Both the position numbers and the translations under genes were made by a program. 64,000 bases of DNA from Branchiostoma floridae (Eukaryota > Chordata > Leptocardii > Amphioxiformes > Branchiostomatidae). The notes beneath the pieces were generated by a model. It saw nothing but the letters and a program-made list of their open reading frames with translations. It did no database searches and was not told where the DNA came from. Shown piece by piece: positions 1-64,000 of the stretch (the stretch's first letter is position 1; each line of letters begins with the position of its first letter). The stretch lies in the NCBI RefSeq assembly GCF_000003815.2, contig NC_049990.1:17376532-17440531 (forward strand). Direction: 5' to 3'.

Positions 1-369
1 TACGCACATGGATCCGTCTCAGCCTGTTTGTAAATTCTGTGACAAGTTACGCATCATAGCAGGTGGCCTTGAGCTCTAAATTGACACGTATTGGGAAATA
101 GTATGATGAATGTACGGTTTGCATGGAAAATTCTATATTTTTAGGTCACCGAGTGCTCTCCGAAGTAACAGGACATTTGATTTTTAGCTCTATTGGCAAT
201 TTTGACATTCTGTGACTTTGTTGTAATCGAAATATTTGCCCAAATGTCCAGTGCGATGTGACCTTGGATTAACGACAGTATATCCAAATTTGCAGTAGGC
301 CTGTATGACGTGTCAACCGAATCACTTCTGAAAATGATTAACATTTTCAATATCCAAACTGTATTTCAG

Positions 370-417
370 GCAGAGGCTGTAAGTGACCACTACCCAGTGG
401 AAGTGGACCTGCTATAG
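370..417 (+). CDS. Terminal coding exon of a DNase I-family endonuclease gene
   Basis: After an acceptor (TATTTCAG) the reading frame gives AEAVSDHYPVEVDLL and a TAG stop. SDHYPVEV at the extreme C-terminus is the hallmark ending of DNase I and DNase I-like secreted endonucleases, whose catalytic histidine lies in this SDH motif; the enzymes cut double-stranded DNA with Ca2+/Mg2+. Only the last exon is inside the window; the rest lies to the left or in degenerate sequence I could not assign. The gene points toward the 3' end of the SVEP1-like gene (convergent). The short length limits certainty, but motif, stop codon and splice site agree. Confidence 0.72.
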   Translation, partial: AEAVSDHYPVEVDLL

Positions 418-567
418 AACCAGGTGGGTGTTTTGACAATTTATATCTTTATTAAATATACTTTTTTATAAGAGTTTCAACTTTTGCGTTTATAGACAGT
501 ATTGTAAAATGGCTTTGGAATAACCACAATTTCTTTTATAAATTTGCATATTTGCCTTGTCTCACAG

Positions 568-672
568 GTGTTCGCGATACGACATTGAGAAGTGTGCCCA
601 CGAGTACCTACATGTTATACAGAATCAGTGTGATAACTCCAGCAAGGTCAATAAAAAGGAATGAAGAGTACA
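568..672 (+). other. 3' UTR exon of the DNase I-like gene with polyadenylation signal
   Basis: A donor (CAG/GTGGGT) follows the DNase stop codon at 423/424 and an acceptor (CTCACAG) ends at 567. The following segment has no long reading frame and carries AATAAA at 650-655, so the transcript probably ends near 670. The splice junction lies only 6 bases after the stop, too close to trigger nonsense-mediated decay. Confidence 0.45.
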
Positions 673-683
673 TTTCTTGTGTA

Positions 684-3600
684 CAGGGTTGTTTACAAAG
701 GTTTTATTACTATTACTGTTGACTTGAACATAACAAGCAAGTCTCATCAAAGTAAATAGCATCAAAATAAATTTACCATTAACATGAGCTTCTCCCGTAC
801 ATCTGTCAACGTTCGAGGACCCCTCCATCAAAGAGGTTCAATACTATTATATGTAAAAAAAATACATAATATATTTCTTCATGATATACATTTCACCGAT
901 GCTTATAGACCTTCATACCAATTGTAGCAGAGGCCTCGCAGTACTAATCAAACTTACACTTGATTGTGTCTTACATTATCATAATTACCATTATTGTGAT
1001 GGATGAACACTGTAACATATGCCCCAAACAGTACAAAGAAAAGAAAATTACTTTATAAAGGTATGAAATTGGCTAAATAATCATGACCCAACTGCTCCGT
1101 GGAGGACATATGGATTGTGTACCTTGTGGTCGTGGATGGCGGTATGGCGGTAGAGCTGACACTGAGCTCTTTAAATTTGTTTATTTTAGTCATTTAGAAG
1201 ATGTAGAGTTTGTCTCAGGAGTCTTAAGATCATAGAAGAATAGATAAAATCAAGCATAGACATGTGCCATATAGAATACTAGAGTTCTCCAGACAGTACC
1301 AGGCAAAGAAAGCAGCCAAAATTGAAAATATGAAAACTCAAAACTGTAATTGATGAAAATTCAGTCAATGAAGACATCCTAGCCTATAATCAAGTGAAAT
1401 CGGATCTAGAGAATCTCTAAAAGAAAAGGCTACATTCAGTTCGTTCGCGCAATCCCTCAGAAAATTCATAATCTGATCATTCCATTATTTGGATTGTAGC
1501 TGCAGCATTTAATGCTAACAAAATATCCTCTACATTCCAAGGGGTGCTGATAAAAGAAGTGTTTTGATTATAGGGCAAAATCATTTGGTGGAAATCGGTT
1601 AAAGGTAGCATGGAATAGCGTTTCAGAATTTTTGTTAGCTTGAACATGAGGAGCAGAAGTAGGTCTGCTGGCCTTTCTTCACAGACGTCAAAGGGGAAGG
1701 GGTCAGACAAAACGAATAGACAAGTTATATGCCGCTTCCTCCCGAAATACAATGGCATTTTCCCTAGAAATCACAAGGCGGCAGTTCTCAGTGAAAGCAA
1801 ACACAACATCTGGGCACTGACCTTCCCAGCATCGTCTTTCCCTTAACTGCCCTAATTGAAGCGGTGTTTTCCTTCCTTAGCGGGGCGAGTTATTTTTTGT
1901 CCATTGTTATGTTATGCACAGTATTTTCTTGAGACTTCATAGTCTCTGTAGGTCGCTTTTGTGACTTATGGAAGTGTTGTTTCGCATCACAATTCACGTT
2001 TTGTTGTTTTCTTTCACAGCGTTTCCTGTTTCAGGTTCCCGCGCTAGACAGGGGCATGTTCGGCCCTGTTTTTCTTGTCTAGTTGTGATGAATCCAACCA
2101 CGTCTACGGACCATGGTCGGAATCTTTACCCCCCCCCCCTGCATCTTTGTGCAGGCAGGGAGGCGTGACTCTTTCCACAGGTTGGGTTGTCAATTTTTGA
2201 GTGGCTTTAGAATTACACAGGGTTGTTTTTGTATACATCTTAAGCAATAATTTAATAGAAAAAGATACACTGCGGATTGGTGAGGTAAGGTCACCAGAGG
2301 CCGAAGCCCCGAGCAAGTTAATCTGATCCTGTCGAGTTTCTTCATAAGATCATTCTCGCGAAACCGTACAGGTGGCTTGGTCTTTCTTTTCGGGAAAGAA
2401 GAGCTGAGTTAACAAAATTTCTCCATCCCGCCGAGACGTGCACAAGAATGATGTCATTTCGTATACAATGCGATGTGCAAATATGCAACCCAACGCCACA
2501 TTGTATTTTAAGTACTTTAAATTACTCTGGTAATTAAACGTTAAACGTCTCAAGGTATACAAAAACCGTTTGAATCGTTACCTTGGTAACCATGCCATTT
2601 TTTTTAAGCAGACAATAAAATCTATCAATGCCTGTGCGTTTTTATTTATAGTTTGAAGTTCAATATCTCATTTGTTTATTGGAGCATGGAACATTGGTCT
2701 ACACTTCATTGAAATTGTTATAAATGTTTCAACATAACATTTTATAACCAATTTCTGAACCACATGTACATTGTACTAGTATTGATACACATCTACTGGA
2801 AAATTACAGTTACGGACCACTGCCGAAAACATATGCCTTTAATTGTTTCAATATATGATATGCATATCGTGGATATGCATATTACATCCATATAGATACA
2901 TGAAGCAGCATTTGTGTATTATAACTTGTAGAACATTTCCCATGCCATCCAATATCTCATTATTACAATTGGAATAGTACAAAACTGAATATTGAATAAA
3001 CTAATGACATATTATTGAAACTATTTTGCCTTGTAATGATACACTTTTTCTAGAAGCTGGTATACAATTCTGGCCAAACAGATCAATATGTTTTCAGTAT
3101 CAAACAATATGTTTTCAGTATCATTAACATCTAGACAAGTCTAGATATCAGTGTACTAATGGCATTTTTCTGATATCATCTCAAACTAGTTTCAGACACC
3201 TTTATCAATAGTGTAGAATAGAAGGACATATTACAAAGATTTACATATAAATCATACATTTCGATGTTGTTGTTTTCTAATGAAGAGGCATGAAACGGAA
3301 GGTTAAATCCATCTCCTTGTCAGTCCCAAATTTGATTCATTGCAAGTAAAATGAAATGACAATTTCTCTTGCACTGGAAATTTATGACTCGGAACTTGTC
3401 AACACTAGAACAAACATGCATTATCGGATACTTGGATAGGAATGGAGTGGTCTTGTAAGACATTGTTGTCACAGAACGTACAGCACTGTCGGATCTTATG
3501 ATCAGCCTCCCTCTGTCTCAACAGGACGCCTTGCAGCCGCACTTCCGCGAATGCCCAGATTTAGATTTTACACCCCTCTGCAAGGCTAAAGACGTTTCTG

Positions 3601-5404
3601 CAGGAGGCAGTCTACACCGTTCCTTTGTGGGGATAAGTGGACACTGAGTTACCATTTTACTAGTTTTAGACTAGAGTAGACACCTTTGATATTGTTTTGT
3701 ATTATTTATGTTTTATGTCTGAATCTCTCGTGTTACCTGCAATTAGCCCACGGGCAAGAATTTGCAATAAACTTTATTATTACTAAAATTTTCGTGCTGT
3801 ATTTTGCTAGCTTGCTCTTTATGTACTGCCAGAAGGACATCGTCCGCGGAAGGCAATCAGCAGCTCATCTACCGTCGGATCAGCACCTGGTATGTAGAAC
3901 TTTGGCTGGGCGATGAACATTATCCACACCTTCCTTATGGCTGCAAGTTTACATGTTCCTTGCGCTCGAGCCATTTTGCCTTGTTGTCAAATCGCAGAAA
4001 GCGAAGTATAGTTAAGTTAAAGCAATCAGGTTGAGTACATAGCGCCGTACATATACATACACATAACTGTCATCTAATGTATCACATTAAGTGACGTACA
4101 ACTATTTTATTGCCTACTTTCTGGATTAGGTGTCCTTGAAGCTTTGTTTTGTCCAGTCATACTTCAATTTCTTATCTTTTGTCTTTAGATTTCAAACATG
4201 AATGGAAGTGTAAGTTGTACCAGGTAAACTTTCTCAACCAAGACATCACTGCATAGGTGCTAAATAATAGCAACGTTAAGTACAAAGTTTATGTCATCAG
4301 GATTTATCTGTCTGGTCTGGTCATAACATATAATTACCGGGATCCTAAACGTGAAAATAAGGCTTTCCTGTACCCATTTAAGCTATTGTAAGGGACCTAA
4401 CCTGCATATGTATCAAGCTGCATATCACAAGAAGCCACATGCTTATTTTCAAAACTGAAGTCCACTTAAGTTGTCTTTTTTCCTTGCTGGATTGGAGTGG
4501 GGTATGGTTATTATGTAATAGATCCTAAATCATTTTCTGGTGAATATGTTATGATATTCAATGGGTTGGGTGTATGTATGCAAGATCTTCCATTCCTTAG
4601 ATGGTATTTTCATATGAATACATTTATGTCATACAGAATGTTGGAAATGACTCTACACAAGTGATATATTTATTTTGTATGTATTTTCGACTTTAGATAC
4701 AAATAGCCATCAATAATCACAATAATACGTTCTGCATGGATTGAATACAATTCAACAGAATGAAAGCATTAAACATTAAATGTTCTTTCTCAATAGCCAC
4801 GATTGGCAGCTTTGTATAAACGATGCAATATCATTTGAAAGACAGTGGTTCTACAAGTTGAATGATTAGAAGAAAATTATATGAGCATGTACATATCGAG
4901 TACCACGAGTATTATCATTTATGAGATAATTGTTTCACATGGCAAATTAATGCTTCAGTTGATAATATGGTGTTGCTTGAAAGATAGCTGGGTTTAGAAA
5001 ATAACATGCTTTTGAATATACGCTTATTGTAGCATTGGAAGATGGACCATACTTTTAATGCTGCTTTTACTTTGCTTTAAGGTTGGTTTATATATTCTTA
5101 AATCAACAACACGATAGCGCAAGCTCTATGTACATATTGTTCCAAACCTAAAAAGGGCCAAACTGGTGCTTATCAAAACACGCAATAGTACAAGTAAGCA
5201 GAATACTAATTTAAATGATGTCATATGACTTATTGTGGGCAATTCTGTTGCAAAAAATGCAGTTAATAGACATTTGATCCAAAGACCGTTTTTACGTTTC
5301 TGATCTAACTTCAACACCTCAACACGCAAAAGTAGCTATACTACAAAAACAAACAACTCATGATAATCTATGAATGAATACACACATGCAGCAAAACCAG
5401 GTTA
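684..5404. other. Convergent intergenic region including the 3' UTR of the SVEP1-like gene
   Basis: About 4.7 kb between the ends of two convergent genes. I found no exon with paired splice sites or domain signature. The DNA is AT-rich with short palindromic words (ATATGCATAT near 2860-2885). The 3' UTR of the minus-strand gene must start at 5404; candidate minus-strand AATAAA signals appear as TTTATT on the plus strand near 4667 and 3773, but I cannot choose between them. Confidence 0.4.
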
Positions 5405-5616
5405 CTAGTGCAAGGTAGGCTGGCTAGCACTAGTGTTTACTGGCAGGCAGTCAGGTACAGGGGCAGACCAGGTGTGGTCATCCTGACAAATGAGCACTGC
5501 ACTTTCAGTTGTTGCAAAGCCATCATTGCACTGCACCCTCACTCGGCTCCCGGTTGTGTACTGTCTGCCGATGATGTCACCATTAGCAGGTGGGGCTGGT
5601 GGCACACAGTCGTACT
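5405..5616 (-). CDS. SVEP1: SVEP1-like exon 32: last sushi domain and stop codon
   Basis: Phase 1 in. [45 protein letters not shown], then [13 protein letters not shown] and TAG. The sequence after the last cysteine contains GTAAAC, which could be a weak donor, but its phase (0) breaks the all phase-1 pattern of sushi exons, so the stop is preferred. If it were a donor, more sushi exons could lie outside the frame seen here. Confidence 0.78.
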
Positions 5617-6817
5617 CTGTTGAAAACAAAGAAAATGTGGAATGGACTGCCTATTTCATTGCTGTGATTTTGAAAAAAAAAGTCAACGGCATGCATGTTG
5701 GTGGATAAAGAGAACAATCCATTTCAACCTTACCTATGCAGTAGGGAGTAGGATGGTTCCAAACCCCCTCTTGCAAACAGGACAATGTAGGCTGACCAAA
5801 CAGAATGTATCCAGCATTACACGAGAGTTGTGCAGTGCCTCCAACATTCAGTTTATCAATTGTGACTGTTCCGTTCTCAATGTTGCCAATCGAAGAACAC
5901 AGCACCTCTGAAACACATTGTCATAATTTTGTCAGAGGTTTTGTTAAATGGAGCAAATTGTTAAGTATTGCATATACCTGTAAATAACACTCCTTAAAAC
6001 ATGTTTTTTCCCGGTTTTCTGATCCAAGTCGTGTAATCTATTCTATGCATGCGCAGCTACAAGTTGTTTCTGTCATGGCTGAAAACAGTTCAAAACTGGA
6101 CCACTACATAATCATCTTATACAAACAATTAGAAAGATTTTCCTTATCCATCCAAAACCATACCCCTATAGGTAAAATAATTGTAAACAGTTTTCATTGA
6201 AAACTTATAAACATACATTTGATTGCGTTACTCATCATCGAATACATGACGGTTATGTCTTCTATGAATCGGATTGACTACTTCTGTGTGCACTAGGCTT
6301 GCATCGGACTGAACTAAAGCTATTAGTAAATACATGTACATGTACTGTTATTTAGTATTACTTGTTTTGCTGTGTGTGAAACAAAAGGCACTTACATGAT
6401 CAGCTGAAGGATAGGTTCATTTAAAAGAAAAATTCGTTGTAGTGGTTATCTGGTAAAAAAAAATTCTTACCTTTGCAGTAGGTATAAGAGTTGCTCCACT
6501 GGCCAGTTTCGTCACAGGTAATCACAGGGGAACCTACCAGCTTGTGGCCAGGACTACAGGTGATGGAAGCTGTGTCACCGTAGTGGAAGGCCCCCTGAAC
6601 AACTTGGGTGGTAGAAACGTCCGCGTTTTGTGGATGCACAGGTTCTGGACACTGAATAGCTGTTGCAAGAAATTTTACAATCAGTTATTCGGTCAAATTA
6701 CATCTGTTAATTCAAAGGGAATGCATTACACATTTGAAAATACTAAGAAGTAGTACTTCGGTAATTTTAGTGCATATTGTAATGAAAGACTATATATATA
6801 TCAGTCGTTCGTTACAA

Positions 6818-6908
<91 letters not shown>

Positions 6909-9900
6909 TGCACAGTGGTAGCGATCTAAATTGATGAATAAAAATATGTATGAAAATGGCTTTAATTTGATATGGGTATTCAGCTTAATGCTGCTACAAA
7001 CTGACCCTGCTACCTGTAACATGGAGCATGAGAACAAATCATTATGATGATACAATAGATGGTACCTACATTTTGCATACAACGTTAAAAATTTGACGAG
7101 AATGAAAATATACCTTTGCAGAATTCCCCGTCACCAAGTGGCTCATACCCCGCTTCACATTCACATGAATACCCTCCAGCGTGGTTAAGGCATAGCTGGC
7201 TGCACGTATTGTTTGTGACACATTCATCCTTATCTGGGGCAATCAAAATACAAAATGGGTCGTCTGTGAGTTTTAGATACCTTTATGGTAAAACGTATGT
7301 AACCAACAGGCAGTAAAAAGCTTTTTATCCTTGCACACACTCAAATCCATATACTTTAAGACAAAGGCAATTACATAATTATTTGATTACTTAAAATATT
7401 TGACACTCAAATGTATGAATAAGTTTCGCTAATCTTACCAATGCATCTGCCACCAGTCACTGTTTTTTCGTACCCATCGTCACAAGTGCAGAAGTAGCTG
7501 CCTGGTGTGTTATGGCAGTGGTGGTCACATCCACCATTTATGCCGAAGAGCTCCGGCAAAGAGCATTCATCAATATCTAAACATCGTAAAGATTCCATCT
7601 TTAGGATATGTAAAATATACACTATAGAATAAGTGTACGAACAGTGTGATTGTGATTTTTCTAATCATACGCTTATATCTTAGTTTAGTCATATTAATAC
7701 TATATTGATAAGTAGTACAAATTAACAGAAATGACTCTTCATGATCAGTTATTTTCAAGACTTCCAAACAATTTGTTTAGCTGCTAAAATACCTTCAATT
7801 GTTGCTGGTAAATGACTGGATTTGTTAACGTTAAGCTTTATACTTGTTATCGTTATGATTTCAAGATGTAAATTCGCTACTGTCTGATAGTCATTTATAA
7901 CAAATATGTTGAGAAGGAAGTCTTACCCGTACAAGTAGCATTGTCTGTTGACAAAGTGTAGCCAGGATCACATGCACAATAGAAGCTGCCATCAGTGTTC
8001 CAGCAATGTTGAGCGCAGTTGTGATGGTTTATCTTGCATTCATCTATGTCTAAATGCAAAGGACTATGTAAGAGTATGAAATATGTGCACAGGCACACGC
8101 ACAGACACCCACTCACACAAACACACACAAATGACACATGAATGGTCCAAGTGCCGTGCAAGAGAAGCAACCGGCACACATCATCATCATCATCCCGGAC
8201 AATACAGTAATGATATATTTGTAAGTTGAATGCAGTAAAATAATAAGCGCACATAACAATGCTATACAGCAGAGATGCATAATCCTCAGACAATTACCTG
8301 CACAGACGGTCTCTTGCCCACTCCAGACTCCGTTGTGTGTACATGTATGGGTGTGGGGACCAAGGAGTTCATAGCCAGCAGCACAGGAGTAAGTTACATG
8401 TGATCCCACGGCGTATTCAGAATTCAAAGGTTGAATTGATGCATGTTGATGAATTAGAGGTGCTGAGCAGGTGACAGCTAAAACAATATAATGTTACTGT
8501 ATTTACATAACCTCAGACACTGTACCGCCAAATGATGCTAACTTTTTCCTATGGCATGTAAGTAATATTTCATTAATTACACAAATAATACACTCGTTGC
8601 CATAGCTTTTATCAGTTTATATTTTCAAACATAATTTTGAAGGTCTTCGCAAAAGTAATTATAATGTGCAACTAAATCATCATACAGTATTGTAATGATA
8701 CAGCATTGTGCAGCTTGACAATCTTTTCCCCACCAAAATCCACATGGAAACGTTAAAGAACATTGATTAAGCAATGTGCACCATACCTATCTCACAAAGA
8801 TGACCGATGAATCCATGTCGACAGCTGCATTGGTAGTCGCTGTCTCCGTTATGGCAAACTCCTCCATTCAGACATGGATCAGGGTTGCAGAAGTCAATGG
8901 GCGTCTCACAAGCAGTGCCTTGAAAGTCAGAGTTGCAAATAATATTCACTGTTAGTCAATTAAACAAAACCAAAAGTCATCAGCGTCCACCATTTGGTAC
9001 ATATTGTGCTTAATTTTGAGATAAAATACAGAGCATATATCGCTAGTTAACTTTTATCCGCGGGGTAATCTTTAGCTAGTTGGAGCTTAAATATGGCATT
9101 TAAGGATATCAAGTCGACAAATGGTGGTTTTGAATTGCACCATTTCCACAACAAAGCAGTTTAAAACCACGTCTAACTTGATAACCTTAAAATACCCTTT
9201 TCTAAACAACGGATATAGATTACCTGTGGAAAAGGATGAACTAGCGTTATCGATTACGTGTTATTTGCTGATAATCTGGAATTTGTGTAACCTTAACCAC
9301 CGACTGATATTTTATGCTAAATCAACCTGTATGTTGTAAAATGAAAACAAACGATTTCCCCTGCTGTCCTTAATTGTTTTGTATATATATCGCCAGAATA
9401 TTATTTCATGATACATGATATATTTTGAGGTATTACAAGGTCAAAATTCCATGGTTTCATAATTGCAATTCATCGGGAACCTTTCCTTACAATCCACACG
9501 TCCAGTTGCAGTGACATGCTGAACTTGAGGGACAAATCTGAAGTAAGCATATGTTAACTTTATATTACATAAGTATACCCTTCTAAATAAATAGCTGATA
9601 TATTTCAACATATTTACCTGTAAATCCAGGACTGCAAGCACAGGCTGTTGTATTTTGTTCGCTGTGGTAGACACATTTTCCATTCAGGCAAGGATTGGGG
9701 TGACAGCCGTGAATCATCGTGTCACACAGGTCACCGGTATAGCCAGATGGACAGTCACACGAGGAACCGTTGACTTTGTCGATGCAGGTACCTCCATTGT
9801 TACAGAAATCAACCGAGCAGTCTTCTAGACCTATTTGGTACAAAACCACCTTGATTTAACAGGGGATTGCACTCTGGAAATATAGTGTTCATCCTTAATG

Positions 9901-12900
9901 TTGCTTGTCAGTGCATAGTGAATGGGAATCATCATGTTTGTAATGCTGATCTTAAGTTTGTAAAAGCTAATCTCTGAAATCATACTGCAGTCTATATATC
10001 TTGCAAACCAATAAATAAATCATATTCAATTATAGATCTTATTTGAAATAGTGTAAAATGCACATACCTTGAAGACAGCCTCTCATTATAAAGCAAAGTA
10101 TTTAGCAAGAAATAAGTAAATGAATTTTTTTTTAACATCTCAAAGCAACTGTAATTTAAAGCGAAAATAAACAGTATAACTTTACCATCACAGAAGGAAG
10201 ATGAGTTGCTCAACTTGACTCTCCCTTCCAGGCCAGCGATGAAGTCAGGCCATGCCTTGACATTTCCAGTTGAGTTGTGGCAATTACTTGCCATGGAGTA
10301 GATGTCCTCTTCTGAAAGCTCATAATCCCATAAGTTCAACCTGGGAAAAATATAAGTAGAAATAACAAGATGTTAAATTCCTCTTGATATGAATCTTAGC
10401 ACTACAAGAATGCAAACACATGTAGGTAGTATCAACCTGCACCGTGGACATGATGTGCACTAAGTTTACAATATATCTACACATGTCTTTCCATGCTTTG
10501 ACAGCTCTCTCTGCAAGGATCGCTTAGGATATCATTACTACGCTACTTATTTGCACTACAGTGTCAGAATGACAACCTACCTGCTAAGGTCACCAATAAA
10601 AACTTCGTCAGGTCCAAATCTTCCTCCAATGTCATCTTGCTCTTGACCGATTACAAGTTTACCACCACCAGGAATGACAAACCCGGTTTGTAGATTAGTA
10701 CCGTTGCCAATGCGTCTTCCATCCTGATAAGCTCTCCAGCTGCCATCTATAAATCATAGGTTATATCTTGAGTGATATTTTGAAGTTCATACCGTATAAT
10801 TTGAGGAAATGAATGCCTGCCATTCTAAGACCTACAACCGGAGCTCAACAACCATAGATATTCTGTTGCAGGCTATAAATCATTATAATGCAAGATAAAC
10901 TGCTCTTTTAGAAAACCCATGTGATGATCTCTACGTGGGTAACATGTCAACGGAGTGCAATTTATACCTTTCGTAAGGATAAAGGTTCAAAGCATTGACC
11001 TTTGCCATTTATAGCATGATAAAGACATTGCTTTTTGATGTCTCCTAATTTGATTTTGTCATTTGATATGGAAATGTGCCATAATTTCTATTGTTTTTTA
11101 TGTCTCCAAATTGATTTTATCATTGGATATGGAAATGTGCCATAATTTACCTTCATTGGACCATGTTACTGCTATATGGTGCCATTCACCATCATTGGGA
11201 CTAATGGCAGTAAACACTTCTTCATTGTTGACGTGCAGCTTGAAGCTGTTGTAGTCAGTTACGGTTAATGCATTGTCAGTAACATTTCCCATCTCATTTT
11301 GTGTGGCGTAAGAAAATACAGTTCCTGCATTGATGTCGTCACTGGTTTCCATCCAGAAAGCGATAGTAAAGGCCTGAAGGTCCTTGTCCATGTTGACGAT
11401 GCTGTAGTCTGCCAATGTTCCCCAGATGAAGCTCATGTCAAAGTCTGAAGACATTTCTAAAAGAAGAAGAATATATTTTAAATCAAAAGTGTTAAATACT
11501 TGTAATATTCAAAATGCCCAACTATGACAGAATGCAAGGAACTGCCTGTTTTGAACAAAAAAATTGAGTCGTATGCGTCTAGATATATATAGATACTGCA
11601 GCTGATATCAAATGTGACAATAGTTAAGCCATATTTTGAATTAGGTATCTACAATCAATGTACATTTAGGCTTTAGATGTTTTCCTATACTATAGATTCT
11701 GTGTTACATATCTTCCAATAATTATCAAAAGCATAAATGGTATGATTGCAGTGCAGTTTGAATGTCTGTACTTGACCGAATACCTATTTGTGTAACTGCT
11801 TATGCGATTCATGCAAGAAGAAAAAAAAACGTGTAAAAAGAAATCTAGATGCACCAGTATTCAATAATCAGAAATTTAGAACTGAGACCTACTTGTTTCA
11901 CAGAATACCCCAGAATAGGATGGAGGGCAGATGCAGTCGTAGCCATTGACACCATCAGCACACACTGCTCCATTCTGACAGAAGTTTTGCACACACTCGT
12001 CGACGTTGGTTTCACAGAGACTACCTACAAATCCGTCAGGACAGTTGCACACAAAAATGCCATCCCCATCAACACAACTGAAAAATATAAAAGAATAATA
12101 TGCATTGTAGTTTCTAAAAGGTTTTTCGTAGATATTGTTACATAGTATAAGTCAACACTGTCTTCTCAACATTGTAGCATGATCAATGGAAATTTATGTA
12201 CAAAATGAACAATTTTCCCAGAAGCTTTAATTTTACAACTTTGATACTCAAGGTATGATATTATCGTTTATCGTTAGTCTCTATTGCTACTAGTTAGATA
12301 GATAAATAGAAAAATTTAAGAGACATACCTTCCTCCATTCTGGCAAGGTGTCGATGCACATTCATTCAAGTTGAGTTCACATTTGAAGCCAAGGAAGCCA
12401 GGTTTACACCTACAATTGTAACGACTAATGTGATCTACGCATGTTCCACCATTTAAACAGGGAGCAGTCAGGCATTCATCTATTTCTGTTTCACAGAACC
12501 TTCCGGAATAGCCATCAGCACAGAAACAGCGGAAACCATCATCCTGAAAAACCAACACATCAGAATCAATATATCTGAGCTAGAATGATACCAAACTGTA
12601 ATCAAAGGTCTTGACTAAATTAATCTGAGAATACGGTAGCATTCGGCCAATTAACATTTGGTCATACTAAAGAAAAAAGGAACTCAGACATGCGGTTTCT
12701 ACAATTCTACAATTTGGCTCAAAGCTATGCCAAGATTCCCCATCAATCATAAGTTGCAGTACTTACAGTTACGGTGATACCATTTGTATGTACTAAGTTG
12801 TTATGATTTTTAACCAGTTAATAAAAATACAGCAGAAAAGTTGAACACACCTCATCAAAACAGGTTGCATTGTTGAGGCAGGGACTTGAACTGCACTCAT

Positions 12901-15900
12901 CTTTTTCATATTGGCATTTATCACCAAAGTAGCCATGAGGACACACACAGTCAACTGCATTCACTGTGTAAGAGAGGTGCCAGTAGTAGAGAGATGGGTT
13001 AATTCAGAGAAGAATGTTGTTGCTGCTTTATTCTGAAGTAATTCATGCAATAATCTGTTTCTTATTTAGCCACACAGTAACTGTTGTGTTAGTAAATGAT
13101 CAACAACATTCCTTTTATCAAGAAAGTTTTTTTTTTACCCATGTTAAAATTGGATGAAATGACAATACACTTATAAGACTGTATACTACATGCATGGCAC
13201 TGATTAGCACACGTTGAATAATGGCAATGATTAAATTTAAAGTTTGTCTGTATGTAGATTTCTAGAATAGCAACAGGCATATCCTGTTCAATTTTAAAAG
13301 ACTGCAATGGGCAGAAAAATCCCCTTGCATGACTCCAATAATACAAGAACATCCAAAAGATGTACTTGATTGTATACAATAACTGCCAGTCTAAGCTCAG
13401 ATAGTTTCACAGTGGACCTGAAATGCAACGAACCAAGGAAGCAATCACGACCTAAGTCATTTTACTTACCCCTGTCTAGGCAAGTAGCATTAAAGCCACA
13501 CGGATTTGTAGAGCAATCATCGATATCAGTTTCACACAAGACACCTGTGAAGCCAGGTCGACATGTGCATGTGTAGGAGTCTTTCCCATCAACACAAGTG
13601 GCCCAATTCAAACACGGATTGCTCTGACAGTCATCTATGTCTGAAAGGAACAATATAGTTTGCACAATCTCAATTTTTCGGACATATCTTCAAGAGATCT
13701 TTCTAATGACATCTGAAATTTGAAAAGGAAAACGGACTTCAGAAAATACCTTTCCATTTCATCACATATGTAAAAGTGTGTTAAGCTAATATATACACTT
13801 CCTTTATTTAGTCTTTACTTGCCTGTCTAAGTGTCTTTATTTCATATTCAGTTACCATAATACCAAAAAGAGTCTTTGAAGACTTGGATAAGTAAACTTA
13901 ATCGTCTTAAATAAAGGATGTAACGTTAACAAACTGTTAACTATTCCAATGACTAAACCAATATATCAAATGAATTATCAGGTTATGCAATGTATCCCTA
14001 GGATTGCTGAAAGTGATATCCTCAGTTCTATTTCATTTCAAACACTATTTTCAGGGCAAAAAGGGTTCATTCCTTACCAACACATTGTACAGCAGATGTG
14101 GCACCAATGGTGACAGTAGATTGCGTCCCAGGACACTTAATGCAGTTCTTCTTCCTTTTGTCTGGCTGATATGTTCCCTTTGGGCAAGGCTTACATGGCT
14201 CAACACCAGAAGCAGAAAAGGATCCAGCTGCACAGACCACTGCAATGGCAATGATAAGATGTATACTAAAAGTAGTTTCTATGACAATATGGATTAAATC
14301 TATCCCATACTTGTGTCATTAGTTTTACAAAAGAATATGGACATGCTTGTGTGCATTTATAGAGGGCGTGTAAATAAGAAAGTCCATGTGCGATGCATGA
14401 AGGTGACTGTACAACATAGATAATTCATCATTTATGTGCGAAATAGTCTATGTATACCAGTCATCAGTCAAAATTAGTTCTTTTTTTTCTAATTGATATT
14501 TTAGTGAACTGTACATGATACGGAATAAAGGAATTACTTTGACAGCTGTCTTGTGAAGTAGCACCGGGAGAAAATGTTGTCGTGTGTTGTGGGCATGGTT
14601 GACATGTTTGCTGACGGGGATATGACTGATAGGACCCCTTTGGACATTCTTTGCATGCAGCAAGACCTGTTGTTGAGTATGTTCCTGGTTTGCAGATTTC
14701 TGAAAGAATAAAACGTTTTACATGAAACTCAGTAAATTAAATTAGAAACCGATTGCCTCTTGAGATTTTTTATAAATAACTCTGCAAGATCGCAACGAAC
14801 TATATTTCGCTCCTTCCATCCTCCACCAAAAAATGGTGCTACATTGACAATTACTAAAATACACTTAATTGAAGGCCTATGTGTAACAATTAAAAGATTC
14901 CAGAGATGCCTTCCCAATTATTTTCTAATACTACAACAAATGCAGCCACTTGAGCTACGGACAAATATAGAAAAACATTATACCACGCTGATGGATGAGC
15001 CTTCTTTTTCATCTAATTATGGATTTGAAATTTAAAAAAAAACTTTGATATCTAGCATCCACTAGTTTTATTTTAGTTCTTTTGTTTTGAGTTGGTCTCT
15101 TGTGGACTGCGGCTCATTACCGCACCTGACTGTGAGGAAAAGTAGCCCCTGTGCATTAGGGTATAAATGCTTTACTTTCTTCTTGTTGCAATTACTCATT
15201 CTCATATGTTTTGCTATCACGCTTTAGTTTTTGAAAGTTATTCTCACACCCAAATAGAAATTTTCAGCAATTACTATTGAGGACAAATATTTTCGTGTAC
15301 ATTAAGGCATTACATCAATTCATATCCTGCACATGTAAGCTGTATTCATTTGTAAGATGAGTCACACAGAGTTGACCTGTGAGTTTTCACATGTTTGAAA
15401 CTGCCATTCATAATTTAACACAATGTTACATGTAAGTTACCTTTACACTCTGTGTAGTTGGTTGCGTGGTTACCCACAGTCCAGTATCCCACATCACAAG
15501 ATTTACACTCAAGCTGAGCTTCCTCGTCTTGGTAAGAGCCGGGTAGACAGAGATCACATTCACCAGTTGAAACATTGTAGAAACTTCCCAGCGCACAGTT
15601 GACTGTAAAAGAAACATATTATTGCTACTACGGGTTAAAAACAGACTGTAGATGGTCGAGTATAAAACTTCTTCACTAAAATAAACCAAATTACTGTAAG
15701 TTTCACACACCTTAATATTATCAGTTGAAAGGCAGACATATTTTTAAAATGAATATTTGGCAGTTTCGTGTGTCACTTTATCCATTTTGTAAATTCACTT
15801 CACAACATAAACTCACTGCACAGATCTCTCGTTCCAACAGTCCTCAGGAAGGTTCCATTTGCACACACTGGCTTTGTTTCCTCAGCATGGAAGAACTCTG

Positions 15901-18900
15901 TATCAGGGGCGATGATGGTGTTGTCAAGGTTGATCTGCAGACTGCCCAGATGTGTTTCTCGTTCAACAGACAGTGCAATTTCTTCAATGGTGTTCTTGAT
16001 GTGATTGTAGTTTTGAAGGCCTAGGTCGTCATCCTAAGTGATTGGCGGATTCAAACATGGAATTTAGAAGGAAATTATCTTGTAGAAGTGAGAATAGAGG
16101 ATTGACAACTCTACTTCATATTGGTACATTCAAAAACTGCCATCTATATGTTTTAACTGGAATATGTGCAAGACACTATGTATCATAATTACTTTTTGCA
16201 AAGGCATAGCCTATTTATGACATTACTTTGATTTATGAGCTGAGTTTGCGTTAGGAATTCATAATATACAGCAATAAAAATATACTAAGGTGAATTTCTC
16301 ACTAATTTCTCATAATGTACATGCTCTAGTAATTGCCCTCACCAAGACAGTATATCAAATTTATTTTCAAAATGTCATCATTATCGTATTGGTAATGCCG
16401 AAGAGAATTGTGCATGAATTCAGCTATCTTGTTTTTCCCAACTTACATCAGTTTTGTTTAAGACTTGCACCGCCACATTGTAGCTAATCCTTGCCACTTG
16501 GTTGAACCCCCTACTCAGAAGGTCACGCTTATGCCTTGTTATTGTGTCATTTACTTCACCACAGTAGACCACAACATTTTCCACAAGGCAAGCATCGTTC
16601 CCATGAGCGTCCATACAAGCTCCCAGCATGCCGAATATTGAACCTTGTAGGATTTGCAGGAACTGCTCCTTGATTTGGAGTTGTGTAGTATTGTCGTGGC
16701 AGTTACCCACAAAATACTGTGATTCCAAACCTTTGTTCACTTCATTTGGATCCCGTCGCTCTGTATAACAATAAAACCCAATCATATATCATTGTCAACT
16801 TATATTATCCCATGTGCAATAAAGGACAATTAATAATTGAGAATGAGAAATAAGAAAATTGTGTGGCGTATGGTAACGTTAGCACAAGTTTCAACATACC
16901 CGAGCAGTCTGGCCAGGGAAGTGAGTAGCCAGGTGGGAATGTACTCCAGTCTCCTGATGCACCACAGACATAGAGTTGAGCTGGGCTTGTTGCGAACTCG
17001 TACAGATGGTTACAAAGTATGGTGCAGAATTGCCCATATAGCCATGTGTCACATGCTGTAGCTCCGTTTACAGGAGGTCGATAGTACTCACACCTATGGG
17101 CTGAATCAACAACATGAAATGAATTCATTGGAAGCCACAGTTCTGTTTGTTCTTATAGTTATAATTTATCTTTGGTTACGTTTCTCAATAAATGCATTTG
17201 GGTCCCTCTATTTCAGATTGACCAGTAGAGACGAGTTTTTCCCAAAATAGATTCAAACTAGAAAGGTAATATTTGCAAGCAAATACAGAATGTTACCTTC
17301 ACATGGTTTAGTCTAGCATTTCTACCTGGAAGGGTAAACTGATTAAGTTGCAGATGTTGACACAGGATAAGTCAAGACATGCAAGAAGGTACAAATAAAT
17401 TTTGATGATTTTTTTATCTGTAACGTTATCTTGAATAATGAACACAACGTCCAATATTGTTCCAAACAGGGTTTCTCATCATCATCTCATCACAGCCCCA
17501 TAGCTACAAGCCACAGGGGCAGTCTGTCTGTCCAAAAAGGTTATCCATTTCTGACGGTCGTCAACAGGGTTTACTCGACGACATTTAGCGTGTCGTCTGC
17601 GGGAGCGTCAAGGCCTATGAATTTTTTCGGCTTGGGGAGGTCCAGGGAGAAATTTCTTGGCTTGCGGAGAGAGAGCCATTGGAAAAAAAAAACTGGCTTC
17701 CTTCAACAATATGTATTCAAATGTTAAAAAAAAAATAAAGCTTTGAATCACTTGGGAAATTCATAGTCTCTGTCTCTGACTTGGTGCAGAACGCGAGCCG
17801 CGAAGTTCAGTTGATAACATAAGAATAAGTTTAATTTTGCGCTTTCCGTCATTGTTGACGAACAAACTCGGCGCGTAAGTATAGACAAATTTTGCAAAAA
17901 ATCTCTAAAAAATCAGCGGATGTTTGCGGACGGTGCTGACTTTGATGATAATTCCTAACGCGCGCCGGCGGCGAGAGAGAAGCGAGAAGCGACTGGTCGA
18001 ACCCAGTCGGTGCCGCGCCCCTCCCCCTAATGTTCTGGTCAGTCGCATCGTGCTAGCGCCGATGTTTTTGTTGTCATTTTCCCGGCCCCGATTAACTGTC
18101 AGTTGTTGCTACCATAGAAGTAAAAAAAATCGAACAATATGTGAAATTAAATAAGGTACTTTCAAGATAGTCTCCGGTAAGCCGATCGGACCTCATATGC
18201 TTGCGCTCTATACGGGGGCGGGGCCCTACATGAAACGTGACAAATAGGTGTGCTTTTGATTCTTTAATTGACTGCTTATAAAATATGGACCGAATCTACC
18301 GGTGTCATCATGTTGCACCAAATTTGGGCTGACCGTCTATGAAAATCAAGATGTCGAAGATATTTCCCAAAAGGTAGGCAGAGATTTGTTGATGTTGGCG
18401 GTGTTGTTTTTTTCGTAATGATTTTCTTAGTCGGACCATCGCACTGCATGAAAAGTCGTATTTACCGAAACGGTAAATGTGATGTAAAGCCTGGTAAAGG
18501 TTACATTTACCGGTAATTTACCGGTCATTTACCCGTCGGTAAATGTGCAGATTTACCCGGCATTTACCCTACATGGTAAGTCCGGTAATGGTTGCCTAAA
18601 TTTACCACATTTACCCGGTTCATGTAAAGGCGTGTTTACCGAGATTTACCATTCGCGGTATAAGTCACAGTTACTGTCATTTACCCATCTTTACCGTGCG
18701 TATATAGTTGCATTTACCGGGATTTACCACTCACGTTAAATATCATTTACCGGCCTTTACCGTGGATATATATAGATGCATTTACCGGGATTTACCACTC
18801 GCGTTATATCTCATACTTATTGGCATTTACCCATTTGTAACATCTACCTGGAAGTTCACAAACCACATTGTATGACACCCTAAATTACCCACATTTATTC

Positions 18901-21900
18901 ACAACTATGAATCAGAAGGACATGATTTTGATAAAATACAGCAAAATTTAATAGATAAACATAGCAACAGTTTAGTTACATTTTCTGAAGGGTACTAGTA
19001 TACACTGCAAATAAAATGTATAGTTTTATCAGCTACCACCTACTCTGTACATGTATTAACACACATAAACCACACAATATAAACATATTTGTCTTGGTAA
19101 ATTATACATACAAGAATAGTCTTTTATATACAGTAAATACAAGTAGTAGCATGCTCTGTGCAAAATCCTGACTTTGTTGTCAATGATAATATCATGTCAC
19201 CTATGAAAGTATGATTGTATAATGAAAGCTTGAGAAGTGCAAAGAAACAGTAGCATCACAAGGAAAACTGACCTGCAATGACATATAAGACTTGTAGTGC
19301 AACATTCAGTGTGGCCTGCAATGTTTCACCATTCAATAGGCAGCATCATGTAACTACTACATATCATCCAATCAATGATTTATCATTTAAAACTTAGAAA
19401 TATGTAGGTCAACATTTAGTGGGGCCCATGCTGTTTTACACTTTGTCAACATGATCAGTGTCATGTACTGAAAATGCATCTAAGTTCACAGTGAGTAGGA
19501 AGGTAATCGCTATGAGTTTGTGGTTAAGTAACAGTCACATATGTATCCGGGTCTTAGACAAGAAGGTACTAGTATGCGCGCATGCAGTTGTTCGCAGCAA
19601 TTTTTGCAACATTTCTTACTATCTGCTACGTGTTTATTCAAGTAATGCTTTATCATTATTTGATTTAAAAACAGATGATATCTGTATGTTACATGTACAT
19701 TAATGTCAATCTATACATTCTAAACACATGTCAAATGCAAAAATCAACTTGTAGCTGCATAAACATACTATACTTAACATACAATCGCATAATTCCACCA
19801 GGTGCCATTATACCACCACCTCATAAAACAATGTCATAGAGGCCTTCTGAAGATTGTCTTCAACACCTAAATATCGGAATTGTATTACATTTAGGATATA
19901 TAACATTCAGTGTTCAAGACAATTTTGGGAAGACCTGTATACTAACGCTTTTTTGAGGTGGCGGTATTATGGCATCTGGTGGAATTATGATAGTCAATGT
20001 TATTTGAACACCTACATGTATGGTGCAACAGATTGTATGCTATGGAACTGCTTGTGCGTGTAATAAAAAGAACTCCCTATTCCAATATACATCTGAGACC
20101 ACTGCTGTCATGGCCTCAGTGTAAGCTTCTCCCTCAGTGCCTACATGTTGGACTTCTTGGTGTGGGTTTGGAGTCCTTGTAATGAACCATTTCCTGTATA
20201 ACAAAACCACCAAAGTACCATTGAACATACATTTACTTTGAAATCTGCCCTAAGAAGTTTGAACAAACTAATAGAGGAAACGAAATAATATGCTCAAGAA
20301 ATATCATGTCACACTGGTAACTAGAACAGCCGTGCCTCGTCCCAACAGATGATCACACAACGGGTAACAACAAACAAGAGAATATGGAGATTCACGATGG
20401 CGGCCTGCCTCAGTATACACTGACTGTGCTACTGGTGATCCTGAATATACAGGACTGTAGTCTTACCTGTAGCAGTACTTCAGCAACAGAGCCTCTGACA
20501 GTTGCTTGCTTTGTTCCCAGCCATCCTTCTCACAACCTGTGCTGCACTTTTAAAGGAAGTCTCCACTGTTGGTGTACTGGAATTGAGATATGTGTATTAC
20601 AGTATAAACAATGACAAAGTTGCTTCTGGGCATCCTCAAATATATTCTACCTGAAATATTGACCAAACAACTGTAACTGAATACTAATATACACACCCGA
20701 AAGACGACATTTTAATGAATAATCATTTATCAATCGATTCAATGCTCATTCTAATTTCTAGCTCATCAATAATGAGTGTCACTTTGAAACTTTTGTTGGA
20801 CAAGTAAATACTTGTGGAATCTTGTCACTACTTGCTCCCCCTGCAGTAATGCAGTGAAATTTATTTCTTCAGCATTTGCTGTTGCATATAAACCTGACGT
20901 GAATGTCAGTTGACAATAATTTGTACTTACCGAAAGACCACGGTGACCTTCTAAAAATGGTGGAGGGGAGGGGGGCGATCTGTTCCGACAAAACTTGCTG
21001 CGGTCGGTAACTACCAATCCCCGCGCATTTTGAGCTTACACTGCATTCCCTTTGACTCTCAGCCCCTCCTGGGTTGATGAGCAGACAATGGTGGGGCCAT
21101 GTTTCACGAGAAGCGATATACGACGCCTCATTTATGCCGAACCAACAAGGAGTAACGGCTTTCCCCTCCATTTTCAAAATTCTGGAGGGTCACTTAGTGC
21201 GCATGAGTGTCCCTGGCCAATCAAACGGTCGCGATTGCGGACGTTGACCTGGGGGTCAGGGATTTGACCTGTTCTTCTTGCTATTTCAGAGGCTGATCTG
21301 ATCAGATTCTCATCATTCTGTTTTCACTTGTTTTCACCTTGTCCCTTTACTTCAATTGACTATCTTTCTAGGAGTACTAGTCTTTTGTCTTAGATCAAAA
21401 CATGTCAAACATGTGAACTTTGTTATAACCGTTATATATCATAGAATTTGTCTATGGATAAATACATATTCGAAGACGATATTCGGTGTCCTTATGTGGG
21501 GTTCTTATGTGGGGTTCTTATGTGGGGTTCTTATGTGGGGTTCTTATGTGGGGTTCTTATGTGGGGTCCTTATGTGGGGTCCTTATGTGGGGTCCTTATG
21601 TGGGGTCCTTATCTGGGGTTCTTATGTGGGGTCCTTATGTGGGGTTCTTATGTGGGGTCCTTATGTGGGGTTCTTATGTGGGGTCCTTATGTGGGGTTCT
21701 TATGTGGGGTTCTTATGTGGGGTCCTTATGTGCGGTTCTTATGTGGGGTCCTTATGTGGGGTCCTTATCTGGGGTTCTTATGTGGGGTCCTTATGTGGGG
21801 TCCTTATGTGGGGTTCTTATGTGGGGTCCTTATGTGGGGTTCTTATGTGGGGTCCTTATGTGGGGTTCTTATGTGGGGTCCTTATGTGGGGTTCTTATGT

Positions 21901-24900
21901 GGGGTCCTTATGTGGGGTTCTTATGTGGGGTTCTTATGTGGGGTCCTTATGTGGGGTCCTTATGTGGGGTCCTTATGTGGGGTTCTAATGTGAGGTTCTT
22001 ATGTGGGGTCCTTATCCAAGGTTAAGCTAATTCTTATCCACGCTGTTATTCAAGGTCACTGACAGACACTCTGGGCTAGGGGAGCTTATACAGGAGGTCA
22101 TGGGTACATAGCTAAGGGCTTAATATCTCAGAATGGGGAGGAGTCTTTTATAACTTATATGCTGTAGACTGATACTGATATTTACCTAATATTTACACAT
22201 ATTTACCGGGTAAATTTTAGGTATTTGTCGGTAAATGTTGGGTATCACATTTACCAGTAATTTACAAATCCATGGTAAGTTTGGTAAATCCGAGATTTCA
22301 TGCAGTGTCGCAAACAGTGCATTCAGTCCCTTTCCCCGTGAAAACATCAGCTAGATTGTGCTAGATACAGCCTCACATGAGACAAGAAGTACATACAGTC
22401 ACAATTTTATTGTCAAATATTATAGAATTGAATTCTCGTTTCTATCTACTTGAATTAGACTAACTTCTGAAGAGAGCAAAATTAAAACAAGCGTACCAAG
22501 TTACGGCACACTGCGTAGCACAAAATCGGAAGGTACAGTCACAGCTTGAAACGTCTCACAGAGTTTCCCGCTTGTACAACGCAGCGCAAAGGGTTCTCCT
22601 CAGCATGCTCAGTCACACTTTTACGTTTTCTATGAACCATATACCCAGTGTGAAATCGAATGTTACACATATCCTGTTTATGTCGCAGTAAGAGCGCAGC
22701 GCGATCGCCGTCTAGTGGAAATTTCGAAAGGGGGCCTTACCAACTACTGTAAATCGCACAAATTCACAGAAACAGCTGATTAGCGTAATCGCTAAAATTG
22801 CCACAAATCTATTATATTCGTTCACGTCCCGCAGTTGCCGGACACTCTCAGAGCAGAAATTGATATGGCTACCCCTGCACACTGCAAGTGATCTTCACAG
22901 TACGCAGCACATCTCCGCTATGCTTCCTGTCACAGTCAATCTGTGTAAATTCATTCATATTTTGAACGGCCCAATCATTTTTTCAGAGCCCGCAATTCAT
23001 ATTTCATAAATTTCTTTTATTTTTAGCAAACAATTTTGATTTACGTTTGATGTACGTAGTTTGTTTATGCCCTCATTATCAATACGTGCCGCAGTCGGTA
23101 CACTTCAAACCCGTCCGCCTGTCAATCATGCAAACTTCAAGGGGTTAGCTAGGTTTCTGCTACACTTAACTTTCGCGTTGGCTTATGCTGATTTGTGCCT
23201 GGGGATTTGTGCTGTGCCGGCCACTCCCACCGTGTATAAAGCTGTAAGTAGATTTATTGTAATTCACCCAGACTTCGTTTCCGTGCTCCACTTGCTTGCT
23301 GGGGACCAACGCAGCGCTGTGGTAACTTACATGATAAACAACAAGGTGAACGGAATGGCCGTGACCTAACATGGGGAGGGCGTTCCACGCTGCAGTTAAT
23401 CGTGTTTGTTCAGGTCAGTTTAATAGCGAAATAAACTCATCAAGTCCATCGTTTGTGTTTCACATACCTTTATGTCTCAGGCGTAAAACTTTGAGTTTGC
23501 ATGACGATCGTTATGCATGTTTTTTTATGTAACAGCCGGCAACACGCAGTGACCTTGCGTCTAACGTAGTCATGTGTTGTTTTTTTGCTCAAATGTTCTT
23601 GTTGACTCAAAAATCGGTTAACTACAACCGTGACACCAATCCGTGTTTCATTTAGACGACAGCTCTATGTATGAACTTGAAAAACGAACAGGTCTCGCTA
23701 CATTTTTATGATTAACGTTATATGCCAGTTACTTATCATGTTACTTTACGTTTGATGTACGTAGTTTGTTTATGCCCTCATTATCAATACGTGCCGCAGT
23801 CGGTACACTTCAAACCCGTCCGCCTGTCAATCATGCAAACTTCAAGGGGTTAGCTAGGTTTCTGCTACACTTAACTTTCGCGTTGGCTTATGCTGATTTG
23901 TGCCTGGGGATTTGTGCTGTGCCGGCCACTCCCACCGTGTATAAAGCTGTAAGTAGATTTATTGTAATTCACCCAGACTTCGTTTCCGTGCTCCACTTGC
24001 TTGCTGGGGACCAACGCAGCGCTGTGGTAACTTACTTACATGATAAACAACAAGGTGAACGGAATGGCCGTGACCTAACATGGGGAGGGCGTTCCACGCT
24101 GCAGTTAATCGTGTTTGTTCAGGTCAGTTTAATAGCGAAATAAACTCATCAAGTCCATCGTTTGTGTTTCACATACCTTTATGTCTCAGGCGTAAAACTT
24201 TGAGTTTGCATGACGATCGTTATGCATGTTTTTTTTATGTAACAGCCGGCAACACGCAGTGACCTTGCGTCTAACGTAGTCATGTGTTGTTTTTTTGCTC
24301 AAATGTTCTTGTTGACTCAAAAATCGGTTAACTACAACCGTGACACCAATCCGTGTTTCATTTAGACGACAGCTCTATGTATGAACTTGAAAAACGAACA
24401 GGTCTCGCTACATTTTTATGATTAACGTTATATGCCAGTTACTTATCATGTCAGGAGACATCCAAAGATATCACCACATACACGTAACGTTACCACAGTT
24501 GTCGGCCTGTCTGAGAAAATTGCAGTAGTGCTCTGAATGCGTTTGTTCACCAAATCATCGCGTGTGTACGCACGAGTGCTCACGTACTACACATCGTGTG
24601 TGTTCTCGATTCTACGTAACTCAAACACAACATAGAATCCGAACAATGTTTGGATGGCTCAGAGTTAAACTGACTTGTGAAGGTAGCAAAACCTTTAGCT
24701 TAAACAAAATCAAGAAAACTATCGAAACAAATGCTTAGATTTGACTCGATATAGACCTTAACCGAGACACATTATACTTTGGGGGCATTAAATTTCATTC
24801 TGCCTGCCCTCAATTTCATTCTACCTTCCTTGAAGTTGATATACTAGTATGCAAAAGGTGCCGATATTCGGCCAAATAAAGTCAAAGCTCTGTGAATTTC

Positions 24901-27900
24901 TTGATCCGATTTATTACTTCTTGGTAAAATGAATTCCACAAATCATTCAGAGGACGGCTTCTGCCTCAATTCAGGCCGTCCAAAGCAAGATGAAGTCATC
25001 ATTTGACGGGCGGACACTTCCGTGTTGCGTAGTGGCGGTCGTTGACCTCGTTCGAACACCATGTTCCATAACTCCCGGGCGGGTTCCATAGCTACCGGTC
25101 GTTGACCTCGGGTCCTTGGAACGTGGTTCTGATGTTCTATGGGGGCTCGAAAGTTCGATTTTGTGTTAAAATTGCTAGTTTTTTCACCCTTTTTTGCCCC
25201 ATAAAATCATTTTTTGGTGTCTTTGGGGGACCAAATGACCAAGGTGCAGTGTCTTATGTGCAGACCTACCAGCTTGCTGAATTACGAGATTTTCCAAGGT
25301 CTAGTTTTGGAGATATTCATGTTTTTTATTTGTGCGGAAAAGAAGAAGAAGAAGAAGAAACGATGCAAAAACAGTATGTACCTTCTGTGAAGGTAACATA
25401 ACAAGAGCTGTCTACCATTGAATAAACATAGCCGCAGCATGTCCAGAACTCAAAATATCAAACCCGGAAGTTCCGCTGCAGTACCATAACAGGCCGCTAT
25501 GGACCCAAAACCTAATCGTTTCCAAGTCTTATCAAGACCTACCCACATCACTCACTACCCACATACTAAATGCCAATACAATACATTCAGGCGTTCTTAA
25601 GTTATGCTAGTCTTCTACACACAAGCACTACCAAAAGTATAACCTTCTTGGCGAAGGTAATCATAGCATTACTTCTCATGAGTATGATATTAGCATTGGC
25701 TTTGCCTACCATGGTCATCTGAGCTAGTAAATGTGATGGTTATCTATTAGTGATATTGGACAGGAACTGGAAATGCTTCGTTACTCTTGAGAACTATGTG
25801 AAACAATTCAATGATGATATCGGATACTTACGAGCGACATCGACTTTGAATTCACATGTCCTGGAATTCCCTCCATCATCTTCCGCACGGTACTCAACAA
25901 TGTAGGTACCCCAATAAAATTCTGTTCCGTTTGCTTGTGTCTAAGGGTAATAAAAAAAAGATAGACTGAATATAGAATGATTAACAGTATAAGTTGCATT
26001 ATCTATCAGTAGTTTGTGATCGAACTTTGATGTGAAACCTGTCTTTTGCGTAATTTATTTTAAAGAATGATTATAGTTTTAATGTCACAAATAGGTTCTT
26101 TAAGTCGGTTAGGAATTTCTTTGAGTTTTACTTTGAATGATATTTATTCTAAGTAAACAGTTGTAAGTTGTCAACAATAAATTTAAAAAATATATATACA
26201 GGTTTTATAAATAACAGCAATATTGAGCGTAATTTATTTCAGCGACACCTGCTACCTTTTATATGATTTTTATTCATCATGTATGCATGCGTTAGAAGAC
26301 ACGATTGATAAACGTCTCCAAATGCTAATGAGCTGTTGACTGATAATCTTTGGAGATTTCGTTGATTTGGGAATGCAAATTTGTTAGTTTACAATGTTAC
26401 CTTGAAAATTCTTAACTCTTCATCTGCATTATCCACAAACGTTGGCTCTTTCCAGAAAACTTGTATCACACGTTGATCTGCAAAAGCAATGATGTCATCC
26501 GGGCAGCTCAGTAGTGTAGGTGGCTCGACATCTGCATTAATAGAAACAATGGTTTTGGTTTCCTCGGTAAGTAATTCTGGTCCGTTATCATGCACCTATA
26601 TTGTGCTTCAATGTAAATACCGCTGTGTTTTATAACTACTAATGTGACATGCATCATTAATTTCTCACTAAATGATATAATACAATACTTATAAGTAAGG
26701 TGATTTTTCTGTTGTCGTTATAAGAAAAAGCACGAGGTATCTTTATGCACGAATTTTACAAACTGACTCTTCATAAGCTTAATCATACATAAATACCTTT
26801 TATTTCTATCTCAAAATAACAAGAAGTCATTAGGTCTGCTTCATCCACCGCTGTGTAATTCACAGTGTGTTTCCCAACTGAAAATCTATGCGGTGGTGAA
26901 TCACTGCTCATGACCACGGGTATAACTCCAGTGGTGTCCATAGCAACCGGTACCTCCCAGGTCACCTCTGCACTGTCCAAGCCTGGGTCATTGTCTGCTT
27001 TGATGTCACTTGGACAGACTATGGTGGGAGGTGTTGTGTCTGTGTATAACATATAATTCAACAATAATTCTGCATTAGGCAAAGAAATCAATATAGAATA
27101 TGTCACATCATAATTTAAAAAATACAATACATTCTGATGGATGCTGATGTCACACTGCTGTGCTCAAGTGCCATTGGGCCATTTGAAGTAAAGGTTAGCA
27201 AAAAAGGTGAGACATTTTAACTTCAACACCAACCACGGCCTAGGCTGGCCTTCTATCTTCACATAAAGTCTGATAGTCACTAAGGACACGATGTAAATTC
27301 CACTTCATCCTATTCTAATAATTAGGTACGTTATCAATGAATTCGACAAACTGAGGGATTCGTTACGTTTAGAACAGATAGCAGTTTAAGTGGCAAACTA
27401 AAATGAAATAGAGAGCCACATGAAACTCAAGATTTTCACGTGGTAAGTACTACCTTGGCAATTGAAGCCATCCGTAGATTCTGTCCAAGTCCCGTTGTTA
27501 CTTCCATGGACTATGGAAGCTCTACAAGTGGTAATTAGAGTGTCTTGTCCGTTGGTGCTTGTGTACCCGGGTTTGCAGGAGAAGATGCAGCTGTCATGGT
27601 AGTTTGTTTTACTCATGGTGCAGTTACTTGGGCTTACCACTACATTCGGTAGCGGATTAAGTCGTTCACATGTGATGGCTGAAAGATAATATGAAAGGAT
27701 TTATTATCCGAATCAAGATTCCCTGGGTGGGTATAACCACTTGGTCTTCAGTGTCTTTGCTTTACACTGATTAGACAAATCTGCTTCTTGGTATAAGTCC
27801 AGGACTACATATAATATCCTTTGATTTATACCTAGCTTTCAGATGGTATTATTCAACATTATCTCCAATAAAATATCAATTTTAAAAGTACATGTTTGCA

Positions 27901-30900
27901 TAAGGCATTGTTTAGGTATTAAATGATTTGAATAGAAGGCATCATATTTTGAGTAATTAAGTAAATTACCTTCACAAAACGCTTCCGTCCCTGTCCATTG
28001 TTTGTCATATTGGCAGTTCCTGCTGGGAGAACCGTTTAGGATGTACCCCTGGCTACAGTCAAACTTGCATTCAGACTGATACCAACTGGAGTCATTGCAG
28101 TTGATAGATCCTTGAGCAGGCGCATGTAGCTGGCCACATTCTATTTCTAAAAGAAACAATAATTATTGTCATAAAGTCTGTGTGCTGAGGTATGCATGTG
28201 CCGGTAATTTAACAATAACTTATCACTGCAACGCCTTTCCTCTTTTTGAAGAATAACAACTCTAGGTATGATTTTTCGTAGCATTTGCATCTGCTTCATT
28301 GTGTGTTGTTAATTATTACTCTTTCAAGGGCTAGCTATTTATGGCACTGTCAATACTTCAGATTTACGGTAAAGTTTGTGGTCCTTCAGAAAGGACATTT
28401 TTGTAACAGTTTTGCTGAGTGCAAGACGATATGGACTATTTCTGAGCACTAAACAAACGCTCATTGTAGCAGCAGCTGTTGTCAACGAGTTCATTGAGTC
28501 AGAAACAGCAAGCTTTGGCACGCTCAACTAACTCACTAAATAAATGAGGAAGCGGTTACAAATGCTGGTCGGGACATGGTTGAGGAAACGGACAATATGT
28601 ACGAACACAGATTACTGTTCTATAGCAAATGTCACTCATTGGGTCGCAAAAGGACAATTTCATAACCATGAGCCTGGATGTAAATTCAAATATACAAAGT
28701 ATACTATTAAGATAGCCAAAGGAAAGGAAAGTTACGTACTTGTGCATGCCACCCTATTGCCCTCCCAGCGTCCCCGTGAGTACCCTTGATCATGGACACA
28801 CTGTAGCTGCTGTGTCACTGGAACATTTGGATCCGATGGCTGATACCCACTCTCACATGTAAAACTGAACACATCTCCCCACTTAAAGTCTCCATCAGTT
28901 GGCTGCATGATCTGATTGAGATATGGCTGAAGTCTGTCACATTTTACAACTAAAAAAGAAAAAAAAAGTTCAATATGAAATGTTGCCATAGTCTAACGCA
29001 TTAACAGCAAAGCAAATGATAATATTATATCTATACTAATAGCACTTTCAGGAATGTCAGCATTGCTTTAAGAGCTGATTTTAGACATTCTTTGGCCTCA
29101 TTGTTTTTGGTTTACCTAATGAAAATGACAAGCTCCACCATGAATGTATATTGAAAGGAGTGTTAAAGGCCTATCATTCAAGCAAACGTCTTAGGTATGT
29201 AAAACATAGACATGATATACATGTATGGACTGTTTGGTTGGACTAAAAACATGACAAAGGAAGCGGATTTAAACTAATTAATAAAATTTTCCTGAATCAT
29301 AGGAAAAATACGTAATTATATGGAATGATGGTGATGATTATGACATGTAATAAATATGACTATTTACAACTCTGTGGTCATGAAACACTGAAAAAATGGT
29401 ATAAATGTTTTGACGTATGTGTTACTTTATTCTATATTAACTTACTTTCACAGTTTCTCCCGCCATTCTGGAGAAGTCCTTGTTCGTTGTACCCTTCCAT
29501 ACAAACACAGTCCTCGATACGTGTTGATCGTGTTGATAGGGTTGTGCTGTGACGTGGGCATTGGTCACATCTGTCTGCAGGTCCGAGTTCACTCTTGTAT
29601 GTTCCGATGGGGCACTCTGTTCGAATTTAGTTGAATATGCATGCTAAGTTTTTAAATTGATCACAAACGGACCAACAAAGTATTAAAAATTCTCTATTAT
29701 ACAATATAACAAATACGGCAATTAAACAGTAATATCAACATATCTTAGCTTTTCATACTGAAACCTGACTACGAATGGACTTGTTCAATGAGATTGAATG
29801 TTTTAAGTTACTTTTAAAACAACTGATACACGACTTGTATCGTATATGCCTCATGTAGTCTGTTGTGAACCTTCTGTAATAAGGATGCGACTCACGTGTT
29901 CATGCCTTTGATGCCTTAACTGAAGAAAACTGTCACAATGCAAGACTACGTGAGGTCGTTCCACCTTATTGTTATGTCCTGTGTACTTGTATTGTAGGAC
30001 TGCGGGGTTTTTCGGTAAACTGGATGATAAGCACATAGATGCACTGCTTTGATACCCGCACTCCGGTACGAGTCGCATACATGTATACAATAGATACTTT
30101 TTTTCTTCTTTCATGATTAAAGTGACATTACCTGTACACTGTCCCGAAGGTCCACTAAAACCTGCTCTACAATGGCAGTCCCATTCTCCAGACAGTGTTT
30201 CACATGTACAGTCAGCATTGGAGGAACAGGTATGTGGGCAATAAGGTTGGTGAAAGAAAAGGTAGCGGACCTTGTGCGCATCTGTAACGAGAAATACAGT
30301 GTACATAAGATAGTTGTTGGAAAACACCATTCTGTTCTATCCTAAAAAAACTATAAAAACTTGAAGACCTATACAAGTATACAAGGATGTTATTCAACCC
30401 GGCCCCGATCTTCATATTTCAAGAAAAGGACTCATATGTAGGGTGAAATTCTCATTATAATTATTCTATCATACAAAGCAACATTCTCAAGAGAGGATCA
30501 GTTACTTGAGATGGGTGTCCCTTCTTGAAGCATTAGTGTAGAAAATACGCTCGTAACATTGCATCTCGAAGGTATCCCAAAGATTGGTTATTTTTCGTAG
30601 TTCAGAGATGGATATTAGATAACTAGAGAGTCGGCTTGCCAAGACATATCTATGTCTTGCTTCCTGCATCATACAAACAAACATCATCAAACAAACCTTA
30701 GTTCATAAAGAATGCTATTGTTAACCTTTTCTACTCAAAGACCATTTTGCGCCATTCCTGTGGAGGTGACTGTGTCCTCACAGCCGCCACATGAAGATTT
30801 ACTCGCCAAACATTTGATTACATATCGTCGGATCAGCCTCGCACAATGTATTCAAACATTGACACTGCCTTTGTTAGACACTAACATTAGGCTCCTTCTC

Positions 30901-33900
30901 ATTGAAATGTAAAAAAAAATGCTGTCGCCTTTCCTTACGACTTGGTATGGAGCAAATTATAGACAATGTCACTGGTCTCTTCGTTTTACCCAACGCCAGT
31001 AATGTTTTAGAAATACGCACCACAATATTGATATTGGTTGATGGCTTGGAAGATTATTATAGCCACGCAATATTGAAAAAAAAACGACTGTCACCTAAGC
31101 AGACACGAATATTTCAAATAGCTAAAAATGTAACGATTCAGTTCTTAGAATGATTGTTTGGCAGGTGAAACAAGCTCCCCAGTAACTCTGGCCGATCAGA
31201 TCTCTACTGTAACTGATCTTGGATTGTGTAAGGTTGTTTATTCCTGTCGCCAAATTCGGTAACAAAAACGTTACAACCACGAATACGCCGATATATTTTT
31301 TTTCGAACTAAACTTGCAATTTGTACATTTCAACGAGAAAGACTGATTAATGTCCACGTCATCCTCTAAGATCGAGCGCTCTCTCGGATTTCGCACAGCA
31401 ATACCCAAGGCACCGTAATTTTCGATCTAATTACGAATTCATCAATAACGTTTAAGAACTATTACCTACATGAAGACGTTATACAAAAAGCCGGAAATCC
31501 CTCCAACAACAACAAACAGTAAACACAACTGTGTCTTGTGGAAACCACATGTAAAACTCAAACAGAATCTATCTACCAAGATCATCTGACCAATCTGCGA
31601 ACCGGGCCTAAGGAAATTAGGGAGATGGGTCCCCTTTACCCATTGCATTGGATTAAGTATACAATTCAATACCAGCAACTTTCAAGGCTAACGTTAACGC
31701 ATTCTACAAAACACAAGCTGTTGCGACCGACTCTTTTCTGTAGCCCTTGGGCCACACATGTGCAAGCCACTACAGCAGGGGGCTGGTCCGCTGGTAGTGA
31801 TGTGCTTAACTTCCATACTCTTCCTCATTAAAGCTGAGTGCTAAGCGGAAAAAGCAGCATGTGCCATTTTAAAGTCTTTGGTATGACTCGGCCGGGGATC
31901 GAACTCACGACCTACCGAATGCAAGGCGAACTCTACCCACTCGGCCAAGCGAGGTGCATAAAGGACTGCTTCGAGGGGGTAATAAAAAAAGGAAGAGGGA
32001 AGGAGGGGGAAAGAAAGAGGGAAAGAAAGAAGGGAGGAGAACAGAGCTAAACACTGCATTCAATTGCAACTTTCTTGGCATATTTGCAGAGATGACAAAC
32101 ACATCTTGTGAAGTCAACAGCCACTTGTATTCATGTTTTTTCATGTTGTTTACAGCAATAAAAAGAATACCACTATATGTAAACATGTAAAAGCTAGTCC
32201 TGTTAATGATGTCTCTTTCAGCACCAAGGGGAGATACTGTCTTTAAAACAGTATTAAACGAGAAAGAAATACAAGCTAGTGCTAGAAATGGATACTGTCT
32301 CAGAAAGATTTGAAAGATACTGTTTAAACATATAAAGCTAGTGCTACAAATTATTATAATATATCTTACAGCTCCAAGAATAGACACTGTCTCTAATCAT
32401 AAAGATTTAAAACAATAATGAAAGAGATATACAAGGTAGTACATCCTTTTATTTTGTCTCTGACTCACCCTGAGAAATTGATTGTTCTATTCAGATATTT
32501 CACTGAAAGATGTACATGAGGCATTCTGTTTTATGTAATGGTAAAGATATACAGTATTGGCCATACATATAGATATAGTTACATATATTGGTGAAGTCTA
32601 TCTACAGAAACCACATCATCTGCATTTCCACAATAAAGTCATTAAATCCCTATTAGTTACTTTCGTACAATTACAGGACAGAAGTTAGATTTGAAGTAGA
32701 AGATAGTAAAATGGCAATTCAATATTTTCTATTCAAATATCATGACCATACATACTGTTTTCAATATTAATCAAAAGAAATGCATATAGATGTATGTGTT
32801 ACCATGCTGACACAAAAAGGCAGCTACAGTAGAAGCTGTTTAATTGCACACTCCATTTGCCAGCGCCCTTCTTGCAATTATCCGGATGGTGCAACAAACT
32901 GAAGTTATCTAGCTGGACCGCACCACCATGGGATTTGGAGATTCTCTGCAATTAACAGAAGTGTGCAGTTATCTGTTAAGCAATTAACTGGCTTCTACTG
33001 TTCTCAGTTTGGAGCAAAAGGAACCATACAGTGGGTGATGCTCTGTGGCTAACCCCTTGGTAAACAGTCGATGGTAGTAGAAAATGTTCAGCTTGACATG
33101 GCATCTCAATGGGTGGGATAACGTCAGGAGTTTAGGGTCACCTGTAATGGCAAACACAAGTTGTCAGATGACAAGAAATCTCCCATAACACCACGACAGT
33201 GGCTAATGCGGTCAGGACCAAAGGACAATAAACAAAAACTTTCTCCTGACTGTATCAGCCTGAAAACAAACATACAACCAATACATTCATTTGGAATATG
33301 ACCTTCCCCATAATTTCTCCCAAGGGATAGTGTATCAGATTCATAGTTGAGCAACCATTTTAATTTAAAAGATTAATGTGCTGAGTGTTTAACAGAAGCC
33401 TTATGATACTTACCATTAGCCTACAATACAAAATGATTCAACTTAAGTCTTTATTACAATCTCTCACTCCTTTAAAACATCAAACTCTTTGCCTTGATGG
33501 CTGATCTATAATAAACAAGCTGACCCTGACCTCTCACAATAACCTCAAAATTGCAACTGTAAGCACTAATATTAATAAGTTCTTTAGATATGGAGTCATA
33601 TATAGATGTTAAACAGTATGTAATTGGACAAGGTATTTTTTGCCGGCCTTTATTTTTTGGCCAGCCCTGGCTTTATAATTATGCCCTGCTGCAACAAAAC
33701 AAAACCAATGAATAAAAAAGAAAGCATTCCAGTACTATCATTATAGTTCATGCAAACCTTTTCATTGAATCCATCTTCAGCACTCATCCAATGGTGCTGG
33801 TAATAACAGCCTTCATCTTATCCTGGTGTCCAAGGTGTCTCTGTTTCTGACCAAATAGCCATGGATGTCTGTGGAGAAGAGGACAAATTTGTAGAGTCAT

Positions 33901-35485
33901 GAACCACGGTGGTACGAACGGGGTGTCAAGGAGGCCATCTACGAGCGGATCTACAACCCCACCTTGAACCGGTAGGGAGGACTGCGCGTAGAACTTTCCA
34001 GTACTTGGGACCCCGCCTTGCACCACAAAGGACAATAGTTTTTTCCTATGGTATTGTCTGACCATAGGAACTATGCTAGTAACATGATTTGCATTTGTGT
34101 AACCTTTTGCATATGATCCTAACGATTTAGTGGTTAAACCATTTTTTCTAGTTAGCTGTACTGGTATTGAATTGTTCTGACTAGTTACATGCTTGAAAAA
34201 AGCATGTACTGTTTCTGGTAGGGATCTTTGTGATTCCGGACCGATATCTCTAGAACCTCTGGATGGATTGCGATTTCTTTTGCTATGGGGATAGAGTGTG
34301 TGACCTATTGTGCTATTAAGTAGATTAGAAGTTTGCTGTTGTTTTGTGGTTCGTTTTTTTAAAAATATTTACACCCCTTTTCCTGATATGGAGTGATCTG
34401 GCCTCATTCCCTCTGTCTCAACCTCCTTGGGGACAGCTAGCAGCTGTAACATGTGTTTTGAGTTTTAGTAGCATGGGAGTGTGCGGAAGGGTCGTTTCCA
34501 GTGCTATACCTCCAGAACAGAACGTGTGATTTACCTCCATGAAAAATGGAGGTATAGTTTTTGGTGTGTCTGTGTGTGTGTCTGTTTGTGTTTCCACATA
34601 TTTGTGGTCAGCATAACTTTAGAACCTGTTGATGGATTGTAATGATATTTGGTATTTGGGTAGGTGTTTGGAAGACGAAGGTCAAAGTCAATTTTGGATC
34701 CCATGGTGTGTGACCTTGGTACTGCAACAGAACTTGGATTTTTGTATCTTTTGACATGGATATGCTATGGTCTTGATTTTTGGTGGCACATAGCTTGTGG
34801 TGTAAGGAAGAAGTGTTGTATGTTTGGGCCCTCTAGCAGCTTGCTCTAGAACTGCTGGGGCATTCTGGTCAAAATCTTCCAAGGAGCAAAAAAGAGCAAC
34901 TGTGACCATCGCTGTCACCTCTGTATGGTGTGAACCATTATATACACATTGAGATACAATGTATGTGCCAGGTGCAGGTGTTAACAATAGGAAATAAAAA
35001 TGAAATGGTGAGGACACCAGAAAGGTGTAGTTTTGGATCTCACTGTTTACCATAGGTAGATATATAACTTAAGAACAATGATGGAATAATTTTGCCAAAC
35101 GTCAAACCATATCAACCCCCACAACACACCATATGCACCATCACAAAACAAAATATTTCAAGCAGGTTTGAGTTTTCAGACTCTTGTTCATTCTGCTTTT
35201 GCTGAAGAAGAGTGATGGATGTCACTCGAAACGTCCGGAAGTAAATATCCGTTTTTTATCCAGTTGTAGAGATTGAATTGTATGTGAATGTAGAGTCATG
35301 AGTTTCTTGGTCATTGGCACTTTGACCAGTGATTGAATGAGATGATTTGTATATTGTTTGAAGTTGTTGAAGGGAGGATAGATACAAAATACATTACACA
35401 CATACACAAACAAACACACACACATATGGTGCTTAAGACAGCTGCTAAAGCTGACAGGAGTCAAACAAACACACACCCACACTCG

Positions 35486-35521
<36 letters not shown>

Positions 35522-35617
35522 ACAACAATTCAGTAACAACCTGTACTAAAGAAAGCTGCTAAGCTGCTATGAGTCAGACACGTGCGCACACACACACATA
35601 CATACACACGCATGCAA

Positions 35618-35667
<50 letters not shown>

Positions 35668-35855
35668 TAATTCAGTAAAAACCAGTACTAAAGAAAGATG
35701 CTGCTGAGTCGCACACATGCGCACATATACACACATACATATGCATGCACGCAAGCATACACACGCACACACACACACAGATACACACACATACGCACAT
35801 ATTCAGTAACAACCAGTACTAAATAAACATGCTGCTATGAGTCACACACACACAC

Positions 35856-35892
<37 letters not shown>

Positions 35893-38800
35893 TACACTCG
35901 CACGCACGCACACATGCAAGCGTACAGACGCATATGCACACATGCACGCAAGCATAAACACACAATCTGTTATTATTATTGAGTATAATCAAACAAATGA
36001 TGCAATTTGATGTCATTTGTCATGGTGTTGGAAACTTAAAAGTTAATAATGATAATGATAATTAATCAATTAAAACCAGAGCTTAAAGTCCACCATAAAG
36101 ACAGCTTGTAATCTCTGAATACTATACAGAAATGATCTAAAACTCCACCTCTCTTGGTTATGTGATTTTTAAACAAATTTAGCCAAACAAAATAAACATT
36201 GATTGTTGTAAGATATTCATGATTGATTATTCATCTTTTAGAAACTTCAGTTTCACAATTGTTTATACATGAACAAGATAGAGGACTTCAAAGTTACATA
36301 CATACATTCAGTGTGTATAATTTCAGTAATTACTAACTTTATTTGACGTACATATTTGTGCAAATAAACATATGTTTACCGTATCGCCCCCCTCCCCAGG
36401 ATATTACTAGTTTTGTGTACGGGACTGACCTTGTTCATGATCTCCTTCCACCTCCGCCACTAAGAACCTTTCCTGGTCGTAACCTTGACATGATAGCACG
36501 CCAATATTCGTCGTTTGTCCCTTTTTTGGCCTGTTGATGGTAGCGATCGCCGCCGCTCACGTTCTCCGGTGCCCGCACTGAAAAACTCGGGCCATACAGC
36601 GCGTGTTATGTTTTCCGCTTTTCCCCCACGGAATCTGATTGGTCGAATCGTAATACCCGCCTCACATTAGGCGCGATTCGATCGGAAGATTAGTTTACGA
36701 GCTCTAAATGACATTTTCGTGAGTAAGACGTCCGGTGTTCTCACGATCATCTTGCGATTTTTTGGGATCGCCGGCAATTTTCAGGAGACTTACGACGGTC
36801 GCGGTGCAGCGAAACATGTTCTTAACATAAGCGACAAGTCGCAGGAGATCTCCGAGATCGCAGAGCTCGTTACCGAGTCGCAGATCGTGCGTACAAATCG
36901 TGCGTACCTCGCAAGGGTATCGGTCAATAGTCTTGCGTCAATCTAACGATTGAAGACCGATAGGCGAGCACAGACATAGTTATTAATCATCGAACGCAAA
37001 TCGGATGGCGAACGCCCGTTAGTCGGGCGACGTTCGGGCGACGTTCACCCAACTTCCGATTGTTTACAAATATTGAATTTCTGGGAAAGTGAGGGTAATT
37101 CTAACATTGTGGCCCCTGTGGCAGTATGTAGGCTGGCTTTGTGACACACTTTCCTTTCTTGTGTCATTTCTATTATGCCCCCACATTCCATTCATTGGTT
37201 AAAAAGATTCCGACAACAAAATACGCAACATTGATTGATCTCTTGCCTTTTTTTAGGAACGTTTTGTGTTCCCTTGTCCGCGTACAAGAGGTCATGGGAG
37301 GTTCATTATCATAGATTTATTCACCGTCGATCGCACGAGGCTCGCTTATATGTGAGGGAAACAGATTTTGGGCGAAAAATACGCAAGACCATCTTAAGAT
37401 CTTAAAATCAGCCGACGTTCCTTCGATCGCGAAGTATGTCCCAAGATCGTATATAATGTGAGGCGGGAATTAGGACTTGCTCGGACTTGGTTCGGACTTT
37501 GTTAGGAGTTGTTAGGAATTGGTGTGGAGTGTGGTCGGAAATGTGTCGGATATGTTAGCATATGTTAGGACTTCGGGGGCAGTCCAGTCGGCGGGAGGTA
37601 CGGCCATTGCGCCGGTATAATGCAATAACAATGGAGTGACCCCTTAGCTATCACTACTCCCATGCTCACTCTGGCCCGGAGTGACAGCACCTGTTAAGGG
37701 CCCCAACTATGGGTAAATAGTCTCACTGCCGTGTGAGTGTTAGGGATAGTGGAAGGCTAAGGAAGCAAATCCGGACAAAACCCGGAGTGGAGCCTCGTTA
37801 GGCGGGCTTGCTAGATTTGGCCACTAGACTAGTCAACTTTCTCCGGCAGCTCCTGCAGCCAAGTTGGTGCCAGATGCACTGCACTGGTTTCTTCTGGACC
37901 ACACCAGCAAGGCCGAGAGGGGGGTCCTGACGCTTGGGCAACCCGGGACCTGACGCTTGGGCAACCCGGGATCTCCACAACCCTGCCTGGGCGTTTTTGC
38001 GTCATGGATAGGTCACTCCGTCTTTGTGATAAAGCAAAGACACAACACGGGAGTCAGCAGTTACGTTTAATTGGCTTATAAAAATGGCACCACCGGTTGA
38101 CTCCGACGGTCAGAGGAGTCGCCATGCTCCATTGATTCAGCTACCGCCCGCCTAAGACTAAAGCTGGGCACCCCCCAGTCAATAAGGTGCTGATCCGTCA
38201 CGGTCTGCTGCTCCTTTGGAGTGTAGGGGGAAGAGGGCGCTCTCGCTTGAAACACAGCCCGATATCAGGACTGTCAGATGATCTGAAACTTATTGATGAT
38301 AGCCGAAAAACAGCAGTTGTAGATGCCGAACTTGCTAGACTAAACGCGGACATTGCAGTGCTTCAAGAAACTACACTCGCAAATGATGGCTCACTTCAAG
38401 AAAGCCAATACACATTCTTTTGGAAGGGTAAACACCAAGATAAGAGACGTGAACATGGTGTCGGGTTTGCAATAAGAACATCTCTCCTAGCTATGATGGA
38501 AGCATCTTCTAGTGGTAACGAACGGCTACTGAGCCTTCGTCTAAGATCCACAAACGGCCCAGTTAACTATATGGCCAGCTTGAGTGTGAATCACGTCCAA
38601 CTGGTCGCCCACACCCGAGATACAGAGATGTGTGCAAGAGGGACCTTAAGTTGGCCAACATCGACGTAGACTCCTGGGAAGAAACATCAGCTGACCGATC
38701 AGCATGCTGGAGACAAACTGTCAAAACAGGGGTGAATGAAGCTGATGCGGCCAGATCCCAACTCAGAGACCAGCGCTAGCGGCGTCAGAAGACAACCCCT

Positions 38801-41800
38801 GCCAACACAAACACCTTTATATGTGTAGGATGCGGCAGAGACTGTCATTCCAGAATCGGCTTGTTCAGCCACCAAAAATGTCGACCATGACCAAAACCCA
38901 TCGGACGGAGGCTAATGACCAATGATTTATTTGTTCAGCTGTATACAAACAGCCAGGGCTGCCCAACTAGCCGTCGGCTATTGCGAAGGGCTAATCTTTG
39001 GAGAAAAGAATATCACATACTACATATAAAATCACTACAATAAATATTGTTAATATAAAATCACTAGCATTAACTTAGAAGAAAATCACTCCACAAACTC
39101 AGTCACTCACTCTTGAAAGACAGGTTCGAGAAACCACGGGGTCAATCTACGTCATAGGCGTTTCAGTTCAAAATGACGGCAACTTGATCTGACTCTATCC
39201 ACTGAGCCGACGCAAATGTTTCGTCGTATCCGACCTGGCAACCGTGTTTGTAAACGGCATACACCCTACCGGCACTGGAGTTGGTAGCTCCTGTATGACA
39301 CTCTTCTCTCAATGTGAAACAAAACGCAAGTCAGCTGGAATACATTTAGCAGAGGGCTTGCAATATCATTCTTGGGCCCTGTTATGTTACTTCACCTACC
39401 AGACAGCATTGTTCACTTGCAATAGTCACAGCAATGAAGACAGCAATGAACCGCAGGACCTTGCCAGATCTACGGCCATTTTCCACGCCACTGTTCAACT
39501 CTGAGTTCATGAACTAGTTATCTTCCATTCGACGGGCATTCCTGAACGACATGTCAACAATTCGTGCAAGCTGCAGATCTGATATGCAGTACGTCTCGTA
39601 AAAAAAATTACCTACCCCATAATAGTTGGACTTTTCACGGTGGTCAAATACGGGCTCCAAATCTCCCATGTCTAACCGAATTCGAACCTGCTTCCACAAT
39701 GTTCCATCTGACGTAATTCGAACCGAACCCGTGTTCTACTTGGGGTCATCTGCGGTCGTTGCCGGTAAAACACTGCTGGCTAGCCTTTTTTGCCAAACCG
39801 CATTGAATTAGCCAGAAAAGATAGTTTTTCACCAATATAAACAAATTTCTGGACAGTACATCCATGCTATCACTTTGTATGGGACATGTAACATGTAACG
39901 AAGCTACTGACGTTTGTGTTGTTGACCTTGAATATCATAAGTGTTGTTTACACCGGTATCAATTACACCCTCCCGCTATCCGTGCGGCATAACATGCGTG
40001 TAAACATCGTTTAAGATCAGGACCAAGAAGAGTCCAATTTAACTCATTGACGGCTCAAAATGACCGCAACGGTTTTCCCGAGATTTTTGTTTTTGGGATT
40101 TTTAAAAAATGCCTTCGATTTTGAATTATTGGTAATTGAGTGCGAAAAATGCCATTTTTACGCATAGTTTTGCCTGTAGCTTTGATTAAAATTAAAAATC
40201 AAAAAATCCCAAAAACAAAAAGGTTTATTTGCCTCTCAGATGGCGAAAAATACAAGAATAGAGAATTTTCCATGGCACTTGCGGCCCATCTTATCAAGAG
40301 TATGGTCAAATTGAAGGCCTTCCTTGAAACCAAAAAGATCGTCTTTGGAAGCAGAATCGAAACAAAACAGCTATCTCAATTCAAACGGGAAGTTTCAAAC
40401 TATCTAAAATTGCGAATTTAATATTACTTTGATTACATTTTCCTTGTCATAACATTTTGTTTAATTTGAAATATTTTACGGTTAGCAAATAGTAGGCCTC
40501 TTGTAACCCGATACTCTGTCGAACCCGCATAGCAATGGGAAAGAATACCCTAGCAACCGACCGCCGTGTTTAAGGACATAAAGATGTCTTGAAGTTTTTT
40601 TTGTTGTTCAAGCACTTATATTTTAGTGTAATTGACATGTAATATATTCTTTTGTGGTTACTTGTAACATATTTTCATAGCCTGTAGAAAAATGACATTC
40701 CGTCGGAAAAAATATCTGAATCTTTTTAAAACCAATGAAATACTTCAATTAAGCCAATATTGAAGAGATTCGAGATAATGTTAACTGTTGTATAAAGTGA
40801 TGCATCAGTAATCATTTCTAACGTAATCACCCAATGTAGCTACTAATTGTGATGTTCAAAACAACTCAAGACATTCATCAGGAAATCTTCAAGAAGGAAG
40901 GAAGGTGACTTGGGCAGCACCCGTTGCTATGGACACCGCTGGAGTTACACCGCAGGTTCTGAGCAGTTTTACACCGCCACAGAGGTTTACAATAGGAATA
41001 CACACCCTACACTACACGGTCATTGACGAAGAGGGACTCGCGGCCTCAGGCAATTTCCTGGTCGAAATACGAGGTATGTGGATTTTTGCAAGTTTAAACA
41101 TGCATCTAAAGGTGAAATACTTGAATTTGGACTAAAAGCGCTTACGAGGCACCTGCTTTTTGCCAAATTACCATGCTAAAAATGTTGAAGTCAAATACGT
41201 CTGAAGTTCTACTGACTTATCGGAGATTTTAAAACGATAGTCCAATGTTTAAAGAGGTATATATGGGTGATCTCTGTATACAAAATTAATAAATCCCATG
41301 GACGGCTTTGATCATCGCATTTAAAATGTTTCTTTGTGTTCAATGACATACATTTTTGTAGCCTTACTCCAGAAAGGTTTACCTTTTATCTTCGATAAAA
41401 GTAACGAAAGACTAACTTTGGTAAACTTGTACAGACATAACAGCCCCAGTTTGTGTAAGTTGTCCTGAAGACATCAATGAAGTCTCCAAGGACAGAGAAC
41501 TTCCCATTCAGTGGGATGAGCCAACATGGACAGACAATAGCGGCAACATAAGCGATGTGTTCAGGTGAGTAGCAACAATTATTTATATCATCAAAACGGT
41601 TTCATGCAGACCATTGCTTGAAAAAGACATCACTTGTGAGTACCTACAGGATCATTACTTTTTTGGCCAATGAAACACTGGAACTAAGCTGCATGAGCTT
41701 AAACATTTATCAACAACCATACCATGCATATGTGTTTCATGAAGTTCTATAATAGGCATTTTTTCCATGGTCTTCATTGTCCTGGGATCAGAAAATAGTT

Positions 41801-44800
41801 CATTTTATTTGTTTGGATTAAATATGCTGTACCATGTCATACAGCGCTAGCTAAAGCTGCTACCTAGTTTAAACTGTCAATTTGGTACTTAGGTTATGTA
41901 CATTTTAAATAAAACTTGTCAAACTCATTGATATGCCAACGCATAAGTGCAGAAAACATCACTTACCTCCTCGTATCTGAAGTGCAAGCTGATTGAAGTC
42001 ATTGAAGTTTTGATAAGGGTAAACATGATCAATATATGGGACTGATGCTATGGACTGAAGTTCAGAGTATCTGTAGCCTCCGATGCCGATGGCAAAGACC
42101 TCCACTCCCGACGATCTCAGTGCCGCTGCTTGAGGACCAGGACTTGGACTTCCGTTTGAGTAACCATCTGTGAGCAGCACCAGGACCTACGTGTAGGTTT
42201 AAAAACAGAAACAACAATTTAATAACATCAACAAATTCAACCAATTGCATTATTTGACGTATATGACATATACTTCTTGATTAAACAAACAAAGCTGCAT
42301 CACAGATATGAGATTATGCACAGACTTCAATTGTGTTTAAAGGAGGATTCCATTCCTGATGACGTATTAATTTCTGATAAATCATATTTTTCTTAGATAC
42401 AAATGTACCCTAATTTTGACTCATTAACTAAGCTGTCTTTTTGCAATTTTCCCTTCCTGAAGGTACTGTCGCGCACTGAATTGTCCTCCTTTTTTTCTTT
42501 GGCGTCCTTCCAGTTTCAATCAGAACAAAACAAATTGAAGTAATGGATGTTACAAGCAAAAATGCGTGTATCAGCCACAGAATACTAGTAAAAGTAATGC
42601 AAGCAGATATTCTCTGTCACATGGACATCGGTAGTATATATCAGATGGATTTCAGTGTCTGCACTGTGACCGACTTCTGGCACATTATCCATCAAAAATT
42701 ATTATCTGGCCCCTTCGTCATCTCCTTGTTAAATCAACAGCAGACTCGCTGCATGGCATTTTCTTTTCCTAGCTTACTTACAAACCAAAACAAAGCTAAG
42801 GCAGCTACTACCTATAGAGCAGTTAGCACTAATACAAATCTACATAGGCGATAATGTAAAAGTTAGCAAGTTCAGAGTGTCATAATCTCATCCGTGAACA
42901 TTCCAGGTCATAAGAACTCACCCCACACAGCAGCCCGCTATCTCAAGTGTCCAAAAGTCTAATATTTAAACTTTCTGACCGGTGAAACTATTCCACCGGT
43001 CAAACCTGCCGCCATCTTGCTTTTTCATGACGTCATTTTTGGGACTCAGCACTTCAAATTAGGGGTCAGCACAGGCCAAAAAGATGGACCAAAACCTAGT
43101 TTTTTGGCCGAATCTGAACATCTGCAACCTACACTGTCTCACCAATATGAAATGAACTTACATTTTCCTGCTAAAAGTCGAAAATAGGCTAAAATACTGT
43201 ATGGACTCGTTTTGGGCCTTCTGCGCCTGCGTCAATTAGGGCCATTGCCCTTATAAATAGAGGTCAGTTAATAGCCCCCGAAAGATGACACAACCTACTC
43301 AAATTTTTGTAATGACGCCTGGATTTAAGTAAAAAATTATGGCATCATACTAATCATCATCTGCAGTTCCTACCCATTTAAGGCAATAAAGACCCGTCTT
43401 CTTAAATGTTGGAAAGAAACAAAAATTTTTCTCAAATGATAATAAAAACAAAAAAAACCTGCAATAAAAAACATGCCGTTATGGGGGCCAAACCTACACC
43501 ACTTGCTTCCACCAGTGAGATCCATCCATCATTAAAAAATTGTCAATCGGGCACCAGTACCGAATGTAGCGTTTAACTTTAACGCTTAGCTGCAGTACCG
43601 TAACTTGTCGCTAAGAGACTGATTTTGGAACTCGACATTCCGTTTCACAAGCTCTACAACCAACAAAATGTCATGTAAATCTATTCACAACTTCCCTTTT
43701 TATATTATCCACAGCAAAACGTATTTACGTACACAGTCCGTTGTGGTACCATAGCAAAACGCCAGGGCAGCTATTTTGAACTGAATATTCCTTTCCTCAA
43801 CCGCAACGCACCTACCAAACATCAAAAAGGCCCCTCTTTAACAATTAAAGTTATGTTGTTCCAAGACAATCGCAAATGCGTACAAAGCTCGCTGCAGACC
43901 CATTTTTACCTTCATGAAATGCCATGGAGGTTATATTTTCACTATCGTTTGTCTGTCTGTCTGTCTGTTTGTCTGTGAACAAGATTCAAGACTCAAGATT
44001 GGTTTTATACCTGGTGTGTTGGTGGGGTGTGATGGAAGCTGAAAATGATTTGATTTTGGACCCCTAGCGGCTTCCATTGGTACTGCAGCGCAACTTCCGG
44101 TTTTGCTATCTCGTGCTCTGAACGAGCTATGGTCACGAATTTTAGTATTAGGTAGCTCTTGTGGTCAAGAATAAGTGAATACGTTTGGGCCCCTTATCGA
44201 CTAGTTTGGGGATAGCAGTGGCATTTTTATTTAAAACAAAAAACAAAAAAAAACTTCTGAAGTAAAAAATCTCAAGAAGAAAGAAAAACAATTTTTTAAT
44301 GATTTTTGGTATGCAGGTACCTTAGACAATGTTGTACAAAATAAAATACTAGTGATAGAAATAGGAGTACATTTGCATAATCAATGAGAATAACCTATCA
44401 TAGCATTTTTTTTTCGATCCCCTGTGCCAAGCGTGGTATGGTCTTGACATTTTAGTGGTAGATTGCTTTTAGCGTCATGACAAAGTGGAGCAAGTTTCAG
44501 CCCCCTTAATTTTTGGAACTGCAGGGGCTTTTTTTTTTCAAGAAATTCCAAAGAGAATAACTGCAGAAAGGAATGACGGACTAACGTCATTTTAGGCATG
44601 ACCGCGCTATTTGACTTAAAGTAAACACCAAACAGCTGTATTTGTTGATATGACCTACTACTCCTGGAAGGGATAGACAGTGTCCCAGAATAGAGGTCAA
44701 TCCATTATAGAAGATAATCAATTTTACAATTTTTTACACCCTTCTTTGCAAAAATAAATATATCATTACGTTAAGTATCACCTAAGTGACCTGCATCCCA

Positions 44801-47571
44801 ACAAATATGAATATCTACCAATCCCCGCACGAGTTATCCTCCTTCTAGTAAGTTACGACCAAAAAGGCCCACTGCAGTTCAAAACAAGCCACCAGGAGGC
44901 CCAAACATGCACGCCCCCCCCCCCCCTACCCAAAGATATATCTACTACTCAACAATCGTGAACCTGGCACTTGAGGAAAATTTTACCACGAACTTCCGCT
45001 GCAGTACCGTAACTCGCCGCTAGGAGGTTTATTATCGAACTTGACCTTCATTCTGGCAACCGCCACATAATTACCTAAAATCATGCAAAACAATCCACAG
45101 TGTCTCGGGTTATCTTGTACGCAAACACTCACACAAACACACTCCGCCCACAAGTGCCGACCGAAAGCTCCGGGTAAACCGTTTTCGAACAGGACCTTCA
45201 TTTCTGAAACCGCTACTCAAATACCAAATACCATGAATGTCAATCCACAGCTACTCTATATGCTGTTGACCTACATATAGAGACACAACATCATGACCCG
45301 ACTCAAAGCATAACCTTGCCATTCTGGCGAAGGTAATAAGCACTTCATCAGGGCACGCAGCTGCTTTATTTTCCCTTGAGTCATCATTGTATTATTGTCT
45401 ACTGAAGCCAAGCGTTTCCCGGGAGACACCATGTCTATCCGTCTTGCGATCGTCTCAACCGCAGCGGGCTTCTTTTGGGAGCCCCCGCCGGTAGGTTTCC
45501 TTCCTGTTTCTAAGGATCTCTTATACTGACACCATATTGCTGTTCTATTCTATTTCTATTGAACACAGTTGGTTGCCGGGCTTTCTGATTGTCTTTTTCA
45601 GAGCGCCCCCCACCCACTCACACGCAATTACGCAGCCGCCCAGGTGTGCAGACAAACAAACATTACCGGAGAAGATACCTAAGATTCCATCAAGATGCCT
45701 CCTAAAAAGAATTATACCAATCCTGAGGAAGAATTTGTGAGTGTCACTTTCATGAAGGAACTGTTAGACCAACAGAAACTATACTACAAGGACCTTTTAG
45801 ACAGACAAGAACAGAACTTTCGATCTTTCGTGCAAATAATTACTGACTCTACTAACCAAAGAATGGACAACCTACTGCGAGAAATACAGGATTTGAAATC
45901 CAGCTTACTTCCCAAGATGAACTGAAAGACCTAAAGGCCGACAAGGATAGCAATCTGAAGAAGATAAAGCAGTTAGAATCATCCATGGCCATACTCGACA
46001 ACATGTAAGTGATCTGATAGCACCCCTGATATCAGACTCTTCTTCCTATAACCTTCGTAATAAAAACAACCTCATCATGATCATCAAACAACCTACTATC
46101 ACTAAGATGTACCACAAATCGCTTTAAGAAATCGGTTATTCCCTATCCAACGCATCACTGGAACAACGATACCGTATAGTTTATATAGTCTTTCTCATTT
46201 TAAGAAAAAAAGATATCAATCTTTGCGCCCTGTCACATACTTTAGCATAGGTTTTCCTTTCACTTGCGTTGTTCTCTCTCGTTTTTACGAAGTTACTTAT
46301 AGCGTAAAGTTCAACGTGTACTCCCTTCACCTTGTCACTAGTCTTGTTTGCACCTGTGGCCAGCCTTGTGAAAATACTCATCATTATTTGTGCTCTGGCC
46401 CAACTACATGTACAGTAAATACCGTAGCAACCTTCTCAGCAATCTACATAATATGCTGGTATGATATGCCAGAAACCTGGATGATCTTCCTAATAATGCC
46501 TTAGTCCACTTAATGCTTCGAGGTTCTGCATTCCAATCCAACTCAATTAACACCAAACTTCTATAGTATTTACTGTAAAATCATTCATAATAGAAACTGA
46601 AAAAAATTGTATGTTTTGTTCTCATATTGAATTACTGTGTCTAAAGCAGAGAATATTTGAATCTTAAAGATTCACTATAGTAGTACTTATCAATCAATCA
46701 ATCAACCGGTCGCGTACTTATGGTATGATTTATTTAAAAGTATTCAGTTTGGGATTTGGGGCCTTATTCAGACCATAAATACACATTTGGACTCACGCGC
46801 CATGGTATGAAAGGCAAATGACCTAACATTCAGTTTCCTTGTAGCTTCAAGACTAGTCCATTTTGCACAGGGAGCTTGAAGAGATGTTGACACTTGTACG
46901 TCGATGACGATTAATCACGATGAAGATTTGAAATCCAGGTAATAAGATTCGCAAAAAAAGCAGTTACTCAAGCAACCGGATATTATTTTGGAAACGGTCT
47001 GACGTTTCAAGCAACTACGCATTACTTGTATTGGGATGTAATTGTAATATATCGGGTAACCACATCCATAACTTTTCTTGCATTTAATGTGACTTTGCAT
47101 AGCTATGGTAAGAAGTGTGGGCAGGAAACGTACCTTTTTGGCACCTTGTCGACTGCTTTGAAAAAGTTCTCGAGCCTTTTGCAGTGCTGCGCCGGTATTC
47201 GTCATTCCTCCCGTGTAACCAACACTACCTAGTGAAGGTCGCAATTCACATTTCGAATTGCCTGGCCAACCGCCCATCTGATGTATGAGTACATCTACAC
47301 CAGAAGCATAACGGATGAGAGACACCTGGGCTCCGTCCACGTATACGTTGATTTCGTTGAGAAGATTCCTGACGAATCTGACTTCTTTTCCGAAGTCAGA
47401 CGAACCTACACTTCCGGATGAGTCCAGGACAAATACTATGTCAGTCTCTGTGTCTATCATTGGGGCCTGTATTGTTGATTTCACTCGTTGTGTAAAATAT
47501 TGACCATCACACGTCTCAAGATATAGTAGCAATATCGCACAAAGAAGGCAGAAACGCAACGCGTTCCCCAT
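5405..47571 (-). CDS. SVEP1: SVEP1/polydom-like secreted multidomain protein (whole gene, 32 exons)
   Basis: Gene span from ATG (47569-47571) to TAG (5405-5407). Joining the 32 exons listed below gives 6114 bases, an unbroken frame of 2037 residues. Order with rough residues: signal peptide 1-24; vWA 45-215; EGF-like 220-269; GCC2/GCC3-type 270-326; sushi 327-530 (three); HYR 531-691 (two); sushi 692-758; linker 759-920; GCC2/GCC3-type 920-1097; EGF 1098-1325; pentraxin/LamG 1326-1534; EGF 1535-1659; sushi 1660-1719; EGF 1720-1846; sushi 1847-2037 (three). This is the vertebrate SVEP1 order; SVEP1 is an extracellular-matrix ligand of integrin alpha9beta1 and of PEAR1/Tie1 pathways. Human SVEP1 is about 3570 residues because of a long sushi array after the pentraxin domain, which is short here. 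Orthology is inferred from architecture; missed small exons are possible. Confidence 0.85.
5734..5907 (-). CDS. SVEP1: SVEP1-like exon 31: sushi domain
   Basis: Phase 1-1, 58 codons. [39 protein letters not shown] and PYCIG. Donor GTAAGG. Confidence 0.92.
6471..6659 (-). CDS. SVEP1: SVEP1-like exon 30: sushi domain
   Basis: Phase 1-1, 63 codons. [40 protein letters not shown] and TYCKG. First of the three C-terminal sushi domains. Donor GTAAGA. Confidence 0.92.
6822..6906. repeat. (CT)n(AT)n compound microsatellite
   Basis: A perfect CT run passes directly into a TA run of about 50 bases, inside intron 29 of the SVEP1-like gene. Likely polymorphic in length. Confidence 0.95.
7114..7233 (-). 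CDS. SVEP1: SVEP1-like exon 29: calcium-binding EGF
   Basis: Phase 1-1, 40 codons. [33 protein letters not shown]; the third EGF in a row. The next intron carries a (CT)n(AT)n microsatellite. Confidence 0.9.
7439..7576 (-). CDS. SVEP1: SVEP1-like exon 28: calcium-binding EGF
   Basis: Phase 1-1, 46 codons. [36 protein letters not shown] and GGRCIG form a cbEGF with a long first loop. Donor GTAAGA. Confidence 0.93.
7927..8049 (-). CDS. SVEP1: SVEP1-like exon 27: calcium-binding EGF
   Basis: Phase 1-1, 41 codons. [34 protein letters not shown]: a canonical single-exon cbEGF with the DIDEC calcium motif. Donor GTAAGA. Confidence 0.93.
8298..8477 (-). CDS. SVEP1: SVEP1-like exon 26: sushi domain
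   Basis: Phase 1-1, 60 codons. [40 protein letters not shown] and TVCAG: standard sushi spacing. Donor GTAATT. Confidence 0.92.
8787..8948 (-). CDS. SVEP1: SVEP1-like exon 25: EGF repeat
   Basis: Phase 1-1, 54 codons. [15 protein letters not shown] completes an irregular EGF, then [14 protein letters not shown] and [13 protein letters not shown] form a full EGF. Donor GTATGG. Confidence 0.86.
9618..9830 (-). CDS. SVEP1: SVEP1-like exon 24: EGF repeats
   Basis: Phase 1-1, 71 codons. [17 protein letters not shown]... [11 protein letters not shown] is one [19 protein letters not shown]... CACSPGFTG is a second that lacks its usual sixth cysteine at the exon end and must borrow one from exon 25. 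Confidence 0.88.
10186..10340 (-). CDS. SVEP1: SVEP1-like exon 23: pentraxin/LamG C-terminal segment
   Basis: Phase 2 in, phase 1 out. [20 protein letters not shown] closes the pentraxin fold (LW...L....I); [18 protein letters not shown] matches the pentraxin end (W.DF..G..G.V.....S.FC). Confidence 0.92.
10581..10746 (-). CDS. SVEP1: SVEP1-like exon 22: pentraxin/LamG middle segment
   Basis: Phase 1 in, phase 2 out. [15 protein letters not shown] and [20 protein letters not shown] match the conserved pentraxin core ([11 protein letters not shown]); acidic residues in this loop are calcium ligands in pentraxins. Donor GTAGGT. Confidence 0.93.
11039..11148. repeat. 49-bp direct repeat touching the exon 21 splice donor
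   Basis: A segment ending GGAAATGTGCCATAATTT occurs at 11039-11087 and again at 11101-11148. The copy next to the exon carries the real donor (minus-strand GTAAAT); in the other copy the equivalent bases read AGAAAT and cannot serve as a donor. Confidence 0.85.
11151..11456 (-). CDS. SVEP1: SVEP1-like exon 21: N-terminal part of pentraxin/LamG domain
   Basis: Phase 1-1, 102 codons. [32 protein letters not shown] and [15 protein letters not shown] are pentraxin-fold strands (FT..FW, FSYAT, W.HI..TW). The donor (GTAAAT) lies in the second copy of a 49-bp tandem repeat. Confidence 0.9.
11893..12077 (-). CDS. SVEP1: SVEP1-like exon 20: EGF repeats
   Basis: Phase 2 in, phase 1 out. [20 protein letters not shown] then [19 protein letters not shown] and [14 protein letters not shown]; the last EGF before the pentraxin domain. 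Donor GTAGGT. Confidence 0.9.
12329..12543 (-). CDS. SVEP1: SVEP1-like exon 19: EGF repeats
   Basis: Phase 0 in, phase 2 out. [47 protein letters not shown] and [13 protein letters not shown]: the end of one EGF, a full repeat and the start of another. Donor GTATGT. Confidence 0.9.
12851..12963 (-). CDS. SVEP1: SVEP1-like exon 18: EGF repeats (end of one, start of another)
   Basis: Phase 1 in, phase 0 out. [13 protein letters not shown] closes the EGF opened in exon 17; [17 protein letters not shown] opens the next. Donor GTGTGT is weaker than its neighbours. Confidence 0.82.
13470..13640 (-). CDS. SVEP1: SVEP1-like exon 17: one calcium-binding-type EGF and the start of the next
   Basis: Phase 1-1. 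[19 protein letters not shown]... [11 protein letters not shown] is a full cbEGF-type repeat, then [18 protein letters not shown] begins a second one finished by exon 18. Donor GTAAGT. Confidence 0.9.
14078..14239 (-). CDS. SVEP1: SVEP1-like exon 16: GCC2/GCC3-type repeat
   Basis: 162 bases, phase 1-1. [35 protein letters not shown] and [12 protein letters not shown]. It is the third consecutive exon of identical size and phase. Donor GTAAGG. Confidence 0.88.
14538..14699 (-). CDS. SVEP1: SVEP1-like exon 15: GCC2/GCC3-type repeat
   Basis: 162 bases, phase 1-1. [36 protein letters not shown] and GATSQDSCQ give a clear GCC2/GCC3 repeat. Donor GTAATT. Confidence 0.88.
15441..15602 (-). CDS. SVEP1: SVEP1-like exon 14: GCC2/GCC3-type repeat
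   Basis: Phase 1-1, exactly 162 bases. [35 protein letters not shown] and NYTECKG show the G(S/T)(F/Y)......C..CP.G.YQ pattern. The next two exons have the same length and phase, indicating exon duplication. Confidence 0.86.
15817..16033 (-). CDS. SVEP1: SVEP1-like exon 13: linker and start of GCC2/GCC3-type repeat
   Basis: Phase 0 in, phase 1 out. A helical-looking stretch ([20 protein letters not shown]) is followed by [18 protein letters not shown], the opening of a cysteine-rich repeat that continues in exon 14. Donor GTGAGT. Confidence 0.82.
16447..16760 (-). CDS. SVEP1: SVEP1-like exon 12: linker with dibasic processing site
   Basis: Phase 1 in, phase 0 out. It encodes a non-modular region with spaced cysteines ([28 protein letters not shown]) and then [16 protein letters not shown] (about residues 834-837) fits a furin-type R-x-K/R-R site. 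The same place in SVEP1 is also non-modular. Function unknown. Confidence 0.82.
16900..17100 (-). CDS. SVEP1: SVEP1-like exon 11: sushi domain
   Basis: Phase 1-1, 67 codons. [36 protein letters not shown] and WPDC; the insertion before the last cysteine ([12 protein letters not shown]) is as in the fourth sushi of SVEP1. Donor GTATGT. Confidence 0.84.
18457..18840. repeat. Left subterminal array of TTACCGG/GGTAAAT words in element 1
   Basis: Dozens of copies of TTTACC, CATTTACCGG and the complement GGTAAATG in both orientations, spaced irregularly by 10-30 bases. In plant CACTA elements such arrays bind the element-encoded DNA-binding protein; here that role is inference. Confidence 0.85.
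21488..22014. repeat. 13-bp minisatellite, about 40 units
   Basis: Tandem unit TTCTTATGTGGGG with a T/C switch at position 2 (TTC or TCC). Because 13 is not a multiple of 3 and the unit has no stop in any plus-strand frame, all three plus frames stay open for about 180 codons, producing artificial proteins of period 13 residues. It lies inside element 1. Confidence 0.97.
23040..24451. repeat. 705-bp tandem duplication
   Basis: Copies 23040-23741 and 23745-24451 separated by TAC. They appear identical except for a TTAC insertion and one extra T in a T-run in the second copy. A 102-codon plus-strand frame in the first copy becomes 125 codons in the second because of the 4-base insertion, which argues against coding. 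Either a very recent duplication or two haplotypes joined in assembly. Confidence 0.93.
25376..25661. repeat. Short repeat with hairpin ends (ACCTTC...GAAGGT family)
   Basis: The ends read GTACCTTCTGTGAAGGTAAC and TAACCTTCTTGGCGAAGGTA, each self-complementary. Inside is CGGAAGTTCCGCTGCAGTAC, which recurs in the larger related repeat at 43905-45338. Probably a non-autonomous DNA element family. Confidence 0.5.
25832..25940 (-). CDS. SVEP1: SVEP1-like exon 10: second half of HYR domain 2
   Basis: Phase 0 in, phase 1 out. [20 protein letters not shown] then [15 protein letters not shown] completes the HYR fold (V.Y.A.D..GN...C.F.V). It is followed by an 8.7-kb intron containing the 3.9-kb transposon and the 705-bp tandem duplication. 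Confidence 0.87.
26401..26531 (-). CDS. SVEP1: SVEP1-like exon 9: first half of HYR domain 2
   Basis: Phase 1 in, phase 0 out. [19 protein letters not shown] and [16 protein letters not shown] are the start of a HYR domain, with the W.EP.F.DN motif. It ends LRIFK at donor GTAACA. The plus-strand exon at 41435-41564 is its diverged counterpart. Confidence 0.88.
26797..27039 (-). CDS. SVEP1: SVEP1-like exon 8: HYR domain 1
   Basis: Phase 1-1, 81 codons encoding one complete HYR (hyalin repeat) domain: [54 protein letters not shown] and [13 protein letters not shown] is an Ig-like adhesion fold; the cysteine pair is present. A diverged partner exon lies on the plus strand at 40840-41073. Confidence 0.9.
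27454..27678 (-). CDS. SVEP1: SVEP1-like exon 7: sushi domain
   Basis: Phase 1-1, 75 codons. [32 protein letters not shown] and [12 protein letters not shown] form the third sushi, longer than average, with an extra cysteine pair. Donor GTAGTA. Confidence 0.85.
27970..28146 (-). CDS. SVEP1: SVEP1-like exon 6: sushi domain
   Basis: Phase 1-1, 59 codons. [39 protein letters not shown] and AFC define a sushi domain with one extra cysteine pair (INC and SEC). Donor GTAATT. Confidence 0.87.
28740..28949 (-). CDS. SVEP1: SVEP1-like exon 5: sushi (CCP) domain
   Basis: Phase 1-1, 70 codons. Four cysteines and the tryptophan follow sushi spacing: [34 protein letters not shown] and VACT. A slightly long last loop resembles the first sushi of SVEP1. 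Donor GTACGT. Confidence 0.85.
29446..29616 (-). CDS. SVEP1: SVEP1-like exon 4: GCC2/GCC3 (ephrin-receptor-like) cysteine-rich repeat
   Basis: Phase 1-1, 57 codons. It reads [20 protein letters not shown] then [19 protein letters not shown], the GTY...C..CP...T pattern of GCC2/GCC3 or ephrin-receptor-like repeats, ending NGGRNCE before donor GTAAGT. Confidence 0.8.
30132..30281 (-). CDS. SVEP1: SVEP1-like exon 3: EGF-like module
   Basis: Phase 1 in and out. The translation contains [20 protein letters not shown] and [15 protein letters not shown], an EGF-like cysteine pattern between vWA and the first GCC2/GCC3-type repeat. The intron before it is about 11.7 kb, so an undetected exon in between cannot be excluded, but the phase joins exactly to exon 2. 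Confidence 0.75.
31735..31957 (-). mobile_element. tRNA-derived SINE
   Basis: On the minus strand a tRNA-like head has an A box (TGGCCGAGTGG) and a B box (GTTCGATCC near 31895-31905) about 40 bases apart, the internal RNA polymerase III promoter. A tRNA-unrelated body follows (to about 31735). Anticodon stem pairing is poor, so it is not a functional tRNA. The 3' limit is approximate. Confidence 0.72.
31979..32043. repeat. Polypurine tract
   Basis: About 65 bases of G and A with hardly any pyrimidine (GGAAGAGGGAAGGAGG and similar), able in principle to form triplex DNA. It sits directly beside the SINE head. Confidence 0.9.
33785..34035 (+). pseudogene. Penelope-like retroelement fragment (C-terminal endonuclease region)
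   Basis: With a frameshift and an internal stop, the plus strand reads EEDKFVES and then [22 protein letters not shown], followed by [15 protein letters not shown]. The R.VKEAIY.R...P.LNR.G pattern is typical of the C-terminal GIY-YIG-type region of Penelope-like retroelements. Heavily decayed; similar blocks occur in other retroelements, so the class is tentative. Confidence 0.55.
34530..34870. repeat. Repeat with hairpin end (ACCTCCATG..CATGGAGGT type)
   Basis: Begins TTTACCTCCATGAAAAATGG followed by AGGTATAG and a TGTGTCTGTGTG-rich segment, similar to the left end of the repeat at 43905. The right limit is uncertain. A minus-strand 121-codon frame here (34688-35053) is repeat-derived. Confidence 0.45.
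35202..35252 (+). ncRNA. Hammerhead-ribozyme-like motif
   Basis: CTGAAGA (35202-35208), then a stem GAGTGA / TCACTC closing a 6-base loop, then GAAAC (35228-35232). CUGANGA-stem-GAAA is the catalytic core of hammerhead ribozymes, and Penelope-like elements are known to carry minimal hammerheads. It lies 1.2 kb after the Penelope-like fragment in the same orientation. Stem III and the cleavage triplet are not clear (a CGGA / TCCG pairing follows), so activity is uncertain. Confidence 0.35.
35395..35965. repeat. CA-rich higher-order satellite
   Basis: Four units of roughly 110-140 bases, each made of a (CA)n run plus a conserved segment resembling CAGTAACAACCAGTACTAAA followed by a GCTGCT.TGAGTCA segment (near 35425, 35530, 35665 and 35805). 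Long open frames here are artefacts of the dinucleotide repeat. Confidence 0.88.
36651..37472. mobile_element. Candidate terminal-inverted-repeat element
   Basis: TAATACCCGCCTCACATTA (36651-36669) faces its inverted copy at 37454-37472 with 18 of 19 bases matching. The 822-bp interior is CpG-rich, with a direct repeat TCGGGCGACGTTC near 37023. No target duplication is evident and no transposase is seen; the inner ends continue as weaker inverted similarity. Confidence 0.45.
37566..38935 (+). mobile_element. Internally deleted LINE 1 (endonuclease start joined to C-terminal finger)
   Basis: A GC-rich 5' leader (from about 37566) is followed by an apurinic-endonuclease-like start ([16 protein letters not shown], 38319 onward; IAVLQET is the EEP catalytic block). 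Near 38592 it jumps into the far end of the reverse-transcriptase protein: [20 protein letters not shown], then after a TAG the zinc-finger ending [20 protein letters not shown]. The reverse-transcriptase core, several kilobases in an intact element, is absent. Non-functional. Confidence 0.8.
40140..40421 (+). CDS. Unidentified 93-codon open frame
   Basis: The translated segment [20 protein letters not shown] then [20 protein letters not shown] looks protein-like (amphipathic, charged), unlike the surrounding AT-rich translations. No splice sites, promoter or known domain were recognised. It may be a decayed transposon protein or chance. Confidence 0.15.
   Translation: MRKMPFLRIVLPVALIKIKNQKIPKTKRFICLSDGEKYKNREFSMALAAHLIKSMVKLKAFLETKKIVFGSRIETKQLSQFKREVSNYLKLRI
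40840..41073 (+). CDS. Opposite-strand HYR exon A
   Basis: Acceptor CCAATGTAG, phase 1-1, 78 codons, donor GTATGT. It translates to [20 protein letters not shown] then [18 protein letters not shown] and FLVEIRG, aligned throughout with minus-strand exon 8 at roughly half identity. The second HYR cysteine (SCYF in exon 8) is replaced (SGNF). The frame is intact, so this is an old but undamaged paralogous exon inside the intron of the SVEP1-like gene. Confidence 0.72.
41435..41564 (+). CDS. Opposite-strand HYR exon B
   Basis: Acceptor TTGTACAG, phase 1 in, donor GTGAGT in phase 2. It reads [20 protein letters not shown] then [20 protein letters not shown], the first half of a second HYR domain, equivalent to minus-strand exon 9 (phase 0 there). 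The order A-B is the same as exons 8-9 but inverted relative to the host gene. No third exon was found before 41967, where the minus-strand vWA exon begins. Confidence 0.72.
41967..42186 (-). CDS. SVEP1: SVEP1-like exon 2: C-terminal vWA half
   Basis: Opens in phase 0 after CACGTAG with [12 protein letters not shown]; the LLTDG motif supplies the third vWA metal-site aspartate (D153). It continues through [20 protein letters not shown] to IRG and ends in phase 1 at GTAAGT. Together with exon 1 the vWA fold is complete. Two HYR exons on the opposite strand lie only 0.4-1.1 kb further along this intron. Confidence 0.88.
43905..45338. mobile_element. Hairpin-ended repeat element, about 1.4 kb
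   Basis: Left end TTTACCTTCATGAAATGCCA then TGGAGGTTAT; right end ATAACCTTGCCATTCTGGCG then AAGGTAAT, the inverse of the left with mismatches. The interior holds a (GTCT)n run near 43960 and two CTGCAGTACCGTAAC-type blocks. It may be several nested copies. No transposase was recognised. Confidence 0.5.
45400..46710 (+). mobile_element. Internally deleted LINE 2 (ORF1 start joined to ORF2 end)
   Basis: A leader from about 45400, then at 45695 [20 protein letters not shown] and a coiled-coil stretch ([20 protein letters not shown]) typical of LINE ORF1 starts; the coiled coil continues after a stop or frameshift near 45925. From about 46336 the frame reads [17 protein letters not shown], the C-terminal CCHC-like end of a LINE ORF2. 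A (CAAT)n tail at 46690-46706 marks the 3' end. The rest of ORF1 and nearly all of ORF2 are missing. Confidence 0.7.
47134..47571 (-). CDS. SVEP1: SVEP1-like exon 1: signal peptide and N-terminal vWA half
   Basis: Starts [20 protein letters not shown], a typical signal peptide cleaved near residue 24. The vWA domain begins at residue 45 with [17 protein letters not shown]50-x-S52-x-S54 is the metal-ion-dependent adhesion site. Ends in phase 0 at donor GTACGT. The longer frame beginning at 47640 is rejected because it would run through the TATA box and bury the signal peptide. Confidence 0.88.
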
Positions 47572-47626
47572 TTTGAAGCGTTCTAAGGCCCAGGCCAACC
47601 TGGTACCAGCTGTTAATGGGGCGGCA

Positions 47627-47666
47627 TTTATACACCCCATCAGTCTCAGGTCTAAATTCTTATTGG
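47627..47666 (-). promoter_or_regulatory. Core promoter of the SVEP1-like gene (CCAAT and TATA boxes)
   Basis: On the minus strand a CCAAT box (47662-47666) precedes a TATA box reading GTGTATAAATG (TATAAA at 47627-47632), 56 bases before the ATG. A start site about 30 bases after the TATA box (near 47600) would give a leader of about 30 bases. The spacing suits a focused TATA promoter. An upstream in-frame ATG at 47640 overlaps the promoter and is unlikely to be used. Confidence 0.6.
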
Positions 47667-47671
47667 TTGAG

Positions 47672-50557
47672 GCGACTAATCGGTAAACATGTTTACAACT
47701 GTTGACAGTTTAACCTGTAAGGTATGCAGTTTAAGTTCTGGAAGTTGCCAAGGTACCATAGATGGATATATGACCTAATTTTAAGAAATAAGTAGCTTTA
47801 GGGTTGTTTTTTTTAATCACAAGAAGAGTTCATTCAAGTTACCCATGTGTTTATATGTACACATCATTTTATTTGGTAATAGTTCCAACCTTCTCAACCA
47901 AAAGAAAACCTGTTTGTCTAACGAAAATAATAGTGGTCGTTATTTAATAAGGCGGATATTTCTTTACTTTATAGAGTATGTTTATATGTTTCTGACTTGT
48001 TCAATAAACGTTTAACGATACATTGTATTCACATCCAATTAACTGACAAATTCCACGAATTACTGTAATTCACCATAATGACATTGCAATTATGATGTAA
48101 ATTCATTTGCAAGACTTTTATCTTTTAATGTTCCGCTTTTTCTGAGCATTTGAGACGTTTGAAAAAGTCCTATAATAAAAACTTCAGGTGTTATAAAATC
48201 CATTAGATTGATTATCATTATTTGCTAAAACAAATGAAGATGTAATGATTTGCTGAAAGAAATTGTTTATTTACACAATTTGCATTCACGTTAAGCTATT
48301 TGCATAGCTAAAATCATACTGATACGTCGACTGTCTATTGTGTTTTACAAGTATCAACCAAACTATTCCTGTAGTTTAAAAAACAACCGCTTGGGGGCCG
48401 AAACCTAAACCAAGGAGGTTGTATATAGAACCCCCTTGCCTAAACCAATTACTTTCTGCTACAAGAGCTTCCTATGTCTTAAAGAATCAAGATCATAAAA
48501 TGTCCCAACTATGCGATATCAAGACCCCTAATATCTTCTGCTATACCGCGGAAAGCCACTTAGCGGCCAATAATCAAACCATTTAAATTGGATAGTTGGT
48601 ATACAACATTAAAATTCTACTGATACAAGATACATGCAACAATAATGCAATTTTTCTGAGTAAGGGGACATTGTATAAGCTTAGTAAGAATCCGTCCATC
48701 TTCATCTCTGGCTCATAATTGAAAAAAATCGTCTTGAAATGACTATTTTGGGCATTGTATGAATTTTAGGTTACTGACAACGAGTCGAGATACGGGGTCA
48801 TGAACCAGGAACATTTGATTAAGATAGCCATCTGTTTTCATGTGGATGACAAACAGAATTTATCGAATACCAAACATGTTATTCAATTTCCTAGACGAAA
48901 AACAAGTTTGCACAAGGCGGCAAAGGCGTCACCTAGCAAATGCCGTACAATGCGATGTGTTTTGTTAAGCCCTTACATAGTAAATCTTGTGCCACATGAT
49001 GTAATTTTTACATCGCCCTGCCCATGATGAAATAATGCTGATAAAAATTGCTGAGTCGTAATCCGAGGTCATAAAGCGGGAACATTTGCATAAGATTCCT
49101 ATTTTTCATTCGGGTAAGAATTTACGAGCTGCATGTCAATCAACTTCTACGACAAAAACAAGTTTGCGCAAGGTGACAAAGCCTTTGGCCGAAAAGTGTC
49201 CTGTGTTTTGTAGATATACTGACGTTACATCTCACGAGGTATTTGTTACAAGTAAAAAAAATATGTCAACTCTGTCATGCTTTTTTTTCATCTGGTAAAT
49301 ATATATATTTTTGAAATCACAGTCTGTAATTCAAAGGTATCAGTGTGAATTTGACGTCAATAGTAAATATTTCAATCGTTTGCATAACGATGCTTTTGAA
49401 ATCTTTCCATGATAAGAGTAAATCATATCTTTTAAGGACTTTCAAACAATAGAGCCATCAACAAGTCGTGTCTGTCTCAATTGAGGATTATCCTTATCCC
49501 CATAGATGGTAAATATGACATGTACAATTGCATGAATTGAGTGAGATCAATCTATGAGTAAACACTGACATTGCCATAAGCATGCATGTTGCATAAGGTG
49601 TCCGGAATTAGGAGAGCTTCAATCACAGTCGCCCTTCACGCAAAAATGACCAATTGCTTGCTTGAACAATTTCGATTAATTTACATCTGGAGGGGCTGAA
49701 ACGTTTTCGACAATTATATTAGATGAGGAACAGATAACAAAAGTAAACTTGGGTTCCATGAACACGTATCTTCGTCAACTAATCATGATTTTATTCAAGT
49801 TATTTGTCTTTTTGTAGTGATAGATAATCCCGATTATCAACAAAAAGAATGATTATGTACATTTTGTTCTGATGCCCTTTAACATGAAAAGTCAAGAATT
49901 CCCATACTCCTATTGTGGAAAGGCTTAATTAACTACTTCAAGTATAGACGGTCGTAATGATTAAGATTGACGCTGAAAACGTCAAATCCAAACTGAAACC
50001 CCTAACAGAACGAAACAGATATGTAATCACATAAAATGATGTAAATTATAAAGTAGAGATTCGTGCAATTAGAAAATAGATCATCCTCCATAGAACACAT
50101 TGGCTTCTTAAGGTATTGTGTCAGACCAAAAAAGATATGTTTGCTGTCTCGTCCTTAATTTATAACGTTTTTAATGGGGCAATCGTAACGACAGTATGGA
50201 AAATAGTAAGAAACCTTTTTTTATTATTCAAAAGTTTTCATTAACATTTACAATGTCTGTGTCACGACGCATATTGAAAAGATATATGCCTTTCTATGAC
50301 ATAAACATTACGCATTCTTGATCTCTTTTTAGCATTTAAGGACAAAGATATTCATTTCAACTGGTATCCATCCCCCTATATAGATAAATCAATACATCTC
50401 CAACATCTGACAACAATTCTTTTTTTGACGTGGTATTACTTGCATTATATTGGCTTTTTACATGAGATATAACGTCATATACTTCACGAGATTTTTCGAA
50501 TATACAGTAAGACAGTTCAAATCTTTTTGTTTCTATGTTGAAAAAATTAAAAAGCAG
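47672..50557. other. Upstream intergenic DNA with decayed MITE ends
   Basis: No exon recognised. Single ends of the GGTCATGAACC MITE family occur at 48784-48930 and 49052-49170; the rest is AT-rich unique sequence. Confidence 0.5.
48784..49170. repeat. Two partial copies of the foldback MITE family
   Basis: GGTCATGAACCAGGAACATT (48798) and GGTCATAAAGCGGGAACATT (49070) followed in each case by an ACAAGTTTGC.CAAGG block, the same order as in the full copies at 54.6, 55.3 and 57.8 kb. The opposite ends are missing. Confidence 0.7.
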
Positions 50558-51122
50558 ATGGTCCTACAAGAGTCATTTGACGTTGACGAATTTCTCTCAG
50601 GTCTGATTGTTGCTGTTGTTTTAATGAAAATCCATCTGCAAATTATGCACTTTGCTTTCACAGCACGAAAACGAATATTTAAGAATACTTTCCGAGATAC
50701 TTAAATGTAGCCTAAAGGTGGGAAAATATTTCCGCAGAGTTTACGGTATCGTAAAGACCACGGAAACCATGGTTTTACATTTCCGTAACCTTTCCGTATT
50801 CGTTAAGGCAGATTAAATACATGTAATATCTTTACATAACCTTTAAGCATCCTTATATGCGCCGTATATGAAACGGGTATTGCTTATGTACAGAAAACAT
50901 CTACAGGCTTTGAACCGACCATACGTTCACATACAATCAGTTAACCTTCGCCTTTTTTTTATTTTCGTGGTTCTCTAAGGTGGAAATTACCAATAGGAGA
51001 TGATATATTTTCATTGCCCTTCCGTTACAATTGATCTCATTTTACATACTCTTATCAGTATAGGTCTATGGAGACCTCCCCCTTTTATGTATAGGTATGG
51101 TAGCGTTTATTTCTAAGAAGAG

Positions 51123-52260
51123 GCATTGCTTTTACCAAATTAAGAGTATTTTCCGCTCAATATACCACATGCGCCGTTCAATAAAGCAGCGGCTTCAAAT
51201 GAATAGCTCCTGCTGTGTTTGCGTGTTTAGTTTAACCAAGAAAAGTAAATATCCTGTGTGAAAGCTACATATAACAGATACAATCTTTCCGATATCTTTC
51301 CGTTACATTTGAGCTGACTTTACATAAAAGGGGGGAGGTTTAAGCAAACCTCCCCCCTTTTATGTATAGGCGGAAAAAAGATGTCGGAAAGGTAGCGTTA
51401 ATCATTACTTGAAGAAGAGGCATTACTTTTACCAAATTAAGAGTATTTTCCGCTCAATATACCACATGCGTCGCTTACTAAAGCAGCGGCTTCAAATGAA
51501 TAGCTCCTGCTGTGTTTGCGTGTTAAGTTTAACAAAGAAAAGCAAATCTCGTCCTGTGTGAAAGCTACATATAAAAGATACAATCTTTCCGATGTCTTTC
51601 CGTTACATTTGAGCTGACTTTACATAAAAGGGGGGAGGTTTAAGCAAACCTCCCCCCTTTTATGTATAGGTGGAAAAAAGATGTCGGAAAGGTAGCGTTA
51701 ATTATTATTTGAAGAAGAGGCATTGCTTTTACCAAATTAAGAGTATTTTCCGCTCAATATACCACATGCGCCGTTCACTAAAGCAGCGGCTTCAAATGAA
51801 TAGTGTTTGCGTGTTAAGTTTAACCAAGAAAAGTAAATCTCCTTTGTGAAAGCTACATATAACAGATACAATCTTTCCGATGTCTTTCCGTTACATTTGA
51901 GCTGACTTTACATAAAAGGGGGGAGGTTTAAGCAAACCTCCCCCCTTTTATGTATAGGTGGAAAAAAGATCTAGATGTCGGAAAGGTAGCGTTAATCATT
52001 ATTTGAAGAAGAGGCATTATTTTCCGCTCAATATACCACATGCGCCCTCACTAACGCAGCAGCTTCGCCTGAATAGCCCCTGCTGTGTTAACGTGTTGAG
52101 TTTAACCAAGATAAGCAACATTTGCTCCTGGTTAAAACTTACATATAGCAGATACAATTTTTGGAATGTATAGGTGCAAACGGAAAGGTAGCGTTAATTA
52201 TTATTCTTAAAAGAGGCATTGCTTTTACCAAATTACGAGTATTTTCCACTCAATATACCA
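51123..52260. repeat. About 300-bp tandem units inside element 2
   Basis: Units beginning near GCATTGCTTTTACCAAATTA recur at 51123, 51420, 51720 and (diverged) 52010 and 52215. Three carry the same 46-base hairpin at 51321-51366, 51621-51666 and 51909-51954: arms TACATAAAAGGGGGGAGGTT and perfect complement around a 6-base loop. Confidence 0.9.
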
Positions 52261-53989
52261 CATGCGCCTCTCACTAAAGTAGCGACTTCGCCTGAATAAC
52301 TCATTCTGTGTTAGCGTGTTTGACGAAACCAGGAAAATCAAAATATCCTCATGGAACATATGGTATCTTTCCAATGTCTTTACGTTACCATTGAGCTCAC
52401 TTTACACAAAAAGATGCTATGTACAGGTGCAAGAAAGATGTCGGAAAGGTAGCGTTTACTTTTTCCAGTAGTATCGTATGTTACCGATATCGTTCCGTTA
52501 CCTTTGCCTTTGAGCTTACTTTTCAGAAAACTCTCTGAACTTTCTTTACAGAGGTGGAGATTGATAGTTACAGAAAAAGATGTTGGAGAGGTAGCGTTGA
52601 AAGCAAGGAAATTAAATATTTAACCTCCTTGTTGAAAGGAAACAACAGTCGCCGGGAGGACTGGGTACATGCCCCCGAAGATTGGTGGTCATAATTACGG
52701 CATGTTCCCGTTCAGGGCAAGGAGGTTGAAAGAGGGCCTCCTTGTTCAGGGTAAGAGGACTAGTACTGGGCGGCCTGTGCAGTATGTCGCTCGCGGGTGG
52801 CTGTGCCTTGCAGCTTGGCATCCCGACGACATAGCGTCCTCACTACGCGGTAACGTATCATGGGAATATAGCGGGTTTGCTGTTTATATAATTGTACAAA
52901 AAAACTTTCTTATCATCTGGAAGAACATTTATTATCTACAAGCAATAATCACGTTCTCCCAGAAAGGCTGGTATTTTCTAGTGTGGTAACAGTTGTGTTT
53001 AGCTTAACATTGGCTAAACAGCGTACAAAGGGGATGGTGTTTTTCAAATTCAAATTTATTCGCCGTCAACTATGAATAACGAACAACGCGGCATTGAATT
53101 TCTAATTAGCAGCTCCCAGAAGAGGCCAGTCATGTGATAGGGCGTTATCCAATGACAGACAAAGGTGGGTTTTTTAAACCTAACGAATATACCATAATTT
53201 ATAGAAGAAACCAGTTTGCAGGGCGTCTGTTTCGGGACAAGTCAAGAAGGAGCTTGGATCCGTTTCAACACACGGATTATCGGCGTGGCTTTGCCGCAAA
53301 TGGATTCGAACGGAACTACAGGACGGAACGGACATAACCATAGGACACTCAAGGCTTGCCAGAAACGGAGTATGTTGGAGAGTCTTCAAAGGGGCACAAC
53401 TCAGGGTGAATTCAAGACTGTGTCATCTTGACCAGCATAAGCTGGCGGAGATATGGAGAGCACGGCCTGTTCATCACAAAACAGTACCCGTCTTCGGGAA
53501 TCTCAGCGGATTTTTCCTAATGTGATGGCCAGATGGAACTATGCTGCTTGAAATGATGTCTTTCCAGGCGTATCGCCCGACACTGGACTCCAAATTGTGG
53601 ACTTAAATGTAGCGGAGATTCGTGCATGGATATTGTACACCGATTGTTCCCTCGGTCGACCAATCCAAGTCCACAATTGGACTCACAAGATAGTTTAGAC
53701 GGCAAAGCCATGGATACCGGTGTAGGTATGATTCACACCAAATAAGACACGCATACCCGATGCAAAAGTTCCAATTTAAGCCACACAAAACACATAAAGC
53801 CTACCTAAAGATGCGGAAAGGTTTAAACTTACGCCGCCTTTACTAAAAATAAATGACAACTATAGTCCAAGGAAAGATCACGGAAAGCGTTCGGATAAGT
53901 ACGTTTCTGCACTTCTTCGCGTGCCTTTCAGGGTGTGTAAACGACACATAAACGTGGGGAAATCGTGACGGAAATCGACTGTAAATGTG

Positions 53990-54380
53990 GTCAAAAGATC
54001 ACGGAAAGGTCTTAAGAAACGCGTGCTTTCCGCCCGTATAGGTTACGAAAAACTGTCATTAACGACGCCTTTAAGCGTCTAATAGTTGCGGAAAGGCACG
54101 TGAAGGAGTGCCGAAACGTACATATAAGTGCATTAAAGGGAATCTTTACGTTCACGGATAGATGTCGTTAAGTTGCGGAAAGGGTGCAGAAAGGTCTTAA
54201 TACACGCATACTTTCCTCCCGTATAGGTTACGAAAAACTGTCATTAACGACGCCTTTAAGCGTCTAATAGTTGCGGAAAGGCACGTGAGGAGTGCATATA
54301 AGTACATATAAGTGCCAACGTAAAGGTAACATTAAAGGGAATCTTTACGTTCGCGGATAGATGTCGTTAAGTTGCGGAAA
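53990..54380. repeat. 184-bp tandem units near the right end of element 2
   Basis: Two copies of a block containing GGTTACGAAAAACTGTCATT and AGTTGCGGAAAGGCACGTG, near 54044 and 54228, each rich in GGAAAGG. They form the right subterminal region. Confidence 0.85.
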
Positions 54381-54618
54381 GGGTGCAGAAACGTCGCGTT
54401 TACGTTGAGTTTAAGCTTGCTTAAATACCAGATTTCGTGCTGTGTTTCTTAGTCATCATTTTACCAATAGAAGTATTAACTAAAGAAATTAGGACTGATT
54501 TTATGATATGGGTACCGGGTGGGATAAACTGCGAGTGAACGATAGTTAAATAAATTGCCTTTTTCTAAGGATGGATATTCATTGCTGGCAGAGTATTACT
54601 AAGTTATTAGATCTTTTT

Positions 54619-54872
54619 TCAAGGCCGAGACGTACTACGAGGTCATGAACCAGGAACATTTGTATAAGATTGGCATCTGTTTTTCATCAGGTAACAAAAG
54701 AATGCACCCACGCAGAGCATGTTATTCAACGCCTACGGCGAAAAGAAGTTTGTACTAGGCGATAAAGGCTTCACAAAACACGTGCTGTCAGCAATCAAGC
54801 TTTGTGCTTGTCAAAGCCTTATCTTATGCAAATGTTCCCGGTTCATGACCCGTTAGCGTGACTCGGCCTCAA
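54619..54872. mobile_element. Foldback MITE copy (254 bp)
   Basis: The ends TCAAGGCCGAGACG and CTCGGCCTCAA are inverted, followed inside by GGTCATGAACCAGGAACATT on the left and its inverse on the right (about 50-bp terminal inverted repeats). Its orientation is opposite to the copy at 57802, as expected from the surrounding inverted repeat. Confidence 0.78.
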
Positions 54873-55312
54873 TAAGAGCTCGGCCTCAAATAGACGTTCC
54901 AACGAACAAACAAGAAAACAGGTAACATAATGATGTATAAGGCAGCAAAATGATAAATGAAAATATTACGCGTAAATAAGGTCTGTATTTTCCATCATGT
55001 TGATCCAGATAATGCTGATCCAGATATCGTCTTATAGATCGATTGTTATCCTACACTGAAGTTGAAGGGCGAAGACGGTCTTCATGCCACCAAAAGAAGC
55101 ATCATTTAGCTATACTGCTGAGTATAAACTGACTTTATGATTTGGAACCTGAATTGTGTAAGGCAAGGATTGAGTGTAAAAGAGTATTTGAAAAATAACG
55201 TTTATACATTTAATAGAAATAGATATCTTGCCTGCAACATTTAATTGAACTAAGACATTTAAGCTGATTTAGTCTTAGCCAGGTACAAGTTTTAAACTTC
55301 CATCATAGATGC

Positions 55313-55650
55313 ACAGTCGTACCGCGAGGTCATGAACCGGGAACATTTGCATAAGATCCCAGTCTCGTTTGATTCTGGCTATTTAACGTCTACATGTTAT
55401 CTAACGTCTACGCCGAAAACAAGTTTACAAAAGGCGATAAAGGCTTCAAAGAACTTGTGTTGTCAGCAATCCAGCTGTGCGTCTTGTGATTGTCAGAGCC
55501 TTTATCGCCTTCTGCAAACTTGTTTTCGTCGTATACATTAAATGACGCGTATTGTATCTAGGAATGAGGTCATGTATATGTATCTATTCTTTACCCGAAT
55601 ATTGACAGATGGCAATCTTATGCAAATGTTCCCGGTTCATGAACTCTTAT
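55313..55650. mobile_element. Foldback MITE copy (about 340 bp)
   Basis: GGTCATGAACCGGGAACATT at the left and its inverse at the right, plus an inner inverted pair (GAAAACAAGTTT...AAACTTGTTTTC and GCGATAAAGGC...GCCTTTATCGC), so the whole copy can fold into a long hairpin. Confidence 0.78.
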
Positions 55651-55839
55651 ACCCTTTCCACTAGGACGGCGCCTCACCGCGCTCTCTGTGCAACCTTGCC
55701 CGGATTAGCGCATGGTGGCCAGCCATGTCAGATTAAAACATAAATAAACATTCTTTTATTTTCATCCAAAAGACTCGTTCTTTATCCCTGAAATTCGTTG
55801 AATAATCTTTCGAACGTTTGGTAGCTCATAAAAAGATAC

Positions 55840-56300
55840 ACCCTCTACAAAACATGTCATTTAACGTCTACGGCAAAAGTTTTTTTTTTTCACAATGCGA
55901 TCAAGGTTTTGACCATCACAAGCCAAGCTAAGTAAATGCTGTCAGCATGTGTTTTGTGAAGATACTGAATTTATCTTATTCCTTAAGTAGTAAACCTTGC
56001 CGTACGTGTAGAAATGCATGCACGATCCCGTCCTAATCAAAACGCCGTCATGCTGTAGTTGTAAAATTGCAGTTTGAAAATTAAAAAAATTGTTTCAAAT
56101 CTAAAGACTACTCACAATTTTCTGCCTTAAATCGGGTAACAAAAGATTATACTTACTACAAAGCATGTCATTCAATTACTTCAACGAAAACAAGTTTGTC
56201 AGGACAATAAAGCGGCCACGACCACCACATTGCGTGGGATGTGATTGCTGGCCACAGTGTTTCTTAAAGATAATGACGCTATCTTTCGTTACATAAAGAA
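55840..56300. repeat. Two decayed internal fragments of the foldback MITE
   Basis: ATGTCATTTAACGTCTACGG near 55853 and GCATGTCATTCAATTACTTC near 56163 followed by GAAAACAAGTTTGTC; both lack the terminal GGTCATGAACC motif. Confidence 0.55.
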
Positions 56301-57801
56301 ATATTTAGTGTGAATTCCACATAACTGAGTGGGTATTTTTTGCCTTTTGTTCTAAAATTTCGATAACAATATAACTAAAGTTAGTAACTGTTTAGAACGA
56401 TTTAACATTTGTTGTCTGTCATTATATTTTCTACTGTATTACTACATATCAGAAACATTTCTAATGCCAAATAATTATTTGTTTATCATTTCACAAAAAG
56501 TTCCAATGCATATATAGATTCATTATTTGTTGTAGCATGTTGGAACGTTGAAAAATCGTTTTTAACTGGGTAAGTAGGCTGGAAAGAGGGCAATCCGAAC
56601 ATCCCTACCAAATATAGGAATTTATGTTTGTGCCAGCCCCCACAAAAACAGCCACCAGTGTCCAGAATAAAAGTAACTTAGCACCTTCGTTCATGAGGGT
56701 AATATCCCGAACCCACCAATTGGAAAATGACGCACATTTATATAAGTTCAATCATGTTCCAACTTTCATTTTTAACCCTCAAACCACCGTATGGGGTTTA
56801 AAATGACCCCAGGCATAAATCCACATGTGCCAGTGTAACATTTCTGGTCGAAAATGAAATTCCTCCCACCCTCATACGTTTTTGCCTAGATTGGCTCAAT
56901 ATTGATTAAGTTATCCTAGACAGTTTATGCATGGTCCAGTGGGGTCAAAACTGAGTCCAGCAAAATGTGCATTTTCTAAAACAAACTTTTGAGACCCAAA
57001 ATACACTACTTATCGTATGACCACCAATCTTTTAGACAAAAATGTACAACTTGTGTCATTGTCATTTAAATGACGACATTATGATGCCAACTAGCTAATA
57101 TGACCGCAATATTCGCTATTGGCCGATGACATCATCGAATTGAAGTGAATTATGAATATTAAATCATTAAATTTTTGTTGAATTTCACAAGATGTAATAA
57201 ACCAGTCTTGTTTGCCAAGAAGACCGTAAAACTTTAATGTTTAAACCTAAATAAAAGCAAGTTTTGTAAAGAATATACCTGTCCAAATTCCGTTGCTATG
57301 GCAACATAAAAAATGATGATCTTACTTTATTCAAGTAAAACATTTGCTGTTATAAGTTTCTTTAAAGCCATTAAGGAGCTAAGGACATAAAAGTTGGTGC
57401 AGGCATCAAAAGCCTCCTCCCCGGTCTGAATAGATTAGTGCAAAATTTGTTTCTTATGCTCTTTTCCATAAATTATGATAATGTCCTGGAGTTATTCACA
57501 ACTTATCATGTCAAACTCTCCCGTATAAATTAACGAAATTTACATATATAAAAATTACAATAAGAGTCACAAAAATGTATTTGTACAAAACGTTATGGGG
57601 TCAGTTTAGACCCCGTACGGTAAGATTAGTCTTAAAGTAGCTACGGTGGTTTTAAGCGTTAATTGTTTGAACAATTTAGAAATATTTTGGCTGAAATATT
57701 ATTTTACTTACGATATTTCAAACTCATTGCAAATATCATTTTAGAGTCATATCAGTTACTCTACAACTCCCTGTCCTAAAAAATTGTTACTTTTTCACTT
57801 G

Positions 57802-58142
57802 TTGAGGCCGAGTCACACTAAGAGGTCATGAACCGGGAACATTTGCATAAGATTGCTATCTGTTGTCCTTCGGGGAATTAAAAAAAACTTTATTAAAGGC
57901 ATACGACGAAAACAAGTTTGCACAAGGCGATAAAGTCTTCAACGATCACAAGACGCACAGCTGGATTGCTGACAACACGTGTTTTGTGAAGCCTTTATCG
58001 CCTAGTACAAACTTGTTTTCGCCTTAGATGTCGAATAACATGTTATGCAGTTTGTGCATTCCTTTGTTACCTGATGTAAAAACAGATGCCAATCTTATGC
58101 AAATGTTCCTGGTTCATGACCTCGTAGTGCGTCTCGCCTTGA
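57802..58142. mobile_element. Foldback MITE copy (341 bp)
   Basis: Ends TTGAGGCCGAG and CTCGCCTTGA; terminal inverted repeats of about 50 bases with GGTCATGAACCGGGAACATT. It forms the inner end of the right arm of the long inverted repeat. Confidence 0.78.
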
Positions 58143-59044
58143 TTAAAGATGAAATAACTTAGTAATACTCTGTCAGCAATGAGAAAAGTAAACCTTTAAA
58201 ACTGCAAGTTTAGTTCGTTATTTCGTATAAATTATTGTTCACTCGCAGTTTATTCTACCCATATCAGAAAATCGGTCCTGATTTCTTTGGTTAATACTAC
58301 GTTTGGTGATATAATGACAAAGAAAGCACAGTGTATAATTTGTAGATGGATTTCAATTAAAACAACAGCAACAATCGGTCTGAACGAAATCCGTCACCGT
58401 AATATGGCTCTTGAAGGACCATCAAATGCTGGAGACAAGAAATAAAAAAAATCTAAGCAAACTTAGTTCTTCTTCCAAAACTATGTATTGAAAACTACCT
58501 TTTAACCATTCAGAGTTGTATAATCTTTTAGATGCAGCACGCATTACTAAACTAAAAATTAGTGCCTACTCCTTACAAATCAAAAAGGGTAGACACTGTA
58601 TTTAACACAACAACGAGAGACGGTGTCCAAATGCCATGATGATATTGAAAATGATTCCACTTCATAATGGATAGTCCAACTTATGACAGAGAGAGACAGT
58701 CTATTAAATGCAAGTCTGAGACACATGTCGCCACATACCAAGACAGCTACAAATTTTCAATACGTTACTATCATATCATGTTGATATATCTACCTATGTC
58801 GGTCAATTCATATACAACTCCTTTAAAAAACGAGACAATATTATACTTTTCTGACATACTGTCGTTGACATAATTCTACAGAAAATGCACGCATAACGCT
58901 ATCTTGATTGTTTGTACTATATACAATACCATTTATAAAGTAGATCAGTACTATTACCATTCAAAAATTAGATTAGTTCTTTAATATTGTCAGATATTAA
59001 GAATACATGTGTTTAAACTGTTTTGTATGTGTAAGTTGCCATAT

Positions 59045-59255
59045 ACTGTAAATACAGAAATGTTCGCGGTGGATTAATTTTCGCGGTTTTCGCGGTGACA
59101 ACTTCACCGCGAATTTAAAACCACCGCGAATTTTTTTTCTATTATGATATTAGATTGCAGTCTATGGTGTTACCGCGAACTTAAATCCACCGCGAAAATT
59201 CCTTTTTCCCGCTACCGCGAAATTAAATCCCCGCGAAATTAAATACATTTACAGT
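59045..59255. mobile_element. Short MITE with CGCGGT repeats (211 bp)
   Basis: Ends ACTGTAAAT and ATTTACAGT. Between them are inverted GTTCGCGGTGG and CCACCGCGAA blocks, repeated several times, so the element is largely self-complementary. A clear target duplication was not found. Confidence 0.7.
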
Positions 59256-60772
59256 TTTCTATACTATATTATTGTGTTTCTCTTATTGTCTTTGTCATAA
59301 TTTGTTTGGGAGGCAACTCGAAGGTGTGTCTTTCTCCTGCTTTTGTCTCCCACCCATTTTCGGTTCTGTGTATGGTGAATCTCGAATAAATAAATAAATA
59401 AATAAACAACAATTCTGAACAAATCTGAACATTCTTACTGGATATCCGAAAAAAATCCAGTATATTATGTAACGTTAGAGTCCATTCCAAGTCAATGTGC
59501 GGATGTTTGTTGCCATTGTTTAGTTAAAGTTTTGTAATTATATGTCTAGGACATTTGATACTTCAGAAATATTTTAAACACTGTTTCAACTTTATAAATA
59601 TTTCCCTGGTCCTGTAAAACTTTGGAAATATTCATGGTGTGGAATTGGATACTTGTAATGGTTTCGAAATAATGATAACAGCATTCTTCCATTATTTACC
59701 ATTTTCTACCATTTTTTTTTAAATGGTTCAGTGGGCTGGGAAGATAGCAATTCACACATTCTTGCAAAGTATGGTTGGGTGCCATGCAACAATGGCCCAC
59801 CACAAAGGATCCACCAGTGCCCAGCTGTGAAATCTAAAAATTTACAGAGGCCACAATAGGGCTTACTTTTATGGGGGCAATAAACTACCTTTACCATTTG
59901 GCAAAGTTTACAAATATTTGTAAATAGTTGTAAATGTAAAGGATTAAACAGAGGTTTCACAATTATTCTAAATAAAGATATTTTGTACAGTTACTTTCAA
60001 AATGTTTCTAAAGCATTCAAACAGATGAGTATTTTCTTAGTCAATTTTTTAAAAAGAATTTAATTATTGTGGCTTAGATATTCTTTTATTCCAAATAATT
60101 CAGACTTATTACAAGTATCAGCTAAAAACTCTCGTGGTGACTTGGAATGAACTCTATATGTAAAAGTCAATATAAGGCAAGTAATACAACGTCAAAAACT
60201 TGCATTGTCTTCAGATGTTTGCGATATTTTGTCTTATTTACCTTGAGGGATGGGTACCAGTTGAAACGGATATCTCTGGCTTTGATTTCATTAAAAGAGA
60301 AAAAAGGTTGCTTATCCAGAGGTGTCTTGATCAAACGTCTTTGCTTTTTTATGAAAATATGCAACTTAACACAAATGGTAACCAGGTCATGATAGATACA
60401 GATAAACAGCTTATGCGGTTATTATAGAAGTAGATATAGAATAAATACAACATTTTTTTGTAAACAGGAGACAATTGTGAGGCAAACCCTTGACTCCTTT
60501 TCATTTTAACAATTAAGTCCATTAGTAATTTTTTTTCTTCAAATCCGGATGAATTTCAATAATGATAGATAATAAAGATACCAGATATAATGTTAAGTGT
60601 TTACATTGCGTTGGAAAAGAATGAATGCATTAAGGAAATGAGAACATGCTCCAGTACCTAAATAGCAATTTACACTGCAAAAGCATCCAGAACAATAAAA
60701 AATACCCTTAGTCACAATATCTACTCCGACGCAAAAATTAAAATTTTTGCCGCAAAAGAGTGAATCCAGTAT

Positions 60773-62021
60773 ATGATGGCCTGCCTTTATAGTGGGGAAA
60801 GGCACGAGAGACTTCATCAATGCAGAGATCTAATATTCAAAGGGATTCCCGAATGTCAAAATGAAACGACCAGAACATCTATAGCCACAGTCCTAAGCCC
60901 GATATTGGGATCAGAAGTTAATATACTTAGAGCCTCTCGTCAGGGAAATATATCAGGAGCCTCGCCTATCTATACTCGTCCCATTCTTGTTCGATTCAAG
61001 AAATACAATGACAAACTGAACGTGATATACCAGTCAGACACTTTGTTTAGGAACCAGAATATAACAATAGAACAACCAAAAATCTCATATGAAATACCTG
61101 ACTTAGAATACGTACTCTTAAACTTCTGCAAAATTTCACTTCATGTACCGAAAAGCTCTGTCAATGCTGCCGTAAGAGGTGAATTAGGAGTATTTCCTCT
61201 ATTCGTTGACAGTCAAACACATCTGATTGAATACTGGCTAAGATTGCATACTCTACCAAATGACAGGATTGTTAAAAAGGCTTACGACACTTCAGTGGAA
61301 AAAGAACATGACCGGGCTACTCACGTTCAGGACATTTTATGCCGACATGGGTTCCAAAATGTTTGGCTTAACCCCGCTGTTAATGTCAAACATTTTTGGA
61401 ACATATTTAAAGAGCGTCTAAAATACACGTTTCTTTCTGGCTGGAGGGAACAGCTCAAAAGCACCAACAAACTAAAAACCTATTCGAAATTAAAAAAACA
61501 CTTTGGTATGGAAGAATATCTCAAATCAATTCATAATAGACCATTTAGATACAGCATTACAAAACTGAGAATAAGTGCACATTGTTTAGAAATCGAAAAA
61601 GGTCGTCACCGTAACACACCAGCCACTCAGAGACTGTGTCCTACATGTCATGAAAATATAGAAGATGAATTCCACTTTGTTATGAAATGTTCTACCTACA
61701 GTAAAGAGAGAGAAACATTGTTTAAGAATATCAGAACCAAAACACACATCTCTCTTACTGGTGCAGAAAACGATATTTTTAATATATTGCTCTCATGTTC
61801 AACTCATATATCCGTCTACGTAGGCCAGTTTCTTTATAATGTATTCCAAATGCGAGACCAGATCACCTATACATAACTGTACTGTTATCGATAATGTTTT
61901 GTTATTGTTTTGTATGTAGCCTCTTAGTACTATTGTCTGTATAGCTATTAGTTGTTATTAGTTGCCATACATTGTACCCTGTGCGATTGTTGAGCAATAA
62001 ACTCATTCATTCATTCATTCA
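60773..62021 (+). mobile_element. Internally deleted LINE 3 (ORF1 RNA-binding part fused to ORF2 C-terminus)
   Basis: One 367-codon frame (60773-61876). Residues about 10-105 resemble a LINE ORF1 RNA-binding domain (CRDLIFKGIPECQNETTRTS). From about residue 115 it becomes the C-terminal part of ORF2: LLNFCKISLHVPKSSVNAAV, RGELGVFPL and LIEYWLRL, then a terminal finger LCPTCHENIEDEFHFVMKC. The middle (rest of ORF1, endonuclease, reverse transcriptase) is missing but the reading frame is kept across the joint. An (ATTC)n tail at 62004-62020 is the 3' end. It also seems 5'-truncated. Confidence 0.8.
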
Positions 62022-62364
62022 GTTAAGAAGAGAAAATTTAGTTCAGACTTGCCTGCCTATTTTTATCTAATATTTTACAAATTCTTTGTCAGTTAACTTT
62101 TAGCACATTTGTGTTATATCCACGCTACAAATATAAAATCGAATCTTCTCTCTTATGAAAAGGTCTTCCGGAAATCGTGTTTAGTTTTTAAAATTGATGT
62201 TGGAGCCTTTTTGTACTTGTATGCGTCGAAAACCATTATTCATGCATACAAAGCTCACAAATATAGATTAGATGTATGCCTCCGACTGGCCTAAATCAAG
62301 AATATTACCGACTTAAAATTTACAAAGCACGGAGGGCTGTCCACCCTTTAAAAATATCTGGAAA

Positions 62365-62847
62365 ATGTGGAAAGAAAAAAAAAAGGCATTCAAATTTTAT
62401 GTTTATTTAATTTTGTTGTGTTGTGTGGCTCTGATCGAGTTATGGTGCATGGACAGAGCTCGTAATAGAACACTGGAAGATAACTACATTAAGATGTGTC
62501 GTGTTATATACAACACACAAAAAAGAGAAGATGTCTATTCTTTTACGGTAGAGAACCTTATCGAGTTTGAAACTTGTTTGAGTGGAACAACTCTGACTGA
62601 AGTGAAGTTTCAACTCGCCGAGTATAACTGATTAATGATGATGACTTTGTATATCGTGAAGTGTAAGTGTCATTTTCGAGTTAATGTGCTGTCTTCATTT
62701 TGGAAATATTTAAGATATAACGAGTTTTACGAAGAATTTCAAGTTGAAGAAATTGCACAAAATATGGACGTGCCAGAGTTGGTTACTCCAGCAATTGTTC
62801 AATCCAGATATGTTAATCTAGAAAAAAAATGTGTAGCTCGATTGTAA
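62365..62847 (+). pseudogene. Unidentified frame interrupted by one stop
   Basis: Two adjacent open stretches in the same frame (62365-62631 and 62635-62847) are separated by a single TGA, giving about 160 codons if read through. The protein is not recognised; LEDNYIKMCRVIYNTQKRED and FQVEEIAQNMDVPELVTPAI look protein-like. It could be a decayed gene or chance. Confidence 0.2.
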
Positions 62848-63046
62848 ATCTTAAATGAAGTTCAAGTATTTAAAGGGGACGGGGACGTGTTTTAGAAAGA
62901 AATCGGCTGCTCATTTCTTGTACAAACAAAAAACGATGGTCGGTTAATCATTAACGCTGCCGCCTGTAACAACTGAATGATTTGTCACAAGCCCTTATAA
63001 GACTCAACATTCTTGTTGACCCTAGAAATCACGTGCTCGATAAGCC

Positions 63047-63054
63047 TTTAAAAG
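63047..63054 (+). promoter_or_regulatory. TATA-like element of the secreted-protein gene
   Basis: TTTAAAAG about 70 bases before the ATG at 63122, leaving room for a leader of about 40 bases. Weak consensus. Confidence 0.35.
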
Positions 63055-63121
63055 TATAGCAGAGCCGATTGAACGATTCATTATCCTGCACAAAAGTATT
63101 GTGTGGCAACCTTAAGCCAAG

Positions 63122-63188
63122 ATGAAGATCGTGGTTCATCTTCTTGCGTCCATTTTCCTGCTGTCTGTGATTAAATGTGCTGATGCCG
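63122..63188 (+). CDS. Exon 1 of a secreted or membrane protein (signal peptide)
   Basis: ATG in the context CCAAGATGA. It encodes MKIVVHLLASIFLLSVIKCA DA, a clear signal peptide, and ends in phase 1 at donor GTATGA. A second exon joins in frame 104 bases later. Confidence 0.7.
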
Positions 63189-63292
63189 GTATGAAACACT
63201 TGAATGTTTATTGAGCTGTTGGTTGTGTTTCTTGCTTCCTACATGATGTGTTGATTTTGAATACATTTCTTGCCATCCTGTTCCTCTTATAG

Positions 63293-63397
63293 TTCCACCT
63301 GAGGAAAATCTGAATTCTGCTGGGAGCTGGATACAAGACAACCGAATTCCTGGAGATGATGACATCGTGTCCGAGTCAAGGAATGTCAACCTAGCCG
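63293..63397 (+). CDS. Exon 2 of the same protein; family uncertain
   Basis: Acceptor CTCTTATAG. With the previous G it reads VPPEENLNSAGSWIQDNRIP then GDDDIVSESRNVNLA. Donor at 63398 (GTAGGT); GTAAAA 4 bases later is an alternative. The W.Q.NR.P....V pattern right after a signal peptide is reminiscent of the amnionless N-terminus, a cubilin partner, but the similarity is short and the rest of the gene lies beyond 63.4 kb or outside the window. Confidence 0.55.
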
Positions 63398-63399
63398 GT

Positions 63400-64000
63400 A
63401 GGTAAAATTTTCTAATCAACGGCATGACCGAACTGACCACGAGACAATCAAAAGCAGTCCGGTTATGCCATACATATGTAGGAATCCAGAAACAGCTCAA
63501 TTTATACATGCAAACATTCCGTCAACAGCACTTTTGATCGCTGACAGCAGGAAAATAGATGCTAAAAAATGAATCACAGTCTCACAAGGCTGTCACCGGA
63601 CATTTTTGCAAGTGTTTCAACACATAAAATAAACAAATATAGTGGCAGTACTTATTCATGCTTAAGAAACTGCATAGGTTTGAAGTAGGTACAGACATAC
63701 ACAATAAAAACCTTTCAAAATCACAAGAAAGGGGCAAAAAAATGGAAAAAACGCTTCCAATTATAAATATGCAACGACCTGGCAGAGTCGGAGTGGAAAT
63801 TTGTGTTTGGCATCATAACCAGTATCTTGTAAAAATGTGTTTGAAATGTTTATTGAATAGCGAGGCCAGTGTTCCTGTGACTTTTTTCTTAGTACTAAAT
63901 TTAAAAGGAAACGGAAACAAGTTTAAGTACATTTGTGTCCATTTCCTTAAAATATAATATTACTTCCAAATACAATCATAACAAATCTGCACCTGGGTAC
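63400..64000. other. Probable intron of the last gene
   Basis: No further exon recognised before the window ends; a 99-codon plus-strand frame at 63658-63957 has no family signature. Confidence 0.4.

Follow-up and report, generated by a model that had tools for sequence, protein, structure and literature searches.

A probable non-autonomous CACTA-type element with a hairpin satellite array and an empty paralogous site in the lancelet genome

The element and its insertion site

An element of 3,786 bp lies on the forward strand at 50659..54444 of the window, the whole 64,000-nucleotide stretch of Branchiostoma floridae DNA (contig NC_049990.1, positions 17,376,532 to 17,440,531) that was analysed. 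Its extent is defined by a terminal inverted repeat, a target duplication, an empty site and 15 more paired copies. The 12-bp repeat CACAGCACGAAA is present at the left end (50659..50670, forward strand) and, inverted, at the right end (54433..54444, reverse strand), and in the reading direction the termini are CACAGCACGAAA...TTTCGTGCTGTG. TTT flanks the element on both sides, at 50656..50658 and 54445..54447. The element was inserted at TTT, which became duplicated.

The unoccupied counterpart of this site lies in the same window, within an inverted paralogous arm. In a self-comparison of the window, the left flank (50557-50659) matched 58322-58423 with 84% identity and the right flank (54440-54811) matched 57948-58331 with 81% identity, leaving a lone TTT at 58323..58325 on the reverse strand, the complement of the target TTT. 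When both flanks were fused with one TTT, the alignment ran free of gaps across the junction in the arm with a score of 252, compared with 245 when both TTT were retained. The first-pass annotation of this DNA, made from the letters alone, had proposed the bounds of the element, its inverted ends, the TTT on either flank and an empty site with one TTT near 58323, and all of these are borne out.

The interior is composed of several repeated and non-coding regions. A 300-bp tandem array (51107..52023, forward strand) near the left end is considered below, and the central region (52660..53698, forward strand), which contains no recognised protein, aligns with the centre of a sister family. On the right-hand side there is a tandem duplication of approximately 200 bp (54004..54395, forward strand; 87% identity over 208 columns in the window self-comparison) with CGGAAA and TTTAAGC motifs inside, and the final 80 bp (54365..54444, reverse strand) form a right end that is near-identical in all 15 other copies. 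The TTTCCG/CGGAAA motif occurs 30 times in the element, compared with 14 times in the remaining 60 kb of the window, with TTTCCG chiefly on the left side and CGGAAA chiefly on the right. Together with TTTAAGC, these copies give the element the subterminal repeats, in opposite orientation at its left and right ends, that are expected of CACTA elements.

The absence of a recognisable transposase, also reported in the first-pass annotation, was confirmed. Just two stop-to-stop frames in the element reach 100 aa (117 and 106 aa); neither of them matched any Pfam family, and none of the 28 matches to PF02992 (Transposase_21) in the assembly falls inside the window, so that the Transposase_21 gene of its own that would mark an autonomous CACTA element was not found there. 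The inner frames were also rejected as a conserved protein because, in addition to the lack of a Pfam match, the frame reads differently in two other copies, L014 and L017. A search for Rfam RNAs gave 23 weak matches with E values of 1 or less, most of them resembling miRNAs and attributable to the palindrome, with none at the gathering score. Among the domains given by the Pfam search are VWA, Sushi and HYR, which, like the nineteen leading contigs of the assembly, are in keeping with Branchiostoma floridae.

Copies and target duplications across the genome

The host assembly searched comprises 513 Mb in 431 contigs. The 12-bp tip occurs 329 times (155 + 174), compared with 24 (14 + 10) for a reversed control, and the exact 26-bp right end occurs 63 times, compared with none for its reversed control, on every contig from C1 to C19 and on smaller contigs. 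The family, referred to here as family 1, therefore has at least 63 right-end copies in the assembly. The left 202 bp has 222 candidate places in the genome, of which 40 were scored and found to be 99-100% identical, and the right 80 bp has 80 candidate places, of which 40 were scored and found to be 100% identical. For 33 of the 40 scored left ends, a partner among the 63 right ends lies 2,804-10,380 bp away, and 23 of these 33 paired lengths fall in four clusters approximately 300 bp apart (3,143; 3,430-3,501; 3,731-3,821; and 4,027-4,062 bp).

Target duplications were examined in the first 100 of the 329 listed tips (contigs C1-C6), which gave 15 convergent pairs spaced 3-8 kb apart and five single tips. 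An exact 3-bp direct repeat flanks 13 of the 15 sampled pairs, or 14 of 16 with the window copy included, compared with 9 of 240 when flanks were cross-paired as a control. Agreement at 4 bp was found in none of the 16 copies, and two of the 16 have no duplication (L021, TTT/TTC; L023, GAA/TAC). The family thus shows the 3-bp duplication without a fixed target that is characteristic of CACTA elements. Collecting copies and comparing their flanks was the check suggested in the first-pass annotation, which had named different ends or a lack of target duplications as evidence against its reading; neither appeared. A chance inverted repeat is ruled out by the tip and right-end counts relative to the reversed controls and by the rate of duplication.

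The ends of the element have been kept far better than its interior. In all 15 other copies, identity with the window copy was 98.8-100% over the right 80 bp and 95-99% over the left 100 bp, whereas over the central 1.1 kb it was 80-97% in 14 of the 15, with the centre of L014 broken into pieces of 68 and 87% identity. Near-identical ends despite 20% interior divergence are the pattern that end recognition predicts.

Several candidates for longer or additional members were rejected. L014 (7.4 kb) was considered as an autonomous copy, but its added length holds reverse-transcriptase-like frames, read from the translations, pointing to a nested non-LTR insertion. A 10-kb interval (C10:22985840-22995834) was considered as a long family 1 copy, but 4 kb of its middle is without family 1 sequence and 1,967 of these 4,000 letters are N. 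Tips with C or G as the next base were considered as an extra family, but number 17 compared with 15 in the control, and are therefore attributed to chance.

Related families and Transposase_21-bearing elements

The same genome contains further families with similar architecture. Family 2 (L025, 5001-9016; L027, 5001-9110) is 70-75% identical to family 1 over approximately 110 bp at both ends and is flanked by the duplications AGG/AGG and TAA/TAA. Its members carry two arrays, with a left unit of approximately 115 bp and a right unit of approximately 141 bp, and their centre aligns with that of family 1 (52660..53698) with a score of 358, compared with 239 for the best of 20 shuffles. Family 3 (L061-L064, 2.5-2.8 kb) has the tip CACTGCACGAAA and exact duplications in four of four copies, these having been picked for their paired tips. 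The window contains another element at 18442-22307, bounded by CACTGCATGAAA tips with TCG outside each end. Apart from the tip, neither this element nor family 3 has ends clearly like those of family 1 (shuffles that did as well numbered 2 to 134 of 200).

Matches to PF02992 (Transposase_21), which is the domain of CACTA transposases, number 28 in the host assembly and zero in 14 control genomes. The CACTGCATGAAA tip occurs 351 times in the assembly, compared with 59 in the control, and on contig C5 one such tip and an 884-aa open frame lay 6.3 kb apart. Three long elements were delimited: C5:21347730-21360314 (12,585 bp, flanked by AAG/AAG), C13:1218606-1230286 (11,681 bp, AAT/AAT) and C19:6368613-6380151 (11,539 bp, TAT/TAT), the last read at its ends and in its transposase region. 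All three have 3-bp duplications and an 884-aa open frame, and the C5 protein matches PF02992 with E = 1.7e-18. The C5 element has other reading frames too, with short proteins predicted on its opposite strand. Their 3.5-kb transposase regions are 99.5-99.7% identical. Outside this region, the C5 and C13 elements align in pieces of 93-99%, and the age of these elements is therefore uncertain.

The left end of the window element (50659..50716, forward strand) is common to the Transposase_21-bearing elements, with 45 of 58 positions identical to the C5 element and an E value of 5e-7 that applies to the comparison of these two elements only. With the 12-bp tip removed, the match still scored 40, compared with 26 for the best of 200 shuffles. 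The right ends of the two elements align over 35 bp, but with the tip removed one of 200 shuffles scores as high, so that the end homology to a Transposase_21 element which a CACTA assignment calls for is present at the left end and weak at the right. The TTTAAGC/GCTTAAA motif is a second common feature. In the C5 element the outermost 900 bp on the two sides contain 15 occurrences and the 10.8-kb interior none, and the window element has nine occurrences, compared with a mean of 1.1 and a maximum of five in 200 Markov sequences. There are also 13 and 14 occurrences in two family 2 copies, and none in two family 3 copies or in the 18442-22307 element.

Other comparisons speak against a direct partnership. 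The tip is CACAG in the window element and CACTG in the C5 element, TTTCCG/CGGAAA is not enriched near the latter (nine in the 15.8-kb C5 region), and the C5 interior gave no match above chance with the interior of the window element. Beyond the tip, no significant similarity was found between the ends of family 2 and those of the C5 element (7 to 29 of 200 shuffles were as good). The L030 region was rejected as a partner because neither of its sides has a matching tip within 5 kb. The C5, C13 and C19 elements therefore resemble the window element in the left 58 bp, TTTAAGC and the 3-bp duplication, and differ from it in their length of 11.5-12.6 kb, open Transposase_21 frame, CACTG tips and few TTTCCG motifs. 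The search for an autonomous partner with the same ends, suggested in the first-pass annotation, gave these three Transposase_21 elements, which have a related left end but a weakly matching right end and CACTG tips.

The hairpin satellite array

The 300-bp array of the window copy (51107..52023) contains 3.1 units, and the lengths of paired copies step by approximately the same amount. It carries three near-perfect palindromes of 52-56 bp, with arms of 24-26 bp and the loop AAGC, at 51316..51371, 51618..51669 and 51906..51957, each with TTTAAGC at the loop (51339, 51639 and 51927, respectively). Folded as DNA, the interval 51284-51404 has a predicted energy of -37 kcal/mol, compared with -10.8 +/- 2.4 for shuffles (z = -11.1; none of 200 shuffles equal). 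A fixed-length scan found 42 hairpins, of which 26 are distinct, across 14 of the 16 copies; a looser search recovered a shortened hairpin in L015, leaving L013 alone without one. L013 nevertheless has perfect ends and an exact AGG/AGG duplication, so that the hairpin is not strictly needed for insertion, unless it was lost afterwards. The hairpin satellites noted in the first-pass annotation are real, but L013, a clean insertion, has none, and CACTA elements with stem-loops and with satellites have been described before.

The hairpin array is, by a narrow preference, read as a passenger satellite, expanded through slippage or unequal exchange and playing no part in transposition. In addition to the clean insertion of the hairpin-free L013, this is consistent with the variation of copy length in steps of approximately 300 bp and with the minimal covariation of the stem, in which, over 24 pairs, a change on both sides was found at pair 18-35 alone, in one of the 26 distinct hairpins; stem pair 3-50 has A-T and T-A beside the majority T-T. 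Moreover, family 2 (L025 and L027) contains no palindromes with arms of at least 16 bp, and the short G/C inverted repeat in two of its units folds weakly (z = -2.2 and -2.0, with 5 and 9 of 200 shuffles as good). Against a passenger satellite, the stem core is nearly invariant, with pairs 13-17 being G-C in 22 to 26 of the 26 distinct hairpins, each loop bears TTTAAGC, a motif that the transposase-bearing element has only at its ends, and the different array of family 2 likewise repeats TTTAAGC. A further speculation, considered unlikely, is that a subterminal transposase-binding motif became a satellite in non-autonomous CACTA families. The units of family 1 would then display TTTAAGC at the palindrome apex and their many putative sites would outcompete the autonomous partner, while family 2 would have kept the motif as the period (approximately 300 compared with 115 bp) and sequence diverged and the long palindrome was absent.

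Classification and proposed mobility

The CACTA-like assignment, first made in the first-pass annotation, is supported because the element has CAC..GTG ends, an untargeted 3-bp duplication, subterminal motifs, and a left end and motif common to Transposase_21 elements. The element is probably a non-autonomous member of a CACTA (En/Spm) lineage, and would be moved in trans by a transposase of the C5 type or a close relative. Defective copies in maize that retain the cis sequences are acted on in trans by TNPD and by TNPA, which binds the subterminal repeats, according to a soybean study (PMC2613891), from which the model of movement in trans is carried over. By analogy, the transposase of the C5/C13/C19 lineage or a close relative would recognise the tip and subterminal repeats in trans, perhaps assisted by a TNPA-like helper, and would then excise the element and join it at a 3-nt staggered cut. 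The hairpin units could, with less assurance, be amplified subterminal repeats, and the satellites might multiply putative protein-binding sites.

Given the weak right-end match, the dissimilarity of family 2, the few TTTCCG motifs, the mismatch of the interiors and the tracing of one lineage to its ends, the C5 lineage is a relative with the left end and one motif in common, and a better partner may exist. It is accordingly possible, if less probable than not, that the real partner of this non-autonomous CACTA element is another, unseen CACTA lineage and that the C5, C13 and C19 elements are cousins only. In favour of this are the CACAG rather than CACTG tip, the weak right end, the unenriched TTTCCG in the C5 region, the lack of a matching tip within 5 kb around L030 and the fact that, among the 28 Transposase_21 matches, the three copies followed to their ends belong to a single lineage. 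Against it stand the common TTTAAGC motif and the homology over the left 58 bp, together with the finding that, by position, no Transposase_21 match lies between the ends of any of the 33 paired family 1 copies.

Assignment to a different superfamily that has CAC tips or 3-bp duplications (Chapaev, Chapaev3 or Harbinger) is highly improbable, among other things because the element whose left end matches has a Transposase_21 protein. ProtoRAG and Transib elements, which have a 5-bp target duplication, were rejected because flank agreement ends at 3 bp, with none of 16 copies agreeing at 4 bp. Chapaev elements likewise end in CAC/GTG and duplicate 3 to 4 bp of their target (PMC4079192), but the same 0 of 16 result argues against a Chapaev element with a 4-bp duplication. 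The TWA duplication of Chapaev3 given there (PMC4079192) was found in one of the 14 exact duplications here (TAT), and Chapaev3 was rejected. TRC elements like SmTRC1, with CCC tips and a 2-bp duplication (PMC1636069), were rejected on the CAC tips and 3-bp duplication. Finally, the paralogous arm is most unlikely to represent precise loss of the element rather than the state before insertion: the arms differ by approximately 16-19%, and therefore either order in time is possible, but the arm has exactly one TTT with uninterrupted flanking sequence, duplications of their own flank 13 of the 15 other paired copies, and excision would need the precision to take one TTT too.

Relation to known elements

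CACTA elements are best studied in plants. The present loci provide a clean two-part system: a well-defined non-autonomous family whose empty-site control lies inside the window, and three long relatives in which a transposase frame is open. If an animal lineage has plant-like tips and 3-bp duplications, it would permit a direct test of the end sequences that a CACTA transposase needs, and would allow the effect of subterminal satellites on mobility to be tested.

A literature search, thin on subscription journals, found no description of family 1, which may already stand in Repbase or Dfam. The suggestion in the first-pass annotation that such a layout is new carries little weight: subterminal stem-loops (PMC2613891) and internal satellite arrays (PMC8978399) both have precedents among plant CACTA elements. 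Defective, deletion-derived CACTA/En-Spm elements, for which soybean Tgmt* serves as the full-length example (PMC2613891), have short inverted tips, a 3-bp duplication and subterminal repeats, direct and inverted, that are asymmetric and can form stem-loops, as here, and they are moved in trans by the proteins of full-length elements, as is proposed here. The window element differs from them in its animal host, its CACAG rather than CACTA tip, the placing of stem-loops in a 300-bp satellite unit and an interior for which no homology to the full-length relative in this genome was found. The CACTA-like Jozin elements of Chenopodium likewise contain a satellite array; there it sits close to the 3' end of elements with a Transposase_21 domain (PMC8978399), whereas the window element is non-coding and has its array, with hairpins, near the left end.

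Chapaev and Chapaev3 belong to the same CMC group and share CAC/GTG ends and 3- to 4-bp duplications with the present element (PMC4079192), but the TWA targets of Chapaev3 are not the pattern here and the related transposase is a Transposase_21 protein. The TRC elements of animals, SmTRC1 among them, combine a Transposase_21 protein with a tandem-repeat region in animal hosts, as here, but have CCC tips and 2-bp duplications, (PMC1636069), compared with CAC tips and 3-bp duplications in the lancelet, and the present ends therefore look closer to those of plant CACTA elements. In keeping with a CACTA-type tip, CACAGCACGAAAA of family 1 agrees by eye at 10 of 13 positions with the radish CACTA tip, printed as CACTACAAGAAAA (PMC7210773), and departs from CACTA at the fourth and fifth bases.

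Long and short CACTA-type elements

Three long CACTA elements of the host assembly, on contigs C5 (21347730-21360314), C13 (1218606-1230286) and C19 (6368613-6380151), each carry an 884-aa open Transposase_21 frame. In the C5 element the strand opposite to that frame contains two additional open frames, 115 and 130 aa long, which possibly represent a second (TNPA-like) gene. Within the window, a second CACTA-type element (18442-22307; 3,866 bp) has the tips CACTGCATGAAA and is flanked by TCG at each end. TTTACC/TTTACCG is abundant at its left end and a 13-bp minisatellite of 40.6 copies lies at 21488-22015. A motif count found no TTTAAGC, the subterminal motif common to the family-1 window element and the C5 element, anywhere within it.

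Retrotransposon-like sequence and other repeats

Reverse-transcriptase-like frames were observed, in translations read by eye, in the interior of the family-1 copy L014 (C3:31240519-31248955), and the insert is apparently a nested non-LTR retrotransposon. A 370-aa open frame at window 60764-61876 has no Pfam match, and is probably a piece of retrotransposon, since part of it resembles, by eye, a frame within L014 and a further locus, L026.

Self-comparison of the window also revealed one repeat in several copies (48791-49185, 54622-54876, 55315-55649 and 57798-58136), direct and inverted, ~67-93% alike and partly palindromic, which surround the family-1 element (50659-54444) and occur in the empty-site arm. 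In addition, there is a ~700-bp direct tandem duplication at 23040-24451 (23040-23741 versus 23745-24451; 99.3% identity).
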